Assembly (NCBI RefSeq): GCF_900111495.1
Contig: NZ_FOIU01000004.1
Span: 62,001 to 126,000 of the forward strand
Length of the DNA stretch: 64,000 bases
Reading direction: 5' to 3'
Source: Chryseobacterium wanjuense
GTDB taxonomy: Bacteria; Bacteroidota; Bacteroidia; Flavobacteriales; Weeksellaceae
Below the pieces are notes generated by a model. The model did not search any database. It saw only the letters and a list, made by a program, of their open reading frames with translations, and was not told the origin of the DNA. The position numbers and the translations under genes are program-made. Each line of letters starts with the position of its first letter. The first letter of the stretch is position 1. Of the stretch, positions 1 through 64,000 are shown piece by piece.

Positions 1-348
1 TTTATCCTTATGTTCTTTTGAAGTGGATGCAATTAAATTTTTAAACTCTTCAGCTTCTGCCGAATTAGAGTTTTTCATAACACTGTTGGGAATTTCGGAA
101 ATCACAGGTCTTGCTTCCATTGGTTTGGCGTCCTTCTTACCTTTTGTCCATTCCAGATTTTTTAAAGCAATAAGTTTGGGTTTTAAAACTCTTCTTCTGG
201 GATCTTCGGGATGCGCTGTTTTCAGGAAATTTTCAATTTCAGCAATATTTTTACTTTCAAGAATGTTGGCATTTTTGTGAGCGTTTTTGTTGGTACTACA
301 TGAAATGAGCATTAAACATAGTGAAACAACAACATGAATTTTTTTCAT
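1..348 (-). CDS. Putative small lipoprotein of the DUF6759-like family, partial
   Basis: The start codon is at 348 and the frame stays open to base 1, so 116 residues are visible and the C-terminus lies outside the window. The N-terminus is a lipoprotein signal with the lipobox LISC (Cys17), so the product is probably lipidated and exported. Residues ~35-60 hold a motif, FL..AHP.DPRR..LKP, almost identical to one in the protein encoded at 1306-2094, so the two are paralogs. The visible part ends in SAEAEEFKNLI, matching the linker before the conserved C-terminal domain of that neighbour. The family resembles the uncharacterised DUF6759 proteins of Chryseobacterium (assigned from memory). Function is unknown. 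Confidence 0.8.
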   Translation of the reverse strand, partial: MKKIHVVVSLCLMLISCSTNKNAHKNANILESKNIAEIENFLKTAHPEDPRRRVLKPKLIALKNLEWTKGKKDAKPMEARPVISEIPNSVMKNSNSAEAEEFKNLIASTSKEHKDK

Positions 349-452
349 AAATGGGGATTTTTAATAAATTAATTTTCATTTGTTAGAGTGTGTGTTCTAT
401 TTGTAAGGTATACATACCAAAGACCGGGTTGCAAAATGACAACCGGAATTGC

Positions 453-473
453 TAAGTGAAAAATTTTCACTTA
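453..473. repeat. Perfect inverted repeat
   Basis: Ten-base arms (453-462 and 464-473) around one central base. It lies in the gap downstream of trmB. There is no T-tract in the right place on either strand, so it is a poor intrinsic terminator. It could be an operator or an RNA 3' end structure. Confidence 0.4.
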
Positions 474-543
474 AAAACCTTAAAATTTACTTAGATGTGT
501 TTGCGGAATTTTTCATAATTTTTTTTCAATCTGTGTACTGTTT

Positions 544-1221
544 TTAATTAATTCTAAACTTGATATAAGTAATTGTTTTGCCCTTTGCAGAAAACAATTC
601 TTCATAATAGGTTCTGATATCTCTTAAATGCTCTGTTTTCGGATCGTACTCCGGTGCACCATAGATATCGTGGTGAGCGGTAAGAATTTCATATCCCAAC
701 CCTTGCAGCAGGCCTAAAGTATATCCGTGAAGGAATTCGGAATCTGTCTTTAGATGGATAATCCCACCCGGTTTCAGGAATTTTTTGTACCTGTTCAGGA
801 AGTCAGGATGTGTCAATCTGTGCTTTGTACGTTTGTATTTGATCTGAGGATCCGGGAACGTGATCCAAATTTCATCTACTTCATTTTCTCCGAAAAAATA
901 TTCTACAAGCTCGATTTGAGATCTTAGAAAAGCAACATTATTCATCCCGGCTTCGACTGCTTCTTTAGCGCCAAACCAGAACCTTGCTCCTTTAATGTCA
1001 ATACCGATAAAGTTTTTCTCTGGGAACGTTTTGGCAAGACCTACAGAATATTCTCCTTTTCCACAGCCTAGTTCCAGAACGATGGGATGGTCATTCTTGA
1101 AAAAATCTGTGCGCCATTTACCTTTAAGTTCGAAGCCGTTTAAAGCATCTTCCCTTGTGGGCTGAATGACGTTTGGTAATATTTTGTTTTCTGCGAATCT
1201 TGCTAATTTATTTTTACCCAT
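544..1221 (-). CDS. trmB: tRNA (guanine-N7-)-methyltransferase
   Basis: Cytosolic enzyme that uses S-adenosylmethionine to make m7G at position 46 of tRNA. The product has 225 residues, normal for TrmB. The SAM-binding loop ELGCGKGEYS lies near residue 50, followed by IGIDIKG. The signature FPDPQIKYKRTKHRL, equivalent to the PDPW.KxRHxKRR motif, binds tRNA and SAM. An in-frame upstream start at 1263 exists, but MGKNKLARFAEN is the usual family N-terminus. A -7 element TATTTTTG on the minus strand at 1240-1247 lies downstream of the 1263 start and 19 bases before 1221, so 1221 is chosen. It appears to be transcribed alone. Confidence 0.95.
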   Translation of the reverse strand: MGKNKLARFAENKILPNVIQPTREDALNGFELKGKWRTDFFKNDHPIVLELGCGKGEYSVGLAKTFPEKNFIGIDIKGARFWFGAKEAVEAGMNNVAFLRSQIELVEYFFGENEVDEIWITFPDPQIKYKRTKHRLTHPDFLNRYKKFLKPGGIIHLKTDSEFLHGYTLGLLQGLGYEILTAHHDIYGAPEYDPKTEHLRDIRTYYEELFSAKGKTITYIKFRIN

Positions 1222-1239
1222 GAGTAATTTCTGAATCGG

Positions 1240-1247
1240 CAAAAATA
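1240..1247 (-). promoter_or_regulatory. -7 promoter element of trmB
   Basis: TATTTTTG on the minus strand, matching the Bacteroidetes -7 consensus TAnnTTTG, 19 bases before the trmB start. It decides between the two possible starts. Confidence 0.5.
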
Positions 1248-1305
1248 ATGAAAATTTATGCAAATGCCTTGTTTTTAGCCACGAAAAAATCGAAACAAAA
1301 GGGTT

Positions 1306-2094
1306 TTATTTTTTTGCAGAACTTCCTAAAGCTACCATGAGAGCCTTTTGTATGGTCTTTTGGGAGGCATACTGAGCACCGCAGACGATACTGGTAAACA
1401 GGTAATCTCCTTTTTGTACTACAACCGAATTGTCACCGTGCGCAGGAACGGGAAGTCTGTATTTCGTATTACCGATTCCATCCATTCTTACGATGATGTT
1501 ACAGTCGGATTTGTTTTCGATCATTACGATGCATTCTTTTGTATTCGGGTCGTTGTCGAAAAGAGAATTAAGAATTTTCACCGTTTTATTTTTATGTTCT
1601 ACCGGATTTTCCGCCATCAGCATATTGAATTCAGAAGCTTCTGCATCGGGAATTGCCGCCGAAGGTTTGGCCACTTCAGGAGTTGTAGGTTCGATAAAAA
1701 CATTTTTTGGAGTACTTGGTGTATAAACCACTGCAGCCTGGCCCATCTGCAACTGTTTTTGATACTTTGCTATCTGCTTTTGTTTAATGATAGCATTCAT
1801 TTCTTCGAAAGATATTTTGGTGGATGGCCTTCTTTTAAGCATGGCAAGCCAATCCTGCATTTGCTTTACTTTCTGATCTCCGGGCTTGGCATTTTTGATG
1901 TACTCTTTCATCATGTCCATCACGCGGGGTTTCAGGACAGATCTTCGTGGATCGTCGGGATGGGCATCCCTCAGGAAAGCATTGATCTCGTAGATGCTTT
2001 TACTTTTTAAAATTTCGCTATAATCTTTTCCTCTTGACTGAGCGGAAAGATGGGCGAAAAAAATTACACTAAAGAGTAGAAGTAGCTTTTTCAT
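1306..2094 (-). CDS. Exported DUF6759-like protein
   Basis: 262 residues with a cleavable signal peptide (MKKLLLLFSVIFFAHLSAQ) and no lipobox, so probably periplasmic or secreted. Residues ~30-55 carry the same HP.DPRR..LKP motif as the partial gene at 1-348. A Lys/Gln-rich helical middle and a Pro/Thr linker follow. The C-terminal ~90 residues (FDNDPNTKECIVMIENKSDCNIIV...) closely match the C-terminus of the protein at 20399-21106. That conserved domain looks like a small beta-rich fold with paired Cys. The function is unknown; it resembles DUF6759 proteins, with the family name given from memory. No promoter element was evident. Confidence 0.85.
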   Translation of the reverse strand: MKKLLLLFSVIFFAHLSAQSRGKDYSEILKSKSIYEINAFLRDAHPDDPRRSVLKPRVMDMMKEYIKNAKPGDQKVKQMQDWLAMLKRRPSTKISFEEMNAIIKQKQIAKYQKQLQMGQAAVVYTPSTPKNVFIEPTTPEVAKPSAAIPDAEASEFNMLMAENPVEHKNKTVKILNSLFDNDPNTKECIVMIENKSDCNIIVRMDGIGNTKYRLPVPAHGDNSVVVQKGDYLFTSIVCGAQYASQKTIQKALMVALGSSAKK

Positions 2095-2253
2095 TCACTA
2101 ATATTAAAGTTAAAAAATACAATATTTTTTTCCTTTTGATTTGCGTTGGTGTTTTGGTATTAGTTTTTTTAGTGTCTAAATTGATAACGAAAATTACGCC
2201 ATTTTTATTTTAAACACTGGATTTTTTTATTAAAAATAAGCAATATTTTAAAA

Positions 2254-2300
2254 ATCCGGAAAATGAATATCTTAATTTTCAGAATATACATTTTCCGGAT
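2254..2300 (-). terminator. Terminator of the 2320-3108 gene
   Basis: Perfect 12-base inverted repeat (2254-2265 and 2289-2300; core CCGGAAAATG) with a 23-base loop. On the minus strand it is followed by TTTTTAAAATATT. Confidence 0.6.
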
Positions 2301-2319
2301 CTTATATCAGGGCTTTAAT

Positions 2320-3108
2320 TTATTTTATAACTTCCTGAAGATGAGAATTCTTTAACCTTTTTTGATAAATTGGTAAATATTTTTCAATCGGGATTTTTAC
2401 CGCTTCGAAATTACCAGCCAACACATAAGGTTCAATATTTTCTGAACTATAAACGAACTGAAGGAAATTATCAATTAAATTTTCAGGAATTTTGAATCTT
2501 GTAAAATAGTCTTTTCCTAAATAATTTTTAATCTGCGTGATTGAATTATTCATCCTTTCATATGCCACATACCGCTGTTTTTTCTTTCTTTCACCGGATA
2601 AAATATCATAGATACTTTCCAGGCTGAAGGTAAGTCCGCCATCGCGCAATCCTGCAACAGGAAGCTGTGGAGGGGTTCCGTCACCTTTCGGTTCAGGCAG
2701 GCCGATCACTTTTTTTATGGCAAGTCCTTTGTCTTCTTTTTTCAGGGAATTTACGTCGTATCTCAAATTTCCGGTCGGTTTGAATCTGCTGATTACCACC
2801 TCCTGAATTTCTCGGTAGGCTATTTTTAATTCAATTAAATTTTTAGGCCCCATCATCTGAGGCGTCAGTTTAATATCTTTCCTCTCTGTAACGATAGACG
2901 TAAAACGGATTACATCTCCCGGGTTTGCAGGGATGTTGAAATCACCGTTGTAATCGGTAAGGACGGTTTTTTGGGTAGTAAGATTGGTGACATATACCTG
3001 ATTAAGATACAATATCGAATTATCTCTAAGAAAAACTTCTCCAGAATAAATTTGAGCGTTAATTTTTGCCAGAAAAATCAACAGCAATAGGGTGAATAGC
3101 TTCTTCAT
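2320..3108 (-). CDS. Exported protein with carboxypeptidase-regulatory-like domain
   Basis: 262 residues from the ATG at 3108; an upstream in-frame TTG at 3138 is rejected because a -7 element (3118-3125) lies between them. The signal peptide MKKLFTLLLLIFLAKINAQ is followed at residues ~20-90 by a beta-sandwich-type segment (LNQVYVTNLTTQKTVLTDYNGDFNIPANPGD), typical of the carboxypeptidase D regulatory-like domain found in many Bacteroidetes envelope proteins. The remaining ~170 residues are charged and helical, with no recognised domain. Such proteins are common in flavobacteria and their role is unknown. The gene stands alone between two terminator or promoter regions. Confidence 0.8.
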   Translation of the reverse strand: MKKLFTLLLLIFLAKINAQIYSGEVFLRDNSILYLNQVYVTNLTTQKTVLTDYNGDFNIPANPGDVIRFTSIVTERKDIKLTPQMMGPKNLIELKIAYREIQEVVISRFKPTGNLRYDVNSLKKEDKGLAIKKVIGLPEPKGDGTPPQLPVAGLRDGGLTFSLESIYDILSGERKKKQRYVAYERMNNSITQIKNYLGKDYFTRFKIPENLIDNFLQFVYSSENIEPYVLAGNFEAVKIPIEKYLPIYQKRLKNSHLQEVIK

Positions 3109-3117
3109 ATAATGTGG

Positions 3118-3125
3118 CAAAATTA
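3118..3125 (-). promoter_or_regulatory. -7 element for the 2320-3108 gene
   Basis: TAATTTTG on the minus strand, 10 bases before the ATG at 3108. The leader would be very short. No clear -33 element. Confidence 0.35.
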
Positions 3126-3269
3126 CGGAGAAAAGCAATAATTTATACCTAATTAATTAGTGAAAACAGGTTAAAGTTATATTAAACTTTGCTATAAAAT
3201 TGTTAATGAATGTTATAAGACTTTCATTTTATTAAAAATAGACGAAAAATGTTCTTTTTATTAATGGAA

Positions 3270-6200
3270 TTAATAATTTTTTACCAAAAGCCAGCTTGTA
3301 TATTTCACCGTCGTGCTTCCTTTGAATTCTGTCCAGCTGATGAAATACCAATACGTTGCCGTATTCACGGGTCTTCCGGTGATTTTGCCGTCCCAGATGA
3401 ATCTGTTGGCCGAATTCCCTCTGAAAACCTCAGCTCCATATCTGTCGAAAATTCTGAATTCTACGTTATCGTTATCCATTAATGCAGAATAATCTATCGT
3501 ATCATTGTAGCCGTCTGAATTTGGCGTGATGGTATTAATTAAATTAATAATAACAAAAGGTCTGGTCACTTCTTCACATCTGTTGGAATCACGCACGTGA
3601 ACGATATGATTTCCTCTAGGAACATTCGTAAAGACATTGGTATCCTGCCAGTTTACACCATCCAAAGAATACTGATAAGGAGGAGTTCCGCCGCCAACAC
3701 CTACAGTAACGGTCGTTCCATTGATTTCAATAGTGGTAATGATCGGAAGAGGAGATTCTGTAACGGTTACATTTTGTCTGTATGTACATCCGTTTACAGT
3801 AAGATCTACCCAGTAACTTCCCACACCAACATTAGAAATAGAAGGAGTCGTTGCTCCTGTGCTCCATAAATAGCTGTCGAAGCCTGGTCCAGCGTCTAGT
3901 GTGGTTTTTGTTTTAGGACAAATAATTTTATCCACTAAAATATCAGATTTTTTAGGAATTTTAATGGTGATGGTAATAGACGCAACATTAGGACATTCTC
4001 CCGGTTTTTCAAATCGGATATAAATAGTCTGCACGCCCGTTAAGTTCATCGGGTTACCGATTGGAGCCAGATCATTTTGTGCATCCGCCAAGCTTCCGTG
4101 GAAGCTGAATGTCACAAGAGGATCTATGGTATACTGGGTCATATAAGGAAGTAAATCCATCAATTTAATACCATCCAAATCATCATCACACACTGTAACG
4201 GATAAAGTGGTTCTTATCAAAGGAATTTTTCCGGCAACGTTGAAGGTAAGTGGTTTTATCACAGGAGGACATCCGTCAGGAGAATCAACCCTGATGTAGA
4301 TCGTTGTCGTCGTCGTGTACGACCAGTTGTTGGGAAGTGTATTTGTATTTCCGGCATTGGCATCGGTTAAACTTGCGTAATACCTTACTCCTGTAAAATA
4401 AGCAGGGTTACTTAAAACAATCGCGGTAATATCCGATAAAGTAACATTCACGGTACCGTCTACGTTTTCATCACAAAATACTCCTGAATAGTTATCCGTT
4501 ACGACAGCATAAGGAAATAAATTAAGGGTAATTTCCGCAATATTTTTACAGCCGATGTTATTTTTTACAACGGCATATACTATCGTTCCATTGGCTGCGG
4601 TATATGTGGTCGGAGTAGGAATTGAAGTTCCCGGTGTTTCGTTTTGAGCGTTTATTAAACTTGTATAATAAGTAATCGTAACTGGCGAACTACCTGTCAC
4701 ATTGGCTGTTGTTAAGTTAAATACACCCTGTCCTGTCCCGTTAACATTACAGGCATTGATCGCAACATTGTTTACCGTTAAAACCTGAATATTAAGTGTT
4801 ACTGTCACCGTTTCACAATCGGGGAAGTTGACATCATTTCCACAGAATGTATAGGTAAAAGTATCAGTTGCAGGAGTCCCCGGATTGGTCGGAGTATACG
4901 TAATTACACCCGTTGTTGCATTTACGGTTGCTGTTCCTAATGTCGGTGGAGTAAGAATCGCCACGGTAGAAGGAACCGGTGTCTGAGTTGAATTTGTAAA
5001 CGCAGGAGTAATGGTTTTTGATGTACAGAAATCATACGTTGTCGAGGTTTCTTTTGTACAATTTAAAACTTTAAATTGCTCAGTTACCAGAGGAGCACAG
5101 CTTCCCATAGTTACAGAGCAGGTATAATATCCCGGTTGGGTAGGGGTAATAGAAGTGCCTGTCGCACCAGGAATAAGAGTTCCGTTGATATACCATTGAT
5201 AGGTATCGTAAATAATAGGATCGACGGTAAGAACAATTCCCGGAATACAATCTCCTCCGGATTTTAAAATCACCGGTTGAGTAGGGAATCCCGCAAAGAA
5301 TCCTCCGTAGCCGACTGCATCACTTCCCGCATTGATTCCCGCTGTAATTGCTTTTGAAGAAACCACAGTGATGGTTCCCACGGTATTCGGAATTCCGTAA
5401 GTTACCCAATTGTTGGTTCCTGTCATATTGAATGGTCCTGTTGTCGCCGGCGGAGTAACACCATTTACGGTAACAACAGCTCCTTTTTCTGTAATAAGAT
5501 TTAATTTGGTAGGAATATTTAAAATCCCACCCGGATTGGCATTAGAATGAACAAAATTTTCATCAATAAAACCAAGCTCATTAATTTGTTTCGGTAAATA
5601 ACAGTTAAGAGCCGGAATAAAATTGAAACCACCCGTTGCCACTTCATTTCCTACATTATTGGCTCCCGCAAGAACCTGATAGATGTAGGCATTTTTTGTC
5701 GTTCTAATATATAAATTATAATGACCGTTTCCCTGAAGCTGATATTTAGAATCGGGGATCATAAAATATTGCCCGGTATTGAGTACTGTTATAGGAGCAA
5801 GCTCATTGTTTACACGAACTTCAGTGTTGTCTTCTGTTGCAATAACCAAGGCGCCTTCCATATGTGAGCCAATATTTCCGTTACCTTTTACCAAAGCAAA
5901 TTCATTTCCCAGCCGCTCCACCGGAACCGCCTGATCCATGAGGATGTCTGAACTGGAAGAAAAGTTTCCGGCATATTGGCCGTTAAAGTTTCCGTTGGTG
6001 ACATTTACTGGTTTTGTGGCAACAATTTTAGCCCCGATAAAACCATCAGAGTTTCCCGAATTGATTCCATTTCCGTCGATGATATAAGATTGCCCTTTGT
6101 TTAAAGTAAAAGTTATGGTGGGAGTGGTAGCTCCGGTAGTTCCGTTTGAGAACTGTGTCGTAGGTTTATATCCTGAAATTGTAACGACGGTATTGTCTTC

Positions 6201-6674
6201 TGTTGCCAATACACTCGTCATAAAATTAAGAATCGAATTGGTGACGGAGATAGGCGCGCTGGCAGCATAAAATAATTTTCCGGTAGAAGGAATCCCTTTG
6301 GAAGTGATGATTTCAGCGTGATTAAAAACAGAAAATCTCAGATTGGCGTAGAAAGGAAATTCTGCTTTTACATACAATCCTTTTGTAATAGGAGTGAAAA
6401 GGTCTGCCTGAAGCGTTGTAATAATATAGTTTCGTAAGATATCAATTTTTTGAGGATTGCCTTTGCTGATGTTTACAGTGGCAATTAAGGTATTGTTATT
6501 ATAAATACTTACCGGAAACGGTGTCGTACGGTTAGTAGAAAGATATAATTTCTGATAAGGATTTGGGTTGCCTGTCCGGTCTACCATAGGCGCAAACCAG
6601 TGCTCCCTATCCAATTGAGCAAAAGTAGAGGTGAAAAAATAAAATATAAATAAAAAAGATAAAATTTTCTTCAT
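3270..6674 (-). CDS. T9SS type B surface protein with IgGFc-binding-like domain (paralog 1)
   Basis: 1134 residues. The signal peptide ends FAQ near residue 20. Residues ~90-460 resemble the IgGFc-binding N-terminal domain family (Pfam IgGFc_binding), with the hallmark MDQAVPVERLGNEFALVKG. An Ig-like module follows (~475-545, YQWYINGTLIPGA), then a cadherin-like module (~560-630, GTATVNATTGVITYTP). Three ~85-residue repeats occupy ~638-906. A Cys-containing module (TLDAGPGFDSYLWSTGATT) spans ~915-970, and a SprB-like repeat (GGTPPYQYSLDGVNWQ) spans ~975-1030. The last ~90 residues (ITPNSDGYND..., FDRYG, WDGK) are the gliding-motility-type T9SS type B sorting domain. Exported to the cell surface or medium; an adhesive role is inferred only. 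Its modules match paralog 5 best, but the first ~130 residues also resemble paralog 4. Confidence 0.9.
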   Translation of the reverse strand: MKKILSFLFIFYFFTSTFAQLDREHWFAPMVDRTGNPNPYQKLYLSTNRTTPFPVSIYNNNTLIATVNISKGNPQKIDILRNYIITTLQADLFTPITKGLYVKAEFPFYANLRFSVFNHAEIITSKGIPSTGKLFYAASAPISVTNSILNFMTSVLATEDNTVVTISGYKPTTQFSNGTTGATTPTITFTLNKGQSYIIDGNGINSGNSDGFIGAKIVATKPVNVTNGNFNGQYAGNFSSSSDILMDQAVPVERLGNEFALVKGNGNIGSHMEGALVIATEDNTEVRVNNELAPITVLNTGQYFMIPDSKYQLQGNGHYNLYIRTTKNAYIYQVLAGANNVGNEVATGGFNFIPALNCYLPKQINELGFIDENFVHSNANPGGILNIPTKLNLITEKGAVVTVNGVTPPATTGPFNMTGTNNWVTYGIPNTVGTITVVSSKAITAGINAGSDAVGYGGFFAGFPTQPVILKSGGDCIPGIVLTVDPIIYDTYQWYINGTLIPGATGTSITPTQPGYYTCSVTMGSCAPLVTEQFKVLNCTKETSTTYDFCTSKTITPAFTNSTQTPVPSTVAILTPPTLGTATVNATTGVITYTPTNPGTPATDTFTYTFCGNDVNFPDCETVTVTLNIQVLTVNNVAINACNVNGTGQGVFNLTTANVTGSSPVTITYYTSLINAQNETPGTSIPTPTTYTAANGTIVYAVVKNNIGCKNIAEITLNLFPYAVVTDNYSGVFCDENVDGTVNVTLSDITAIVLSNPAYFTGVRYYASLTDANAGNTNTLPNNWSYTTTTTIYIRVDSPDGCPPVIKPLTFNVAGKIPLIRTTLSVTVCDDDLDGIKLMDLLPYMTQYTIDPLVTFSFHGSLADAQNDLAPIGNPMNLTGVQTIYIRFEKPGECPNVASITITIKIPKKSDILVDKIICPKTKTTLDAGPGFDSYLWSTGATTPSISNVGVGSYWVDLTVNGCTYRQNVTVTESPLPIITTIEINGTTVTVGVGGGTPPYQYSLDGVNWQDTNVFTNVPRGNHIVHVRDSNRCEEVTRPFVIINLINTITPNSDGYNDTIDYSALMDNDNVEFRIFDRYGAEVFRGNSANRFIWDGKITGRPVNTATYWYFISWTEFKGSTTVKYTSWLLVKNY

Positions 6675-6693
6675 TCAGAAATTGGTTTTATCA

Positions 6694-6701
6694 CAAATTT
6701 A
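6694..6701 (-). promoter_or_regulatory. -7 element of paralog 1
   Basis: TAAATTTG on the minus strand, 20 bases before the start codon. One of five similarly placed elements in the array. Confidence 0.5.
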
Positions 6702-6737
6702 ATAATAAAAAGTATTAATAGCTTAAAAAATAAATAA

Positions 6738-6765
6738 AAAACCATGATTTTAAAATCATGGTTTT
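6738..6765 (-). terminator. Terminator of paralog 2
   Basis: Perfect palindrome with 14-base arms around ATTTTAAAAT (core CCATGATTTTAAAATCATGG), followed on the minus strand by T-rich sequence. It lies just downstream of the paralog 2 stop and closely resembles the hairpin after paralog 4. Confidence 0.7.
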
Positions 6766-6786
6766 CAAAGTTTTATTTAAAGGCTG

Positions 6787-9606
6787 TTATTCAAGATTTT
6801 TTACCAGGATCCAGCCGGAATATTTTATTTGAGTTTGGGCTTTATTAGGCTCTGTCCAGGTGATTTCGTACCAATACGTTGCCGTAGGAACTTTTTTCCC
6901 GTACATGGTTCCGTCCCATTTGTAGGCACTGAAGCGGTCGGCTTGGTAGACTTTATTTCCGTATCTGTCATAAATATTGAAGATCAGATTCTTTTTGTAT
7001 GCTAATTCAGAGTAATCGATATAATCGTTTTTGTTGTCTCCGTTTGGTGTAATTGCATTGAGAAGATTAGGGACAGTTACCGTTACATCGATCGGTTCGC
7101 AATTATAAAAATCTTTCACATAAATACTGTTTTCCCCTCTTGGAAGATTTCCGAAGAAATTAGAATCCTGCCACGTAGCACCATCAAGGGAATATTTATA
7201 TGGTTGAGTTCCTCCAATTACACTTACAGTGATGGTATTATTTTTAATTTCAAGATTTGAAATGACAGGTTGCTCTGCAGCAAGTACTTTTACATCCTGT
7301 CTTGTGAAGCATTCTCCTGTTTTTAGCTGTACCCAGTAAGCACCCACCGGAACGGTGATGGCCTGAGTTGTTTCTCCCGTACTCCAACGATAGCCGTCGA
7401 AACCTGGACCTGCATCCAGCGTAGCTTTATTTTCAATACAGATAATTTTATCAGATAAAACGGTAGATTTCACCGGTGGAAGTACTACAAGCGTAATCTG
7501 CGCGATGCTTGAACATCCGTTTGAGTTGGTTACATTCGCATACACTGTTGTATTTGAAGAAATATATGTTGAAGCATTTGAAATTACATTCGTTCCGTTG
7601 TTAAGATCTGCAAGCGTAGGATAGTACAAAATTGTGTATCCGGTTTGAGTTACAATCGGAGCTGTCTCAAGATTGAATGCCGCCATATTCGGGTTAGAAT
7701 CCAGATAGCAAGATTGTATGGTTACATTTTTCACGGTAGGATTTGGGTCTACTTTTAAGTGTAAAGTTACCTGTTCGCAGCCGACTCCTGTTGTCGGATT
7801 TGCGCAGAAATGATACACCATTAAGTCATTACCGATAAAATTTGTATTGGCTGTATAGGTGATGGTTCCTGTGGCAGCATCAATCGTTGCTGTACCATTA
7901 GTGGGAGCCGTATCAATTTGTACAGTACTTGGAATAAATGGAACGGTATGATTGGTAAATTTAGGAATGATCGTTTTCTGAGTTTCACAGACAATTAAAC
8001 TTTTTGTTACCTGCTCGTAGCAAGATTCTACTTCGTAGACCGGTGTGGTTGCAAAACAACCTCCCATTCCCACTTTTACGGTGTAATTTCCTGGCTGCAT
8101 CGGAGTGTATGTGTACGTTGTTGCTCCGGGAATAGGGTTTCCATTAAGATACCATTGATACGTTTCAAAGCTGTCGCCTGTTTCCAGAATAGCTCCCGGT
8201 ACACAATCTCCACTTTTACTGATGGCCGGAACCGAAGAGAATCCTGCAAAATATCCACCGTATCCTACAACACCACTTCCTCCTGCAATCCCTGCAGTTA
8301 CGGCTTTTGTTGAGATAATGGTGACATTTCCGGTTACGCCAGTAAGGGAATAAGATACCCAATCTGTGGTTCCTGTAACGTCGTAAGGTCCCTGAGCAGC
8401 AGTTGGTGTCACCCCGTTTACGGTTACGGCAGCTCCTTTTTCTGTTAAAATATTTAATTTAATATTATTTGCAGCCTGAGGAAGCCATTCGATCATCCCG
8501 ATTTCATCAATTTTTCTTGGTAACAGACAATTGAGCGGGGGTATATAATTAAAACCAATGGTAGCACTGGAAGTTGCCGTTCCCGCAAGAAGCTGGTAGA
8601 CATATGCATTTTTGGTAGTTCTTACATACATATTGTAATGCCCGCTTCCCTGATCGATATAGTTGACATTATTGGGTTCATTTACGCGATAATGCTGCCC
8701 TTCATTGATGGTGGCAACAGGAGCCGGGTTGTTATTGACATAGATTTCAGTATTATCTTCAGTCGCTACCAATAAAACATCTTCAGTTTTTGCAGCAATA
8801 TTTCCAAAACCTTTTACGATGACAAATTCTTTTCCTAATCTGTCCACAGGCACCGACTGATCCATGACAATATCTCCACCCGTTAAAGACGTACCGATAT
8901 TATATTCACCAAGGAAGTTTCCGTTTGTAACTGAAATCGGCTTGTCTGAAGTGATTTTAGACCCAATAAAACCTGTTGAATTTCCTGTAACGTTTCCTCT
9001 GCCTTCAACAATGTAAGACTGTCCTTTATTTAAAGTAATAGACATGCTTGGCGTTGATGTTGCTGTCACTCCGTTGGTAAAAACAACATTGGGAGAATAT
9101 CCTGAAATAGTCACCGTTGTATTATTTTCCGTGGCAAGAATTCCTGTTGTGAAATTCATACCCTGGGTAGGATTCGTGATAGGAGCAACGACGGCATAGA
9201 ATTTTGTACCGACTCCGGCTTTTCCTTTTGATGTTAAAATCTCACCATGCGCCGGAACAACAAATCTGAATGAAGCAAAAAATGGTTTTTCACCTTTCAG
9301 ATATAATCCTTTCGTGCCGACCGTAAATAGGTCTCCGGCCGTAGATCCTATCATATCTGCAGCAGTGATATTATAAGATTGAGGATTTCCTTTGCTGATC
9401 GCCACAGTTGCTATGATCACATTATTATTATAAATATCAACATTGAATGGTGTAGCAGAATCTGTGGAGAGATAAACCGCCTGTTTGGCTGTCGAAGAAA
9501 GATTAGCTGCTGAAAATGGAGCAAACCAATGTTCGGTATCCCGTTGTGCTGAAATAGCAATGAAAGTAAATAAAAATAAAACTAATGAGTAGAGTTGTTT
9601 TTTCAT
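6787..9606 (-). CDS. T9SS type B surface protein with IgGFc-binding-like domain (paralog 2)
   Basis: 939 residues. Signal peptide ending ISAQ, then QRDTEHWFAP. The IgGFc-binding-like domain (~90-455) carries MDQSVPVDRLGKEFVIVKG. Then come an Ig-like module (~464-530, YQWYLNGNPIPGA), a cadherin-like module (~539-622), a single ~85-residue repeat (~624-709, Cys near its start, YYPTLADLNNGTN in the middle), the TLDAGPGFDGYRWSTG module (~719-769), a SprB-like repeat (~782-832) and the type B sorting domain (~842-939, ITPNGDNKNDYIDYS). It is shorter than its flanking relatives only because it has one repeat instead of two or three. It has its own promoter element and terminator. Surface location follows from the sorting domain; ligand unknown. 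Confidence 0.9.
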   Translation of the reverse strand: MKKQLYSLVLFLFTFIAISAQRDTEHWFAPFSAANLSSTAKQAVYLSTDSATPFNVDIYNNNVIIATVAISKGNPQSYNITAADMIGSTAGDLFTVGTKGLYLKGEKPFFASFRFVVPAHGEILTSKGKAGVGTKFYAVVAPITNPTQGMNFTTGILATENNTTVTISGYSPNVVFTNGVTATSTPSMSITLNKGQSYIVEGRGNVTGNSTGFIGSKITSDKPISVTNGNFLGEYNIGTSLTGGDIVMDQSVPVDRLGKEFVIVKGFGNIAAKTEDVLLVATEDNTEIYVNNNPAPVATINEGQHYRVNEPNNVNYIDQGSGHYNMYVRTTKNAYVYQLLAGTATSSATIGFNYIPPLNCLLPRKIDEIGMIEWLPQAANNIKLNILTEKGAAVTVNGVTPTAAQGPYDVTGTTDWVSYSLTGVTGNVTIISTKAVTAGIAGGSGVVGYGGYFAGFSSVPAISKSGDCVPGAILETGDSFETYQWYLNGNPIPGATTYTYTPMQPGNYTVKVGMGGCFATTPVYEVESCYEQVTKSLIVCETQKTIIPKFTNHTVPFIPSTVQIDTAPTNGTATIDAATGTITYTANTNFIGNDLMVYHFCANPTTGVGCEQVTLHLKVDPNPTVKNVTIQSCYLDSNPNMAAFNLETAPIVTQTGYTILYYPTLADLNNGTNVISNASTYISSNTTVYANVTNSNGCSSIAQITLVVLPPVKSTVLSDKIICIENKATLDAGPGFDGYRWSTGETTQAITVPVGAYWVQLKTGECFTRQDVKVLAAEQPVISNLEIKNNTITVSVIGGTQPYKYSLDGATWQDSNFFGNLPRGENSIYVKDFYNCEPIDVTVTVPNLLNAITPNGDNKNDYIDYSELAYKKNLIFNIYDRYGNKVYQADRFSAYKWDGTMYGKKVPTATYWYEITWTEPNKAQTQIKYSGWILVKNLE

Positions 9607-9626
9607 ATTGTGGTGATTAGTTTTGA

Positions 9627-9634
9627 CAAAAATA
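9627..9634 (-). promoter_or_regulatory. -7 element of paralog 2
   Basis: TATTTTTG on the minus strand, 21 bases before the start codon. Confidence 0.5.
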
Positions 9635-9665
9635 GAATTTTATTTCTAATTAATTGGAAAAAGCA

Positions 9666-9699
9666 TAAAAAAAACACGGTTTTTAAGCCGTGTTTTTAA
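9666..9699 (-). terminator. Terminator of paralog 3
   Basis: Hairpin with arms AAAAACACGG and CCGTGTTTTT around a short loop, just downstream of the paralog 3 stop. On the minus strand the right arm runs into T-rich sequence. Confidence 0.7.
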
Positions 9700-9718
9700 T
9701 AATTTTAATAAAATTGTG

Positions 9719-12535
9719 TTATTCTCTGTTTTTTACCATAATCCATCCGGAGTATTTTATGGATGTCTTTTTGCTGTTGGGTTCGTTCCAGCTGAGGTCA
9801 AACCAATAGTTTCCGGTAGATACTTTTTTGCCGCCTACTGCGCCGTCCCACTTGTATCCGTTGGCTTTATTTCCTTCGTGCATTTTGGTTCCGTATCTGT
9901 CGTAAATATTGAAAACAAAATTCGGTTTGTAAGATAATTCTGAATAATCTAAAATATCGTTTACTCCGTCTCCATTTGGTGTAATCACATTGATAAGGTT
10001 TGGAACGGTAATTTCCACATCAATAGGATCACAGTTGTAATCATCTTTCACATAGACCTTACTGTTCCCTCTCGGAACATTGGTAAATACATTGCTGTTC
10101 TGCCAGTTGATATTATCCAGAGAGTATTGATAAGGTGCTGTTCCTCCGACTGTATTTACGGTAACGGTATTGTTAGAAATATCAATGCTTGAAATTACAG
10201 GCTGTTCGGAAGCATACACTTTTACAGTCTGTCTTGTGATACATTCTCCCGTTTTCAAATCAACCCAATAGGTTCCGACTCCTACATTGTTGATGGACTG
10301 TGTAGTTGCCCCGGTACTCCACGCATAAGCAGTAAAACCTGATCCGGCGTCTAATGTGGTCGTATCTTCAATACAGATAATTTTATCTTCCAACACATTA
10401 GAATAAACAGGCGGAAGAACAATAAGTGTTACTTCAGCCACTCTGTAACATCCGTTGGCGTTGCTTACTTTAATATAGACAACTCCGTTGGGTGCGATAT
10501 AATTGGTCGGGTTCAAAATCTCATTTGTTCCGTTCTGGGCATCTGTAGGAGATGGGTAGTATTGTTTGGTGATGCCCGTCTGACCTGTCACTGCAGCTAA
10601 TGTTAAATTAAATAATGCCGTTGCGGGATTAGATGGGATAAAACAAGATCTTAAAGTTGCATTCGTTACGACAGGACTTTCAGAAACAGTTAATGTTAAA
10701 GTTACCTGTTCGCAATCTGTAAAATCAGGATCGTTTCCGCAGAATTTGTAAACAATGGTATCTGTTCCGGTAAATCCGAAATTCGGTGTATATCCGATCA
10801 CACCGCTTGGATCGACAATGACTGTTCCATTAGTTGGTGGCGTTACAATGGTTACCGTACTTGGAACATACGTCTGAGAAGAGTTGGTAAACTCTGGAAT
10901 AATGGCTTTGTATCCTTCGCAGACAGTCAGTGCTTTTGTAGATTCATGAAGACATGTATACACTTTGTAAACAGGTGTAACTGCAGGAGGACAGGATCCT
11001 ACCGTGATTCTTACGGTATAATTTCCTGAAACAGCAGGGGTATACGTATTTGAATTGGCTCCCGGAATAGCAGTTCCGTTTAAATACCATTGATAAGTAT
11101 CATAGCTGTCATCCACTTCCAAAACAATTCCCGGAATACAATCTCCGGTCTGCTTGGCAATTAAAGGAATAGAAGAGAAGCCTGCAAAATATCCTCCATA
11201 CCCTGCAGAACTGTATCCGCCGTTGACTCCGGCAGTAACTGCTTTTGTAGAAGTAATGGTAACATTGCCGGTAATTCCGGTGATGGCATACGTTACCCAT
11301 TGTGTATTTCCAGTAAGCGGGTAGGGCCCTTGAGCTGCGGTTGGAGTAACTCCGTTTACAGTAACGGCGGCTCCTACTTCTGTTAAAATATTAAGCTTTA
11401 AAGTAATGGCGGAAGTAATATTCGGCATTACATTAATTCTTCCGATCTCATCGATTTTTCTCGGCAAGAAACAGTTCAATGGCGGAATATAATTAAATCC
11501 TCCGGTATTGTTTGCAGATCCTGCACCTACCAATTGATACAGGTAAACATTTTTCGTTGTTCTTACATACAGGTTGGAGTGTCCTCCTCCCTGGTCTTTA
11601 TATTCATTAGCGAGGATTCTGTAATATTCACCTTCATCTATTGTGGCAACAGGCGTAGTTCCGTTATTTAAATAAATATCCGTATTATTTTCTGTACCTA
11701 CGATGATTCCGCCCTCCATGTTGGCGGAACTTGTGGAGATGCTTTTCACCATGGCGAATTCATTTCCGAGACGATCCGTAGGAACCGACTGATCCATGAT
11801 TAAATCCGCACCGTCTGATGAAGTTGTGGTTGCATAAAATCCATTGGCATTACCATTCGTTACCGAAACGGGTTTGTTGGATTCTATTTTCGCCCCGATG
11901 AAACCGTCTCTGTTTACCGGAGTGGTTGTAGACAAGCCTGTAAGAATATAAGATTGCCCTTTGTTCAACGTAACGGTTAAGGTAAGAGGAGTCGGGGAGG
12001 GAACATTAACAAAAGAAATATTAGGATCATATCCGGAAACAGTCACAATCGTGTTGTCTTCAGTGGCTAAAATTCCTGTTGTAAAGTTTTTGTCTGTAGC
12101 GGGTACGGTCACCGGCGTCGCTGCAGCGTAGAATTTTGTACCGATACCGGCTTTCCCTTTGGAGGTGATGATCTCACCGTGCGAGCTTACCGCTGCTCTT
12201 AATGAAACGAAATAAGCCCGGTCTCCTTTGGTGTAAACCCCAAGATTGGTAGGCACTGCTGCACTTGATGCAGCCGTAGTTCTGATTAAATTTGCATTTA
12301 AAGCAAAAGTTTGTGGTGAGCCTTTACTGATGGTAACGGTTCCGATCACGGTATTGTTGTTGTAGATTTTTACCTCAAACGGAGTTGTTGCATCCGTAGA
12401 AAAGTAAAGAACGTGATTGTAGACACCGCCCGTAGAAACGTCATAGTAGGGGGCAAACCAATGGTCTGTGTCTCTTTGTGCAAAGAGTGTATTAAGTGCA
12501 CACAGCATTAATACAAAAGATAGAAATCTTTTCAT
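9719..12535 (-). CDS. T9SS type B surface protein with IgGFc-binding-like domain (paralog 3)
   Basis: 938 residues. Signal peptide ending LFAQ, then QRDTDHWFAPYYD. The IgGFc-binding-like domain (~90-455) has MDQSVPTDRLGNEFAMVK. The module order equals paralog 2: Ig-like (~462-525), cadherin-like (~543-615), one ~85-residue repeat (~618-702), LDAGSGFTAYAWSTG module (~712-765), SprB-like repeat (~778-832) and type B sorting domain (~842-938, ITPNGDGVNDILDYS). It differs from paralog 2 mainly in the N-terminal third, where it lacks the YIDQGSGHYN stretch and has a distinct segment around residues 75-110. Independent transcription is suggested by its own -7 element and hairpin. The role is probably surface binding or adhesion, inferred from architecture only. 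Confidence 0.9.
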   Translation of the reverse strand: MKRFLSFVLMLCALNTLFAQRDTDHWFAPYYDVSTGGVYNHVLYFSTDATTPFEVKIYNNNTVIGTVTISKGSPQTFALNANLIRTTAASSAAVPTNLGVYTKGDRAYFVSLRAAVSSHGEIITSKGKAGIGTKFYAAATPVTVPATDKNFTTGILATEDNTIVTVSGYDPNISFVNVPSPTPLTLTVTLNKGQSYILTGLSTTTPVNRDGFIGAKIESNKPVSVTNGNANGFYATTTSSDGADLIMDQSVPTDRLGNEFAMVKSISTSSANMEGGIIVGTENNTDIYLNNGTTPVATIDEGEYYRILANEYKDQGGGHSNLYVRTTKNVYLYQLVGAGSANNTGGFNYIPPLNCFLPRKIDEIGRINVMPNITSAITLKLNILTEVGAAVTVNGVTPTAAQGPYPLTGNTQWVTYAITGITGNVTITSTKAVTAGVNGGYSSAGYGGYFAGFSSIPLIAKQTGDCIPGIVLEVDDSYDTYQWYLNGTAIPGANSNTYTPAVSGNYTVRITVGSCPPAVTPVYKVYTCLHESTKALTVCEGYKAIIPEFTNSSQTYVPSTVTIVTPPTNGTVIVDPSGVIGYTPNFGFTGTDTIVYKFCGNDPDFTDCEQVTLTLTVSESPVVTNATLRSCFIPSNPATALFNLTLAAVTGQTGITKQYYPSPTDAQNGTNEILNPTNYIAPNGVVYIKVSNANGCYRVAEVTLIVLPPVYSNVLEDKIICIEDTTTLDAGSGFTAYAWSTGATTQSINNVGVGTYWVDLKTGECITRQTVKVYASEQPVISSIDISNNTVTVNTVGGTAPYQYSLDNINWQNSNVFTNVPRGNSKVYVKDDYNCDPIDVEITVPNLINVITPNGDGVNDILDYSELSYKPNFVFNIYDRYGTKMHEGNKANGYKWDGAVGGKKVSTGNYWFDLSWNEPNSKKTSIKYSGWIMVKNRE

Positions 12536-12557
12536 AAATATGGAATTAGGATTAATG

Positions 12558-12565
12558 CAAAAATA
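12558..12565 (-). promoter_or_regulatory. -7 element of paralog 3
   Basis: TATTTTTG on the minus strand, 23 bases before the start codon. Confidence 0.5.
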
Positions 12566-12624
12566 GGAGAATTTTATTTAATTATTAAAATACCCTTAAA
12601 AAAGAAGGGTTGGGACAAATAAAA

Positions 12625-12648
12625 AACCACGATTTTAAAATCGTGGTT
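12625..12648 (-). terminator. Terminator of paralog 4
   Basis: Perfect palindrome with 12-base arms (core CCACGATTTTAAAATCGTGG), followed on the minus strand by a T-run. It differs from the paralog 2 hairpin by one compensatory base pair. Confidence 0.7.
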
Positions 12649-12670
12649 CAAAATTTTTATGTTGAAAATT

Positions 12671-15600
12671 TTAGTCAATGTTTTTTACTAAAATCCATCC
12701 GGTGTACTTAATTGGAGTTTTTTCTTTGTTTGGTTCATTCCAATTGATGTGATACCAGTACGTTCCTGTTACTATTTTTTTGTCGTAATGTTTACCATCC
12801 CACTTATAGTTGTTGAACTTATCTCCTGTGAAGATTTTGTTCCCATATCTGTCATAGATTACGAAAGAAAGATTGTTTTTATAGGCTAATTCGCTGTAAT
12901 CGATGAAATCATTTTTATTATCCCCGTTTGGAGTAATTGCGTTGATCAGATTCGGTACGGTAACTTCTACAGAGATTGGTGTACAGTTGTAAGAATCTTT
13001 TACATAGAATATATGCTGTCCTCTTGTAAGTCCTGTGAATACATTAGAATCCTGCCAGTTTGTAGGCGCATCCACTGCATATTGATAAGGAGCTTTTCCA
13101 CCTGTTACATGCACTGTCACTGTATTGTTAGAAATTTCAAGTTCTTTAATGACTGGATCTTCAGCTTTTTTAACATTTACAAATTGCTTAACAAAACAAC
13201 CGTTGTCTTCAAGAATTACCCAATATGTTCCAACAGGTACTCCTGATAAAACCTGAGTTGTAGCTCCGGTGCTCCATTCGTAAGAAGCATAACCAGGTCC
13301 TGCATCAAGATTGGTTCTGCTGTCGATACAGATCGTTTTATCAACCAATAGAGGAGATCTCTTAGGAGGAATTACTTTTAAGATAATTTTGGCGATCGCA
13401 TAACATCCGTTGCTGTTGTATACTCTTACATAAGCCGCTCCGTCTCCTGAGATATGAGCCTGAGGATTCATGATCTCATTCGTTCCGTTGTTGGCATCCG
13501 TGAATGTAGGATAATATTTTTTAGTGATCGGCGTTACCGATGAAACGTTTGCAATTGTTAAATCAAACTTAGCTTTTGTTTCGTCCATTTCAAGGAAACA
13601 TTCGCTTAAAGTAGCTTCGTTTACCGTTGGTGTAGGAAGGAACTCTAAAGTGATTTTAGCATTTCCGGTACAGCCTTCGTTAGTCGTTACTTTTACATAT
13701 ACAAATCCTGCCGCAGAAAGATAATTGGTAGGGTTTGTAATCATATTGGTTCCTGCATTAAGATCTGCAAGAGTAGGATAGAATTTCTTCACTACAGGAT
13801 CATACAAAGTAACGATCGCTGTTGTAAGGTCAAAGAATCCTTTTCCGTCGTACTGACATGCTTTGATTGTAGCGTCATTTAAAACGAAAGGAACAACATT
13901 TAAATTTAATGTTACATGTTCACAGTCGATAAACTCAGGAGCATTGCCACAGAACTGATAAACAATCTGGTCTGCACCTAAATATCCAGCATTTGGAATA
14001 TAAGTGATTTGTCCTGTTGATGGGTTCAGTGTAGCGGTTCCGTGTGTAGGGTACGTAAGAATTGTTACTGTACTTGCTACCGGAGTCTGAGATGTATTGA
14101 ATGAGAATGTAGGTGTAATTACCTTGGTTGCACACGCATTTAATGTTGCTGTTGTATTTTTAACACAAGAGAATACTTTATAAATCGGTGTTGTAACAGG
14201 AGGACATGTTCCCATTGTTACTTTTACCGTGTAGTTCCCCGCCTGTGTAGGTGTATGAGTCGCTTGTGTAGCACCTGAGATAGCAACGCCATTCAGATAC
14301 CATTGATAGGTTTCAAAACTGTCGTCTACTTCCAGTACGATTCCCGGTACACAGTCTCCTGATTGTTTTGCAATAACAGGGATTGATGAGAATCCGGCAA
14401 AATATCCGCCATATCCTACCGCTCCACTACCTCCTGCAATACCTGCAGTAACTGCTTTTGTGGAGTTTACCGTAACGTTTCCGGCTAGCCCGGGAATGGA
14501 GTACGATACCCAAGCTGACGTACCCTGAACAGGATAAGGTCCTTGTGCTGCAGTCGGTGTGATGGGCGCTCCGCCATTAGTACTATACGTAACCGTAGAT
14601 CCGGTTTCTGTTAATATATTTAATTTAATATCCGGGCTCGCACTTCCGTTAAGATCATTAATGAAAGCGATTTCGTCAATTTTTCTTGGTAAGAAACAGT
14701 TCAAAGGTGGGATATAGTTGTACCCTAAAGTTGCAATACTAGTTGCAAGACCTGCAAGAAGCTGATAAACATATACATTTTTAGATGTTTTAATGTACAT
14801 GTTGTAATGTCCGTTACCTTGATCTATATAGTTGACGTTATTCGCCGGGTTTCCGTTATTCGGGCCATTTACTCTGTAGAACTGTCCTTCATTAAGGGTT
14901 GCTACCACAGGGCCCCCGTTGATCTGTATTTCTGTGTTGTTCTCCGTTGCAATGATCAATGCATCTTCCATTTGAGCGGTTACGTTTCCGTTTCCTTTTA
15001 CCAAAACGAATTCGTTTCCTAACCTGTCAACCGGTACAGACTGGTCCATGATAATATCAGAACTTCCACCTACAGCTCCCCAAGAGAATTGTCCGTTGAA
15101 GTTACCGTTGGTCAAAGAAACAGGTTTGTCAGATTCGATTTTGGCACCGATGAAACCTGATGAATTCGCAGTGATGTTTCCTCTTCCTTCAATGATGTAT
15201 GATTGTCCTTTGTTTAAAGTAAAAGACATGGAAGGAGTCGTTGCTCCGGTAGTTCCGTTGGAAAAAGTAACGCCGGCTGAATATCCTGAAACTGTAACAA
15301 CCGTATTGTCTTCAGTCGCCATGATACCTGCCATAAAGTTGTAGATACCACCACCTCCGATATCTGTAATAGGAGCGGCAGCTGCGTAGAATTTTTTACC
15401 GATACCGGCTTTTCCTTTAGATGTCAAAATCTCACCGTGGCTCGGAATTGAGAATCTAAGGTTGGCATAATAAGGTTTTGTACCTTTGGTGTAAAGTCCT
15501 TTTGTGATTGGTGTAAACAGATCTGCCTGTGATGAAGTAATGATAGTCGCCAGAGGGACTACAAAAACCTTAGGGTCTCCTTTACTGATTGTTACAGTAC

Positions 15601-15802
15601 CAATGACAGTATTATTATTGTAAATATCTACTGGAAATGGTGTTGTAGAATCAGTGGAAAGGTAGATAGCCTGGTTATTGGTACCTCCCGTTAAACCCGT
15701 TCTGTTCATCATTGGGGCAAACCAATGTTCTGTATCCCTTTGTGCAAAGAGAGTATTAATCGTCAAAAAAACTAATACTAAACTAAGTAGAAATCTTTTC
15801 AT
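12671..15802 (-). CDS. T9SS type B surface protein with IgGFc-binding-like domain (paralog 4)
   Basis: 1043 residues. Signal peptide ending LFAQ, then QRDTEHWFAPMMNRTG. The IgGFc-binding-like domain (~90-470) carries MDQSVPVDRLGNEFVLVKG. Ig-like module ~477-541, cadherin-like ~551-635, two ~85-residue repeats (~634-720 and ~721-807), LDAGPGYASYEWSTG module (~820-871), SprB-like repeat (~884-939) and type B sorting domain (~946-1043, ITPNGDNKNDFIDYS). The domain after residue ~130 is closest to paralog 2, while the first ~130 residues (RTG, SQADLFTPITKGLY, YANLRFS) resemble paralog 1, suggesting mosaic ancestry. It contains a small extra insertion (NGNPAN) relative to paralog 2. Own -7 element and own terminator. 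Confidence 0.9.
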   Translation of the reverse strand: MKRFLLSLVLVFLTINTLFAQRDTEHWFAPMMNRTGLTGGTNNQAIYLSTDSTTPFPVDIYNNNTVIGTVTISKGDPKVFVVPLATIITSSQADLFTPITKGLYTKGTKPYYANLRFSIPSHGEILTSKGKAGIGKKFYAAAAPITDIGGGGIYNFMAGIMATEDNTVVTVSGYSAGVTFSNGTTGATTPSMSFTLNKGQSYIIEGRGNITANSSGFIGAKIESDKPVSLTNGNFNGQFSWGAVGGSSDIIMDQSVPVDRLGNEFVLVKGNGNVTAQMEDALIIATENNTEIQINGGPVVATLNEGQFYRVNGPNNGNPANNVNYIDQGNGHYNMYIKTSKNVYVYQLLAGLATSIATLGYNYIPPLNCFLPRKIDEIAFINDLNGSASPDIKLNILTETGSTVTYSTNGGAPITPTAAQGPYPVQGTSAWVSYSIPGLAGNVTVNSTKAVTAGIAGGSGAVGYGGYFAGFSSIPVIAKQSGDCVPGIVLEVDDSFETYQWYLNGVAISGATQATHTPTQAGNYTVKVTMGTCPPVTTPIYKVFSCVKNTTATLNACATKVITPTFSFNTSQTPVASTVTILTYPTHGTATLNPSTGQITYIPNAGYLGADQIVYQFCGNAPEFIDCEHVTLNLNVVPFVLNDATIKACQYDGKGFFDLTTAIVTLYDPVVKKFYPTLADLNAGTNMITNPTNYLSAAGFVYVKVTTNEGCTGNAKITLEFLPTPTVNEATLSECFLEMDETKAKFDLTIANVSSVTPITKKYYPTFTDANNGTNEIMNPQAHISGDGAAYVRVYNSNGCYAIAKIILKVIPPKRSPLLVDKTICIDSRTNLDAGPGYASYEWSTGATTQVLSGVPVGTYWVILEDNGCFVKQFVNVKKAEDPVIKELEISNNTVTVHVTGGKAPYQYAVDAPTNWQDSNVFTGLTRGQHIFYVKDSYNCTPISVEVTVPNLINAITPNGDNKNDFIDYSELAYKNNLSFVIYDRYGNKIFTGDKFNNYKWDGKHYDKKIVTGTYWYHINWNEPNKEKTPIKYTGWILVKNID

Positions 15803-15825
15803 ATAGTGGGAAATTAGGATTTCTA

Positions 15826-15833
15826 CAAATTTA
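15826..15833 (-). promoter_or_regulatory. -7 element of paralog 4
   Basis: TAAATTTG on the minus strand, 24 bases before the start codon. No convincing terminator for paralog 5 was seen in the 79-base gap, so read-through into paralog 4 remains possible. Confidence 0.5.
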
Positions 15834-15881
15834 GAATAATATTTGAAATATTGTTAATAAAATGTAAAGAAAGTTATAAAT

Positions 15882-18800
15882 TTATTCACGATTTTTGATT
15901 AATACCCATCCTGAATAAGAAACCGGTAATTTTGTGTCCGGCTCAATCCATCTCAGTAAATACCAATAAGTTCCGGTTGAGAGTGGCCTTCCGTTTACCT
16001 TTCCGTCCCAGATATAATTTTTGTCTGCAGACCTGTAAACCAGCGCACCGTAACGATCGACAACTTCTATGGAAACATCCTGCTTAATTCTTAAATCCGA
16101 ATAGTTTAAAACATCATTAAGACCGTCTCCATTCGGAGTAATTGCATTAATTAAATTTAATATTAAAAATTCTTTCACAACAGGAGAGCATCCGTCGGCT
16201 CCCAGTACATAAGCAGTATGCATTCCTCTTGATAATCCTGTGAAAATATTCGAACTTTGATAATCGATTCCGTTCAGGGAATATTGATAAGGTGGTGTTC
16301 CTCCCGAAGCAAAAACAGTAGCATTATATCCTGAAACTTCAATTTTTGTAATTGTCGGAGGCTGTGCGGTCGTCACATTGACATATTGGCGATAGATACA
16401 GCCGTTAAATCCTAAATCTACATAGTAACTTCCTGCTCCCACTGTCACTGTCTGTGTAGTTGCTCCGGTACTCCAGGTATAAGAAGTAAATCCTGGCCCG
16501 GCGTCCAGAGTTACCAGTTCATTAGGACAGACAATCTGATCTTTCAGCCTGTCGGATTTTTTAGGTGTTTTTAAATTTAATGTTAAAATTCCGGTATTCG
16601 GACATTCTGTGGCACTTGTAAATCTGATATAAAATGTACTTGTAGAAGTGATGGTCTGAATTGGGGAAATCGCATTCGTTCCAGCCTGAGCATTAGCCAA
16701 AGTAGCATGGAATGTCAAAGTGACACCCGGATCTGTGGTAAATAAATTTTTATAATCATTAAGGTTTACACTTTCAGAGCCGCTGATGTCGTTGTCACAA
16801 ACATCGGATGTTGCAGTTCCTGTAAGCAAAGTTATTCTGTTTCCAATTTTAAAATTGATCTGTCCGAATGCAGCCGGGCAATTTCCGGTAAGAACATCCA
16901 CTCTTACATAGACGGTGGTGTTTGCTGTATACGTCCAGTTGGCGGGCAGTGTATTGGTGTTTCCGGCATTGGCATCGGTCTGATTTAAGTAATATCTTAC
17001 ATTAAAACTGGCAGAATTGGTTACAATTACCGGAGTAATATTCGAAAAATTAACATTTACAATACCATCAAAATTGTCATCGCAAAGTGTTGCATTAAAA
17101 TTATTAGTATTAATATTTGGTGACGGAATGGTTGTTAAAGTAATCTGAGCCGTTTTCGTACATCCGTATTGGGAAGTTACATTGGCATAAATAGTTCCTG
17201 CAGGTCCGTTATAGGTTGCCGGCGTGGCAATCGGAGTTCCCGATAAGGCAGAATTGGTATAATACTGAACTGTAGTTCCCGGATCCGGAGAAACGCTCAC
17301 AGAGGTAAGGTCAAATGTTCCGTTTCCACTGGCATCGGCGCATGATGTTAATGCTCCGTTGGTCGTTTGCAGGACGTCAATATTAATAATGATTTTAAAA
17401 TATTCAAAATCAGCAGGATTTCCGCTTCCTTCTACATAATAGATAAATGTATCTGTGGCATCAGCTGTCAGTCCCGGATTTGGGGTATAAGTAATTTCTC
17501 CTGTTGCAGAATTCACGGTTGCTGTTCCGGAAGTCGGTGCTGCAACAATGCTTGTATGAGAAGGAGTGATGGTTTGCGTAGAAGTTGTAAAAGCAGGCGA
17601 AATTACCTTTGTATTACAAGCTCCGATATTGTAAGTTGTCGTCGTAATCGGTGGACATAATGTGTAGTCATAACCAGTCGTAAGCTTCGATTCGCAGTTG
17701 TTTTTTGTAACTAAACAAGTGTACGTTCCTGCTCCGTATATTTCAGGATTGATAGAGTAGGTGGTAGCCCCTGAAATCGGACTTCCATTAAGATACCATT
17801 GATAGCCGTCATAGGTATTATCAACCTGTAGTAAAATCCCGGTATAGCAGTCGCCGGTTTTTGTGATCGCCGGAATGGATGAAAATCCTGCAAAATAACC
17901 GCCATATCCTACGGCTCCGCTTCCCGCTGCAATTCCTGCAGTTACGGATTTTGTAGAATTTACCGTAATTGTTCCGGTAACGTTCGGAACAGAATAAGTG
18001 ACCCAATTCGGATTCCCGTTCACCGGGTAAGGGCCGTTTGCAGCGGCAATTGCGTTTCCGTTTAAAGTAACTGTTGCTCCGGTTTGGGTGATGATGTTTA
18101 ATCTTGTGCTGTAATTTTGGCTTCCGATTCGGTTAATGAATCCGATTTCGTCAATTTTATTAGGCATAAAACAACTGAGTGGCGGGATAAAATTCATCCC
18201 TCCTGTCGGATATTCATTTCCTCCTGAAACTCCTGCTAAGAATTGGTAAACATAAATATTTTTAGTGGCGGAAATTCCCATATTATAATTATCAGTACCG
18301 CCCTGGTAAATATAATTACTGCTTGGAACCATATAATATTGTCCTGCATTCAAGGTAATTCCGGTACCTGTTCCGTTGATGGTAAGCTGTGTATTGTTTT
18401 CAGTGGCAATGATTAAAGCGGTTTCCATTTCAGAAAATACAGAACCGTTGCCTTTTACCACGACAAAATCTTTTCCCAATCTTTCGACAGGGACAGCCTG
18501 ATCCATCAAGACATCGTTGTTGGTGAAATTTAAATTGGTATAAATTCCGTTAAAATTACCGTTCGTCACAGAAATCGGTTTTGTAGCCTCGATTTTTGCT
18601 CCGACCAATCCATTAAGATTATAATTGGAATCGGTACTCACTGCATCCAGGATATAGGATTCTCCTTTATTTAACACAAAAGTTTTGGTTGGGCTTGAAG
18701 ATCCGTCTGAAAAAACAACATTCGGGTTATATCCCGAAACGACTACTGAGGTATTGTCTTCAGTTGCCGTAACTCCGATCATAGAATTGACATAAAAAGC

Positions 18801-19232
18801 GACTCCTGTCAACGGAGCCATTCCGGCGTAGAAAGTCGTACCGAGACCTGCCAATCCTTTAGAAGTAATAATTTCCGCATGATTTTGAAGCGAAAATCTG
18901 TAGTTGGCAAAAAACTTTTTTGGTCCTTTCACATACATTCCCATGGCATTGGGAGCGAAAAGATCGCTTGGATTATCCGTAATTAAAAAAGAATTTGGGA
19001 TACTAACCTGAGCGGGATTTCCTTTGCTTACCTGAACGGTTGTGAAAAGCACATTGCTATTATAGATCTGTACAGAAAACGGTGTGGTTTCGTTGGTAGA
19101 GAGGTATAAATACCCCTGAAGTCCGGTGGTTCCTGCTTTCGAAGACATGGGTGCAAACCAATGATCCGTATCGAGTTGTGCATTGCATAATAAACAAAGA
19201 AAAGTACAAATGGTTAGTAGAAGTTTTTTCAT
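15882..19232 (-). CDS. T9SS type B surface protein with IgGFc-binding-like domain (paralog 5)
   Basis: 1116 residues. Signal peptide ending CNAQ, then QLDTDHWFAPMSSK. IgGFc-binding-like domain (~90-450) with MDQAVPVERLGKDFVVVKG. Ig-like module (~461-514, slightly diverged), cadherin-like (~531-614), three ~85-residue repeats (~620-704, ~706-799, ~801-889), TLDAGPGFTSYTWSTG module (~897-954), SprB-like repeat (~957-1014) and type B sorting domain (~1022-1116, ITPNGDGLNDVLNYS). It shares QLD, NHAEIITSKG, QAVPVERLG and the second and third repeats (LPxNWxYT, CDxDxxG) with paralog 1 at the far end of the array. It is the first gene of the array in the direction of transcription and may be the founder, but that is inference. 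Confidence 0.9.
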   Translation of the reverse strand: MKKLLLTICTFLCLLCNAQLDTDHWFAPMSSKAGTTGLQGYLYLSTNETTPFSVQIYNSNVLFTTVQVSKGNPAQVSIPNSFLITDNPSDLFAPNAMGMYVKGPKKFFANYRFSLQNHAEIITSKGLAGLGTTFYAGMAPLTGVAFYVNSMIGVTATEDNTSVVVSGYNPNVVFSDGSSSPTKTFVLNKGESYILDAVSTDSNYNLNGLVGAKIEATKPISVTNGNFNGIYTNLNFTNNDVLMDQAVPVERLGKDFVVVKGNGSVFSEMETALIIATENNTQLTINGTGTGITLNAGQYYMVPSSNYIYQGGTDNYNMGISATKNIYVYQFLAGVSGGNEYPTGGMNFIPPLSCFMPNKIDEIGFINRIGSQNYSTRLNIITQTGATVTLNGNAIAAANGPYPVNGNPNWVTYSVPNVTGTITVNSTKSVTAGIAAGSGAVGYGGYFAGFSSIPAITKTGDCYTGILLQVDNTYDGYQWYLNGSPISGATTYSINPEIYGAGTYTCLVTKNNCESKLTTGYDYTLCPPITTTTYNIGACNTKVISPAFTTSTQTITPSHTSIVAAPTSGTATVNSATGEITYTPNPGLTADATDTFIYYVEGSGNPADFEYFKIIINIDVLQTTNGALTSCADASGNGTFDLTSVSVSPDPGTTVQYYTNSALSGTPIATPATYNGPAGTIYANVTSQYGCTKTAQITLTTIPSPNINTNNFNATLCDDNFDGIVNVNFSNITPVIVTNSASFNVRYYLNQTDANAGNTNTLPANWTYTANTTVYVRVDVLTGNCPAAFGQINFKIGNRITLLTGTATSDVCDNDISGSESVNLNDYKNLFTTDPGVTLTFHATLANAQAGTNAISPIQTITSTSTFYIRFTSATECPNTGILTLNLKTPKKSDRLKDQIVCPNELVTLDAGPGFTSYTWSTGATTQTVTVGAGSYYVDLGFNGCIYRQYVNVTTAQPPTITKIEVSGYNATVFASGGTPPYQYSLNGIDYQSSNIFTGLSRGMHTAYVLGADGCSPVVKEFLILNLINAITPNGDGLNDVLNYSDLRIKQDVSIEVVDRYGALVYRSADKNYIWDGKVNGRPLSTGTYWYLLRWIEPDTKLPVSYSGWVLIKNRE

Positions 19233-19250
19233 GGTTTACAATAAGGGGAG

Positions 19251-19258
19251 CAAATTTA
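19251..19258 (-). promoter_or_regulatory. -7 element of paralog 5
   Basis: TAAATTTG on the minus strand, 19 bases before the start codon. No good -33 element. Confidence 0.5.
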
Positions 19259-19370
19259 AGCATTAATAATCAAAATTTTACATAAATTTTTCTGGTATTT
19301 GTACTTCATGGTTCATTTTGGTGAAAATTTAATTATTTTTTAATATTTAAAACAAATTCATAATTTGGTG

Positions 19371-19404
19371 AAATAAAAAAATCCCGATGAAAAATCACCG
19401 GGAT
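19371..19404 (-). terminator. Terminator of tsf
   Basis: Ten-base arms ATCCCGATGA (19381-19390) and TCACCGGGAT (19395-19404), paired with one G-T wobble, then a T-rich tract on the minus strand (19371-19380). It separates tsf from the surface-protein array. Confidence 0.75.
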
Positions 19405-19426
19405 CAATATTTTTAATCTGAAAAGA

Positions 19427-20251
19427 TTATAAGCTTACTCTTACGAATCCTGTTACTTTCAGGTCTCCGTTGATAGACTTTACATAGTCAGCAACTGACA
19501 TACTTCCGTCCTTGATGAAGTCTTGGTGTACCAAAGTGTTGTCTTTGTAGAATCTCTGCATTTTACCTTTAAGAATGTTTTCGATAATGTTTGCAGGCTT
19601 ACCTTCTTCAGTAAGTTTGTGTCTTTCGATTTCCAATTCTCTGTCGATAGTTTCCTGAGAAACAGCAGTTTCGTCAAGAGCGATAGGATTCATCGCAGCA
19701 ACCTGCATAGAAACAGATTTAGCAGCTTCATCAGCTCCGTCTACTTTAGCAGAAAGTGCAGTGATAGAAGCGATTTTGTTTCCAGCGTGGATATAAGCTC
19801 CTAAGAAAGGTCCTGTAATTCTTTCGAATGCACCGATCTCGATTTTTTCACCGATAACACCTGTTTGCTCAACTAATTTCTCTGCAACAGTGATTCCGTG
19901 GAAGTCTGTAGCCAAAAGCTCTTCTTTAGTAGCAGCGAAGATTGCCATTTCAGCTAATTCGTAAGCTAGCTCGATGAAAGCTTCGTTTTTAGCAACGAAA
20001 TCAGTTTCGCAGTTCAAAGAAATGATAGCACCTAACGTGTTATCTTCGTTTACTCTTGCGATTACCGCACCTTCAGTTGACTCTCTGTCAGCTCTGTTAG
20101 CAGCAACTTTTTGTCCTTTTTTTCTAAGGATGTCTACTGCTTTTTCGAAGTCTCCTTCAGCTTCAACTAAAGCTTTTTTGCAGTCCATCATACCTGCACC
20201 TGTCTGGTTTCTCAATTTTGCTACGTCTGCAGCAGCTGGTGTATAAGACAT
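19427..20251 (-). CDS. tsf: Translation elongation factor Ts
   Basis: Nucleotide-exchange factor that regenerates EF-Tu-GTP in the cytosol. 274 residues, normal for Bacteroidetes. The N-terminal UBA-like part has the signature LRNQTGAGMMDCKKAL, and the core has the EF-Tu contact motif TDFVAKNEAF. In many bacteria tsf follows rpsB; here the gene upstream is on the opposite strand, so tsf is its own transcription unit. A -7 element TATCTTTG lies at 20316-20323 and a strong hairpin follows the stop. Confidence 0.97.
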   Translation of the reverse strand: MSYTPAAADVAKLRNQTGAGMMDCKKALVEAEGDFEKAVDILRKKGQKVAANRADRESTEGAVIARVNEDNTLGAIISLNCETDFVAKNEAFIELAYELAEMAIFAATKEELLATDFHGITVAEKLVEQTGVIGEKIEIGAFERITGPFLGAYIHAGNKIASITALSAKVDGADEAAKSVSMQVAAMNPIALDETAVSQETIDRELEIERHKLTEEGKPANIIENILKGKMQRFYKDNTLVHQDFIKDGSMSVADYVKSINGDLKVTGFVRVSL

Positions 20252-20315
20252 AATATCTATTATTTTTTTATTGTAAGAATTTAGTATTAATATTTAGCTT
20301 AATTTTAAAGCAGTG

Positions 20316-20323
20316 CAAAGATA
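20316..20323 (-). promoter_or_regulatory. -7 element of tsf
   Basis: TATCTTTG on the minus strand, giving a leader of about 60 bases before tsf. Confidence 0.5.
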
Positions 20324-20398
20324 ATGATTTTAATGATAAACTAAAAAATGACTTTTTGCGTTATTTGTATATTTAATAAAATTTTAAATGTTTAGTTA

Positions 20399-21106
20399 AT
20401 GAAAAAAATATTTCTCCTCATATTTTTATGTATTTTCACTCTTGGGTTCTCGCAAAAAAAGAAAAAAGCGAAATCTAAAGCCATTGTAGAGAAGGAAACA
20501 GCCATCATCTATACAGAAAGTGATGCTGAAACCACTTCAGAGGCAAGAGTGATTGCAGGGTTTTTAAAACAAAATCCGGGACATGCCAAGACCGATTATT
20601 TCAAAAAGAAGCTGATCCAGATCATCATGGCAGACAATTCTCCGGAAGCAAAACCTACCATCAAAGCCGTAAGTGAAGACAAAATAAAACAGGAAATTCT
20701 AGAAAACAACAGTCTTAACAGCAGTAAAACTATCGCAGCCAATACAGCAAGTGCTGCAGCTCCGGAAAGAACAGTGACCTACGCAAGCGTAGGCGGAGCA
20801 AGTAAAAAAACGGGACCGAGTGAACAGCATAAGAAAACCGCCGCGATGCTTACTCATATGTTCAACAACGATCCTATGGATAAGGAAGCGTACATTAATA
20901 TTAAGAACAGATCCAAATGTAACCTGATTGTAAAGATCAGCGGGAAAAAATATTATAACCTTGACGTACCGGCCAACGGGCAAAACTTTTTATTGGTGGA
21001 TAAAGGCGAATATATTTTAACGACAATGGTTTGTGATGCCAAATATTCTTCGTTAAAGAAAATCAATAAGGATATTGAGATCGAACTGAATCTGAGGGAG
21101 GATTAA
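20399..21106 (+). CDS. Exported DUF6759-like protein
   Basis: 235 residues with a signal peptide (MKKIFLLIFLCIFTLGFSQ) and a Lys-rich segment directly after it. Residues ~50-75 form a helical stretch (ARVIAGFLKQNPGHAKTDYF) in the place of the HP.DPRR region of the two relatives at 1-348 and 1306-2094. The C-terminal ~85 residues (MFNNDPMDKEAYINIKNRSKCNLIVKI...) align well with the C-terminus of the 1306-2094 protein, including two Cys and a GxYxxTxxVC pattern. Probably periplasmic or secreted; function unknown. It is transcribed away from tsf and ends at a bidirectional hairpin. Confidence 0.85.
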   Translation: MKKIFLLIFLCIFTLGFSQKKKKAKSKAIVEKETAIIYTESDAETTSEARVIAGFLKQNPGHAKTDYFKKKLIQIIMADNSPEAKPTIKAVSEDKIKQEILENNSLNSSKTIAANTASAAAPERTVTYASVGGASKKTGPSEQHKKTAAMLTHMFNNDPMDKEAYINIKNRSKCNLIVKISGKKYYNLDVPANGQNFLLVDKGEYILTTMVCDAKYSSLKKINKDIEIELNLRED

Positions 21107-21122
21107 TTTATAAAAGAAAAAT

Positions 21123-21156
21123 AAAAAACGGTTAAGAAATTTCTTAACCGTTTTTT
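21123..21156. terminator. Bidirectional terminator
   Basis: Perfect 17-base arms meeting without a spacer (core ACGGTTAAGAAATTTCTT), with T-tracts on both strands. It serves the convergent 20399-21106 gene and accA. Confidence 0.85.
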
Positions 21157-22113
21157 TTATCCTTTAAACTGCCCCATCGCAATGAATTTGTCTTGTCTTT
21201 GGGTTTCAAGTTCTTGTCCTGTGAATTTTGAGAAGGCTTTGATATTTTGTAAAATTGAATTTTTCAAATTTAAATAAGTAGCCTCAGGATCATAATGTGC
21301 TCCTCCAAGAGGTTCTTCAATGATTCCGTCGATGAATTTTTCTCTTAACGCATCTTTCGGAGTAAGATTCAATGCATTCGCAGCATCTTCTTTGTGATCC
21401 CAGTTTCTCCAAAGGATTGATGAGCAGCTTTCCGGCGCGATTACCGTATACCATGTATTTTCCAACATATATACTTTGTTTCCGACACCGATTCCTAATG
21501 CTCCGCCACTTGCTCCTTCACCGATGATGTAGGTAAAGATCGGAGTTTTAAGCTGAACCATTTCGAAAATATTTCTTGCGATAGCTTCACCCTGTCCTCT
21601 TTCTTCAGCTTCCAGCCCAGGATAAGCTCCCGGTGTATCCACCAAAGTTACTACAGGAATCTGGAATTTTTCAGCAAGCTTCATCAGTCTTAGGGCTTTT
21701 CTGTATCCTTCAGGATTCGGCATTCCGAATCTTCTGTGCTGTCTTTCCTTAGTTGTTCTTCCTTTTTGAGTTCCTATGATCATCACTTTCTGGCCGTCCA
21801 GGGTAGCTAAACCACCGATCATGGCAGGATCATCAGCGAAATTTCTGTCTCCGTGAAGTTCCAGGAAACTTCCTTTGTCTACCATTCCGTTGATATAATC
21901 CAGGGTATAAGGGCGATCCGGGTGACGAGACAGTTGTACTCTCTGCCAAGGAGTAAGGCTAGAATAGATTTCCTTTTTCTTTTCTATAATCTTGTCTTCT
22001 ATCTGGCTACATGCTAATTTTACATCAACACCACTTTCTTCTCCTACTAAAGAACAGGTTTGAAGTTGATCCATGAGTTCTTTGATAGGTAGTTCGAAAC
22101 TTAAATATTCCAT
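21157..22113 (-). CDS. accA: Acetyl-CoA carboxylase, carboxyltransferase alpha subunit
   Basis: 318 residues. With AccD (not in this window) it transfers CO2 from carboxybiotin to acetyl-CoA, the first step of fatty acid synthesis. Crotonase-fold signatures are clear: the N-terminal helical segment [34 protein letters not shown] near the centre, and [13 protein letters not shown] forming the oxyanion pocket. A start at 22158 is possible, but a -7 element (22137-22144) lies between 22158 and 22113, and MEYLSFELP is the family N-terminus, so 22113 is used. accB and accC lie 13-15 kb away in this window. Confidence 0.96.
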
Positions 22114-22136
22114 TTCTTGAAGTAAATTAAATCTTT

Positions 22137-22144
22137 CAAATTTA
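22137..22144 (-). promoter_or_regulatory. -7 element of accA
   Basis: TAAATTTG on the minus strand in the 48-base gap after gltX, 24 bases before the accA start. Confidence 0.45.
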
Positions 22145-22161
22145 TGAAAAATTATCAAAAA

Positions 22162-23667
22162 CTATTTAAAATTATTGATCGCATTATTTATTCTGGAGAT
22201 ACTTTCCTCTCTACCAATAAGTTCCAGAATATCCGGAACATCCGGACCTTTCAATTCTCCAACCAATGCCAAACGCAAAGGCATCATTACTTTACCCATT
22301 CCCAGACCTTTGTTTTCCGCAAAATCATGTACAATCTGCTTCAGGTTTTCAGCATTAAAGTCCGCAGCTTCTAAATTGGAAGCCAATTCTCCTAAAATGC
22401 CTGAAGTTTCTTCGTTCCAAGCTTTTTTCGATGCTTTTTCATCATAAGAAGTCGGTGCTTCGAAGAAGAATTTTCCGTTTTCGTAGATGTCTTTCGGGAA
22501 AGTTGCTCTTTCTTTCATCAGATGAATAATCTTTATTAATTTTTCATCTTCAATATTTAAATGTAAATCTGAGCTTTTTAACATTTGAAGCAATTCTTCA
22601 TCAGATTTCATTTGAATATACTGATGATTGAACCATTCTGCTTTTTCTTTACTGAATCTTGCTCCGGCTTTATGAACTTTATTTAAATCAAATTCTTTAG
22701 CCATTTCATCCAGAGATAAAATTTCTTTATCATCAGCAGGAGACCAGCCCAGCAAAGCAACCATATTGATGAATGCTTCCGGAAGATATCCGCTTTCTCT
22801 GTACCCTTTAGAAACAGCTCCCGTTGCAGGGTCTGTAAAGTTTAAAGGAAATACAGGGAACCCGAATTTGTCACCATCTCTTTTGCTTAATTTTCCTTTT
22901 CCTTCAGGTTTTAAAATCAAAGAAAGGTGCGCAAACTGAGGCGCTTCCCAACCCATCGCTTCATATAATAAAATGTGTAAACCTAGAGAAGGCAGCCATT
23001 CTTCACCACGAATCACGTGGGAAATTTCCATTTCGTGGTCATCGATGATATTGGCAAAATGGTAAGTCGGCATTCCGTCGTTTTTTACTAAAACTTTATC
23101 GTCTAAAGTATTGGTATTTACGGAAGATTTTCCACGGATGATGTCTTCAAGATTTAATGTTCTGTCAACCGGCATTTTGAATCTTACGACATAAGGCGTT
23201 TTATTAAGTAAAAGCATTTCAACTTCCTCTTCAGAAAGCGCAATACTGTTTTTCAAACGGTTTCTCGTTTTGTTATCATAAGAAAAAACATCACCTCTTG
23301 CTTCATACTCTGCACGGATGGCATCCAATTCTTCAGCCGTATCAAAAGCGATGTAAGCATAATCTGTTTTCAGGATCTGCTCGGTATATCTGTCGTAAAT
23401 ATCTCTTCTTTCCGATTGTCTGTATGGAGCGAATTTTCCTCCTTTTTTAGGACTTTCATCCGCGATGATTCCGCACCATTCCAGAGCTTCCTCGATGTAT
23501 TCTTCTGCTCCTTCCACATATCTTGCAGTGTCTGTATCTTCTATTCTCAATACAAACTCACCACCCTGGTTTTTAGCAAAAAGATAATCATATAATGCGG
23601 TTCTTACGCCTCCTAAATGTAAAGGTCCTGTAGGACTTGGAGCAAAACGTACTCTTACTTTCTCCAT
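22162..23667 (-). CDS. gltX: Glutamate--tRNA ligase
   Basis: 501 residues, usual length. Charges tRNA-Glu in the cytosol. The class I HIGH-type motif is in the N-terminus (APSPTGPLHLGGVRTALY) and the KMSKS-type loop is KLSKRDG near residue 260. VRFAPSPTGP and GGEFVLRIEDTDTARY are typical of GluRS. The C-terminal half is the anticodon-binding helical region. It is followed on the same strand by accA, which has its own promoter element, so co-transcription is possible but not required. Confidence 0.97.
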   Translation of the reverse strand: MEKVRVRFAPSPTGPLHLGGVRTALYDYLFAKNQGGEFVLRIEDTDTARYVEGAEEYIEEALEWCGIIADESPKKGGKFAPYRQSERRDIYDRYTEQILKTDYAYIAFDTAEELDAIRAEYEARGDVFSYDNKTRNRLKNSIALSEEEVEMLLLNKTPYVVRFKMPVDRTLNLEDIIRGKSSVNTNTLDDKVLVKNDGMPTYHFANIIDDHEMEISHVIRGEEWLPSLGLHILLYEAMGWEAPQFAHLSLILKPEGKGKLSKRDGDKFGFPVFPLNFTDPATGAVSKGYRESGYLPEAFINMVALLGWSPADDKEILSLDEMAKEFDLNKVHKAGARFSKEKAEWFNHQYIQMKSDEELLQMLKSSDLHLNIEDEKLIKIIHLMKERATFPKDIYENGKFFFEAPTSYDEKASKKAWNEETSGILGELASNLEAADFNAENLKQIVHDFAENKGLGMGKVMMPLRLALVGELKGPDVPDILELIGREESISRINNAINNFK

Positions 23668-23686
23668 TTTAATTAAAATTTTGATG

Positions 23687-23694
23687 CAAATTTA
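23687..23694 (-). promoter_or_regulatory. -7 element of gltX
   Basis: TAAATTTG on the minus strand, 20 bases before the gltX start. No clear -33 element. Confidence 0.45.
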
Positions 23695-23735
23695 CTCAAA
23701 ATTATGTGTTTTAAGGAGGTTTAATCTTTTGGTTG

Positions 23736-23766
23736 TTGGCTTTTTTGTTTTGAATATCTACATTTG
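23736..23766 (+). promoter_or_regulatory. Promoter of the mannose-isomerase-type cupin gene
   Basis: TTG (23736-23738), 20-base spacer, TACATTTG (23759-23766): a good match to the Bacteroidetes -33/-7 pattern. It lies 23 bases before the start codon. Confidence 0.6.
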
Positions 23767-23789
23767 TATAAATTAATAAGAAGTAAGTT

Positions 23790-24134
23790 ATGTTAGAAAT
23801 AGGAGAAAGACCTTGGGGAAAATATTTTGTATTGGCTGATGAGCCGAATTACAAACTGAAAAGAATCGAAGTAAATCCAGGACAAAAACTGTCTTACCAG
23901 TATCACCACAAAAGACAGGAACAGTGGACCATCATTGAAGGGGATGCTACCGTAGTGCTGGATGGTAAAGAAATTAACCTGAAATACGGTGAAAGTATTT
24001 TCATCCCATTGGGTTCAAAACACAGAATGATGAACCTTTCCGACAAGCCCGTTGTTTTCATCGAAGTACAGACAGGAACGTATTTTGGGGAGGATGATAT
24101 TGTGAGGATAGAGGATGATTATGATAGAAGTTAA
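23790..24134 (+). CDS. Cupin of the type II mannose-6-phosphate isomerase family
   Basis: 114 residues forming a single cupin. It matches the C-terminal isomerase domain of bifunctional ManC/AlgA-type enzymes: RPWGKYFVL, LSYQYHHKRQEQWTIIEGDA with the metal ligands HH and E, and IPLGSKHRM with the last His. The guanylyltransferase half is absent and not encoded nearby. It may supply mannose-6-phosphate for GDP-mannose or be a related sugar isomerase. It stands at the edge of the glycosyltransferase locus and has its own promoter and terminator. Family assignment is firm; the reaction is inferred. Confidence 0.85.
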   Translation: MLEIGERPWGKYFVLADEPNYKLKRIEVNPGQKLSYQYHHKRQEQWTIIEGDATVVLDGKEINLKYGESIFIPLGSKHRMMNLSDKPVVFIEVQTGTYFGEDDIVRIEDDYDRS

Positions 24135-24161
24135 ATAATAACATTTTAATAATAATTTTTT

Positions 24162-24198
24162 AAACAGTAAGAATTCCAGGATTTTTACTGTTTTTTTT
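24162..24198 (+). terminator. Terminator of the cupin gene
   Basis: Arms AAACAGTAA (24162-24170) and TTACTGTTT (24185-24193), followed by a run of T. Confidence 0.75.
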
Positions 24199-24210
24199 AT
24201 CTTAGATATT

Positions 24211-24218
24211 TACATTTG
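24211..24218 (+). promoter_or_regulatory. -7 element of the plus-strand glycosyltransferase operon
   Basis: TACATTTG, identical to the element of the upstream cupin gene, 29 bases before the start codon. A weak CTG sits where -33 would be. Confidence 0.5.
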
Positions 24219-24247
24219 TATTTTCTAAGGAAAAATTAGAAACTGGT

Positions 24248-25423
24248 ATGAACATGAGTAATAATATTTCGCTTTTAATAGGATTAAAAAACAATTTAGA
24301 ATATTCTAAAAGTTGTTATTACTCGATAAGAGAAAACTATCCTGATACGGAAATTGTTTTTGTGAGTTATGGAAGCTCCGACGGAACTCATGAATGGCTG
24401 GATTCTTTAAAAGATGAAAACCTGGTTTACTTTTCAGACCCGGAAGAAAAAACTCTTTCTGATACCTATAATAAAGCGATAGAAATTTCTACTAAAGATT
24501 ATGTTTGTTTTTTACATAACGATATGGTTATTGGTAGAAATTTTTTATCTGAAATCGCTAAAGCATTAGCAAAAAATAATCTTGTTTATTACAAAGTGAT
24601 TGAGCCTCCAATTTTTGCATCAGACAAAAGGCTTTGGAAAGAAATTCAGGACTTTGGAAGTGATTTTGAAACGTTCAGATTTGAAGATTTTTTCCGATTT
24701 GAAAGTGAGCAGAAAAAACAGGAAGGTGCATATACGGAAGATGTGAGCTTTTTTCTGGCTGCCAAAAAAGAACTTTTATTAAAAATAAACGGACTGGATC
24801 CGCTTTTTAAGCCCATGTTCTGCGAAGATGACGATCTTATTCTGAGGCTGAGAATGTCGGGAGAAAAAACATTTGTTTGTCCGAACGCCATTGTTTATCA
24901 TTTTGTAAGCAAAACATCAAGATTTTCTGAAGAATTTCAGAATAAAACAAAAAAAATAGAAGAAAATTCACTTCGTAATTTTATTAGAAAGTGGGGGTTT
25001 ACGAATCAGTCCAGAACAAAAAAGAAATTGAAGTTTGGTCTTATTCTGGAGAATCCCAGTGATGAAGCTATTAAAGCATTGGAGATATTTGTAGATCATA
25101 TCTATTCCGATTTCAACGCTGAAAAATATATTAAAGAAGAACAAGAAAATACTTCGTTTGATCTAAAAGAAAAATTCAGGGCTAAAAATGCAGATTTTTC
25201 TGATGATATTCTGATAAGATTTGATGCAAAAAAGCTTTCTGAAAAAAATATGTATAGTTTTAGAAATCTTGCAGATATTACAGATGAACTGAAACAATCG
25301 AAGAAAAGCATTATAAAAAAGCTTTTCAGCAAACCAAATTCTTTTAAAATTAATAATTTAAAAATTGAAATTTTGAATGATAAATCTTATGAACAACAAT
25401 TAATTAACAAAAATAATGTTTAA
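24248..25423 (+). CDS. Glycosyltransferase family 2
   Basis: 391 residues. GT-A fold nucleotide-sugar transferase, probably acting on a surface glycan at the inner face of the membrane; no membrane span is visible. The N-terminus carries SYGSSDGTHEWL, the metal-binding HNDM replaces the usual DxD near residue 97, and CEDDDLILRLR near residue 200 is the acceptor-side ED motif. The last ~140 residues are charged and unlike other GT2 enzymes. First gene of a three-gene plus-strand operon; it overlaps the next gene by eight bases. The start could also be the third codon (24254). Substrate unknown. Confidence 0.85.
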   Translation: MNMSNNISLLIGLKNNLEYSKSCYYSIRENYPDTEIVFVSYGSSDGTHEWLDSLKDENLVYFSDPEEKTLSDTYNKAIEISTKDYVCFLHNDMVIGRNFLSEIAKALAKNNLVYYKVIEPPIFASDKRLWKEIQDFGSDFETFRFEDFFRFESEQKKQEGAYTEDVSFFLAAKKELLLKINGLDPLFKPMFCEDDDLILRLRMSGEKTFVCPNAIVYHFVSKTSRFSEEFQNKTKKIEENSLRNFIRKWGFTNQSRTKKKLKFGLILENPSDEAIKALEIFVDHIYSDFNAEKYIKEEQENTSFDLKEKFRAKNADFSDDILIRFDAKKLSEKNMYSFRNLADITDELKQSKKSIIKKLFSKPNSFKINNLKIEILNDKSYEQQLINKNNV

Positions 25424-26060
25424 TTTCTTAAAGCCAATTACCATTACCTACGGGATAACTGTCTGTAATGAACACCAAGAATTAAGGGTTCTTCTTGATA
25501 TATTATTGCCGCTGATTGATAAGAAGGATGAGATTCTTATCCTGCGTGATATCACCAATCCGGATCAGAAAGTAGGGGAATTGTTGGATGAATACCAATC
25601 AAAAATAAGAGTGATTGAAGCTAAATTGAATGGAGATTTTGCAACTTTCAAAAATAAGCTTATTGAGAACTCAAACTCAAGATATCTTTTCCAAATCGAT
25701 GCGGATGAATATCCTACGGAATATTTTATCAAGACTTTGAAACCATATTTGAGAAAAGAGAAAAGTGTAGAAGTTTTCTCTGTTCCCAGGATTAATATTG
25801 TAGAAGGAATTACAGATGAATATGTAAAAGAAATGGGTTGGGATATGAACGAGGATGGATATATCAACTTCCCGGACTATCAGATGAGAATTCTTAAAAA
25901 CAACAAAAAGATCTTCTGGAAAAATAAAGTACACGAAATTTTATATGGAAATAAAAATTTTACAGAAGTACCAAAAGATTACAAATTATCATTAATTCAT
26001 AAGAAGAATTTTGAAAAGCAGAAAAAGCAGAATGATTTTTATGGAACATTAGAAGACTAA
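25416..26060 (+). CDS. Glycosyltransferase family 2-like protein
   Basis: 214 residues, short for GT2. ITYGITVCNEHQEL at the N-terminus and FQIDADEYP with the DxD metal site near residue 95 identify a GT-A fold. YQMRILKNNKKIFWKNKVHE near residue 165 matches the acceptor region of the WaaE-like proteins encoded at 30834 and 32392. It overlaps the previous gene by eight bases and lies 22 bases before the next, so all three are probably one mRNA. Acceptor and donor sugar unknown. Confidence 0.8.
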   Translation: MFNFLKPITITYGITVCNEHQELRVLLDILLPLIDKKDEILILRDITNPDQKVGELLDEYQSKIRVIEAKLNGDFATFKNKLIENSNSRYLFQIDADEYPTEYFIKTLKPYLRKEKSVEVFSVPRINIVEGITDEYVKEMGWDMNEDGYINFPDYQMRILKNNKKIFWKNKVHEILYGNKNFTEVPKDYKLSLIHKKNFEKQKKQNDFYGTLED

Positions 26061-26082
26061 TAAGAACTAGAATAATAATAGA

Positions 26083-27342
26083 ATGGTAGATTTAGGAATA
26101 AGTGTTTTTGGATTTATTAATGGAGAATTTGGCATTGCGGAAGCTACAAGATTGAATTGCAGGTCTATACAATCAGTTGGTATTCCGATGAGCCTGTTTA
26201 ATTATAACGTGAATACCAATCATAATAATAATGACTTTACTTTTACTGAATTTTCCGAACATGCAGTACACCCCATTAATTTAATTCAGGTTTCTCCATC
26301 AGAAGTGCTTCACTTTTTTGAATATTTTGATTATTCTTTATTTAAAGGAAAGTACAATATTCTTTATGTTGCCTGGGAATCGGAAACAATTCCTGAAGAT
26401 TATATCGTAAATATCAATTTGTTTGATGAGGTTTGGACGCCTTCAGAATATTGCAAGAAATGTCTGGAGAAATTCATCGCATTGCCTATAAAAGTAATTC
26501 CGCATCCTATAAATATTGATCTGAAACCGACTGAAGATGAGGATGCTCTGAATTTCTTTACTAAAGATTTTTTTAATTTTTTATTTATATTCGATTACAA
26601 CAGTTCTATTGAGAGAAAAAATGTGATCAATTTGATAAAAGTTTTTAAAGATACTTTTGATAAATATGAAAATAATGCCTTTTTAACAATTAAAACCTCA
26701 AAATCTAACCGTTTTGCCGATGAAAAAGAACAAATTTTACAGGCAATCGGAGATTCAAAAAAAATAAAAATTGTTGAGAAAATATTCGATAAAAATTCTT
26801 TAAACTATATTATCAGCAATTGTGACAGTTATATTTCTCTTCATAGATCGGAAGGTTTTGGGTTAACTATGGCTGAAGCAATGTATTTTGGAAAGCCTAC
26901 AATTGGGACAAATTATTCGGGAAATTTACAGTTTATGAATCATGAAAACAGTTTTCTGATTGATGCTCAAAAAGTTTCTTACGGTTCCGATGATCTTAAT
27001 TACAGTTCTAATACCATCTGGTCGGAACCATCTTTAGAAAAAGCTTCTGAATATTTAAAGAAAGTATATGAAGGAGAAACAGATGTTAAAATTATTGCTG
27101 AGAAAGGTCGTGAAACTATTGCTAATGATTTTTCACTTTCAGGAATTGGTAAGCTGATTAAAAAAAGATGCGAAGAATTGATTTCCGGCGAAAAAATCTC
27201 ACAAAACAGATCTGGACTTATCAAGTTATATATCGAAAATATTTACCTTAAAAAAGATTTGAGAATTTATAAAAAAAGTAAGCCTATCGAATTTATTTAC
27301 GGTATCAAAATGTACTTCCGAAAAAGAAAAGAAAAGAAATGA
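26083..27342 (+). CDS. Glycosyltransferase family 4
   Basis: 419 residues. GT-B fold. The C-terminal nucleotide-sugar site is clear: LHRSEGFGLTMAEAMYFGKP near residue 255, followed by NYSGN and FMN..NSFLI. The N-terminus, FGFINGEFGIAEATRLN, is shared with the gene at 27401-28648 on the opposite strand, making these two paralogs that converge on one terminator. The last ~40 residues are Lys/Arg-rich (YFRKRKEKK) and may contact the membrane. Third and last gene of the plus-strand operon. Confidence 0.88.
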   Translation: MVDLGISVFGFINGEFGIAEATRLNCRSIQSVGIPMSLFNYNVNTNHNNNDFTFTEFSEHAVHPINLIQVSPSEVLHFFEYFDYSLFKGKYNILYVAWESETIPEDYIVNINLFDEVWTPSEYCKKCLEKFIALPIKVIPHPINIDLKPTEDEDALNFFTKDFFNFLFIFDYNSSIERKNVINLIKVFKDTFDKYENNAFLTIKTSKSNRFADEKEQILQAIGDSKKIKIVEKIFDKNSLNYIISNCDSYISLHRSEGFGLTMAEAMYFGKPTIGTNYSGNLQFMNHENSFLIDAQKVSYGSDDLNYSSNTIWSEPSLEKASEYLKKVYEGETDVKIIAEKGRETIANDFSLSGIGKLIKKRCEELISGEKISQNRSGLIKLYIENIYLKKDLRIYKKSKPIEFIYGIKMYFRKRKEKK

Positions 27343-27346
27343 ATAC

Positions 27347-27378
27347 AAAAAAGGCGGCTCAATAAGGCCGCCTTTTTT
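27347..27378. terminator. Bidirectional terminator between two glycan operons
   Basis: GC-rich arms AAGGCGGC (27351-27358) and GCCGCCTT (27367-27374), extended by A and T runs on either side. It ends both convergent operons. Confidence 0.85.
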
Positions 27379-27400
27379 TATCCTTAAATTAAAAATGTAA

Positions 27401-28648
27401 TTATTTTTTACCCTTCATTTTTTTCAAAAAAATATTTACTTTTTTTCTGATTTTATTGTATAAAGTTTTTTCCAGATAATTGACTTTACGAGTAAGTCTA
27501 TCAATTTCAGCTAAATGAAAAACATTGTCTGCATTGCTACCTCCTGTGTTTTCTTTTTTGCCAAACTGGTCTATAAAAGATAATCTTATTTTAAATAAAT
27601 TCCCAATCGACTCAATTGAAAAACTTTCACGGATTTGGGCTTCTGCATTATTTTTTATATTATCTAAAGCATTAAAATTGTCTTTAATATATTTCAACTT
27701 TTCAACAGCATCTTCAATATTAGGTCTTGCCAAAGTTAACCCTTCCGCAATTAATCCTTTTGTATTAGAGGTTTTGATGAAGTCATACTGAATAAGGAAA
27801 CTGTTGTTTACATTCATAAAATCAAGATTTCCGGAATAGCCTGTTCCCACCACCACTTTTCCGTACGACATAGCTTCAGCCATAGTTAACCCAAAACCTT
27901 CAGAGCCATGAAGAGAAATAAGAACATCCGACTTCTGAATTAATGAATGGAGCTTTTCTTTAGAAAAATGTTCATTAATAATGATTATGTTTGGTATATT
28001 ATTATATTTTTCTAAAGCTTTTTGAGCATCCTTGCTTCTTTCCAGATTGTGTGTTTTTACAATTAAAACACTTTCAGGATCATTGTTAAAAACTTTAATA
28101 AAAGACTCAATAGTAGCCTCCGGATTTTTTCTGATGGTTGTACTTAGAGAATCGAAAATCGTAACATATACTTTAGAATTTGGTTTAATTTGGTATGTAT
28201 TAAAATCAAATTCTTCCGATGTTGCCATTTTTTGGATAGGGTGGGAGAATCTCATGACCGGAATTCCCGTATATTTTGTAAAAATGTTGACACAGAAATC
28301 ACTTGGAACCCATAATTCATCAAAAATATTTAAAAAATCAACCGTTTTATCAGAAACTTCCGGAAATTCCCAAGCCCAATAAACGATATTGTAATGTCCG
28401 GCAAGGTTAATATCCTGATTTTTCGAAAAAAATTCATGGGTAACATTACTGTTGATGTGAAAAATATTAATGTAGGACTGAAATTCCGGTTCGGTTTCAC
28501 TTTTTATTTTTTCAAGCGTGTCACTTGAGTAGTTAATTCTATTTACTTGTATGCCAGCGCTCTCCATAGCAATAGCATTTAGACGTGTTGCTTCGGCAAT
28601 TCCGAAATTCCCGTCAAAAAAACCATGATAATTTATACTCAACTGCAT
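27401..28648 (-). CDS. Glycosyltransferase family 4
   Basis: 415 residues, GT-B fold. N-terminal YHGFFDGNFGIAEATRLNA and C-terminal LHGSEGFGLTMAEAMSYGK, GYSGN and FMNVNNSFLI mirror the convergent gene at 26083-27342, so the pair arose by duplication or shared recruitment. YNIVYWAWEFPE near residue 90 is also conserved between them. Lys-rich C-terminus. It is the last gene of the seven-gene operon that starts with rocD, three bases after the previous gene. Confidence 0.88.
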   Translation of the reverse strand: MQLSINYHGFFDGNFGIAEATRLNAIAMESAGIQVNRINYSSDTLEKIKSETEPEFQSYINIFHINSNVTHEFFSKNQDINLAGHYNIVYWAWEFPEVSDKTVDFLNIFDELWVPSDFCVNIFTKYTGIPVMRFSHPIQKMATSEEFDFNTYQIKPNSKVYVTIFDSLSTTIRKNPEATIESFIKVFNNDPESVLIVKTHNLERSKDAQKALEKYNNIPNIIIINEHFSKEKLHSLIQKSDVLISLHGSEGFGLTMAEAMSYGKVVVGTGYSGNLDFMNVNNSFLIQYDFIKTSNTKGLIAEGLTLARPNIEDAVEKLKYIKDNFNALDNIKNNAEAQIRESFSIESIGNLFKIRLSFIDQFGKKENTGGSNADNVFHLAEIDRLTRKVNYLEKTLYNKIRKKVNIFLKKMKGKK

Positions 28649-28651
28649 CGC

Positions 28652-29839
28652 TTACAATGTTTTAAGTTTTTCTTTTACTTCTTCCGGAGAAAACGCTCTC
28701 AGGCTGTCTACCGAATTTTTGCTTAATGTATCCCAAAGTTCTTCATTATTATTCAATTGTAGAATGGCTTCTGCAAAAGTTTTTTCGTCATTGGCAATCA
28801 ATACATTTTTTTTGTCGGCCAGTTTCATTCCTTCAGCACCAATATCTGTGGTGACAACAGGGAAAAAATACTCAAAAGCCTGGCCTATTTTTCCTTTGAC
28901 ACCAGCCCCGAATCTCAACGGAGCGACCATGATTTTAGAATTCATAAAATGATCTTCAATACTTTCTACAAACCCTAAAAATCTGAATTTAGGATATAGT
29001 TTGATATCTAATTTATCGGCAACATTTCCAATCACACTTACCTCCAAATCAGGATTTTCTTTCCAGACAAGGGGCATTATCTTTTCATACAGAAATTTTA
29101 CCGCATCAATATTCGGTTCGTGAATGGATCCGATAAAAATAATTCCTTTACTGTCTCTGAAATTTTTTCGTTCGGAAATATCAATTTTAGGATAATGTAT
29201 ATTTGAGATCGTGATGATTTTATTCTTGTCGGCATATTCGCTCATGATCTCTTTTTCCTTATCCGAAATGGCAATAATATAATCGAGTTGAGGAGCAATC
29301 ACTGTTTCCAGACGGAAAAAATGCGTATACTTTCTCTTTAAAGAAATACGGTTCGGCTCAAGCTCAATAGCTCTTTTGTACCGTAGAAAGTGAATATCTA
29401 CCATATCGTAAATGAATTTTGTACGAGGCAGAATATTTTTCATTTTTTTATAGAATAAATTCAAAGCAAGAGGACCATTGAACCATACATAATCTATATT
29501 TTTAAAAGATTTAAGAAAATCATAGATATTTTTGTACATGTTATTTTCTACAAAAACGATGACATTATGTTGCTGGTAAAATTTTACATATGAGTCGTCT
29601 TCAAAAACATTAGGGGCAAACAAAATGCAGTTATAACCCAATTCTTTATAGATTAAAATAATTTCTTTAAGTCTGTTGGATCCGGAATCTTTATCGTGAG
29701 TGGGAAAATCTCTGGAAGCAAAAAGGATGGTCTTTTTTGTGGGATCGTACAAATGAATATTAACGATATCCCTGGTTTTAAGATCTTTGAGCTTTTTTTT
29801 TCTTTTAAAGTGTTTTTTTATTTTTTTTAAAATTCCCAT
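28652..29839 (-). CDS. Glycosyltransferase family 4 (group 1)
   Basis: 395 residues. It begins with a strongly basic stretch (KKIKKHFKRKKKLKD), likely a membrane-contact segment. ILFASRDFPTHDKDSGSNR starts the N-terminal Rossmann domain. The C-terminal domain has FIGSIHEPNIDAV, RFGAGVKGKIGQAF and VVTTDIGAEGM, the donor-binding loop of group 1 enzymes. Gaps of three bases on either side show tight operon coupling. Substrate unknown. Confidence 0.87.
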   Translation of the reverse strand: MGILKKIKKHFKRKKKLKDLKTRDIVNIHLYDPTKKTILFASRDFPTHDKDSGSNRLKEIILIYKELGYNCILFAPNVFEDDSYVKFYQQHNVIVFVENNMYKNIYDFLKSFKNIDYVWFNGPLALNLFYKKMKNILPRTKFIYDMVDIHFLRYKRAIELEPNRISLKRKYTHFFRLETVIAPQLDYIIAISDKEKEIMSEYADKNKIITISNIHYPKIDISERKNFRDSKGIIFIGSIHEPNIDAVKFLYEKIMPLVWKENPDLEVSVIGNVADKLDIKLYPKFRFLGFVESIEDHFMNSKIMVAPLRFGAGVKGKIGQAFEYFFPVVTTDIGAEGMKLADKKNVLIANDEKTFAEAILQLNNNEELWDTLSKNSVDSLRAFSPEEVKEKLKTL

Positions 29840-29842
29840 CCC

Positions 29843-30829
29843 TTAGTGTTTATTGTTCAATTCAAAAACTTTGTTTACCCAGCTGTCCAGCGTATATCTG
29901 TAATAGATTTCTTCAGGAATTTTTTCGTAGGGTGTTTCAAAGAAAGATTTGTCAAGATTACTAATATTTTCGTTTAAAATCAAAATATTATTGGGATTGT
30001 AAAAATCATAGCTTTTAATGGCTTCATTATCAGTAATGATTTTCTTTTCAAGTGACATCGCTTCAAAAACTCGGAAGCTTAATCCGTACTGGCCTTCACG
30101 CATCAAATCCAGAAGTACTTTAGAATTTTTGTAGTAGGACGGTAGATCGTCGTGCGGAATTTTTTTTATGCTGAAAATTAAAAACAGATTTTCAGGAACT
30201 TTAATAAAAATATTGGTCAGCTGATGTTTCCACGATTTTTTTCCGATGACCATGATCTGGAATTTCAGACCGAGAGCCAGAAGTTTTTTTGCTAATTTCT
30301 TTATAAGCGAAACTCTGCGGTTGTCATAAGAAGTGATGTAGAAAAGATCCATCTGCGGATTTTGCTGCTCCTTAGGTGTGAAAGGAAGATAAATATAGTT
30401 GGTGATTTTTTCGAAGCCGTGTTTTTCAACATCAATGATGTCAAAAGATAAAATCTTATCAAAAAGATGAAGTCTTCCTTCTACAGGTACTCTTTCGAGG
30501 TTGTCGTAAAGGTAGGTGATAAGTCTGTCGGTATATTTTCTGATTTTTTCAAGCGTGGCAATATCGAAAGTATCCGGATTTAAGACCAGAATCTGATCCT
30601 GATGTCCTAGTTTTTCCAAAGAATCAAGAACGTATTTTTGTCTTTTTTCTTTTTTTAAATTTTTGCTTAAGAAAGTTTTGCTTAAAGCATTGACGGCCCT
30701 TTCATTAAAATTAGAATGAGTAACGGTACTGATTTTTATATGATGCGCATCAATACCGCGTTGGCATAATGTTTCAACAATATACTTATCGTAATCCCAG
30801 AAATCATAACTAATGATACAGATCTTCAT
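29843..30829 (-). CDS. Putative glycosyltransferase, GT-B-like
   Basis: 328 residues. KICIISYDFWDYDKYIVETLCQRG looks like the start of a Rossmann fold. The C-terminal part (LPSYYKNSKVLLDLMREGQYGLSFRVFEAMSLEKKIITDN) resembles the donor-site helix of GT-B enzymes such as the CgeB-like group. There is no signal peptide or membrane span. Its place in the operon, three to four bases from its neighbours, supports a role in glycan assembly. The exact family could not be fixed by eye. Confidence 0.7.
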   Translation of the reverse strand: MKICIISYDFWDYDKYIVETLCQRGIDAHHIKISTVTHSNFNERAVNALSKTFLSKNLKKEKRQKYVLDSLEKLGHQDQILVLNPDTFDIATLEKIRKYTDRLITYLYDNLERVPVEGRLHLFDKILSFDIIDVEKHGFEKITNYIYLPFTPKEQQNPQMDLFYITSYDNRRVSLIKKLAKKLLALGLKFQIMVIGKKSWKHQLTNIFIKVPENLFLIFSIKKIPHDDLPSYYKNSKVLLDLMREGQYGLSFRVFEAMSLEKKIITDNEAIKSYDFYNPNNILILNENISNLDKSFFETPYEKIPEEIYYRYTLDSWVNKVFELNNKH

Positions 30830-30833
30830 TCAA

Positions 30834-31583
30834 CTAATTTTGCTCTTTTTTTAATGATTCATATGTTTCAAAAACACTCAATGATTGCAAATAAGAAAGC
30901 TGGTATCCTTCTTTCCCGTCCAAAATCCCAAGTCTTATTACATATGCTTTAAAAAATTTAAAAGCTGTTTTAAAATATTGAATTAAAATATTGAACTTTT
31001 TTCCCTTTGCAGCCAATTCTTTCCCCTTTAAAATTCCGTAATGGATCATCTTTTTCCGATAAGATTCATAATCCGAGACAGAGTAATGAAGGAGTTTGTT
31101 TTTTAAAATCCCAATAGTTCCGTTTACTTCCAGTGTTTCATGTACTTTCTTTCCGGCAGTATATCTTGCCTTCGATTTTCTGAAAAGCCTGAAATTTTTA
31201 TCAGACTGAGTTCCGGAAAAGTGGATCGGTTTGTCGGCAAAAAAGAATTTCCTGTAAAAATAATAGGCATCTTTTTTCTCGGGTTTATTTAGTTCTTCAA
31301 TAATTTCTTCTCTTAATTTGGGAGTTATCCTCTCGTCTCCGTCAAGGAATAAAACCCAATCGTTTTTTGCAGCGTCCAAAGCCAGGTTTCTCTGTTTTGT
31401 AAAGTCTTCAAAGGTATTCTGAATCACTTTTACATTTGGAAAGCTTTCTGCAATTTCTACAGTTTTGTCTGTACTGAATGAGTCTACTACGATTATTTCA
31501 TCGCAGAAATCAAAACACTCCAGAACTTCCTGCATATTTTTTTCCTCATTATGTGTTATGATTAAACCACTTATATTCATCAT
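30834..31583 (-). CDS. Glycosyltransferase family 2, WaaE-like
   Basis: 249 residues. GT-A signatures: ISGLIITHNEEKNMQEVL at the N-terminus, VDSFSTDKTVEIA, and FLDGDERIT with the DxD metal site near residue 97. FRLFRKSKARYTAGKKVHE marks the WaaE/KdtX-like lineage, whose known members add sugars to lipopolysaccharide inner core. The gene at 32392 is a close relative. The first two codons are both ATG, so the start may be 31580. Part of the rocD operon. Confidence 0.87.
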   Translation of the reverse strand: MMNISGLIITHNEEKNMQEVLECFDFCDEIIVVDSFSTDKTVEIAESFPNVKVIQNTFEDFTKQRNLALDAAKNDWVLFLDGDERITPKLREEIIEELNKPEKKDAYYFYRKFFFADKPIHFSGTQSDKNFRLFRKSKARYTAGKKVHETLEVNGTIGILKNKLLHYSVSDYESYRKKMIHYGILKGKELAAKGKKFNILIQYFKTAFKFFKAYVIRLGILDGKEGYQLSYLQSLSVFETYESLKKEQN

Positions 31584-31620
31584 AACGTTTTTATACAGTT
31601 TAGAAGTATAAAATATCTAT

Positions 31621-32385
31621 CTAAAACAATTTTAATCTTCCAAAGATAAGTTTTAATTTGAATTTTCTTAACGAATCTTTGCCTTTTATGTCTATCCTAC
31701 AAAGCTCATAAGGATTTTTTGTAGGAAAATAATTCACTTTATTACCAATTCTTACAGCAAAATCAATTCCTAAACTCTCAAAAGCTGAAAAAACTTCTTC
31801 TTTTTTGGGGCTTTTCTTAGGATATTTCCCGTATGGATAGCACAGAACCTTCGAGTAAGGAATCTTTTCATTATCCAAGATTAACATATTGGTCTTCAGG
31901 TCGCTTGCAATACATTCTGTGGAAAGATGTCTGAAGTTTTCATGAGCATGGCTGTGAAGAGCAATTTCGAAATGTTTTTTATCTAAATTTCTAATGTCTT
32001 CAAAACCCATCATTTCATAGTTTTTATACCCTTCCTGAATAAATTTTGTCGGGATAAAAATCGTGGCTTTCAGATTGTATTTTTCCAGCAGTGACGGCAA
32101 ATACTCAAAGTTATTCTTGTATCCGTCGTCAAAGGTAAGAATAATGCTCTTTTTTCCCAAGGTGTTGAGTTCAGAAAAGAACCTTGTCTTGTATTTTTTT
32201 TTATTTAAATACTCAAATTGCTGTTCAAGTTGCTTCAGGCTTACCGTAAGATTTTCATGCGTTTCTTTTTTTACCTGATGATACATCAGGATAATCAGTC
32301 TGTTTTTAGGAAAGGCAAAAAGATACAGCCGGAAATGAAAAACACAGAAAAAAATTAATAAAAGTAAAATAAGAAGTGGAATCAT
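31621..32385 (-). CDS. Polysaccharide deacetylase family protein
   Basis: 254 residues. One N-terminal hydrophobic segment (PLLILLLLIFFCVFHF) acts as a membrane anchor or uncleaved signal. NodB-homology motifs follow: ILTFDDGYKNN (catalytic and metal Asp) near residue 80, LHSHAHENF (metal His pair) near 140 and LCYPYGKYP near 180. It probably removes N-acetyl groups from an envelope polysaccharide in the periplasm. It sits between two GT2 genes with a six-base gap upstream and a 37-base gap downstream. Confidence 0.88.
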   Translation of the reverse strand: MIPLLILLLLIFFCVFHFRLYLFAFPKNRLIILMYHQVKKETHENLTVSLKQLEQQFEYLNKKKYKTRFFSELNTLGKKSIILTFDDGYKNNFEYLPSLLEKYNLKATIFIPTKFIQEGYKNYEMMGFEDIRNLDKKHFEIALHSHAHENFRHLSTECIASDLKTNMLILDNEKIPYSKVLCYPYGKYPKKSPKKEEVFSAFESLGIDFAVRIGNKVNYFPTKNPYELCRIDIKGKDSLRKFKLKLIFGRLKLF

Positions 32386-32391
32386 ATTACT

Positions 32392-33168
32392 TTATTGTGT
32401 GTTTTCAATTTCTCTTAACCTGATTTTTTCATACAGCTTAATATATTTCAAAAAAGTATAATAAGACATGGTTTTTGCGATGTAGTATCCCGGAAATCCG
32501 TCCATAAAGCCCAATTTAAAAATAAAAACTTTAATAAACTCATAGATAGGACTTACAATGATTTTGAACCGCTTGATTTTCTTTCCACGTTCGAACATTT
32601 TTTCTGCCATCAAATCAGAATATTTATTGATTTTTGTGATATGATGCTGGATACTTTTGTATGTGTAATGATTGAGTGTTCCGCCTAAAATTCCTGATTT
32701 TTTATTGGTAATTAAATACTCATGAACTTTATCGTTGGAGTATCTCGCACAATCTTTCCTGAAAAGCCGTTCGCGGTAAACATTTCCCCAACCTCCGAAT
32801 TTTATTAAGTGAATCCCTAGATGGTTGTTAAATTTCGTTTTATAAACGCTGAATTCCGGATGATCCGAAGAAGTAATTTTTTTGATTGAATTTTTCAGAT
32901 CTTCATCAGGAACTTCATCCGCATCCAGAAACAGGATCCATTCATGAGAACATAAATCAAGGGCATGGTTTTTTTGTTCACCATACCCGTTGAATTTTCT
33001 CTCAAAGAATTTTACTTGAGGATATTTTTGAGTGCAAATCTCTTTGGTCTTATCGGTTGAAAAACTATCAACGATTACAATTTCATCTACTGTGTTTTTG
33101 AGTGAGTCTAATAATCTTACAATATTTTCTTCTTCATTGTAAGTAATGACTGCGAGTGAAAGTGGCAT
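32392..33168 (-). CDS. Glycosyltransferase family 2, WaaE-like
   Basis: 258 residues. PLSLAVITYNEEENIVRLL, VDSFSTDKTKEI and FLDADEVPD (DxD) define GT-A. RERLFRKDCARYSNDKVHEYL is the WaaE/KdtX-like block also seen in the 30834 gene. FKLGFMDGFPGYYIA near the C-terminus is conserved with the same relative. It starts six bases after the rocD stop, so it is almost certainly read from the rocD promoter. Confidence 0.87.
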   Translation of the reverse strand: MPLSLAVITYNEEENIVRLLDSLKNTVDEIVIVDSFSTDKTKEICTQKYPQVKFFERKFNGYGEQKNHALDLCSHEWILFLDADEVPDEDLKNSIKKITSSDHPEFSVYKTKFNNHLGIHLIKFGGWGNVYRERLFRKDCARYSNDKVHEYLITNKKSGILGGTLNHYTYKSIQHHITKINKYSDLMAEKMFERGKKIKRFKIIVSPIYEFIKVFIFKLGFMDGFPGYYIAKTMSYYTFLKYIKLYEKIRLREIENTQ

Positions 33169-33174
33169 TTGTGT

Positions 33175-34419
33175 TTAAAATTCTAATAAGGTTTTTTCGA
33201 TTATTCTGACGCAGTCTAAAAGCTGCTCTTCAGTAATTACCAAAGGTGGTGCCAATCTGATAATATTACCGTGAGTTGGTTTGGCCAAAAGTCCGTTTTC
33301 CTTCAATTTTAAACAAAGATTCCACGCTGTAGAGCTGTCTGGAGTGTCGTTGATTAAAATTGCATTTAATAAACCTTTTCCTCTAACTTTTGTAATTAAA
33401 TCTGTCTTTTCGATTATTTTTTCGATTTCCGCTCTGAATAATTTCCCTAATTCTTCCGCTCTCTCAGATAATTTTTCTTCCTCAACAACATCTAAAGCAG
33501 CCACCGCCACCGCACAGGCAATCGGATTTCCACCGAAAGTAGAACCGTGTTGTCCGGGCTTAATGACATTCATGATCTCATTATTGGCCAAAACAGCTGA
33601 AACAGGATACATTCCGCCGGAAAGTGCTTTTCCTAAAATTAAAATATCAGGCTGCACATCTTCGTGGTGACACGCGATCAGTTTCCCTGTTCTTGCAATT
33701 CCTGTCTGAACTTCATCTGCGATGAAGAGAACGTTGTGTTTTTTACACAATTCAGAAGCGTTTTTCAAAAATCCATCATTCGGAACGTAAACTCCGGCTT
33801 CCCCCTGAATAGGTTCAACCAAAAATGCGGCGATATTTCCGGCTTCTCTGTTTAAAACTTCTTCTAAAGCGGCAATATCATTGTAAGGAATTTTAATAAA
33901 TCCAGGCGTGAAAGGCCCGTAATTCTGGTTGGCATCAGGATCATTGGAGAAAGAAACAATCGTCGTTGTTCTTCCATGAAAATTATTTTCACAAACGATG
34001 ATCTTCGCTGCGTTTTCAGAAATACCTTTTACTTCGTAGCTCCATTTTCTGGCTAATTTTACCGCTGTTTCCACCGCCTCAGCACCGGAATTCATGGGTA
34101 AAACTTTATCAAAACCAAATAAAGTCGTGATTTTTTGTTCGTATTCGCCCAATTTCGAATTGTAAAAAGCTCTTGATGTTAATGCTAATTTTTTAGCCTG
34201 TTCTACTAAAGCATTTACAATTTTCGGGTGAGAATGTCCCTGATTCACAGCAGAATATGCTGAAAGAAAATCATAATATTTCTTGCCTTCTACATCCCAA
34301 ACAAAAACGCCTTCTCCTTTGTCTAAAACAACCGGAAGAGGGTGGTAGTTGTGAGCGCCGAATTTGTCTTCAAGGTCAATGAAATACTGTGAGTTTTTTG
34401 CTGTTTCTACTGTTGACAT
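33175..34419 (-). CDS. rocD: Ornithine--oxo-acid transaminase
   Basis: 414 residues, normal length. PLP-dependent class III aminotransferase that converts ornithine and 2-oxoglutarate to glutamate semialdehyde and glutamate in the cytosol. Visible motifs: [20 protein letters not shown] near the N-terminus, [17 protein letters not shown], the PLP-phosphate region, [14 protein letters not shown] and the Schiff-base Lys in [16 protein letters not shown] near residue 260. It leads an operon whose other six genes are five glycosyltransferases and a deacetylase. A -7 element lies 17 bases upstream of its start. Confidence 0.95.
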
Positions 34420-34664
34420 AAATTTTGGTTTTCCACAAATTTAAACATTATAAATGAGATCGATAAACAGAAACGGGATACTGAAAAATGACCGGTTTGA
34501 AGTACTTTTAAGGCTGAAGGAAAAGTGTATCAGAAAATATTGCTCTTACAAATTCTATGTTGTAGTTATTCTATCTTTAAAAAAGTTTTATTTAATTCAA
34601 TACTTTTTAAGGGATATTTTTAAAAAATAGCCTTGACAAGGGTGACAGACCCGTTCAATTTTAA
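34420..34664. other. Gene-free stretch upstream of rocD
   Basis: About 245 bases between the rocD start and the accC terminator. Apart from the rocD -7 element at its left end, no ORF, repeat or RNA gene was recognised. Confidence 0.5.
34436..34443 (-). promoter_or_regulatory. -7 element of the rocD-glycan operon
   Basis: TAAATTTG on the minus strand, 17 bases before the rocD start. It is the only promoter seen for the seven genes down to 27401. Confidence 0.45.
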
Positions 34665-34696
34665 AACAAAAAAAACCGCCCCCAAAAAGAGACGGT
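34665..34696 (-). terminator. Terminator of accC
   Basis: Arms AACCGTC and GGCGGTT (minus strand, one G-T pair) with a ten-base loop, followed by eight T. Confidence 0.75.
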
Positions 34697-34719
34697 TCCA
34701 AATTTTATTTAAAATAATC

Positions 34720-36075
34720 TTAATGATTATCGTATTTTCTATCCATTACAAAATCTTCCATGAATTTTGTCGTATAGTTTCCTGCAAGATAATCTTCATT
34801 ATCCATCAGTTGTCTGTGGAAAGGAATTGTTGTTTTTACTCCTTCAATATAGAATTCTTCCAACGCTCTTCTCATTTTTGCAATAGCCTCATCACGGGTT
34901 TGAGCCGTCGTGATCAATTTTGCAATCATAGAGTCGTAGTTAGAAGGAATTGTATAACCGGCATAAACGTGGGTGTCAACTCTTACTCCGTGTCCTCCAG
35001 GAATGTTTAATCCTGTGATTTTTCCCGGTGACGGTCTGAAATCTGCGTAAGGATCTTCCGCATTGATTCTACATTCGATAGAATGCAATTTCGGGTAATA
35101 GTTGATTCCTGAAATCGGAGTTCCTGCGGCCAAAAGAATTTGCTCTCTGATCAGGTCATAATCAATAACCTGCTCAGTGATCGGGTGCTCCACCTGAATT
35201 CTCGTATTCATTTCCATGAAATAGAAATTTCTGTGTTTGTCAACCAAAAATTCGATAGTTCCTACACCTTCATATCCAATGAATTCTGCTGCTTTTACAG
35301 CTGCTTCACCCATTTTCTCACGAAGTTCATCTGTCATGAAAGGAGAAGGCGTTTCTTCCGTTAATTTCTGATTTCTTCTCTGAACTGAACAGTCTCTTTC
35401 CGAAAGGTGGCAAGCTTTACCATATTGATCACCTGCAACCTGAATTTCGATATGTCTAGGCTCTTCGATCAGTTTTTCCATGTACATACCTCCGTTTCCG
35501 AATGCAGCCACAGCTTCCTGAATTGCAGATTCCCAGTGGTCTTTCAGATCTTCAGCTTTCCAGACAGCTCTCATTCCTTTTCCACCACCACCTGCTGTAG
35601 CTTTGATCATTACCGGATAACCGATTTCTTCTGCTGTTGTAGCAGCAATTTCATAAGATTCGATCAAGCCGTCAGAACCTGGTACACATGGTACGCCTGC
35701 AGCTTTCATCGTAGCTTTAGCATTCGCTTTATCTCCCATTTTTTCAATTTGTTCGGGAGAAGCACCAATGAATTTGATGCCGTTTTTCTGGCAAATTCTT
35801 GAGAAATTAGCATTTTCAGATAAGAATCCGTAACCTGGGTGAATGGCGTCAGCGTTTGTAATTTCCGCCGCAGCAATAATGTTAGGAATTTTAAGATATG
35901 AGTCTTTACTCATCGCAGGACCAATACAAACAGCCTCGTCAGCAAATCTTACATGAAGACTGTCTTTGTCGGCAGTAGAGTATACTGCTACAGTTTTGAT
36001 TCCCATTTCTTTGCAAGTACGTAAAATACGCATTGCAATTTCGCCACGATTGGCAATTAATATTTTTTTGAACAT
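34720..36075 (-). CDS. accC: Biotin carboxylase subunit of acetyl-CoA carboxylase
   Basis: 451 residues. ATP-dependent carboxylation of the biotin on AccB. Clear signatures: [20 protein letters not shown] at the N-terminus, the ATP-grasp glycine-rich loop [12 protein letters not shown] near residue 165, the bicarbonate/biotin site [13 protein letters not shown] near 290 and the C-terminal RINAEDP. It follows accB after 104 bases that consist mostly of short repeats, and ends at a clear terminator. Confidence 0.97.
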
Positions 36076-36082
36076 AACTTTA

Positions 36083-36114
36083 ATTAGGTAATTAGATGAT
36101 TAGGTAATTAGATA
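36083..36114. repeat. Two tandem 16-base repeats
   Basis: ATTAGGTAATTAGATG followed directly by ATTAGGTAATTAGATA, eight bases before the accC start on the minus strand. Each unit itself contains near-repeats of ATTAGRTA. Confidence 0.8.
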
Positions 36115-36141
36115 ATGAGTGTGAAACTTAAAAGTTAGCTA

Positions 36142-36176
36142 TCTAACTTCTAATTTCTAACTTCTAACTTCTAACT
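36142..36176. repeat. Five tandem 7-base repeats
   Basis: TCTAACT units at 36142, 36149 (TCTAATT variant), 36156, 36163 and 36170, ending three bases from the accB stop codon. Confidence 0.85.
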
Positions 36177-36179
36177 AAA

Positions 36180-36662
36180 TTATGATGGATCTACTAAGAA
36201 TAATGGCTGGTCGTATTCTACAGGTGTAGCATCATCCACTAAAATCTTAACGATTTTTCCGCTTACTTCAGATTCTATCTGGTTGAATAATTTCATTGCC
36301 TCGATTACACAAACTGTTTTACCGATAGAAACTTCATCACCAACATTTACGAATACATCTTTATCAGGAGATGGTTTTCTGTAGAAAGTTCCGATCATTG
36401 GAGATTTGATCGCGATATATTTGCTGTCATCAGACGCAGCTTCAGCTTTTTCAGCAGGAGTGGCAGCGGGAGCAGCAACAGGCGCTGGAGCAGCTACTTG
36501 TTGAGGAGCAGTGTGGTATACTGCAGGTTGAGCATAAGCAACTTCGCTTCCAGCTAATGGAGTTTTAATAGTGATTTCGAAATCTTTAGTTTTGTACTTC
36601 ACTTCAGAAACCTCTGCCTTAGATACAAACTTGATAAGATTTTGTATGTCTTTAATGTCCAT
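36180..36662 (-). CDS. accB: Biotin carboxyl carrier protein of acetyl-CoA carboxylase
   Basis: 160 residues from the ATG at 36662. The N-terminal helix [20 protein letters not shown] is the family start; an in-frame start at 36728 is rejected because it lies upstream of the predicted promoter (-7 element 36686-36693) and inside the rpmF terminator. The middle is an Ala/Pro-rich flexible linker. The C-terminal biotinyl domain has the acceptor Lys in [11 protein letters not shown] near residue 126. It works with AccC and with AccAD in malonyl-CoA synthesis. Confidence 0.96.
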
Positions 36663-36685
36663 AAATTTGATATTTGATTTTGTCC

Positions 36686-36717
36686 CAAAGATACCAAAAA
36701 AAGACAAAAAACAACAA
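36686..36717 (-). promoter_or_regulatory. Promoter of accBC
   Basis: Minus strand: TTG (36715-36717 or 36712-36714), spacer of 21 or 18 bases, TATCTTTG (36686-36693), then 23 bases to the accB start. The -33 part lies in the T-rich tail of the rpmF terminator. Confidence 0.6.
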
Positions 36718-36718
36718 A

Positions 36719-36752
36719 AAACCGCCAAATTTTATCAAAATTGGGCGGTTTT
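36719..36752 (-). terminator. Terminator of rpmF
   Basis: Long hairpin with 14-base arms (AACCGCC...AAATTTT and AAAATT...GGCGGTT) carrying one mismatch, followed on the minus strand by T-rich sequence. Confidence 0.8.
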
Positions 36753-36789
36753 TGTATTAAAATGAGGCTTTTTCGATGAAAAGCGACTC

Positions 36790-36993
36790 TTAGTTTTCTT
36801 CAGTAGCAGCTACTTCTTTTTCCAATACTACTTTTCCTCTGTAGTATAGTTTTCCTTCATGCCAGTGAGCTCTGTGATATAGGTGAAGCTCTCCTGTTGT
36901 TGCATCTTTAGCCAATTGAGGAACTACAGCTTTATAGTGAGTTCTTCTCTTATCTCTTCTTGTAGACGATTGTCTTCTCTTTGGATGTGCCAT
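36790..36993 (-). CDS. rpmF: 50S ribosomal protein L32
   Basis: 67 residues. [22 protein letters not shown] is the classic L32 start, and [17 protein letters not shown] is the Bacteroidetes-type C-terminus, lacking the zinc-binding Cys of some L32 proteins. It follows yceD, as in most bacteria, and ends at a strong hairpin. A seven-base inverted repeat (GATGAGA at 37022-37028, TCTCATC at 37036-37042) lies in its 59-base upstream gap and might influence translation. Confidence 0.97.
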
Positions 36994-37052
36994 TTTCTAA
37001 TAACTTTTTTAATTGATGAGCGATGAGATTCATCATCTCATCATTAAACTAT

Positions 37053-37577
37053 TTAATTTTTATCTTTTAATTTTCTTAATGCTTCCCATCTGGGATCGCC
37101 TTTGGGTTCTTCCTCTTCCTCAACTTCCTTCGGACTGAATTTTTCAAGAATCTGCAGATCTTCGTCGCTTACGTTCGGTGATATTTTTTTCATGGGAATG
37201 GAAAGCATCACGTTTTCGTAAATCAGTTGTGCTACGTTGAAAGCATGGTCGCTGGTAGGAATGGTGATTACATCTTCTTCACTGTCGTCGTATTCTTCAC
37301 CAAATTTTACCAAAACCTTGATCTGATTTTCAATAGGATGGTCGAAATTTTCATTTGTAATATCACAAACCAATTCTACCAATCCATGAATTTTTATTTC
37401 AAACTCTAAAAAAGTAGAGTGTTTATGTAAAAAAACATCTACTACAATTCTAGGATTTGTAAATTCCTGTTCAGTGTCAAATAATTGAAAGAACTCTTTA
37501 TCTATCTCAAACCTGAACTCGTGCTTGCCGGTTTTCAGCCCGGAAAAGCTTACGTCGTAGTTTCTTAACTTGTCCAT
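37053..37577 (-). CDS. yceD: YceD family protein (DUF177)
   Basis: 174 residues from the ATG at 37577. The DUF177/YceD family is almost always next to rpmF. In some organisms it has been linked to 23S rRNA metabolism; its precise role here is not shown. The conserved Cys region is only partly kept (LVELVCDITNENFDHPIE). The acidic segment EEYDDSEEDV and the C-terminal KGDPRWEALRKLK are typical. A start at 37592 falls inside the -7 element at 37590-37597, so the shorter form is preferred. Confidence 0.88.
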   Translation of the reverse strand: MDKLRNYDVSFSGLKTGKHEFRFEIDKEFFQLFDTEQEFTNPRIVVDVFLHKHSTFLEFEIKIHGLVELVCDITNENFDHPIENQIKVLVKFGEEYDDSEEDVITIPTSDHAFNVAQLIYENVMLSIPMKKISPNVSDEDLQILEKFSPKEVEEEEEPKGDPRWEALRKLKDKN

Positions 37578-37589
37578 AAAATGAGTGTG

Positions 37590-37597
37590 CAAAAATA
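37590..37597 (-). promoter_or_regulatory. -7 element of yceD-rpmF
   Basis: TATTTTTG on the minus strand, 13 bases before the yceD start at 37577. Confidence 0.45.
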
Positions 37598-37661
37598 TGC
37601 AATTTTTTTATAATAACAAATAAATTCTCCAACAAATTACTTTAAAATATATTTTAAAGAT

Positions 37662-38753
37662 TTAAGGTTCAATTTCCTCTGGTAGATCTTCGTCTATTCC
37701 GTTATCCACAACCATTTTTCTAGGTTGCAGGCGGTTGCTCATAAGATCATTGTATTCACTTCTGTTTTTAAAAATTTTAATAGCAGTGAAAATTGCTTCG
37801 GTAAAACTCTGCTCATCGGCAAGGTTTTTTCCTGCAATGTCGTACGCAACTCCGTGGTCGGGAGAAGTCCTGATAAATGGAAGTCCGGCTGTATAATTTA
37901 CGCCTTCTTCATAAGCCAATGTTTTAAACGGAGCCAGACCCTGGTCATGGTACATCGCTAAAACAGCATCAAAACTTTTGTATTTATTCGGCTGAAAAAA
38001 GCTGTCCGCCGGAAAAGGCCCGAAAGCCAGAATTCCGTTGTCGGAAAGTTCTTTGATCGCCGGAGAAATAATTTCAATTTCTTCATTTCCGATTACGCCG
38101 CCGTCTCCGGAATGCGGATTTAGTCCTAAAACAGCAATCTTAGGTTTAGAAATATTAAAATCTTCAATTAAAGTCTGGTTTAAAACTCTTATCTGCTTTT
38201 TGATTTTTTCTTTGGAAATGTTTTCAGCAACCTGTGCAATTGGGATGTGATGCGTTAAAACAGCAACTTTTAAATCTTCCGTTACCAGGAACATTAATCC
38301 TTTTTTACTGAATTTTTCTTCAAAATATCCTGTATGACCGGCATGTTTGAAGCCCATCTTCATCATTTCATCTTTGTTGATCGGGGCTGTTACCAAAACA
38401 TCAATTTCACCTTTCATTAAAGCTTCCGTTGCTGCTTCCAGAGAAGCGATCGCCATATTGGTAGATTCTTCGGTAGGAGTCCCCAATTCTACGGTGACGT
38501 TGTCTTTTACAAGGTTCACCATATTCAGTTTTCCTCCCTGAGCCTGAGAAGGTTCATTGATGTAATTGAAATTAAGATTAAGCTTGAAAATATTTTTCTG
38601 ATAGGTAAATAATTTTCCCGAACCAAAAATTACCGGAGTAAAAAAATCCGTGATGTTTTTGTCTTTCAGAGACTTCATGATGATTTCGGGACCGATGCCG
38701 TTGAAATCTCCGATTGAAATTCCTACTCGTACTTTATGGTTTTTTGGGCTCAT
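37662..38753 (-). CDS. pdxA: 4-hydroxythreonine-4-phosphate dehydrogenase
   Basis: 363 residues. NAD-dependent enzyme of the DXP-dependent vitamin B6 pathway. Motifs: VGISIGDFNGIGPEI at the N-terminus, HAGHTGYF with the metal His near residue 140, LNPHSGDGG near 210 and AMYHDQGLAPFK near 265 with the third metal ligand. The C-terminal tail is acidic (DEDLPEEIEP). It shares an intergenic region with divergently transcribed ribE and is followed by yceD after 84 bases. Confidence 0.96.
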   Translation of the reverse strand: MSPKNHKVRVGISIGDFNGIGPEIIMKSLKDKNITDFFTPVIFGSGKLFTYQKNIFKLNLNFNYINEPSQAQGGKLNMVNLVKDNVTVELGTPTEESTNMAIASLEAATEALMKGEIDVLVTAPINKDEMMKMGFKHAGHTGYFEEKFSKKGLMFLVTEDLKVAVLTHHIPIAQVAENISKEKIKKQIRVLNQTLIEDFNISKPKIAVLGLNPHSGDGGVIGNEEIEIISPAIKELSDNGILAFGPFPADSFFQPNKYKSFDAVLAMYHDQGLAPFKTLAYEEGVNYTAGLPFIRTSPDHGVAYDIAGKNLADEQSFTEAIFTAIKIFKNRSEYNDLMSNRLQPRKMVVDNGIDEDLPEEIEP

Positions 38754-38759
38754 TTTGAT

Positions 38760-38767
38760 TATCTTTG
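38760..38767 (+). promoter_or_regulatory. -7 element of ribE
   Basis: TATCTTTG, 34 bases before the ribE start. It lies within 15 bases of the oppositely oriented pdxA element. Confidence 0.45.
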
Positions 38768-38781
38768 AACATTATAATTTA

Positions 38782-38789
38782 CAAATTTA
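38782..38789 (-). promoter_or_regulatory. -7 element of pdxA
   Basis: TAAATTTG on the minus strand, 29 bases before the pdxA start, inside the predicted ribE leader. Confidence 0.45.
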
Positions 38790-38801
38790 GCAAAAAATAA
38801 T

Positions 38802-39398
38802 ATGTTCACAGGAATAATTGAAGCTGTAGGAGTTATTGAGAGAATAGAAACCAACGGAAGCAATATAGATTTTACCCTTACTTGCCCTTTTACGAACGAA
38901 TTAAAAATAGATCAGAGCCTTGCTCATAACGGCTGTTGTCTTACGGTTGTAAAAATTAAAGGCGACAAATATGTGGTAACTGCCATTAATGAAACTTTAG
39001 AAAAAACCAATCTCGGAAAATGGGAAGTAGGAACAGTGGTAAACCTTGAGCGTTGCATGAAGATGGACGGGAGATTAGACGGGCACATCGTACAAGGTCA
39101 TGTTGATAAAACGGGTGAAGTGGTAAGTATCGAAAATAAAGACGGAAGTTATTTTATTACCATGAAATATGAAGATAACGGAAGTTTTGTGACCGTTCCT
39201 CAAGGTTCTATTACGGTAAACGGAATCAGTTTAACAGTGGCAAAAAGTGAGGATACACAGTTCTCGGTGGCAATTATCCCGTATACTTGGGAATTTACAA
39301 ATATGAAATATTTAAAGGTAGGAGATAAAGTTAACCTGGAATTTGATATAATTGGTAAGTATATTGCTAGGTTAATAAAAAAACAGAATGTCAATTAA
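38802..39398 (+). CDS. ribE: Riboflavin synthase, alpha subunit
   Basis: 198 residues. Dismutation of two 6,7-dimethyl-8-ribityllumazines to riboflavin. The two internally duplicated lumazine-binding domains are visible: MFTGIIEAVGVIERI at the start and GHIVQGHVDKTGEVVSI at residue ~90. FVTVPQGSITVNGISLTV and LKVGDKVNLEFDIIGKYIARL close the second half. No FMN riboswitch was recognised upstream. The stop overlaps the next gene by 11 bases if that gene starts at its first ATG. Confidence 0.96.
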   Translation: MFTGIIEAVGVIERIETNGSNIDFTLTCPFTNELKIDQSLAHNGCCLTVVKIKGDKYVVTAINETLEKTNLGKWEVGTVVNLERCMKMDGRLDGHIVQGHVDKTGEVVSIENKDGSYFITMKYEDNGSFVTVPQGSITVNGISLTVAKSEDTQFSVAIIPYTWEFTNMKYLKVGDKVNLEFDIIGKYIARLIKKQNVN

Positions 39399-40842
39399 TA
39401 TGTACAAAGGATATAGCCTAAGAAACCGGGTATTTTTCGGTTTCCTGCTGGTATGTCTTTTAAGTGTCGTAGCTTCTTCGCTGGTTCCTTATTTTGTTTT
39501 AAAGGAAAATTCTGTGCAGCAGAGTGAGATTGATATGCAGGGGAAAACCGGAGCTGTAATACGATATCTCGACTATGCCGTAAGCAGAACCCGTGTGGAA
39601 ACCAATGATCTGAAAACAGTTTTGGAAAATAAAATTTTCGAAATTGCAGATATCAATCAGCACGACATTATATTATATGACCTTAAAGGAAATTATCTTC
39701 TTTCCAACAAGGAAGAAAGTCTGGTAGAGCAGAAGGCGATTCCTATTAATATTGTCAATAAAATTCTGGCAACCAATGCTAGAGTAGATATTAAAGGATA
39801 TGATGCTTCTAAAGATTCTGTGCTTACTTCTTCCTATTTACTTTTAAAAAACAATGATCTTGAGCCGATCGCGATAGTCTATATTCCACTTTATCATAAT
39901 GAATCTGCTTATTTTGAGGTACTTCATGTATATGTAAAATATATTGTGCTAGTGGATATTCTGTTAATTTTATTCAGTATTTGGATAAGCTGGATAATGT
40001 CTAACAGTTTAGCGAAAAATATTACCAAATTTTCCGACATGATCACGCGTATCACTTTGTTTGAAAATGAAATGCGACCCATCAGATATTATAAAAATGA
40101 TGAGTTAAATGCTTTGGCAAGAGCCTACAACAGGATGATTCTTCAGATTCAGGATCAAAAGGAAAGGCTTCGTTTCAAGGCATCGGAGGAAGCCTGGAGA
40201 GAAATGGCCAAACAGGTGGCGCATGAGGTGAAAAACCCTTTAACACCAATGAAATTGACCATCCAGAATTTTGAAAGAAAATTCGATCCGAAAGATCCAA
40301 ACATCGGGGAAAGAGTTAAACAAATGAGTAAAACAATGGTAGATCAGATCGATTTGATTGCCACGGTGGCCTCTGCTTTCTCAGAATTTGCCAAACTTCC
40401 AGAAAAAAATAATGAAGTCATTAATTTGAATAATGAAGTGGAAGACGTCTTGCGTGTTTTCAATGACGACAGTATTTTCATGCATTCCAACAAAAGCAAT
40501 ATCATGATCAATATGGATAGAATTTATCTGTCCAGGATTATCACCAATCTCGTTACCAATGCAAAACAGGCAGAAAGCGATGAAAGGAAATTAATTATTA
40601 ATGTAGATGTGGAACAGCACCAGAGAAGAGTGATGATTTCCGTTCAGGACAACGGTATTGGTATTGCTGACAATATGTATGAAAGGATTTTTGAACCTAA
40701 TTTCACGTCCAAAAACAGTGGAATGGGGCTTGGCTTATCGATGGTGAGAAAGATGGTGGAAGATTACAAAGGCGAGATTACCGTAAAATCGGAGCTCGGA
40801 AAAGGTTCAACATTCACCATTACTTTGCCGACGAATTTATAG
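39388..40842 (+). CDS. Sensor histidine kinase, NtrY-like
   Basis: 484 residues. Two membrane spans (~11-32 and ~185-207) enclose a ~150-residue periplasmic sensor region. A HAMP-like linker (~208-260), the HisKA dimerisation helix with the phosphorylated His in VAHEVKNPLTPMKL (His279), and a HATPase domain with N box NLVTNAKQAE, DNGIGI and GMGLGLSMVRKM follow. The kinase core resembles the NtrY group. No response regulator gene is adjacent, so it is an orphan kinase here. It overlaps ribE (an alternative ATG at 39400 would just follow the ribE stop) and touches trmN6, suggesting one mRNA. Stimulus unknown. Confidence 0.92.
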   Translation: MSINMYKGYSLRNRVFFGFLLVCLLSVVASSLVPYFVLKENSVQQSEIDMQGKTGAVIRYLDYAVSRTRVETNDLKTVLENKIFEIADINQHDIILYDLKGNYLLSNKEESLVEQKAIPINIVNKILATNARVDIKGYDASKDSVLTSSYLLLKNNDLEPIAIVYIPLYHNESAYFEVLHVYVKYIVLVDILLILFSIWISWIMSNSLAKNITKFSDMITRITLFENEMRPIRYYKNDELNALARAYNRMILQIQDQKERLRFKASEEAWREMAKQVAHEVKNPLTPMKLTIQNFERKFDPKDPNIGERVKQMSKTMVDQIDLIATVASAFSEFAKLPEKNNEVINLNNEVEDVLRVFNDDSIFMHSNKSNIMINMDRIYLSRIITNLVTNAKQAESDERKLIINVDVEQHQRRVMISVQDNGIGIADNMYERIFEPNFTSKNSGMGLGLSMVRKMVEDYKGEITVKSELGKGSTFTITLPTNL

Positions 40843-41540
40843 TGAAACCTTTTACATTTAAACAATTCCAGATTCAACAATCAAAAAACGTCTTCCGTGT
40901 AGGAACCGACGGTGTTTTGTTGGGTTCTTTAGCGAGTGTCGACAATGTTTCCAACGTTCTGGAAGTAGGAACAGGAACGGGTTTGATTTCATTAATGCTG
41001 GCTCAGCGAAATCCAGATGCAGAATTTTTAGGAATTGATATTAATGAAGAAGCTGCAAATCTCACTGCAATTAATTTTAATAATTCTCCTTTTACAGTAA
41101 GGTTGAAAAATATCCTCCAGGATTTTAAAAATTTTAAAACAGAAGAAAAATTTGATTTAATCGTATCAAATCCGCCTTATTTTGAAGCATCAGATTCTGA
41201 AAAAGATAAAATTGCGCGGCAAACCATTGAGCTTAATTTTAAACAGTTGATCTCAAAGTCCTCAACATTGCTTTCTGAAAATGGAATTTTTTCCGTAATT
41301 ATTCCTGTTGAAGCCGGAGATGATTTTATTGAAATTGCTAAAGAAAATCAATTGTTTTTAATCCGGAAAATCAACATTAAAGGAATCGAAAATTCAAAAA
41401 CAAAAAGACTGATTCTGGAATTTTCTTTATCTGAGAAAAGCCTTGAAGAATCTGAATTTACCATAGAAAAAAGTCCGAGACAATACTCGGACCAATATAT
41501 TGCACTCACGAAGGAGTTTCATATTTTTAAACATAATTAA
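40842..41540 (+). CDS. trmN6: tRNA1(Val) (adenine(37)-N6)-methyltransferase-like protein
   Basis: 232 residues, starting with GTG that overlaps the kinase stop by one base (TAGTG). The SAM-binding loop is VLEVGTGTGLISLML near residue 40, and the N6-adenine methyltransferase catalytic motif is VSNPPYF near 110. FTFKQFQIQQSKNVFRVGTDGVLLGSL at the N-terminus is characteristic of the YfiC/TrmN6 family. Likely modifies A37 of one tRNA; the exact substrate is inferred from family. Confidence 0.9.
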   Translation: MKPFTFKQFQIQQSKNVFRVGTDGVLLGSLASVDNVSNVLEVGTGTGLISLMLAQRNPDAEFLGIDINEEAANLTAINFNNSPFTVRLKNILQDFKNFKTEEKFDLIVSNPPYFEASDSEKDKIARQTIELNFKQLISKSSTLLSENGIFSVIIPVEAGDDFIEIAKENQLFLIRKINIKGIENSKTKRLILEFSLSEKSLEESEFTIEKSPRQYSDQYIALTKEFHIFKHN

Positions 41541-41552
41541 CCTTGAAAATAG

Positions 41553-43106
41553 ATGAGAAAACTATATTTATTTATATTTTTTATTGCATTTAATATTTGT
41601 TTTGCACAACAAATAACATACTTTGATAAGAATTGGAAAGAAACTTCCAAAGAAAAAGCTTCTTATTACAGAGAAGTTTCAAATGAGGGAAAATTAATGC
41701 GAATTAAAGACTTTTTTATCAGCGGGAAATTGCAGATGGAAGGTCTTGCCAGTAAAATTGAAAATGGAGATGAGGTTTTTGAAGGAGAAGTGAAGTGGTA
41801 TTTCGAGAATGGAAAGGTAGAAAAAAGCAGCATTTTTAAAAATGGAACTCAGATAGGACTGCAAAAAGAATTTGATGCCGACGGAAAGCTTGTTGAAGAA
41901 GATTTATCAAATGAAAAAGGAAATGTTTATACAAGAAAATATAAGTATAAAAGTGAAACCCAGCCTTTCAATGTTTTTACGGAATGGAAAGATGACACTA
42001 TTACAGAAACCGAATATGATAATGATATTAAACTTATTAGAAGAGTCTATAAAGGTGATGGCAATTATGAGTATTACGATGAAAAAGGTGCTTTGATCGG
42101 AAAATTAAATGATGATTATGTCGACGGGAAATCAGGAATTGAGGTTATTTATTTTTATAATCCGATGAAAGTAAGAACGATTATAGAATATGAAAAAGGC
42201 AAGTATAAAGTAATTAAAAATTATTTTCCTGATAAAAAATTAGAAAGCGAAATTATAACTGCTGGAACATCAGGAACGTTGAAAAAATTTGACCGCCAAG
42301 GAAAACTGCTTTCCAGTGCAAAGGTTGAGGTTGACGAACAAAAAAATATCACCCCCATTGAAGGAACTTATATATCCGAAGATTTTACAGATGAAACGGG
42401 AAATAAAAGCTATATTTCAGTGATTGCAGAATATAAAGCGGGAGAAGTAATTACCAGAAAAATATTCTACGAAAACGGGAAATTGAAAAATGATGAAAGT
42501 CAGGAAAAGGTAACCCATTACGCTCCCGATGGTAGTTTAAAATATACGATGATCTATAAGAATGGAGAACCTTTTGACGGAACGGAGATCATAGAAGATG
42601 CCAAATTATTTGAATTTAAAAATGGAAAGATGATTTCATTTAGAATTTATCTGAATGATATGAAAACTCTGGCATTAGAAAATATTTTCAATCCAAAAAC
42701 ACAAATGTATGAACAGAAAATATTTGATGAAAACTCCGATTATAAGCAAATTAAATTTGTTACGATAACAAAAGAAGCCGATTCTTACAAAACACAGGCA
42801 GAAATTATTACTTATCAAAACGGACAGCCGGTTGCGAAGGCAGTCGTGAAAAATGAAGTCCTGGAAAGCGGCAAGGTTATTTTCTTCTATCCTGACAAAA
42901 AGAAAACGATCTTTGAAACCAAAGATGGCTCTTCAACGCAGGTTACGAGTTATAATGAAAATGGAGATATGACAAGAAACACGAATTATCCTGTGAAAAA
43001 TGTTGACGATTATGAAATTCCCAAGATAAATGAAGGTTTTCTTCTTGGGAATGATCTTACGCTTCCTACCGTCACTTCAAAACCCAAAGTTTTATATAAT
43101 GAATAA
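41553..43106 (+). CDS. Exported MORN-like repeat protein
   Basis: 517 residues with a signal peptide (LYLFIFFIAFNICFAQ). The mature part contains many spaced copies of a G.x..(E/K)FYENGK...(Y/E)-like unit (for example KWYFENGKVEKSS, FYENGKLKNDES, TYQNGQPVAK), similar to MORN-like and YwqK-type repeats. Such proteins are often misnamed toxin-antitoxin components; nothing here supports a toxin partner. Probably periplasmic or surface exposed, function unknown. Starts 12 bases after trmN6 and ends at a bidirectional terminator. Confidence 0.82.
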   Translation: MRKLYLFIFFIAFNICFAQQITYFDKNWKETSKEKASYYREVSNEGKLMRIKDFFISGKLQMEGLASKIENGDEVFEGEVKWYFENGKVEKSSIFKNGTQIGLQKEFDADGKLVEEDLSNEKGNVYTRKYKYKSETQPFNVFTEWKDDTITETEYDNDIKLIRRVYKGDGNYEYYDEKGALIGKLNDDYVDGKSGIEVIYFYNPMKVRTIIEYEKGKYKVIKNYFPDKKLESEIITAGTSGTLKKFDRQGKLLSSAKVEVDEQKNITPIEGTYISEDFTDETGNKSYISVIAEYKAGEVITRKIFYENGKLKNDESQEKVTHYAPDGSLKYTMIYKNGEPFDGTEIIEDAKLFEFKNGKMISFRIYLNDMKTLALENIFNPKTQMYEQKIFDENSDYKQIKFVTITKEADSYKTQAEIITYQNGQPVAKAVVKNEVLESGKVIFFYPDKKKTIFETKDGSSTQVTSYNENGDMTRNTNYPVKNVDDYEIPKINEGFLLGNDLTLPTVTSKPKVLYNE

Positions 43107-43110
43107 AACA

Positions 43111-43145
43111 TAAAAAAAGGATACAAAATTTGTATCCTTTTTTAT
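43111..43145. terminator. Bidirectional terminator
   Basis: Arms AAAAAGGATACAAA and TTTGTATCCTTTTT with a one-base spacer, T-tracts on both strands. Serves the 41553 gene and ftsE. Confidence 0.85.
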
Positions 43146-43162
43146 TTATTTTAATTTAGAAA

Positions 43163-43873
43163 TTATTCAAACAATTCCGCTGTATCCAACACAGATACTT
43201 TTCCGTCTTCACATCTGATGGCTTCTCCCGGGAAGTTCTGGATCATGTGATAATCGTGTGTTGCCATTACTACCGCAGCGCCATTTTCCAGGGCAACCTG
43301 CTTCAATAATGTCATGATTTCGTTGGATGTTTCCGGGTCAAGATTTCCCGTTGGCTCATCCGCAAGGATAAGATCAGGGTGATTCAGTAGAGCTCTTGCA
43401 ATCGCCACACGTTGCTGCTCACCTCCTGAAAGCTCGTGAGGCATTTTGTGCTTTTTGCTCTTCATATTTACGCTTCCCAAAACCTCATTGATACGGTCTT
43501 CCATTTTTACTTTATCGCTCCAGCCCGTTGCTTCAAGAACGAATTTCAAATTTTTCTCCACCGTTCTGTCAGAAAGCAATTGGAAATCCTGGAAAACAAT
43601 TCCCAGTTTTCTTCTCAGGTTCGGAATGTCTGAAGTTTTCATTTTCTCCAGATCAAAACCTACCACCGCACCATGTCCTGCAGCTAACGGAATATGCCCG
43701 TACAAAGTTTTTAGAAGCGAGCTTTTTCCGGAACCTGTTTTTCCGATAAGATAGCAAAATCTGCCTTTCTTGATATTAAGATTCACATCAGAAAGAACCG
43801 TGAAATTTTTTTGCGCAATCTTGGCATGCTGTAGACTTATGATATTATCTCCGGCAATATTTGTATGTGGCAT
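43163..43873 (-). CDS. ftsE: Cell division ATP-binding protein FtsE
   Basis: 236 residues. ABC ATPase with Walker A GKTGSGKSSLL, signature LSGGEQQRVAIARAL, Walker B LILADEPTGNLD and the switch His in VMATHDYHMI. High similarity to the FtsE/LolD group; FtsE is preferred because of GKTGSGKSSLLKTLYG, but LolD cannot be excluded by eye. FtsE works with FtsX to activate peptidoglycan hydrolases at division. No ftsX is adjacent, as is common in Bacteroidetes. Confidence 0.88.
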   Translation of the reverse strand: MPHTNIAGDNIISLQHAKIAQKNFTVLSDVNLNIKKGRFCYLIGKTGSGKSSLLKTLYGHIPLAAGHGAVVGFDLEKMKTSDIPNLRRKLGIVFQDFQLLSDRTVEKNLKFVLEATGWSDKVKMEDRINEVLGSVNMKSKKHKMPHELSGGEQQRVAIARALLNHPDLILADEPTGNLDPETSNEIMTLLKQVALENGAAVVMATHDYHMIQNFPGEAIRCEDGKVSVLDTAELFE

Positions 43874-43977
43874 AATTCAGTTTTATAGTACTATTTCTAA
43901 AATATTTTTTCAGATTTTAAAAATAGGAAAAAGAAGAGTATAGAACCTAAATTTTAGTAAATTTTAACAAACAAAAA

Positions 43978-44004
43978 ATGCCTGAAAATCTTATTTTCAA
44001 GCAT
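43978..44004 (-). terminator. Terminator of rpmH
   Basis: Twelve-base arms (43978-43989 and 43993-44004) with one G-T pair and a three-base loop, followed on the minus strand by TTTTTTG. Confidence 0.75.
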
Positions 44005-44028
44005 GATTTGTATATGATAATATCGAAA

Positions 44029-44187
44029 TTATCTCTTAGCGCGTGATGCACTTACAGTTAATCTCTTTCTGCCTTTAGCTCTTCTTGCAGCCAAAACTCT
44101 TCTTCCATTTGGCGTAGACATTCTTTCTCTGAAACCGTGTTTGTTTCTTCTCTTTCTTTCTGATGGCTGGAATGTTCTTTTACTCAT
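44029..44187 (-). CDS. rpmH: 50S ribosomal protein L34
   Basis: 52 residues, read directly from the sequence. It begins [19 protein letters not shown] and contains [20 protein letters not shown], the unmistakable L34 signature. The protein is very basic, as expected for a ribosomal component. It has its own -7 element 44 bases upstream and a hairpin after the stop, so it is monocistronic here; rnpA and dnaA, frequent neighbours of rpmH in other phyla, are not present. Confidence 0.98.
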
Positions 44188-44230
44188 TACTATATGTTTA
44201 AATCGTAATTATCTATTAATTTTCAGGTTG

Positions 44231-44238
44231 CAAAGATA
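44231..44238 (-). promoter_or_regulatory. -7 element of rpmH
   Basis: TATCTTTG on the minus strand, giving a leader of about 38 bases. Confidence 0.5.
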
Positions 44239-44380
44239 TAGATTTTTTTAAAAGTTACAAACTTTAATGCTCTTTTTTTCGAAATTTTAATCTGTTTTTT
44301 TACCGGTCATTTATAAAACCCGATTCCTAAACGAATTTTTATATAATCAAAAATAATGTTAATGATTTATTTAAAAGCTC

Positions 44381-44388
44381 TATCTTTG
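44381..44388 (+). promoter_or_regulatory. -7 element of nrnA
   Basis: TATCTTTG, 31 bases before the nrnA start. Confidence 0.5.
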
Positions 44389-44418
44389 AAGACTCAAATT
44401 TAAGAAAAAATAAACACA

Positions 44419-45429
44419 ATGATGTTTACTCCAGCGGAACTATTAGAAATCAAAGCATTACTTACTCCAGAAAACAGAATAGTTATTCTTACCCACTACA
44501 ATCCTGATGGGGATGCTATTGGTTCCAGCCTTGGTTTAAAACATTATTTAAAAGCAAAAGGAATTTATGCTGAAGTAATTGTTCCGAACGATTTTCCGAA
44601 GTTTCTGAAATGGATGCCCGAAGCCAAAAAAGCTCTTATTGCTGAATACAAAAGAAAAGTTGCTTCTGATATTATTAATGAAGCAGATGTTATTTTTTGC
44701 CTTGACTTCAATGCGCCTTCAAGAATCGGAATTCTGGGAGATTGGCTGACGAATGCGAGAGGTAAAAAAATCCTTATCGACCATCACCAGCAGCCGGAAA
44801 AATTTGATTTTGTGTATTCTGATACGATTATTCCTGCGACTTGCCAGATGATCTATCATTTCATCGAAGCGATGGGTGACGAAAATCTTGTAAATAAGGA
44901 TATTGCAGAATGTCTTTATACAGGAATTATGACAGATACGGGTGGTTTCCGTTTCCGCTCTACGAGTGCAACGACGCATAGAATTATTGCAAATTTAATC
45001 GAACACGGGGCAGATCCTGCCATGATCACTTCCAATACCTGGGACACGAATACCGTTTCGCGTCTTCATTTATTAGCTTTAATTTTAGGAAGAATTGAGG
45101 TGGTAAAAGACGGGAAAGTTGCTGTTCTGTACCTTACCAGAGAAGAGCTGAAAGAATATGGCTTCCAGAAAGGAGATACGGAAGGTTTTGTAAACTACGG
45201 ACTAAGCATTATGGGCGTAAAAATGGCCGCATTTTTCATGGAAGATTTGTATGAAGATTTCATTAAAATTTCTTTCAGAAGCAAGGATGATATGGACGTA
45301 AACCAGTTCTCAAGAAAATATTTCAGTGGGGGAGGTCACATCAATGCAGCCGGCGGAAAATCTTACGAATCTTTGCAGGGAACAATTGAAACTTTTAAAG
45401 GTAAAATAGAAGGAGAGGAAAGTTTGTAG
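44419..45429 (+). CDS. nrnA: Bifunctional oligoribonuclease/PAP phosphatase NrnA (DHH family)
   Basis: 336 residues. DHH/DHHA1 phosphoesterase that degrades nano-RNA and, in many species, 3'-phosphoadenosine-5'-phosphate. Motif I THYNPDGDAIGSSLG near residue 30, motif II CLDFNAPSR near 95, the DHH motif LIDHHQQPE near 120 and a further Asp in IMTDTGGFRF near 175. The C-terminal DHHA1 substrate motif is SGGGHINAAGGKS near 305. Cytosolic. The first two codons are both ATG, so the start may be 44422. Confidence 0.94.
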   Translation: MMFTPAELLEIKALLTPENRIVILTHYNPDGDAIGSSLGLKHYLKAKGIYAEVIVPNDFPKFLKWMPEAKKALIAEYKRKVASDIINEADVIFCLDFNAPSRIGILGDWLTNARGKKILIDHHQQPEKFDFVYSDTIIPATCQMIYHFIEAMGDENLVNKDIAECLYTGIMTDTGGFRFRSTSATTHRIIANLIEHGADPAMITSNTWDTNTVSRLHLLALILGRIEVVKDGKVAVLYLTREELKEYGFQKGDTEGFVNYGLSIMGVKMAAFFMEDLYEDFIKISFRSKDDMDVNQFSRKYFSGGGHINAAGGKSYESLQGTIETFKGKIEGEESL

Positions 45430-45442
45430 TTTAGATTGAGGT

Positions 45443-45478
45443 AAGGTTAAGGTTAAGGTTAAGGTTAAGGTTAAGGTT
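45443..45478. repeat. Six tandem AAGGTT hexamers
   Basis: Six perfect copies in the 118-base gap between the convergent nrnA and patatin genes. The remainder of the gap is CA/CT-rich and has no clear hairpin terminator. Confidence 0.9.
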
Positions 45479-45547
45479 GCTCGTTTCACTACTCGCAATG
45501 ACACACTCACAAACCCTAAAACACTCCCACACTCAAAACACGCCCAC

Positions 45548-46345
45548 TCAAGCTCCCCTGGAACACCCTTTATCCTCCAGTTCCTTACAAGTATATTCAT
45601 ACACTTCCTGAAACATGACATCAAAAAACTTTTTGTTGAACAAACTGAATTTCGTCATCTTCGGCGGATCCAGGAAAATATCACATGAGCTTACCTTGGA
45701 GTACACAGACTTTGCGATGGCTAAGTGTAAAATCCGGTCAAACTCTTTCATCAAACTCATTTTTTCCAAACTGTCGTAGCTAATGGAATTAACGTGAGAG
45801 GCAATCAAAAAATCACATTTATCAATAATAGGTTCGATCGGGAGATTGTCTAAAACCCCGCCGTCCACATATATTTTTTCTCCGATTTTCACCGGAGGAA
45901 GCACGAATGGAACGCTTGAGGAGGCCAGTAACGGAGCGAAAAGTTCGCCTTCTGAAAAGAAATCAACAATTCCGTGTGTCATTTCCGTTGCAGCCACATA
46001 TAATGGGATTTTCAGGATTTTAAAATCGTCTTCAGGAAAATAGTCGGTAAATAGTTTTACAATAAATTTCGAACTAAAAATCCCGTTTTTGGAAAGTTTT
46101 AAATAAGACCTGGAAAAAAAAGTTGTCTGTCTTACAATGTCCATCATTTCATCCGGTGTTTTTCCGAAAGAATAAAATGCCCCGATGATAGATCCTGCGC
46201 TGGTTCCGGAAATAATATCCGGTCTCAGGTTGTACTCTTCCAAAGCTTTCAGAACCGCAATATGAGCAATTCCGCGCATTCCTCCGCCTGAGAGGGTCAG
46301 GCCGATGATCGGTTTCTTTTTTTTGAAAGAGAGGAAATCCAGCAT
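45548..46345 (-). CDS. Patatin-like phospholipase
   Basis: 265 residues. Catalytic dyad of the patatin fold: oxyanion loop LSGGGMRGIAH near residue 20, nucleophile Ser in GTSAG near 45 and the catalytic Asp in VDGGVLDNLP near 165. No signal peptide, so a cytosolic lipid acyl hydrolase related to the RssA/YchK group rather than a secreted toxin. It starts one base after the alpha/beta hydrolase gene, with which it forms an operon. Substrate unknown. Confidence 0.9.
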   Translation of the reverse strand: MLDFLSFKKKKPIIGLTLSGGGMRGIAHIAVLKALEEYNLRPDIISGTSAGSIIGAFYSFGKTPDEMMDIVRQTTFFSRSYLKLSKNGIFSSKFIVKLFTDYFPEDDFKILKIPLYVAATEMTHGIVDFFSEGELFAPLLASSSVPFVLPPVKIGEKIYVDGGVLDNLPIEPIIDKCDFLIASHVNSISYDSLEKMSLMKEFDRILHLAIAKSVYSKVSSCDIFLDPPKMTKFSLFNKKFFDVMFQEVYEYTCKELEDKGCSRGA

Positions 46346-46346
46346 A

Positions 46347-47129
46347 TTAAAAAACTAAATGTTTCGGCATATGATGAAGAAGCTCCGTATTGATGATTTC
46401 TGCGCAGATACTTGGTTTTTCCCAATGTCCGTTGTGTCCGCAATCTAATACATAAGATTTGATATTGGTTTTATCAGGAAGATTTTTAATCATCAGTTCG
46501 GTTTTTACTGCATTATCGTGTTTTCCGGCAAGAACTAAAATTTTAGCATCAAGATTTTCCAGAACGTGTTTTTTGTCGGTTCTCTCCACCATTCCTTTTA
46601 CAGAAGCCAAAGCGCCAAGATTATTCGTAGAAAGGGCGACTTCCAGGGCGGTTTCTATTTTTCCTTCCAGAACATCTCTTTCATTAGGATTAAATAAATT
46701 CGGTACTCCGGCTCTTACGTAATGGGCAAAAGCGTCTTTTATGATGCGGTAGCTTTTTATACGTTGCTCTTTTTTCTCGGCATCGTCCGGCAAATAAGAA
46801 GAGAAAAATAATGTTAAACTTTTCAGATATTCAGGATGTTTTTCAGCAAATCCCAGAGAAATATAGCCTCCCATCGAATGTCCCAGTAAGTGAACTTTTT
46901 TCAGATTCTGATCATCCAAAACTTTTTTCACTTCTTCAGCCATCAGTTCCATTGTCTGAACTTCTGCTAAAATCTCCGACTGTCCGTGGCCGGGAAGATC
47001 GATTTTTAATAAGGAAAACTTTTCGGAAAGATGAGGTTCCATATCATCCCAAATGGAGAGATTTTCCATAAAGCCATGAAGCAGCACCAAAGTTTCTTTT
47101 CCGTTTCCTTTTCTTTCAAAGTTTAGCAT
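46347..47129 (-). CDS. Alpha/beta hydrolase
   Basis: 260 residues. LLHGFMENLSIWDDM (oxyanion), nucleophile elbow GHSMGGYISLGFA with Ser near residue 85, and the catalytic His in CGHNGHWEKP near 235. No signal peptide. Similar small hydrolases act on esters or thioesters. Pairing with a patatin-like enzyme suggests a common role in lipid or ester turnover, but this is inference. Confidence 0.88.
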   Translation of the reverse strand: MLNFERKGNGKETLVLLHGFMENLSIWDDMEPHLSEKFSLLKIDLPGHGQSEILAEVQTMELMAEEVKKVLDDQNLKKVHLLGHSMGGYISLGFAEKHPEYLKSLTLFFSSYLPDDAEKKEQRIKSYRIIKDAFAHYVRAGVPNLFNPNERDVLEGKIETALEVALSTNNLGALASVKGMVERTDKKHVLENLDAKILVLAGKHDNAVKTELMIKNLPDKTNIKSYVLDCGHNGHWEKPSICAEIINTELLHHMPKHLVF

Positions 47130-47140
47130 AATTTCAAAAT

Positions 47141-47650
47141 TTAAAAGTGGATATCAATATAATCAACAAATCCCGAACCATTTACCTTATCCTGCAGTCT
47201 GGAGGTTTTTCCGCCGTCTTTCGACATGAAAGTTTTAGTACCTTGTCTTATATAAATTTTTCCATTTTCATTTTCAGAAATACTTTCAGAAATGCTTCCT
47301 GTGAAATTCATATGTTTGTCAGAAACAATTGCTGTGAAACCTTGGATATGGACGTAATCTTTTCCAGATCTTATATCTCCTGAAACATTATAATGGTCGG
47401 CTTCTCCATCAATTTTTTTGAAATCAATAAATCCTGATTTTTTAATTAAATTATGCGTGAATTTATGTTTTCCGCTAAAATCTTTAAAATGATTTTTACT
47501 TCGGATACTGTCATTTATTTTTGTTCTGGCAGCATTAATGGAATCGATAATTTTTGTGCTGTCGGTTTTGTTTGCTGTCGGATTTGATTCTTTTTTAGAG
47601 CAAGAAATCAATAAAGCGATAATAGCAAAGGCGGTTAAAAAGTTTTTCAT
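47141..47650 (-). CDS. Putative lipoprotein, function unknown
   Basis: 169 residues. Lipoprotein signal with LLISCSKKES (Cys17). After a Lys/Ser-rich linker, the body (SGKHKFTHNLIKKSGFIDFKKIDGEADHYNVSG...) looks like a beta-strand-rich, lipocalin-like small domain, with no family recognised. It is 11 bases upstream of the alpha/beta hydrolase gene and is probably the first gene of that operon. A -7 element lies at 47671-47678. Confidence 0.75.
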   Translation of the reverse strand: MKNFLTAFAIIALLISCSKKESNPTANKTDSTKIIDSINAARTKINDSIRSKNHFKDFSGKHKFTHNLIKKSGFIDFKKIDGEADHYNVSGDIRSGKDYVHIQGFTAIVSDKHMNFTGSISESISENENGKIYIRQGTKTFMSKDGGKTSRLQDKVNGSGFVDYIDIHF

Positions 47651-47670
47651 TTAAAAAAATAAATTATACT

Positions 47671-47678
47671 CAAAAGTA
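47671..47678 (-). promoter_or_regulatory. -7 element of the lipoprotein-hydrolase-patatin operon
   Basis: TACTTTTG on the minus strand, 21 bases before the start of the lipoprotein gene. Confidence 0.45.
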
Positions 47679-47684
47679 AATAAA

Positions 47685-47709
47685 AAAGAGCATTTTAAAA
47701 ATGCCCTTT
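47685..47709 (-). terminator. Terminator of exbD
   Basis: Arms AAAGAGCATTT and AAATGCCCTTT with one mismatch, then a T-run on the minus strand, just after the exbD stop. Confidence 0.65.
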
Positions 47710-47714
47710 CTGTT

Positions 47715-48233
47715 TTATTTGGTTAATTCTTCATAAACTTTCTTTTCCCAAGGTTTGATGTCGGTAATTCCGTAGCGTTCTTTTTTGGAAATCGCGATGT
47801 TATCCAGAATATCTACGAAATTTTTATAGTTTGCATCATCTGTCGGTTCGATGATGATGGTAAAGTTTTCCTTTTTAGGGGCTTTATTATAAGCTTCAGA
47901 AATGATTTTAGTAATATTAATCCCACTGAAATTTGTTTCTTTTAAATTACTTGAATTTAAATCTTCTGCAGCTTCTTGATGATAAAACACTCTATTATCT
48001 TTCCCTAAAATAAATGTAACCTGATTCTTGGTATCAACTACATGTTTTGGTGGGTGTGGGCTTTTCGCCGGCAATCCCAGATCCATCACATTGGGTTTTG
48101 TAAAATTTGTGGTAAACATAAAGAATGTGATCAATAAAAATCCAAGGTCTACCATAGGAGTCATATCTACCCGGATCAGTTTTTTTCTTTGTTTGCTTCC
48201 TCCTTGCTTTTCTTGTGCAATTACTTCAGCCAT
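47715..48233 (-). CDS. exbD: Biopolymer transport protein ExbD/TolR family
   Basis: 172 residues. One N-terminal membrane span preceded by basic residues, with the proton-path Asp in VDMTPMVDLGFLLITFF (second Asp near residue 29). The periplasmic C-terminal domain follows. It partners an ExbB-type channel to energise TonB or Tol systems with the proton gradient. No exbB or tonB is adjacent; the ExbB-type gene at 63198 is 15 kb away. The gene appears monocistronic. Confidence 0.92.
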   Translation of the reverse strand: MAEVIAQEKQGGSKQRKKLIRVDMTPMVDLGFLLITFFMFTTNFTKPNVMDLGLPAKSPHPPKHVVDTKNQVTFILGKDNRVFYHQEAAEDLNSSNLKETNFSGINITKIISEAYNKAPKKENFTIIIEPTDDANYKNFVDILDNIAISKKERYGITDIKPWEKKVYEELTK

Positions 48234-48396
48234 AATAATGATTTTTTAAATGTTAAACAGTTTTTAATAAAATGTGAAAATTCACTATTCGTTTTATGGA
48301 ATCTATACAAAGTTTGTACCTAATTTTTTAAAATGATATTAATTCTTTATTTTACTTAAAAATTTATTTATAAATAGTGTTAAAATCAGTGCATTA

Positions 48397-48430
48397 AAAA
48401 AGCCTTACCAATTAATTGATAAGGCTTTAT
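48397..48430 (-). terminator. Terminator of dsbD
   Basis: Arms AAAGCCTTA (48399-48407) and TAAGGCTTT (48420-48428), with an additional inner CAATT/AATTG stem, after the dsbD stop. Confidence 0.7.
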
Positions 48431-48447
48431 ACGTTTTATGTGAAAAA

Positions 48448-50517
48448 TTATTTATTCTTTTTATAATAATTAACACCACATTCCAGGAACTTTTTGAAAT
48501 CCTCTTTCGGCATATATCCTGAAACCGGGGTATTGATTACTTTGCCGTCCGGCGTTACCAAAACATAATGCGGCTGGGAATTATTATTAAAATTCACCTG
48601 TTGGAATAAGCTCCATCTGTCACCGATTGTTTTTACCTTTTTCACCTGTCCGTCACCCAGATCGATCTTGGTTTTCTGATCTTCAGGAAGCTCTTCTTTA
48701 TCGTCCACATACAGAGAAGCCAATACCACATCGTTTTGAAGGATTGGTAAAATATCTGGTTGACTCCAAACAAATTCCTCCATTTTTCTACAGTTTTCAC
48801 AACCGTATCCTGTGAAGTCGATCAAAATCGGTTTGTCTTCTTTCTTAGCAAGTTCAACAGCTTTGAAGAAATCGTGCTCTGGATGCATGCCTAAGATTCC
48901 GTCTTTTTCATCGTGGAAATAGCTGACGTTCAACGGAGGTAAAATTCCGCTTAATAGCTGCAGTTTCGGACGTTCGGAAGGAATCAGTCCCTGAATCAGA
49001 TAAATCACAAATCCGAATCCTAAAACTCCTAAAATCTTTCTTGCAATAGAAATTTTCGGTTTTTTATCGTCATGCGGAAATCTGATTAATCCAAATAAAT
49101 ATAATGCCAATCCAAGCGCAACGATGATCCATATTGCGATGAAAAGTTCTCTTTTTAAGAAGAAAGTTTTAGAAACCAAATCTGCTTTTGACAAGAATTT
49201 TAAAGCTAAAGCCAATTCCACAAAACCTAAAACCACTTTCACCGTATTCATCCACCCTCCGGATTTTGGAAGACTTTGCAAAGCCTGCGGGAATAAGGCC
49301 AGTAATCCGAAAACAATCGCCCAAGCCAATCCGAAACCGGCCAAAGCAAATGTAAGCAGCATCGGAACGTTGGCAGATCCTGTCACGGCACTTCCTAATA
49401 AACTTCCCAAAATAGGACCTGTACAAGAGAATGAAACGATCACCAGCGTTAAAGCCATGAAGAAAATTCCGATAATTCCACCGGCTTCTTCCGCTTTTGA
49501 AGATTTGTTTGCAATTGAGCTTGGTAGCGTAATATCATAATATCCGAAGAAACTTCCCGCGAAGAAAATGAATATGATAAAGAAAGCAATATTCAGCCAT
49601 ACGCTGGTGGAAATTTGGTTGAAAATATTTCCTGCAATCCCGTCAATCAAATGGAACGGAAGACTTAATAAAACAAAAATTAATAGGATGAAAAATCCGT
49701 AGATTAATGCATCTCTTTTTCCTTTTGCTTTGTTTTTATTGCCTTTGGTAAAGAACGAAACCGTCAATGGAATCATTGGGAACACGCACGGAGTAAGCAA
49801 TGCGATCAATCCTCCGATGAAACCTAAAAATAAATATGTCCAGTAATTTTCGTCAACTTTTGTAGAACCGGTTCCGCAATCCGTCAATGGTTTTTGGAAA
49901 TCAATTGATTGGATTTTCAATTGCTTCGGGTCTAGTTTTGAAGTTTCCGTTACGGTCATTTCTGTTTTCGCAGGGTTTTCTACAACAGTTTCAACAGTTT
50001 TTGCAGAATCTTTCGCAGGTTCTGTTTTTTCTTCAGTTGCAGCTTCTTCCGTTGCTCCTTTTGGCGTAACTTTTTGGTTGAATTCTAATGTATTTGGAGC
50101 CAGACAAACCCTGTCGTCGCAGGTTTGATAAGTAATCTCGGCCACTACATCTCCTGGTTTTGTTCCGTCTTTTAATTTGAATTTTTGCTTAAATCCTGCT
50201 GAATTAGAGTAAAAAATAATTTTTCCTCCAAAAGCTTCGGAAAATTCTTCATGTTTTTTTCCTACTTCCGTAAATTTACCGATCAACTCGATATTTTTCC
50301 CGGAAACTTTATATTCTGTTGGGATTCCCGTATCTTCAGGAATATCTTTGGAATAAATATGCCAGCCGCTTTCCATCGTGGCATTCAGCACGGCTTCGTA
50401 TTGATTGTTTCCTAAATCGTTGATTGTAAATTTAAATTTTACAGGATTTTTGATTTGTGCATTAATTCCTGTTGCTAAAAAAAGCAGAATTAATAAAAAC
50501 CAGTTTCTAAATTTCAT
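48448..50517 (-). CDS. dsbD: Thiol:disulfide interchange protein DsbD
   Basis: 689 residues from the ATG at 50517, just two bases after the tilS stop; MKFRNWFLLILLFLATGINAQ is a proper signal peptide, whereas longer forms starting upstream add a non-signal segment inside tilS. N-terminal domain (~20-150) has the Cys pair CDDRVC. An Ala/Glu/Thr linker leads to eight membrane spans (~220-490) with the conserved Cys in TPCVFPMIPL and FSCTGPILG. The C-terminal thioredoxin domain has GCENC near residue 570. It moves reducing power from cytosolic thioredoxin to the periplasm. Confidence 0.95.
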   Translation of the reverse strand: MKFRNWFLLILLFLATGINAQIKNPVKFKFTINDLGNNQYEAVLNATMESGWHIYSKDIPEDTGIPTEYKVSGKNIELIGKFTEVGKKHEEFSEAFGGKIIFYSNSAGFKQKFKLKDGTKPGDVVAEITYQTCDDRVCLAPNTLEFNQKVTPKGATEEAATEEKTEPAKDSAKTVETVVENPAKTEMTVTETSKLDPKQLKIQSIDFQKPLTDCGTGSTKVDENYWTYLFLGFIGGLIALLTPCVFPMIPLTVSFFTKGNKNKAKGKRDALIYGFFILLIFVLLSLPFHLIDGIAGNIFNQISTSVWLNIAFFIIFIFFAGSFFGYYDITLPSSIANKSSKAEEAGGIIGIFFMALTLVIVSFSCTGPILGSLLGSAVTGSANVPMLLTFALAGFGLAWAIVFGLLALFPQALQSLPKSGGWMNTVKVVLGFVELALALKFLSKADLVSKTFFLKRELFIAIWIIVALGLALYLFGLIRFPHDDKKPKISIARKILGVLGFGFVIYLIQGLIPSERPKLQLLSGILPPLNVSYFHDEKDGILGMHPEHDFFKAVELAKKEDKPILIDFTGYGCENCRKMEEFVWSQPDILPILQNDVVLASLYVDDKEELPEDQKTKIDLGDGQVKKVKTIGDRWSLFQQVNFNNNSQPHYVLVTPDGKVINTPVSGYMPKEDFKKFLECGVNYYKKNK

Positions 50518-50518
50518 T

Positions 50519-51871
50519 TTACTTTTCATTAAAAATTTTGAGAATTTTATTTGTTTTCTCATCCCTCGCATTTCTGCGGTCTTGCCTGTAAGGAATAATT
50601 CCGAGTACGGAATTTTCACTGTCGGTCAGGATCCATATTTTTTGCCTCGCTAAAATAGATATTTTTTCGTCCCTAAAAAACTTAGCCACTTTCTTTTTCC
50701 CCGAAAATCCCAAAGGATAAAATTCGTCACCGTCTTCTTGGCGCCTTAATCGCAGTGGGAAGTGGAGTTTTTCGGCATCAAAGTCCCATTCGAAATTTTT
50801 ATTGATTTCTTCAATTTCTCCGATAACCTTTCCAAGATTAATATTAATCTGATTTTCAGAAAAGTGAAAATTTTCAATCAGGAGAATTTCGTCTTTTATG
50901 TTTTTGTTCTCATTATCAAACGCCCATCTTCCATCTTCTATCTTCGTGCTTATGATTAATTCATCATAATTAACAATCAATTGATAATCTTTTGAAAAAA
51001 AAGAACTCCCGTTTTCAGCTTTAAAAATTTTCGCAATTTCCTCTTCTTGGTTAAAACCGTATTTTTTTAAAATTTCAAACTGTACAAAGCGGCTTTCCCG
51101 TTCCAGCTTTTCCTTTGATACAATTTTGTGGTACTTGTTAAAAATGGAAATACGATTTTCTATTTCTTCGATCTGTTGATGAACAAAATCCTTTGTCTGA
51201 TTCAGATAAGAAGAGCTTTTTTTGAAATTCTCCAGAAAATGTTCATTGGTTTCCAACAATTTCGGGACAATTTCGAGCCTGATTTTATTTCTTAAGTAAT
51301 CACTTTTTTGGTTGGAAAGATCTTCGCGGTATTCAATCTTATTTTCTCTAGCAAACTTGTAGATTTCTTCTTTGGAGAAATGCAGAAGAGGTCTTAAGAT
51401 TTGATTTTCATTGGCGGGAATTCCACTCAATCCGTTTATTCCGGCTGCCTTGGAAAGATTAATGATGAAAGTTTCCAGTTGGTCGTTCAGATGATGAGCG
51501 GTCACCAGAAACTCCAGATTTTCCCTTTCCTGAATTTGCTTAAAAAAACGATACCTTAATTCTCTTGCCCAAAGCTGGATAGAATTTTTCGGTTTCCGGT
51601 CTTTCTCAGATACCTCATACAGATGAAATTGAATGTGATTTTTCTCACAGAAATCCTGCACCACGCTTTGATCCAGATCCGAATCCTCACACCGAAGCTT
51701 ATAATTGATATGCGCCACCTGAAACTCAGCCCCCGAATCCCGTAATCCGTTAAAAAAATGAGCTAAGACCATAGAATCGGCACCTCCGCTCACTGCCAAA
51801 AGATAGCGGTGATTTTCAGGAGAATGAATGAGATTTTCTAATTGATTTTTAAAATTTAATGCGTTCAACAT
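50519..51871 (-). CDS. tilS: tRNA(Ile)-lysidine synthase
   Basis: 450 residues. Converts C34 of the minor tRNA-Ile to lysidine using ATP and lysine. The PP-loop SGGADSMVLAHF is near residue 30, and the family motif TAHHLNDQLETFIINLSKAAGINGLSGI lies at ~125-150. The C-terminal TilS domain ends in the basic FYPLGFSGKKKVAKFFRDEKI segment. It forms an operon with dsbD. A -7 element is 24 bases upstream, divergent from that of the OmpA-family gene. Confidence 0.95.
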   Translation of the reverse strand: MLNALNFKNQLENLIHSPENHRYLLAVSGGADSMVLAHFFNGLRDSGAEFQVAHINYKLRCEDSDLDQSVVQDFCEKNHIQFHLYEVSEKDRKPKNSIQLWARELRYRFFKQIQERENLEFLVTAHHLNDQLETFIINLSKAAGINGLSGIPANENQILRPLLHFSKEEIYKFARENKIEYREDLSNQKSDYLRNKIRLEIVPKLLETNEHFLENFKKSSSYLNQTKDFVHQQIEEIENRISIFNKYHKIVSKEKLERESRFVQFEILKKYGFNQEEEIAKIFKAENGSSFFSKDYQLIVNYDELIISTKIEDGRWAFDNENKNIKDEILLIENFHFSENQININLGKVIGEIEEINKNFEWDFDAEKLHFPLRLRRQEDGDEFYPLGFSGKKKVAKFFRDEKISILARQKIWILTDSENSVLGIIPYRQDRRNARDEKTNKILKIFNEK

Positions 51872-51894
51872 TGATGTTGAGAATTTCTTTTATG

Positions 51895-51902
51895 CAAAGA
51901 TA
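51895..51902 (-). promoter_or_regulatory. -7 element of tilS-dsbD
   Basis: TATCTTTG on the minus strand, 24 bases before the tilS start. Confidence 0.5.
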
Positions 51903-51927
51903 ATTTATATAATTAAAATGAATTTTC

Positions 51928-51935
51928 TACCTTTG
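51928..51935 (+). promoter_or_regulatory. -7 element of the OmpA-family lipoprotein gene
   Basis: TACCTTTG, 23 bases before the start codon; its -33 area would overlap that of the divergent tilS promoter. Confidence 0.5.
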
Positions 51936-51957
51936 GTTCGTCTAAAAATGATTATTT

Positions 51958-52791
51958 ATGAAAATTTTTAAAATGTTAGCAGTTTCTGCAATGGTGCTGG
52001 GAATGACATCTTGTATCAGCAAAAAGCAATACGACGCATTAAGCTCAAACTACAAGCAATGTATTGAAAACGTAGGAGAAAGACAGAGAGAAATTCAGGA
52101 TCTGAAGTCTCAAAATTCTGCTTTAACGAGTGAAAATAATTTACTAAAAAGTCAGCATGATGCTTTAAAATCTTCACTTGATGCTTGTTTGTCAAACTCT
52201 GGAAAAAGTTCTGCCAATATTGATAAGTTAGTAGGAGAGATCAATGCATCCAATTCTTATATCAAACAATTAATATCAAACAATGCTAAAAATGACAGTT
52301 TGAATTTAGCATTATCAAACAAGTTAAAAAGATCTTTGGATAACGTAACTGATGATGATGTACAGGTAAAAGTATTGAAAGGGGTGGTAATGATTTCACT
52401 TTCAGACAAAATGTTATATAAAACGGGTGATTACAACGTTTTACCAGCTGCTCAGGAAGTGTTGGGGAAAGTTGCTAAAGTAATCAACGATTATGATAAA
52501 TATTCTGTATTGATCGAGGGTAACACAGATAATGCACCGTTGGCGTCTGCCAATTTGCCAAGAGACAACTGGGATCTTTCTGCTTTGAGAGGTACGGCTG
52601 TTGCTAAAGTTTTACAGACTCAATTCGGGGTTGATCCTGCAAGAATCACAGCAGGTGGACGTTCAGAATACAATCCTAAAGCTACAAACATGAGCGTTTC
52701 AGGAAGAGCAGAAAACAGAAGAACGGAAATTATCATCATGCCTAAACTTGATGAATTTATGAAACTGATGGACATCGCGCCAAAAAAATAA
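51958..52791 (+). CDS. OmpA-family lipoprotein
   Basis: 277 residues. Lipoprotein signal with lipobox MTSC (Cys19) and no acidic residues behind the Cys, so likely anchored to the inner leaflet of the outer membrane. Residues ~30-120 form a coiled coil. The C-terminal OmpA-like peptidoglycan-binding domain (~135-265) has IEGNTDNAPL, NWDLSALRGTAVAKVL, RITAGGRSEYNP and SGRAENRRTEI, with the Asp and Arg that bind diaminopimelate. It tethers the outer membrane to peptidoglycan. Monocistronic, with a strong terminator. Confidence 0.93.
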   Translation: MKIFKMLAVSAMVLGMTSCISKKQYDALSSNYKQCIENVGERQREIQDLKSQNSALTSENNLLKSQHDALKSSLDACLSNSGKSSANIDKLVGEINASNSYIKQLISNNAKNDSLNLALSNKLKRSLDNVTDDDVQVKVLKGVVMISLSDKMLYKTGDYNVLPAAQEVLGKVAKVINDYDKYSVLIEGNTDNAPLASANLPRDNWDLSALRGTAVAKVLQTQFGVDPARITAGGRSEYNPKATNMSVSGRAENRRTEIIIMPKLDEFMKLMDIAPKK

Positions 52792-52819
52792 TTAAAAACA
52801 TCATTCAATCAATAAAAAA

Positions 52820-52852
52820 TAAATCCCGAAATAATTCGGGATTTATTTTTTT
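52820..52852 (+). terminator. Terminator of the OmpA-family gene
   Basis: Arms AAATCCCGAA (52821-52830) and TTCGGGATTT (52835-52844), followed by a T-run. Confidence 0.85.
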
Positions 52853-52854
52853 AA

Positions 52855-53010
52855 TCAAATTAATTCTTCTTTTTTCAATAATGAAATAATCCGTTGAAAA
52901 AATGAATTGGATATTTTCGGCTTAGTTTTTTCTAAAGAAGAAGCCGCCTTACCTGTCGGTACTGCGGGCTTTTGATTCTCTCTGGTAATTTGTTTTTCCC
53001 CTGCATTCAT
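52855..53010 (-). CDS. Possible small protein, unrecognised
   Basis: 51 residues from the ATG at 53010 (63 from an upstream start at 53046). The composition is Lys/Ser/Glu-rich, ending FFQRIISLLKKEELI, an amphipathic helix. No homology recognised. It faces the OmpA-family gene across a terminator. It may be real or a chance ORF. Confidence 0.35.
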   Translation of the reverse strand: MNAGEKQITRENQKPAVPTGKAASSLEKTKPKISNSFFQRIISLLKKEELI

Positions 53011-53185
53011 TTTATTTTTTTCTAGTGTTTTTACCCTTCTCTGCAAAGGTAGAGCTATTGTGACACCAAAACATCCGTATTTTTACGGTAATTGATATGG
53101 GGTTTTCCCCATTACGCGGAAACTTGGCGTTTATTTGTCTTTTTTCTTAATATTTAAGTAAATTTGAATAACAAAAAATTGTAGA
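53011..53185. other. Intergenic stretch before the O-methyltransferase
   Basis: About 175 bases between a doubtful small ORF and the next gene. It contains the methyltransferase promoter (53135-53166); nothing else was recognised. Confidence 0.5.
53135..53166 (+). promoter_or_regulatory. Promoter of the O-methyltransferase operon
   Basis: TTG (53135-53137), 21-base spacer, TAAATTTG (53159-53166), 19 bases before the start codon. Confidence 0.6.
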
Positions 53186-53833
53186 ATGAGTTTTTTTGAA
53201 GAAAAGAATCCTGAAATGGACAGGTATCTGGAAACACACGCTTCCTCGGAACCTGAAATTCTGAAAAAATTAAGAAGAGAAACTTACCAGAAAACGACGC
53301 AGCCTCATATGATTTCGGGATACCAACAGGGGAGATTGCTGACGATAATTTCTCAAATGATGCAGCCGAAAAATATTCTTGAAATCGGAACTTTTACGGG
53401 ATATGCTACACTTTGTTTAACGGCAGGTTTAGCAAAAGACGGAAAAATTACCACATTGGATGTGAATGAAGATCTAGCGTATTTACCCAAAAAATATTTT
53501 GCAGAAAGCGAATATTCCGGGCAGATTGATTTTAAACTTCAGGATGCAAAAGAATTTTTAAAAGAAACCAATGAAATTTTTGATCTGATTTTCATAGATG
53601 CGGACAAAGAAAATTATGCTGAATATTTCAGATTAATCAAACCAAGAACAAAATCCGGATCGGTGGTACTATTCGACAACGTGCTCTGGTACGGCAAAGT
53701 GTTGGAAGAAAACCCGAAGCAGAAATCGACACAGGTGATTAAGGAATTAAATGATTTGATCGCAAAAGATGATGATTTTGAAAATCTTATTTTACCTTTG
53801 CGAGACGGAGTAAATTTTCTTCGCAGAAAATAG
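53186..53833 (+). CDS. Class I O-methyltransferase (catechol-type)
   Basis: 215 residues. SAM-dependent methyltransferase of the Methyltransf_3 family: ILEIGTFTGYATLCLT near residue 70, DVNEDL near 100, FIDADKENYAEYF with metal Asp near 135 and VVLFDNVLWYGKV near 165 with another metal ligand. Small and cytosolic. Substrates in this family range from catechols to caffeoyl-CoA; none can be chosen here. First gene of a probable operon up to waaA. Confidence 0.9.
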   Translation: MSFFEEKNPEMDRYLETHASSEPEILKKLRRETYQKTTQPHMISGYQQGRLLTIISQMMQPKNILEIGTFTGYATLCLTAGLAKDGKITTLDVNEDLAYLPKKYFAESEYSGQIDFKLQDAKEFLKETNEIFDLIFIDADKENYAEYFRLIKPRTKSGSVVLFDNVLWYGKVLEENPKQKSTQVIKELNDLIAKDDDFENLILPLRDGVNFLRRK

Positions 53834-53911
53834 AATAAGGCGGAGTGTAAGTTTAAGATTATTGAAAAATTTCTCAGCTTAGCCTCAACCTAAAACTTTT
53901 AATATAAATTG

Positions 53912-54628
53912 ATGAATAAAGGAATTTGTATTGTTACAGTAGCGCCCGTTCGTGCAGAAAGCTCGGACAAAGCAGAAATTGTTACGGAAATATTATTTGG
54001 AGAAAGTGCAGATATTTTGGAAGTGAATAAAAACTGGACCAAGATAAAAATGCACTACGACGGCTATGAAGGATGGATGGATACGAAACAGATCAAGACT
54101 GTAACAGACGAAGAATTGGCAAAACGAAAAGTAACGGTGATTACTGAAGATTTTTCTTCGGTTTTAATGAATGATGGAAAAATTTTACTTTCGATGGGTT
54201 CGGAAGTTGAGTTTCCTGCTGTGGCATCAAGAAGAAGTCATGATGTGCGTGAAAGTGTCGCTTTAACGGCTAGAGAATTCCTAAATGTTCCGTATTTATG
54301 GGGCGGAAAAAGTTTCTTTGCGGTTGACTGTTCAGGGTTTACACAATTGGTGTATAAAATCCATGATGTAAAATTGCCGAGAGACACTTATCAACAGGCG
54401 GAAATAGGAGAGCCATTAACTTTCGTTGAGGAAAGCCAGCCCGGAGACTTAGCGTTTTTTGAAAACGAAGAAGGCAGAATTATCCATGTGGGGATCATGT
54501 TGGAGAACCAGAAAATCATTCACGCTTCAGGAAAAGTGAGAATTGATACGTTGGATTCTACAGGGATTTTCAACAAAGAACTGAATAAGCATACTCATAA
54601 ATTAAGAGTAATAAAAAGTGTATTGTAA
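53912..54628 (+). CDS. C40 family peptidase (NlpC/P60) with SH3-like domains
   Basis: 238 residues from the ATG at 53912; the preceding in-frame TTG is not needed. No signal peptide is obvious. Residues ~5-110 form two bacterial SH3-like segments (ICIVTVAPVRAESSDKAEIV, WTKIKMHYDGYEGWM). The C-terminal NlpC/P60 domain has the catalytic Cys in VDCSGFTQLVYK near residue 142, His in HVGIML near 195 and a third residue in HASGKV. Likely cleaves murein peptides, perhaps in recycling if cytosolic. Confidence 0.9.
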   Translation: MNKGICIVTVAPVRAESSDKAEIVTEILFGESADILEVNKNWTKIKMHYDGYEGWMDTKQIKTVTDEELAKRKVTVITEDFSSVLMNDGKILLSMGSEVEFPAVASRRSHDVRESVALTAREFLNVPYLWGGKSFFAVDCSGFTQLVYKIHDVKLPRDTYQQAEIGEPLTFVEESQPGDLAFFENEEGRIIHVGIMLENQKIIHASGKVRIDTLDSTGIFNKELNKHTHKLRVIKSVL

Positions 54629-54646
54629 TTTTTAAAATCGTCTGAA

Positions 54647-55114
54647 ATGGAGAATATTTTCCTCATCATATTTGATGTTTTTAATTTTGGATTACTTGTT
54701 TTTTTGTGGCAGTTTACAATAAGAAACTATAAAACTTTGCCGCAGACCATTCCTATTCATTTCGATTTTGATGGGAAGGCAGATAATTTCGGAACTAAAA
54801 AATATTCTTTTTTAACGCCGGTTTTACTTACAATATTTTACACTGTATTTGCTTTTGTTGTGAGAGCTCCTGAATATGCCAATTATCCTGTAAAAATTAC
54901 AGAGGATAATATGCACGCTCAGTTTTTGATTATGGAAATTTTCATCAGATGGCTGTATGCGCTTATTGCTCTGATTTTTTTGAACAGTCAGGATTATATG
55001 TTCAGGTATTCTTTTGATGAAAATGCAAAGCCGCGAGTGCCGATGACAACGGCTATTCTGACACTGTTTGGAAGTTTAATTATACTGTTCATTTTTGTAG
55101 GTCTTTTCAAATGA
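54647..55114 (+). CDS. DUF1648-domain membrane protein
   Basis: 155 residues, four predicted membrane spans (~5-22, ~60-80, ~105-120, ~133-152). Residues ~28-50 (TLPQTIPIHFDFDGKADNFG) match DUF1648, found in immunity-type and SdpI-like membrane proteins. Function unknown. It overlaps the next gene by four bases (ATGA), so the two are translationally coupled. Confidence 0.82.
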   Translation: MENIFLIIFDVFNFGLLVFLWQFTIRNYKTLPQTIPIHFDFDGKADNFGTKKYSFLTPVLLTIFYTVFAFVVRAPEYANYPVKITEDNMHAQFLIMEIFIRWLYALIALIFLNSQDYMFRYSFDENAKPRVPMTTAILTLFGSLIILFIFVGLFK

Positions 55115-55449
55115 TAAAATCTAAAAATAATACGGAACATTATATCTGGGGAAATGCCTGTGACAGCTGGGTTCTGAAAGACTCCCAAAATCTTTCCGTA
55201 AAACAGGAAATCATGCCTGCGGGAACTGCAGAGAAACTGCATTTTCATGAGTACTCAGAACAGTTTTTTTATATTTTAAAAGGGGAAGCAGTGTTTTATT
55301 GTGATGATGAAAAATTTTCAGTGAAAACAGGAGAAAGCATTTCTGTTTTACCGAAATCAAAACATTATATTGCAAACGAATCATTAGAAGAGCTGGAGTT
55401 TTTAGTAATTTCAAATCCTTCCACTAATAACGACAGAATAGAGATTTAA
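55111..55449 (+). CDS. Cupin-domain protein
   Basis: 112 residues. Single cupin barrel: HFHEYSEQFFYILKGEAVFYCD with the two His and Glu metal ligands near residues 45-53, and VLPKSKHYIAN with the third His near 90. Small stand-alone cupins of this type serve as isomerases, oxygenases or ligand sensors; the reaction is not predictable. It overlaps the DUF1648 gene and is followed by waaA after 11 bases. Confidence 0.85.
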   Translation: MIKSKNNTEHYIWGNACDSWVLKDSQNLSVKQEIMPAGTAEKLHFHEYSEQFFYILKGEAVFYCDDEKFSVKTGESISVLPKSKHYIANESLEELEFLVISNPSTNNDRIEI

Positions 55450-55460
55450 AATAAATTGAG

Positions 55461-56690
55461 ATGTATTTTTTTTATAACATATTCATCAATCTGCTCATCT
55501 TTGGGATGAAGGTTTTTTCGTTGTTTAATGATAAAACTAAAAAGGGCGTTGAAGGAAGGAAAAAGTCGTTACAAAAAGTTAAATCTGCATTTTCAAAGAC
55601 GGATAAAGTCATTTGGATGCACGCTGCAAGTTTGGGCGAATATGAGCAGGGACTTCCTGTTTTAGAACAGTTAAAAGAAAATTTTCCGGACCATAAGATT
55701 CTTGTAACATTCTTCTCTCCATCGGGGTATGAACACGTTGTTAAGAAAAAAAATATCGCAGATGCCATTTGTTATCTGCCATTTGATAAGAAGTCTTCCG
55801 TGAAAGAATTTATTTCTCAGTTTGATGTTCAACTATTTTTTACGGTGAAGTATGATTACTGGTATAATCTTCTGGAAGAATTAAAAAACAAAGGGGCAAA
55901 AACGTACGTCATTTCAGCGCTGTTCTACGAAAGACAATCCTTTTTTACCTCTTATGGAAAGTGGTTTGTAAAGGAACTGCAAAAAAATATTGACTGGTTT
56001 TTTCATCAGACTGAAATGTCTTTTGCATTGGCAAAAAGTATCGGATTGACAAAATCTTCCGTGACCGGAGACACCCGATTCGACAGGGTAAAACAATTGA
56101 GAACCCGCAATAATCATGTGGACTTCATCAAAGATTTCACTGGTGATGATAAGGTGGTGGTTTTTGGAAGTTCGTGGCAGGCGGAAGAAAAAGTTGCTGA
56201 AGAGGTTTTGCAGGGAAGCCCGTATGCCAAATTAATCATCGCTCCTCATGATTTGAAAAGAGTTCAGCATTTAAAACAAATTTTCCCTGACGCAATTTTA
56301 TACAGTGAAATAAAAAAATTAGTTAAAAATTTTCAGTCAAGAGTTTTAATTATTGACAGTATCGGTTTACTTTCAAAATTATATTCTTATGCCGATGTTG
56401 CGGTAGTTGGCGGTGGTTTTCATGATGCCGGACTGCACAATATTCTGGAAGCAGCGATTTTTGGGGTACCTGTAATTTTTGGAAATCATTACAGAAAAAA
56501 TCCTGAAGCAGATGAACTGATTTCAGTTGACGGTGGCAGATCTTTTGAAAATGCAGGTTTGGCCGCAGATTTTGTTATGTTTCTTTTAAATAATGAAGAA
56601 GAGCTTCTGAAAATGTCTGAAAATGCCGAGAAATTCGTTACAGAAAAACCGAACTCAACAGATTTAATTATAAAGAAAATTTTATCGTAA
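55461..56690 (+). CDS. waaA: 3-deoxy-D-manno-octulosonic acid (KDO) transferase
   Basis: 409 residues. Transfers KDO from CMP-KDO to lipid A precursors at the cytoplasmic face of the inner membrane. One N-terminal membrane anchor (FFYNIFINLLIFGMKVF). The catalytic region WMHAASLGEYEQGLPVLE near residue 55 contains the base Glu. The C-terminal GT30 domain has FGSSWQAEE and VAVVGGGFHDAGLHNILEAAIFG near 320. Bacteroidetes WaaA is usually single-function. The gene overlaps the convergent 56682-57308 gene by nine bases. Confidence 0.94.
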   Translation: MYFFYNIFINLLIFGMKVFSLFNDKTKKGVEGRKKSLQKVKSAFSKTDKVIWMHAASLGEYEQGLPVLEQLKENFPDHKILVTFFSPSGYEHVVKKKNIADAICYLPFDKKSSVKEFISQFDVQLFFTVKYDYWYNLLEELKNKGAKTYVISALFYERQSFFTSYGKWFVKELQKNIDWFFHQTEMSFALAKSIGLTKSSVTGDTRFDRVKQLRTRNNHVDFIKDFTGDDKVVVFGSSWQAEEKVAEEVLQGSPYAKLIIAPHDLKRVQHLKQIFPDAILYSEIKKLVKNFQSRVLIIDSIGLLSKLYSYADVAVVGGGFHDAGLHNILEAAIFGVPVIFGNHYRKNPEADELISVDGGRSFENAGLAADFVMFLLNNEEELLKMSENAEKFVTEKPNSTDLIIKKILS

Positions 56691-57308
56691 AAACCCCTGA
56701 TTTTTTATTTCTTTTACGATCTGATCTATATTTTCAGGAATATTTTCACATCTCAGCCATTTAAAATCCAGGTGATTATTGATGCAAAGCTTTTGCAGAT
56801 AATGATTTTTATTGATTTTGGTTTCAAGACTTTGCAGGTATTCATCAATTTCCATCCAGTAGTCTTCATCCAGCTTTTTAATAAGAAGTAATGCTCTGAA
56901 AATTTTATTAATGATATAAATATAGAGCTTGTAGACATTATCAAATCGTTGTCGACTAAGATCTTCGTTGTAGTCTAAAATTTTATCAATCAATAATAAA
57001 TTAAGAGAAACTTCTCCGAATTTATCGGTGGTAATTTTCACATGTTCAGTGATTTCTGCACTGATTTTTCGAATAATGCTTAAAAAATATTTCTGATTTC
57101 CGATATATTTTGAAGCCAATAACACTTTTTCCCGGACATTTTCTTCCATTGCATCTCGTTTGTCGTCGGTGGTTTCCTGATCGATCAGTTCAAAATACAA
57201 TTTTTTAGACAAAAGTTTATCCTTTTTCAATAATCTGAAAATAAGACGGTCTTTTTCTATGCTGGAAAATGCACTGAGTGCGGCTTTAAACTCTTTTGAA
57301 TACTCCAC
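56682..57308 (-). CDS. Helical protein of unknown function
   Basis: 208 residues, starting with GTG that overlaps the stop of the upstream glycosyltransferase by one base (TAGTG). No signal peptide, membrane span or recognised motif. The protein is charged, Leu/Lys/Glu-rich and probably all-helical (YKLYIYIINKIFRALLLIKKLDEDYW). The tight coupling suggests work with the glycosyltransferase or acyltransferase of the same operon, but no function is assigned. The 3' end overlaps waaA by nine bases. Confidence 0.75.
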   Translation of the reverse strand: MEYSKEFKAALSAFSSIEKDRLIFRLLKKDKLLSKKLYFELIDQETTDDKRDAMEENVREKVLLASKYIGNQKYFLSIIRKISAEITEHVKITTDKFGEVSLNLLLIDKILDYNEDLSRQRFDNVYKLYIYIINKIFRALLLIKKLDEDYWMEIDEYLQSLETKINKNHYLQKLCINNHLDFKWLRCENIPENIDQIVKEIKNQGFLR

Positions 57309-58066
57309 TAATTAAATATTTTTGAATATTTCAGAAATCCGTTTACTGCCCAGTTTGCCGTGTAATACAGAGATTTTACTGTAGAAAATTTCATAAAATC
57401 TTTATACACCAGATATTGATCTTTAATAATATTTTTCTTCTTTCTGGAAACACTGTTTTCACGCATTCTGTATTTCGCCAACGTCTTTTTTACGGGATAC
57501 CCTTTTGGAATTTCCTTTAGTAAATTCAGCCACATGACGTGATCTTCGCGCTTGCTTTTTACAGGAAAGAAAAATTTTCCGACCCTTTTTGTATCATAAA
57601 TGGTAGAAACCGGAGCCAGTCTGCAGGTTTTAAGCAAATTAGAAAAAGTCACAACTTTATCCGCCAGAAAATCCTTTAGAATAGGTTCCATCGTATGTTC
57701 ATCACATCTGGAATAGTTGCAGTAGACAAGTTCCGCATTATTTTCCTGCATATAATCTGTCATGGTTTCCAGATATTCCGGATACCAGTAATCGTCGGAA
57801 TCCAGGAAGGCAATGTATCTTCCCTGAGCTCTTTCCAGGCTTTTATTTCTCGCATTTCCGGCACCTCCGTTTTGCTCAAGAACCTGTAGTTTTATTCTGG
57901 GATCGTTGTATTTTTTAATGATTTCAACGGTATTGTCTTTGGACAAATCATCCGTAATGAGCCATTCCCAGTTTTCATAGGTTTGATCTAAAACAGATTG
58001 TATCGTTTCCTCGATAAACTCGGCGGAATTGTAAGATGGGGTAATGATGGAAACCAGGTCTTTCAT
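57308..58066 (-). CDS. Glycosyltransferase family 2
   Basis: 252 residues. GT-A fold: SIITPSYNSAEFIEETIQSVL at the N-terminus, DDLSKDNTVEII, GAGNARNKSLERA and the metal site FLDSDDYWYPEYL near residue 93. REDHVMWLNLLKEIPKGY near 175 is the acceptor-side ED region (R-E-D). The middle gene of an acyltransferase-GT2-unknown operon that faces waaA. Likely decorates lipopolysaccharide or another surface glycan; substrate unknown. Confidence 0.9.
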   Translation of the reverse strand: MKDLVSIITPSYNSAEFIEETIQSVLDQTYENWEWLITDDLSKDNTVEIIKKYNDPRIKLQVLEQNGGAGNARNKSLERAQGRYIAFLDSDDYWYPEYLETMTDYMQENNAELVYCNYSRCDEHTMEPILKDFLADKVVTFSNLLKTCRLAPVSTIYDTKRVGKFFFPVKSKREDHVMWLNLLKEIPKGYPVKKTLAKYRMRENSVSRKKKNIIKDQYLVYKDFMKFSTVKSLYYTANWAVNGFLKYSKIFN

Positions 58067-58090
58067 TTTGTGTTTTAAATTTCATTAAAA

Positions 58091-59068
58091 TTATAAAAAT
58101 CTTTTTTCATAAAAATGCCATGAGCTTACTCCCACCGCAATCACAACCAACATACAGACAATAGCCATTACATAAGGATTATAATCCTGAAAAAGCCCCA
58201 ATGTCGTAAAAGTTCTGATGATAGGGAAGTGGAAAATATAAATTCCGTACGTGAAATCTCCGTATTTTCCGAAGTTATTTAAGAATTTGAATGAATAGGC
58301 GATATAAAGCGTAATGATACCGATCATCGCGGGAGAGAATAAAATAATTCCTGTGAATAGATCGATCCAAACGGTTATAATAGCAATGATAAACAGTAAA
58401 TTTTTATGTTTAATAAATTGATCAAAATTAAAATAAATCAGCATTCCAGGAATGAAGTAGGATAAAGTTCCCGGAATTTGTTTCGCAATTGAAACCTTTC
58501 CTATGGATTCAAAATAATTAAGGTAAATAAGAGATAAAAAATAGATGATAATTAAGCTGGTATTTCTGTATTTATTGTTTTTACCGAAAAGAAGAAACAA
58601 TAACGGAACGCAAAAATAATAGGACATTTCAACTTTTAAAGTCCAGAGCGCACCGTTCACCGCCTGATTGCCGAAAACTCCCGGAAGCCAGGGTGCTTTG
58701 AAATTTAGAAATAAAGAATTCCAGAAAAGGTATTTATACACCTGTGTATTGCTGAAATATTCTCTAAAAGGAAGGGTACTGACCAAACTTAGCAAAATAG
58801 CACATAAAAAAACAACTAATAAATAAGCAGGAACAATTCTGTTGATTCTCTTTTTAATATAGCTTTTTAAGCTTGAAGATCTGTCGTAGCTTCTTGCAAT
58901 AAGAAATCCACTGACAATAAAAAAACCGAAAACTGCAATCTCAATCGGGCTGTTTTCTAGTATTTTGAGCTCTTTGGAGGCACTTAGCGTCCCTAAATGT
59001 CCTACAAAAACGATAAAAGCGAGGAGAACACGTAAAAAGTCAAAATTATTTTTCGTAATGTCTTGCAT
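58091..59068 (-). CDS. Acyltransferase family 3 membrane protein
   Basis: 325 residues with about ten membrane spans. NNFDFLRVLLAFIVFVGHL near the N-terminus contains the conserved Arg and His of the acyltransferase 3 (OafA/YrhL) family, and RINRIVPAYLLVVF is the next hallmark. These enzymes O-acetylate surface sugars. Several upstream start codons exist (59074 and a TTG at 59086), but a -7 element at 59084-59091 leaves 59068 as the first start with a usable leader. It leads the operon with the GT2 gene. Confidence 0.9.
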   Translation of the reverse strand: MQDITKNNFDFLRVLLAFIVFVGHLGTLSASKELKILENSPIEIAVFGFFIVSGFLIARSYDRSSSLKSYIKKRINRIVPAYLLVVFLCAILLSLVSTLPFREYFSNTQVYKYLFWNSLFLNFKAPWLPGVFGNQAVNGALWTLKVEMSYYFCVPLLFLLFGKNNKYRNTSLIIIYFLSLIYLNYFESIGKVSIAKQIPGTLSYFIPGMLIYFNFDQFIKHKNLLFIIAIITVWIDLFTGIILFSPAMIGIITLYIAYSFKFLNNFGKYGDFTYGIYIFHFPIIRTFTTLGLFQDYNPYVMAIVCMLVVIAVGVSSWHFYEKRFL

Positions 59069-59083
59069 TTGCATTGTTTTGTG

Positions 59084-59091
59084 CAAAAATA
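59084..59091 (-). promoter_or_regulatory. -7 element of the acyltransferase operon
   Basis: TATTTTTG on the minus strand, 16 bases before the start at 59068. Confidence 0.45.
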
Positions 59092-59267
59092 GCTTTTTTC
59101 GAAGAATAGAGGGTTATTCCGGTGTTCAATATTTTGTTAAATAGAGGTAATATTGGGTGAAAATGCTTTTATATTTTTGAAAATAAATAAGTTTCCAATA
59201 ATTTTTCACAAAAAATTATTAAATAAATCAAAAAAATTATAATTTTAGCCCTTGAAAAATTTGATAC

Positions 59268-59741
59268 ATGAAGAAATTAGCATTACTATTTGCAGGTTTA
59301 TCATTATTTGTAGCTACCGGATGTAATAACGACGACGATACTACTATTGAATATCCGCTTGTTGGAACTTGGCAGCCGGTGAAAGAAGTTGTTACGACTG
59401 TCCCTGTAGGAGGCACTCCTGTTTCCGACGAGATCACTTATACAGACTGTCAGAAACAAGGTAGATGGGTTTTCAATTCCGGAAATACCGGAAAAGCAAC
59501 GGATAAAGGTGATGGCGCAATTCCCGGAGAATGTGTGACAACTTTTGACAGAAACTTTACTTATATTTATAATAATGACACCAAAGCTATTGAAGTGAAG
59601 TATCAAGGAATTGTAGAACCAGACAAAGGGAAAGTAACGGGTCTCAACGAAACTACACTGAACCTTACGATCGAAGATACAACAGATCCTACTGAATATC
59701 ATTCTGTGACTTATACATTCAAGAGAATTCCTCAACAATAA
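59268..59741 (+). CDS. Lipocalin-like lipoprotein
   Basis: 157 residues. Lipoprotein signal with VATGC (Cys19) followed by NNDDDTT, an acidic patch that resembles the lipoprotein export signal for the cell surface in Bacteroidetes. The body, LVGTWQPVKEVVTT and later NLTIEDTTDPTEYHSVTYTF, looks like a lipocalin-type eight-strand barrel. Ligand unknown. Monocistronic, with a tetraloop terminator. Confidence 0.82.
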   Translation: MKKLALLFAGLSLFVATGCNNDDDTTIEYPLVGTWQPVKEVVTTVPVGGTPVSDEITYTDCQKQGRWVFNSGNTGKATDKGDGAIPGECVTTFDRNFTYIYNNDTKAIEVKYQGIVEPDKGKVTGLNETTLNLTIEDTTDPTEYHSVTYTFKRIPQQ

Positions 59742-59766
59742 TCAGAATTAAATATTTAAAATAAAG

Positions 59767-59792
59767 ATCTCATCTTCGGATGGGATTTTTTT
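59767..59792 (+). terminator. Terminator of the lipocalin-like gene
   Basis: Arms ATCTCATC and GATGGGAT with one mismatch around a TTCG loop, followed by a T-run. Confidence 0.75.
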
Positions 59793-59842
59793 GTGATTGC
59801 TAATTAATCGAAAATTAAAATTTCCATTTCTTTTAAAATCAT

Positions 59843-59850
59843 TATTTTTG
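59843..59850 (+). promoter_or_regulatory. -7 element of leuS
   Basis: TATTTTTG, giving a leader of about 60 bases that includes two TCTAACATCTA repeats. Confidence 0.45.
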
Positions 59851-59878
59851 TGAATCTTGATTTTAGAATTAAAAAAAA

Positions 59879-59903
59879 TCTAACATCTAGAGTCTAACAT
59901 CTA
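59879..59903. repeat. Two 11-base direct repeats in the leuS leader
   Basis: TCTAACATCTA at 59879-59889 and 59893-59903, similar in sequence to the TCTAACT tandem repeats between accB and accC. Confidence 0.75.
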
Positions 59904-59917
59904 ATATCTATAAAAAA

Positions 59918-62900
59918 GTGTTTTACGATCATCAGCAGATAGAAAAAAAGTGGCAGAAATACTGGGAAGACAATCAAACGTACAAAACTTCCAATAACAC
60001 AGACAAACCAAAATTTTATGTTCTCGATATGTTTCCGTATCCATCAGGAGCAGGGCTTCACGTAGGCCATCCGCTTGGGTATATTGCGTCAGATATTTAC
60101 GCGAGATATAAGAGACATCAGGGTTTCAATGTTCTCCACCCGGTTGGTTACGACAGTTTCGGACTTCCTGCTGAGCAATATGCAATTCAGACTGGGCAGC
60201 ATCCTGCGATCACCACTGAACAAAATATTACAAGATATGAGGAACAATTAAAAAAGATTGGTTTCTCATTCGACTGGAGCAGGGAGGTAAGAACTTCCGA
60301 CGCTTCCTATTATAAATGGACACAATGGATTTTTATCGAATTGTTCCATTCCTGGTATAATAAGGATACAGACAAGGCAGAACCGATCTCAACTTTAATC
60401 AAACATTTTGAAGAAAAAGGAACGGAAGATGTAAATGCCAATCAAAACGACGAATTACATTTCACGGCAGAAGAATGGAAAGAAGCTTCTGATATTGATA
60501 AAGAAGATATTTTATTAAATTATCGTTTAGCCTACAGAGCAGAAACGACAGTAAACTGGTGTCCGGCTTTAGGAACAGTTTTGGCAAACGATGAGGTGAA
60601 AGACGGAAAATCTGAAAGAGGAGGTTTCCCTGTTTTCCAAAAGAAAATGATGCAGTGGAGCATGAGAATTTCTGCATATTCAGAAAGGTTATTACAAGGT
60701 TTAAAAACTCTTGACTGGCCACAACCTCTGAAAGATTCCCAGGAATACTGGATCGGGAAATCTCAGGGAGCGCAGGTGAGATTCAATGTTGAAGGTCACG
60801 ATGAGATCATTGAAGTGTTCACGACAAGACCTGACACAATTTTTGGAGCGACTTTTATGGTATTGGCTCCTGAAAATCCTTTGGTGGAAACAATTACTAC
60901 AGCCGAACAAAAAGCTGAAGTAGATACTTATATTGAAGAAACTTCCAAAAAAACCGAAAGAGACAGAATGTCTGATGTGAAAAACGTTTCGGGTGCTTTC
61001 ACGGGAAGTTATGCGGTCAATCCTTTCAGCAATGAGAGAATGCCGATCTATATTTCAGATTATGTATTGATGGGATACGGAACGGGAGCTGTAATGGCGG
61101 TTCCTGCACATGACGAGCGCGATCACAGATTTGCGAAGAAATTTAATCTTGAAATTAAAAAAGTTGTAGAAACAGACGAAGACGTTCAGGAAAAATCTTT
61201 TGATTCTAAAACCAGCGTTTGCGTAAATTCTGATTTCTTGAATGGTTTAAGTTATGACGAGGCAAAAGCTTTAATTATTACAGCCATAGAAAAAAGAGGC
61301 ATCGGTCACGGAACGACGAACTACAGACAGCGTGATGCGATTTTCTCAAGACAGCGTTATTGGGGAGAGCCTGTTCCTATATATTATAAGGATGGGATGC
61401 CTTACACGTTGCCGACTTCTGCATTGCCTTTAGAACTTCCTGAAGTTGAAAAATATTTACCGACAGAAGACGGAGATCCGCCATTAGGAAATGCAAAAAC
61501 TTTTGCATGGGATGAAGCGAATCAAAAAGTGGTGGCTACAGATTTAATTGATGAAAAAACTGTTTTCCCATTAGAATTATCTACAATGCCCGGTTGGGCT
61601 GGAAGCTCTTGGTATTTCCTGAGATATATGGATCCGAATGATGATGAGGTTTTTGTTAAAAAAGAACTGGCAGATTATTGGGGACAGGTAGATTTATATA
61701 TAGGAGGCAGCGAGCACGCGACAGGTCACTTATTATATTCCCGTTTCTGGAATATGTTCTTAAAAGACAGAGGGTATATCAGTCATGATGAGCCTTTCCA
61801 GAAGTTGATTAATCAGGGTATGATTTTGGGGATGAGTGCTTTTGTATTTAGGATTGCCTTAAATATGAGAAAAAAGGCAGAGTCTCAAAGAGTAGGAAAT
61901 GGCAAGTTGACTAAGTTAAATGAAGTTGAACAAATTGTTTTAAAAAATTTGTTTATTTCAAACGGGTATAAAAAATATATTAAAACATTAAGTTCTAAGG
62001 AGGAAGGCTTTACAGAAAACAAAAACAAGTTTTTTGATTTACTTACTCCATATATTGAGAAAGAATTTAAGAATTTAAACCTTGACATAAAAGAATATGA
62101 ATTGGATTCACTAATTCCATTCCAGAGGTTTGTGACTCATGTTGATATATCTTTATTAAAAGGAACATCAGATGAATTAAATATTGATGCTTTTAAAAAG
62201 TGGAGACCGGAATTTGCTGATGCCGAATTTATTTTAGAAGAAGATGGAAAATACATTACCGAACGTGAAGTAGAAAAAATGTCCAAATCAAAATACAACG
62301 TTGTAAACCCTGATGACATCTGTAATGAATATGGAGCAGATGGTTTAAGGTTGTATGAAATGTTCTTAGGTCCGCTAGAGCAATCCAAACCTTGGAACAC
62401 GCAAGGACTGAGTGGTGTTTACGGTTTCCTGAAAAAATTCTGGAATCTTTATTTTAATGGAGAAAATTTTGAAGTTTCAGACGAAGAACCTACAAAAGCC
62501 GAATATAAAGTATTGCATACATTAATAAAGAAGGTAGTTTACGACATCGAAAACTTCTCTTTCAACACGTCTGTATCTTCATTTATGATCGCTGTAAATG
62601 AATTACAAAAAATAAAATGTAACAAACGCAATATTTTGGAACCTTTAGCCGTTATCATCTCTCCTTATGCCCCGCACATTTGTGAAGAGCTTTGGAGTTT
62701 GCTGGGTCATGATACTTCTGTCGAATTCGAGAAATTCCCTGTGCTGAACGAGGATTATCTAGTAGAAGACGAAATAGAATATCCGGTGAGTGTAAACGGA
62801 AGAACAAAGTTTAAAATATCCCTATCTGCTCAGTTATCTCCGAAGGAAGTGGAGGATTTGGTGATAAATGATGAGAAAATGCAACAGATTCTGGAAGGAA

Positions 62901-62956
62901 AAGCGCCGAAAAAAATCATTGTAGTGCCTCACAGAATTGTGAATATCGTAATTTAA
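59918..62956 (+). CDS. leuS: Leucine--tRNA ligase
   Basis: 1012 residues with a GTG start. Charges tRNA-Leu. The HIGH-type motif is HVGH (residues 48-51) in FPYPSGAGLHVGHPLGY; the editing domain and WCPALGTVLANDE are typical. KMSKS is at residues 787-791, followed by GADGLRLYEMFLGPLEQSKPWN. Residues ~647-740 (61856-62137) form a Lys/Glu-rich helical stretch of 94 residues, where related LeuRS proteins, as remembered, have about 25. All catalytic motifs are intact, so the enzyme should be active. Confidence 0.96.
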   Translation: MFYDHQQIEKKWQKYWEDNQTYKTSNNTDKPKFYVLDMFPYPSGAGLHVGHPLGYIASDIYARYKRHQGFNVLHPVGYDSFGLPAEQYAIQTGQHPAITTEQNITRYEEQLKKIGFSFDWSREVRTSDASYYKWTQWIFIELFHSWYNKDTDKAEPISTLIKHFEEKGTEDVNANQNDELHFTAEEWKEASDIDKEDILLNYRLAYRAETTVNWCPALGTVLANDEVKDGKSERGGFPVFQKKMMQWSMRISAYSERLLQGLKTLDWPQPLKDSQEYWIGKSQGAQVRFNVEGHDEIIEVFTTRPDTIFGATFMVLAPENPLVETITTAEQKAEVDTYIEETSKKTERDRMSDVKNVSGAFTGSYAVNPFSNERMPIYISDYVLMGYGTGAVMAVPAHDERDHRFAKKFNLEIKKVVETDEDVQEKSFDSKTSVCVNSDFLNGLSYDEAKALIITAIEKRGIGHGTTNYRQRDAIFSRQRYWGEPVPIYYKDGMPYTLPTSALPLELPEVEKYLPTEDGDPPLGNAKTFAWDEANQKVVATDLIDEKTVFPLELSTMPGWAGSSWYFLRYMDPNDDEVFVKKELADYWGQVDLYIGGSEHATGHLLYSRFWNMFLKDRGYISHDEPFQKLINQGMILGMSAFVFRIALNMRKKAESQRVGNGKLTKLNEVEQIVLKNLFISNGYKKYIKTLSSKEEGFTENKNKFFDLLTPYIEKEFKNLNLDIKEYELDSLIPFQRFVTHVDISLLKGTSDELNIDAFKKWRPEFADAEFILEEDGKYITEREVEKMSKSKYNVVNPDDICNEYGADGLRLYEMFLGPLEQSKPWNTQGLSGVYGFLKKFWNLYFNGENFEVSDEEPTKAEYKVLHTLIKKVVYDIENFSFNTSVSSFMIAVNELQKIKCNKRNILEPLAVIISPYAPHICEELWSLLGHDTSVEFEKFPVLNEDYLVEDEIEYPVSVNGRTKFKISLSAQLSPKEVEDLVINDEKMQQILEGKAPKKIIVVPHRIVNIVI

Positions 62957-63197
62957 AAAAAAATTAACATTGGCAAATTAAAAAAAATGAGGGTCTTATT
63001 TTTTTAATTTTTTAACGTAAATGTTAAAATTAAGGATTATTGCCAAAAAAAGAGAAAATAATTATAATATCGAAAGTGTATTAAAATTTCCTTGTCAAAA
63101 AAAAGGCAAATGTTTATTTAAGACTCTTGCATTTTAATTATTTTTGCCTTTAATTTACACCTTGTAAAATTTTTAAAACAATATAATTTAGTTAAAT
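62957..63197. other. AT-rich intergenic region between leuS and the ExbB-type gene
   Basis: 241 very AT-rich bases. It holds a -7 element (63139-63146). No clear terminator for leuS; a weak TTAAC/GTTAA hairpin near 63011 is the only candidate. Confidence 0.5.
63139..63146 (+). promoter_or_regulatory. -7 element of the ExbB-type gene
   Basis: TATTTTTG, 52 bases before the start codon. Confidence 0.4.
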
Positions 63198-64000
63198 ATG
63201 GAAATGAATGTTTCAAAAAATGATGAGCAAGTAGTTGCTAGAAAAGCAGGAGGTTTAAACCCAGCTTTAATTATTCCTATTCTATTTATTATAGGAGTTT
63301 GTATTTATTTATTCGTTCTTGGTAACCCAGGAAACTTCAAAGATGCAGAAAAACTAGGAGGCGGATCTGTGGCTTTTTCAAGTGTTGAAGGAAAAGACAT
63401 TCATCCAGAATCGTTCTTAGGGATTATCTACAAAGGAGGAGTAATCGTACCAATATTGATTACTTTCATGATCACGGTAATCGTTTTCTCTTTCGAAAGA
63501 TATTTCGTTCTTAGCAAAGCTGCTGGAAAAGGAAACCTAGACAACTTCGTAGTACAGGTAAGAAGCTTACTAAACCAAAACAAAATCGACGAAGCTTTAG
63601 AAGAGTGCGACAGACAACAAGGTTCTGTAGGTAACGTAGTGAAAGAAGGTCTTACTACTTACAAAGCTCTTTCTCATGATACTACTTTAAATAAGGAGCA
63701 AAAAATGGTAGCTCTGAACAAAGCTATCGAAGAAGCTACTACTCTTGAGATGCCAATGCTTGAGAAAAACATGATGATCCTTTCTACTTTAGGTACTGTT
63801 GCAACGTTAGTAGCACTTTTAGGTACTGTAATCGGGATGATCAAGGCGTTCTTTGCATTAGGTTCAGGAGGTGGTACTCCAGATGCGGCTGCACTTTCTA
63901 CAGGTATCTCTGAAGCCTTGATTAACACGGCTTTAGGTATTGGTACTTCAGCAATCGCTATCATCCTTTATAACTTCTTTACTTCTAAAATTGATGGATT
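63198..64000 (+). CDS. exbB: MotA/TolQ/ExbB proton channel family protein, partial
   Basis: The frame is open from the ATG at 63198 to the window end: 267 residues visible, C-terminus missing. Membrane spans at ~22-42 (ALIIPILFIIGVCIYLFVLG) and ~80-98, then a cytoplasmic helical region, and two further spans with the channel signature LSTLGTVATLVALLGTVIGMIKAF near residue 200 and ALINTALGIGTSAIAIILYNF near 245. It forms the proton channel with an ExbD-type partner that energises TonB-dependent uptake. The partner and TonB genes probably follow beyond the window. Confidence 0.93.
   Translation, partial: MEMNVSKNDEQVVARKAGGLNPALIIPILFIIGVCIYLFVLGNPGNFKDAEKLGGGSVAFSSVEGKDIHPESFLGIIYKGGVIVPILITFMITVIVFSFERYFVLSKAAGKGNLDNFVVQVRSLLNQNKIDEALEECDRQQGSVGNVVKEGLTTYKALSHDTTLNKEQKMVALNKAIEEATTLEMPMLEKNMMILSTLGTVATLVALLGTVIGMIKAFFALGSGGGTPDAAALSTGISEALINTALGIGTSAIAIILYNFFTSKIDG

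Follow-up and report, generated by a model that had tools for sequence, protein, structure and literature searches.

A genus-wide tandem array of PF17517 proteins in Chryseobacterium whose members appear to share a single type B carrier

The window analyzed here, a 64,000-nucleotide stretch of Chryseobacterium wanjuense DNA, holds five neighboring genes whose products all combine a head named after IgGFc binding with a sorting signal for type IX secretion (T9SS). The locus raises the question of how such a set of proteins is expressed and brought to the cell surface, and what it might do there. We approached this question through the architecture and spread of the array, the descent of its members, and the carriers available to them.

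Five genes of one design

The array consists of five consecutive genes on the same strand (Table 1), separated by gaps of 79-135 bases, and the open reading frame listing contained no other gene within positions 3270-19232, in agreement with the coordinates and lengths given in a first-pass annotation made from the letters alone. That annotation had also proposed an IgGFc-binding-like head and a T9SS type B C-terminal domain (CTD), and the profile searches it called for placed all five proteins above the curated cut-offs for Pfam PF17517 IgGFc_binding (E values 6.3e-40 to 1.8e-35, 123-138 bits against a cut-off of 25.6), Pfam PF13585 CHU_C and, at the extreme C terminus, NCBIfam TIGR04131 (T9SS type B sorting domain). 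In each protein a hydrophobic N terminus, signal-peptide-like as judged by eye, is followed by an invariant Gln (the residue after the hydrophobic stretch throughout a 56-sequence alignment), the head, a chain of Ig-like domains and the type B CTD, so that the proposed tandem set with a shared architecture is borne out by open reading frames and domain matches alike. The conserved head comprises PF17517 and approximately 110 residues N-terminal to it. Pairwise identity among the five is 47-68% in the heads and 45-72% in the CTDs, and some stalks gave weak or borderline matches to the Pfam Ig, Big_9, and SprB-repeat models. A sixth PF17517 gene in the same genome encodes 668 aa with no CHU_C match.

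Table 1. Features of the array and its flanks (window positions)
Feature	Positions	Strand	Details
BamP-like gene, conserved downstream neighbor	2320..3108	-	262 aa; BamP match in N-terminal part only, 40 bits against a cut-off of 230; synteny
Gene 1, LAST orthologue	3270..6674	-	1134 aa; PF17517 130-445, Ig-like stalk, type B CTD 1044-1130
Promoter-like TAAATTTG	6694..6701	-	starts 27 bases before gene 1
Terminator-like hairpin and T run	6737..6766	-	3' of gene 2
Gene 2, middle type	6787..9606	-	939 aa; PF17517 132-442, stalk, type B CTD 848-935
Promoter-like TATTTTTG	9627..9634	-	starts 28 bases before gene 2
Terminator-like hairpin	9670..9697	-	3' of gene 3
Gene 3, middle type	9719..12535	-	938 aa; PF17517 131-439, type B CTD 847-934
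Promoter-like TATTTTTG	12558..12565	-	starts 30 bases before gene 3
Terminator-like hairpin	12624..12649	-	3' of gene 4
Gene 4, middle type, longer stalk	12671..15802	-	1043 aa; PF17517 134-457, type B CTD 952-1039
Promoter-like TAAATTTG	15826..15833	-	starts 31 bases before gene 4
Gene 5, FIRST orthologue, adjoins tsf	15882..19232	-	1116 aa; PF17517 129-433, type B CTD 1026-1112
Promoter-like TAAATTTG	19251..19258	-	starts 26 bases before gene 5
Terminator-like hairpin	19380..19405	-	3' of tsf, before gene 5
tsf (elongation factor Ts), conserved upstream neighbor, outside array	19427..20251	-	synteny

A search with gene 4 gave 78 loci in named genomes among the best 80 of 111 matches; nearly all are Chryseobacterium, which bears out the earlier assignment to Weeksellaceae, and the closest relative among these best 80 is in Chryseobacterium sp. 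RU37D (91%). At 58 of the 78 loci the array is flanked by tsf on one side and the BamP-like gene on the other. Counting only head-bearing matches between the two markers, fragments included, where both markers were in reach, these 58 loci and the window comprise two arrays of two members, 18 of three, 32 of four, and seven of five. The remaining 20 loci were left out because the flank lay beyond the fetched piece, the gene was elsewhere, or the order differed. RU37D (L001) is a true exception, with the last gene and its neighbors inverted on the other side of tsf; L009 has six members with the downstream marker out of reach, and in Bergeyella (L043) two members accompany tsf, with the BamP-like marker absent. 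Loci with neither marker in reach, among them L024-L026, L028-L031, L065, and L067, are probably further copies elsewhere. This survey of array size and synteny, suggested by the first-pass annotation, thus indicates that the place of the array is usually fixed in Chryseobacterium. PF17517 was detected in 59 of 59 Chryseobacterium genomes, with two to nine matches each, and in none of 14 control genomes in the same search, which argues that the array is not a chance feature. It also occurred in 39 of 80 genomes of a family draw, across 17 of 28 genera, and in 61 of 149 genomes of a class draw (60 of the 61 over cut-off). Some relatives in public records, among the best 120 of at least 1537, are already called T9SS type B, gliding motility-associated-like, or IgGFc-binding.

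All five array genes have a TAnnTTTG box 26-31 bases ahead of the start codon, which we take to be the known -7 element of Bacteroidota. Across the genus the box is present at -20 to -45 in 207 of 217 array genes, against approximately six expected when these upstream sequences are themselves modeled as a first-order Markov chain, and some of the ten genes without it seem to have wrongly called starts. The same box precedes 14 of the 43 other genes in the window, suggesting a normal promoter rather than a special signal. Promoters of the sigma-70 type, not this phylum's own, showed no excess in a scan (56 found, 54.9 expected). The terminator scan of the region returned 25 sites against 13.7 expected, including those after tsf and genes 4, 3, and 2, and in raw counts without a shuffled control, leaving out two gaps of at least 600 bases, a terminator-like hairpin is present in 96 of the 101 gaps that follow a non-first gene and in 19 of the 59 that follow a first gene. 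Because almost all of the genes are preceded by a promoter-like box of their own, the array does not form one operon in which a single promoter, judged by consensus boxes, would serve several genes; it is best read as a series of separate transcription units, possibly with some read-through beyond the first gene.

End genes and middle genes

To follow the descent of the members we built FastTree phylogenies, with local support values, of heads and tails from the 59 arrays. In the tree of 217 heads (of 221 array genes; four genes shorter than 850 aa were left out) all 59 last genes fall into one clade, LAST, and the duplication that gave rise to this type must therefore be old. A second clade, FIRST, unites 42 of 58 first-position genes with three others, and the third group (n = 113) contains 97 middle genes and 16 first-position genes, such that 16 of 58 arrays start with a middle-type gene. 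On these trees the last gene is a fixed orthologue throughout the genus, and the FIRST type stands at the opposite end of most arrays. When the last 230 residues were used instead, FIRST (45) and LAST (59) were again single clades, whereas the three middle head types required 16, 13, and two changes on the tail tree, of which well-supported branches force nine, seven, and one. Taken together, the head and tail trees suggest that the end genes keep head and tail together and that the middle genes swap them.

Many cargoes, apparently one carrier

Type B cargo are reported to need a carrier of the PorP/SprF family, and the available portions of three papers describe dedicated carriers as well as one shared by three orphan cargoes (PMC12618676, PMC12635249, PMC9143113). 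The window genome encodes the SprA translocon, 15 type B CTDs over cut-off, and one full-length PorP/SprF carrier (TIGR03519), counted by profile match, by which a very divergent carrier could be missed. A second match, to PF11751, scores 28 bits, above the PF11751 cut-off and below that of TIGR03519, and has two internal stops. The carrier gene lies on a different contig from the array, between an RluA-family gene and hemW, and no carrier gene was found within or beside the array. An adjoining carrier is a usual but not universal trait of type B cargo, and because orphan cargo are known, its absence does not exclude type B membership.

The same economy extends through the genus: exactly one TIGR03519 match over cut-off was present in 58 of 59 Chryseobacterium genomes (in G001 this match is cut by the contig end), and the remaining genome, G057, has four. 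In the family set of 80 genomes, 61 have one match over cut-off, seven have two, and 12 have none, and carrier and type B cargo occur together in 68, are both missing from 12, and are never found one without the other. Seven of the 12 carrier-less genomes also lack SprA and five, from five genera, keep it; among the 73 SprA-positive genomes the agreement between carrier and cargo has a chance probability of approximately 7e-8 if genomes are treated as independent, which they are not. All 39 PF17517-positive genomes of the family set have a carrier. In family f2, taken as Flavobacteriaceae, each of the 13 genomes drawn has two to 14 TIGR03519 matches.

Six Chryseobacterium genomes carry nine to 16 type B CTDs each. 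Identity among the 15 CTDs of the window genome spans 35-93%, with a mean of 52%, and the ending GW-x-x-x-KN is common to 14 of them, with SW instead in gene 1. The ten type B genes outside the array are mostly grouped, with five on contig C2, where dnaB and an RNase H gene intervene, three on contig C1, and two singles; the CTDs of genes 2-4 share 56-72% with the five C2 genes and 46-51% with genes 1 and 5. In a Pfam scan of nine of these ten proteins (the single on C1 was left out), three, all on C2, exceed the PF03388 cut-off for a legume-type lectin domain and the C1 group of three has Ig_7 domains, which supports an adhesin-like role for the type B class. With 15 type B proteins and a single full-length carrier in the genome, the five array proteins should share that carrier with the other cargo, and the counts and the likeness of the CTDs together suggest that they appear to depend on a single outer-membrane carrier.

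Comparison with known systems places this arrangement among familiar parts. Flavobacterium johnsoniae SprB/SprF (Fjoh_3952/Fjoh_3951) involves the same TIGR04131 CTD and TIGR03519 carrier, and a gene for SprA is likewise present in the window genome, but SprB/SprF-type pairs have a dedicated carrier, whereas the array has no carrier gene beside its cargo. F. johnsoniae is described as having 12 cargoes and ten PorP-like proteins (PMC12618676 and PMC9143113, in the text available), compared with 15 cargoes and one full-length carrier here. Closer to the array are its orphans Fjoh_1123, Fjoh_1720, and Fjoh_4934, several cargoes without a neighboring carrier that share one, Fjoh_1677; identity among F. 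johnsoniae type B CTDs is mostly 20-30%, while that among the three orphans exceeds 44% (PMC12618676, partial text). Fjoh_1677, however, serves three cargoes amid many other carriers, and the shared carrier of Chryseobacterium is the only full-length one. Porphyromonas gingivalis PorP, with PG1035 (and PorE), is a single PorP-like carrier per genome that holds type B cargo at the surface (PMC9143113, partial text), but for one cargo rather than many. Aureispira GhpA, at more than 5000 residues by its fragment titles against 938-1134 aa for the array proteins, resembles them in its chain of Ig-like domains (TM-scores of at most 0.41), a likeness that does not reach the head.

The first-pass annotation had regarded the set as a candidate unrecognised system. 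This holds in part: the families are already named in databases, yet in the openly licensed papers searched we found no description of the locus, its separate promoters, its recombining middle and single carrier, or of any many-cargo, one-carrier array. The components are thus of known kinds, and it is the arrangement, a genus-wide array with separate promoters, a recombining middle, and apparently one carrier, that seems new. With nine to 16 cargoes seemingly reliant on one carrier, the view that each type IX cargo has a carrier of its own becomes newly testable, since loss of a single gene should strip the type B surface if all cargo depend on it. The PF17517 proteins, genus-wide and unstudied, also gain a home locus and a probable way of being displayed.

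Fixed arms and the alternatives

Chryseobacterium gleum is a gliding species, and the study reporting on it detected no homologue of SprB in Chryseobacterium (PMC11004935, in the portion available), so that it matters whether the array proteins are held still or moved; through the array one can also ask how adhesins are anchored in a genus that glides and is reported to be without SprB. Gliding of F. johnsoniae requires a Cys-x-Cys motif at the tail of SprF, which forms a bond with GldK (PMC12635249, partial text). None of the 11 Weeksellaceae carriers read (nine distinct) has a Cys in the C-tail, so the carrier expected of an SprB-type gliding adhesin was not found; nine of the ten best-matching f2 carriers have Cys-x-Cys there. 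In a midpoint-rooted tree of 62 carriers the Weeksellaceae clade, on a long branch, joins the clade of all nine Cys-x-Cys carriers and two with other Cys tails, and not the other 42 (support 95). The carrier thus lies on the SprF side but lacks the known link to the track, and fixed display is favored, though not proven, over gliding on this ground.

We therefore lean, with modest confidence, toward reading the array as separately transcribed genes for fixed surface adhesins, displayed through one carrier common to all type B cargo. From what is known of T9SS biology, the array proteins would exit via the SprA translocon and be taken up by the PorP/SprF carrier, which would hold them at the outer membrane and serve all five as well as the remaining type B cargo. 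Lacking the Cys-x-Cys tail by which SprF connects with the GldK track, this carrier would keep the proteins in place, and they would probably act as sticky surface arms that bind through the head. The composition of the surface would then depend on promoter activity and on how the proteins compete for the one carrier. It is tempting to go further and to propose, more tentatively, that in Weeksellaceae, and Chryseobacterium above all, the rule of one cargo and one carrier has been replaced by a hub, in which a single SprF-side carrier without the track cysteines displays up to 16 exchangeable arms, with the tsf-trmB array as its core. The arms would include IgGFc-like heads, legume-type lectins, and Ig/PKD chains under the common CTD signature GW-x-x-x-KN; the tsf-trmB array would contribute separate promoters, end arms that stay the same, and middle arms whose heads and tails are exchanged, and the surface would be programmed through competition for one port.

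The array proteins could instead be mobile gliding adhesins whose shared carrier is coupled to the track by a link other than Cys-x-Cys. The gliding of C. gleum and the grouping of the lone carrier with the Cys-x-Cys clade are in line with this, as are the lack of an SprB-sized frame among the 15 type B proteins (the longest open frame is 1307 aa), the SprB-repeat matches in genes 2 and 3, both below cut-off, and the report that the CTD of one carrier-sharing F. johnsoniae orphan moved in 3% of cells (PMC12618676, partial text). Nonetheless, we consider this unlikely: the tail Cys needed for F. johnsoniae gliding is absent from all 11 carriers, the array proteins are short compared with the 6497 aa of SprB (PMC9950754, partial text), and a different survey records SprB homologues in all of its gliding genomes (PMC7440613, as far as its available text goes).

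The fixed adhesins favored here must also be distinguished from a structural coat or matrix layer, in which Ig-like chains would be packed on the outer membrane and would not act as receptors. The all-beta chains and the presence of two to nine copies in all 59 genus genomes suit a coat, and two S-layer proteins appeared in a Foldseek search with a whole gene model, 4aq1 at rank 31 and 6hhu at rank 42. The TM-scores of these two are at most 0.16, however, and reflect common Ig chains, and one carrier gene would presumably limit a dense coat. Moreover, conservation per 50 residues in LAST orthologues is higher in the head half (75-88%) than in the other half (61-79%), as expected of a working head, although FIRST orthologues show no such excess (65-84% against 61-83%). 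A coat is accordingly an improbable reading.

Binding of host glycoprotein, mucus, or competitor surfaces had been put forward as a possibility in the first-pass annotation, and the family name would point to host immunoglobulin or mucus. A structure prediction, which the annotation also suggested, was run on gene 2. AlphaFold2 gave a model with pLDDT 86.6 and pTM 0.60, and the head modeled alone was predicted confidently (pLDDT 88.1, pTM 0.90). A sequence search with gene 2 against solved structures returned no relative, no persuasive match to the whole head emerged when structures were compared, and the Fc-receptor matches cover approximately 35 residues of a stalk domain (E approximately 0.1), outside the head. 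The host-directed proposal draws on the name of PF17517, presumably linked to animal FCGBP, and here "IgG-binding" is a name, not evidence; the family is also genus-wide, including strains whose names suggest leaf, soil, tree, or meat. We regard a host binder as very unlikely, and propose adhesion as the role of the PF17517 heads themselves. In the literature searched we found no tested function for bacterial PF17517 members; one secretome table for Teredinibacter cultured with cellulose includes an IgGFc binding protein (PMC12055684, partial text), which is a lead only.

Least credible, and already disfavored, is a recent neutral gene amplification without a joint role, for which the variation from two to five copies in the loci counted and the short or broken members in L013, L023, and L040 might speak, but against which stand the old duplication behind the single LAST clade, the promoter box retained by the copies, and the head and CTD retained by all five copies in the window.

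Carrier and cargo in other genomes

Additional carriers of the PorP family were found in just one of the 59 genus genomes, G057, which has four over the cut-off and would serve as a natural experiment on the sharing of carriers. The translocon protein SprA is retained without type B cargo or a carrier over the cut-off in five members of the 80-genome family set (G060, G072, G082, G085 and G094), which represent five genera.

Neighbours of the array

The match to BamP in the gene that usually follows the array (window 2320-3108) is confined to the N-terminal 112 residues and lies far below the cut-off. In Chryseobacterium sp. RU37D, the nearest named relative, the last array gene and this BamP-like neighbour sit in inverted orientation on the opposite side of tsf (L001:3455-13776). 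DUF6759 genes, which flank the array here, were found again at array flanks in many related loci.

Further along the window, two genes at 24248-26060 look glycosyltransferase-like by eye and are followed by a same-strand gene run (27401-34419).

Other PF17517 and type B genes of the genome

No CHU_C match was found in the sixth PF17517 gene on contig C4; a small gene follows it, and the C-terminal ends of the two look alike by eye. The type B group on C2, with legume-type lectin domains in three of its five genes, is interrupted by two others, dnaB and one for RNase H, and the tandem proteins on C1 carry Ig_7 domains, one of them also having a PKD match.

Features flanking the array and related genes elsewhere in the same genome
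Feature	Location	Coordinates	Description
DUF6759 genes	window	1306-2094 and 20399-21106	one each side of array, pointing away from each other
Sixth PF17517 gene	contig C4	L159:1775-3781	668 aa
Second type B group	contig C2	L155:2339-16111	five genes
Third type B group	contig C1	L156:4416-13000	three proteins in tandem
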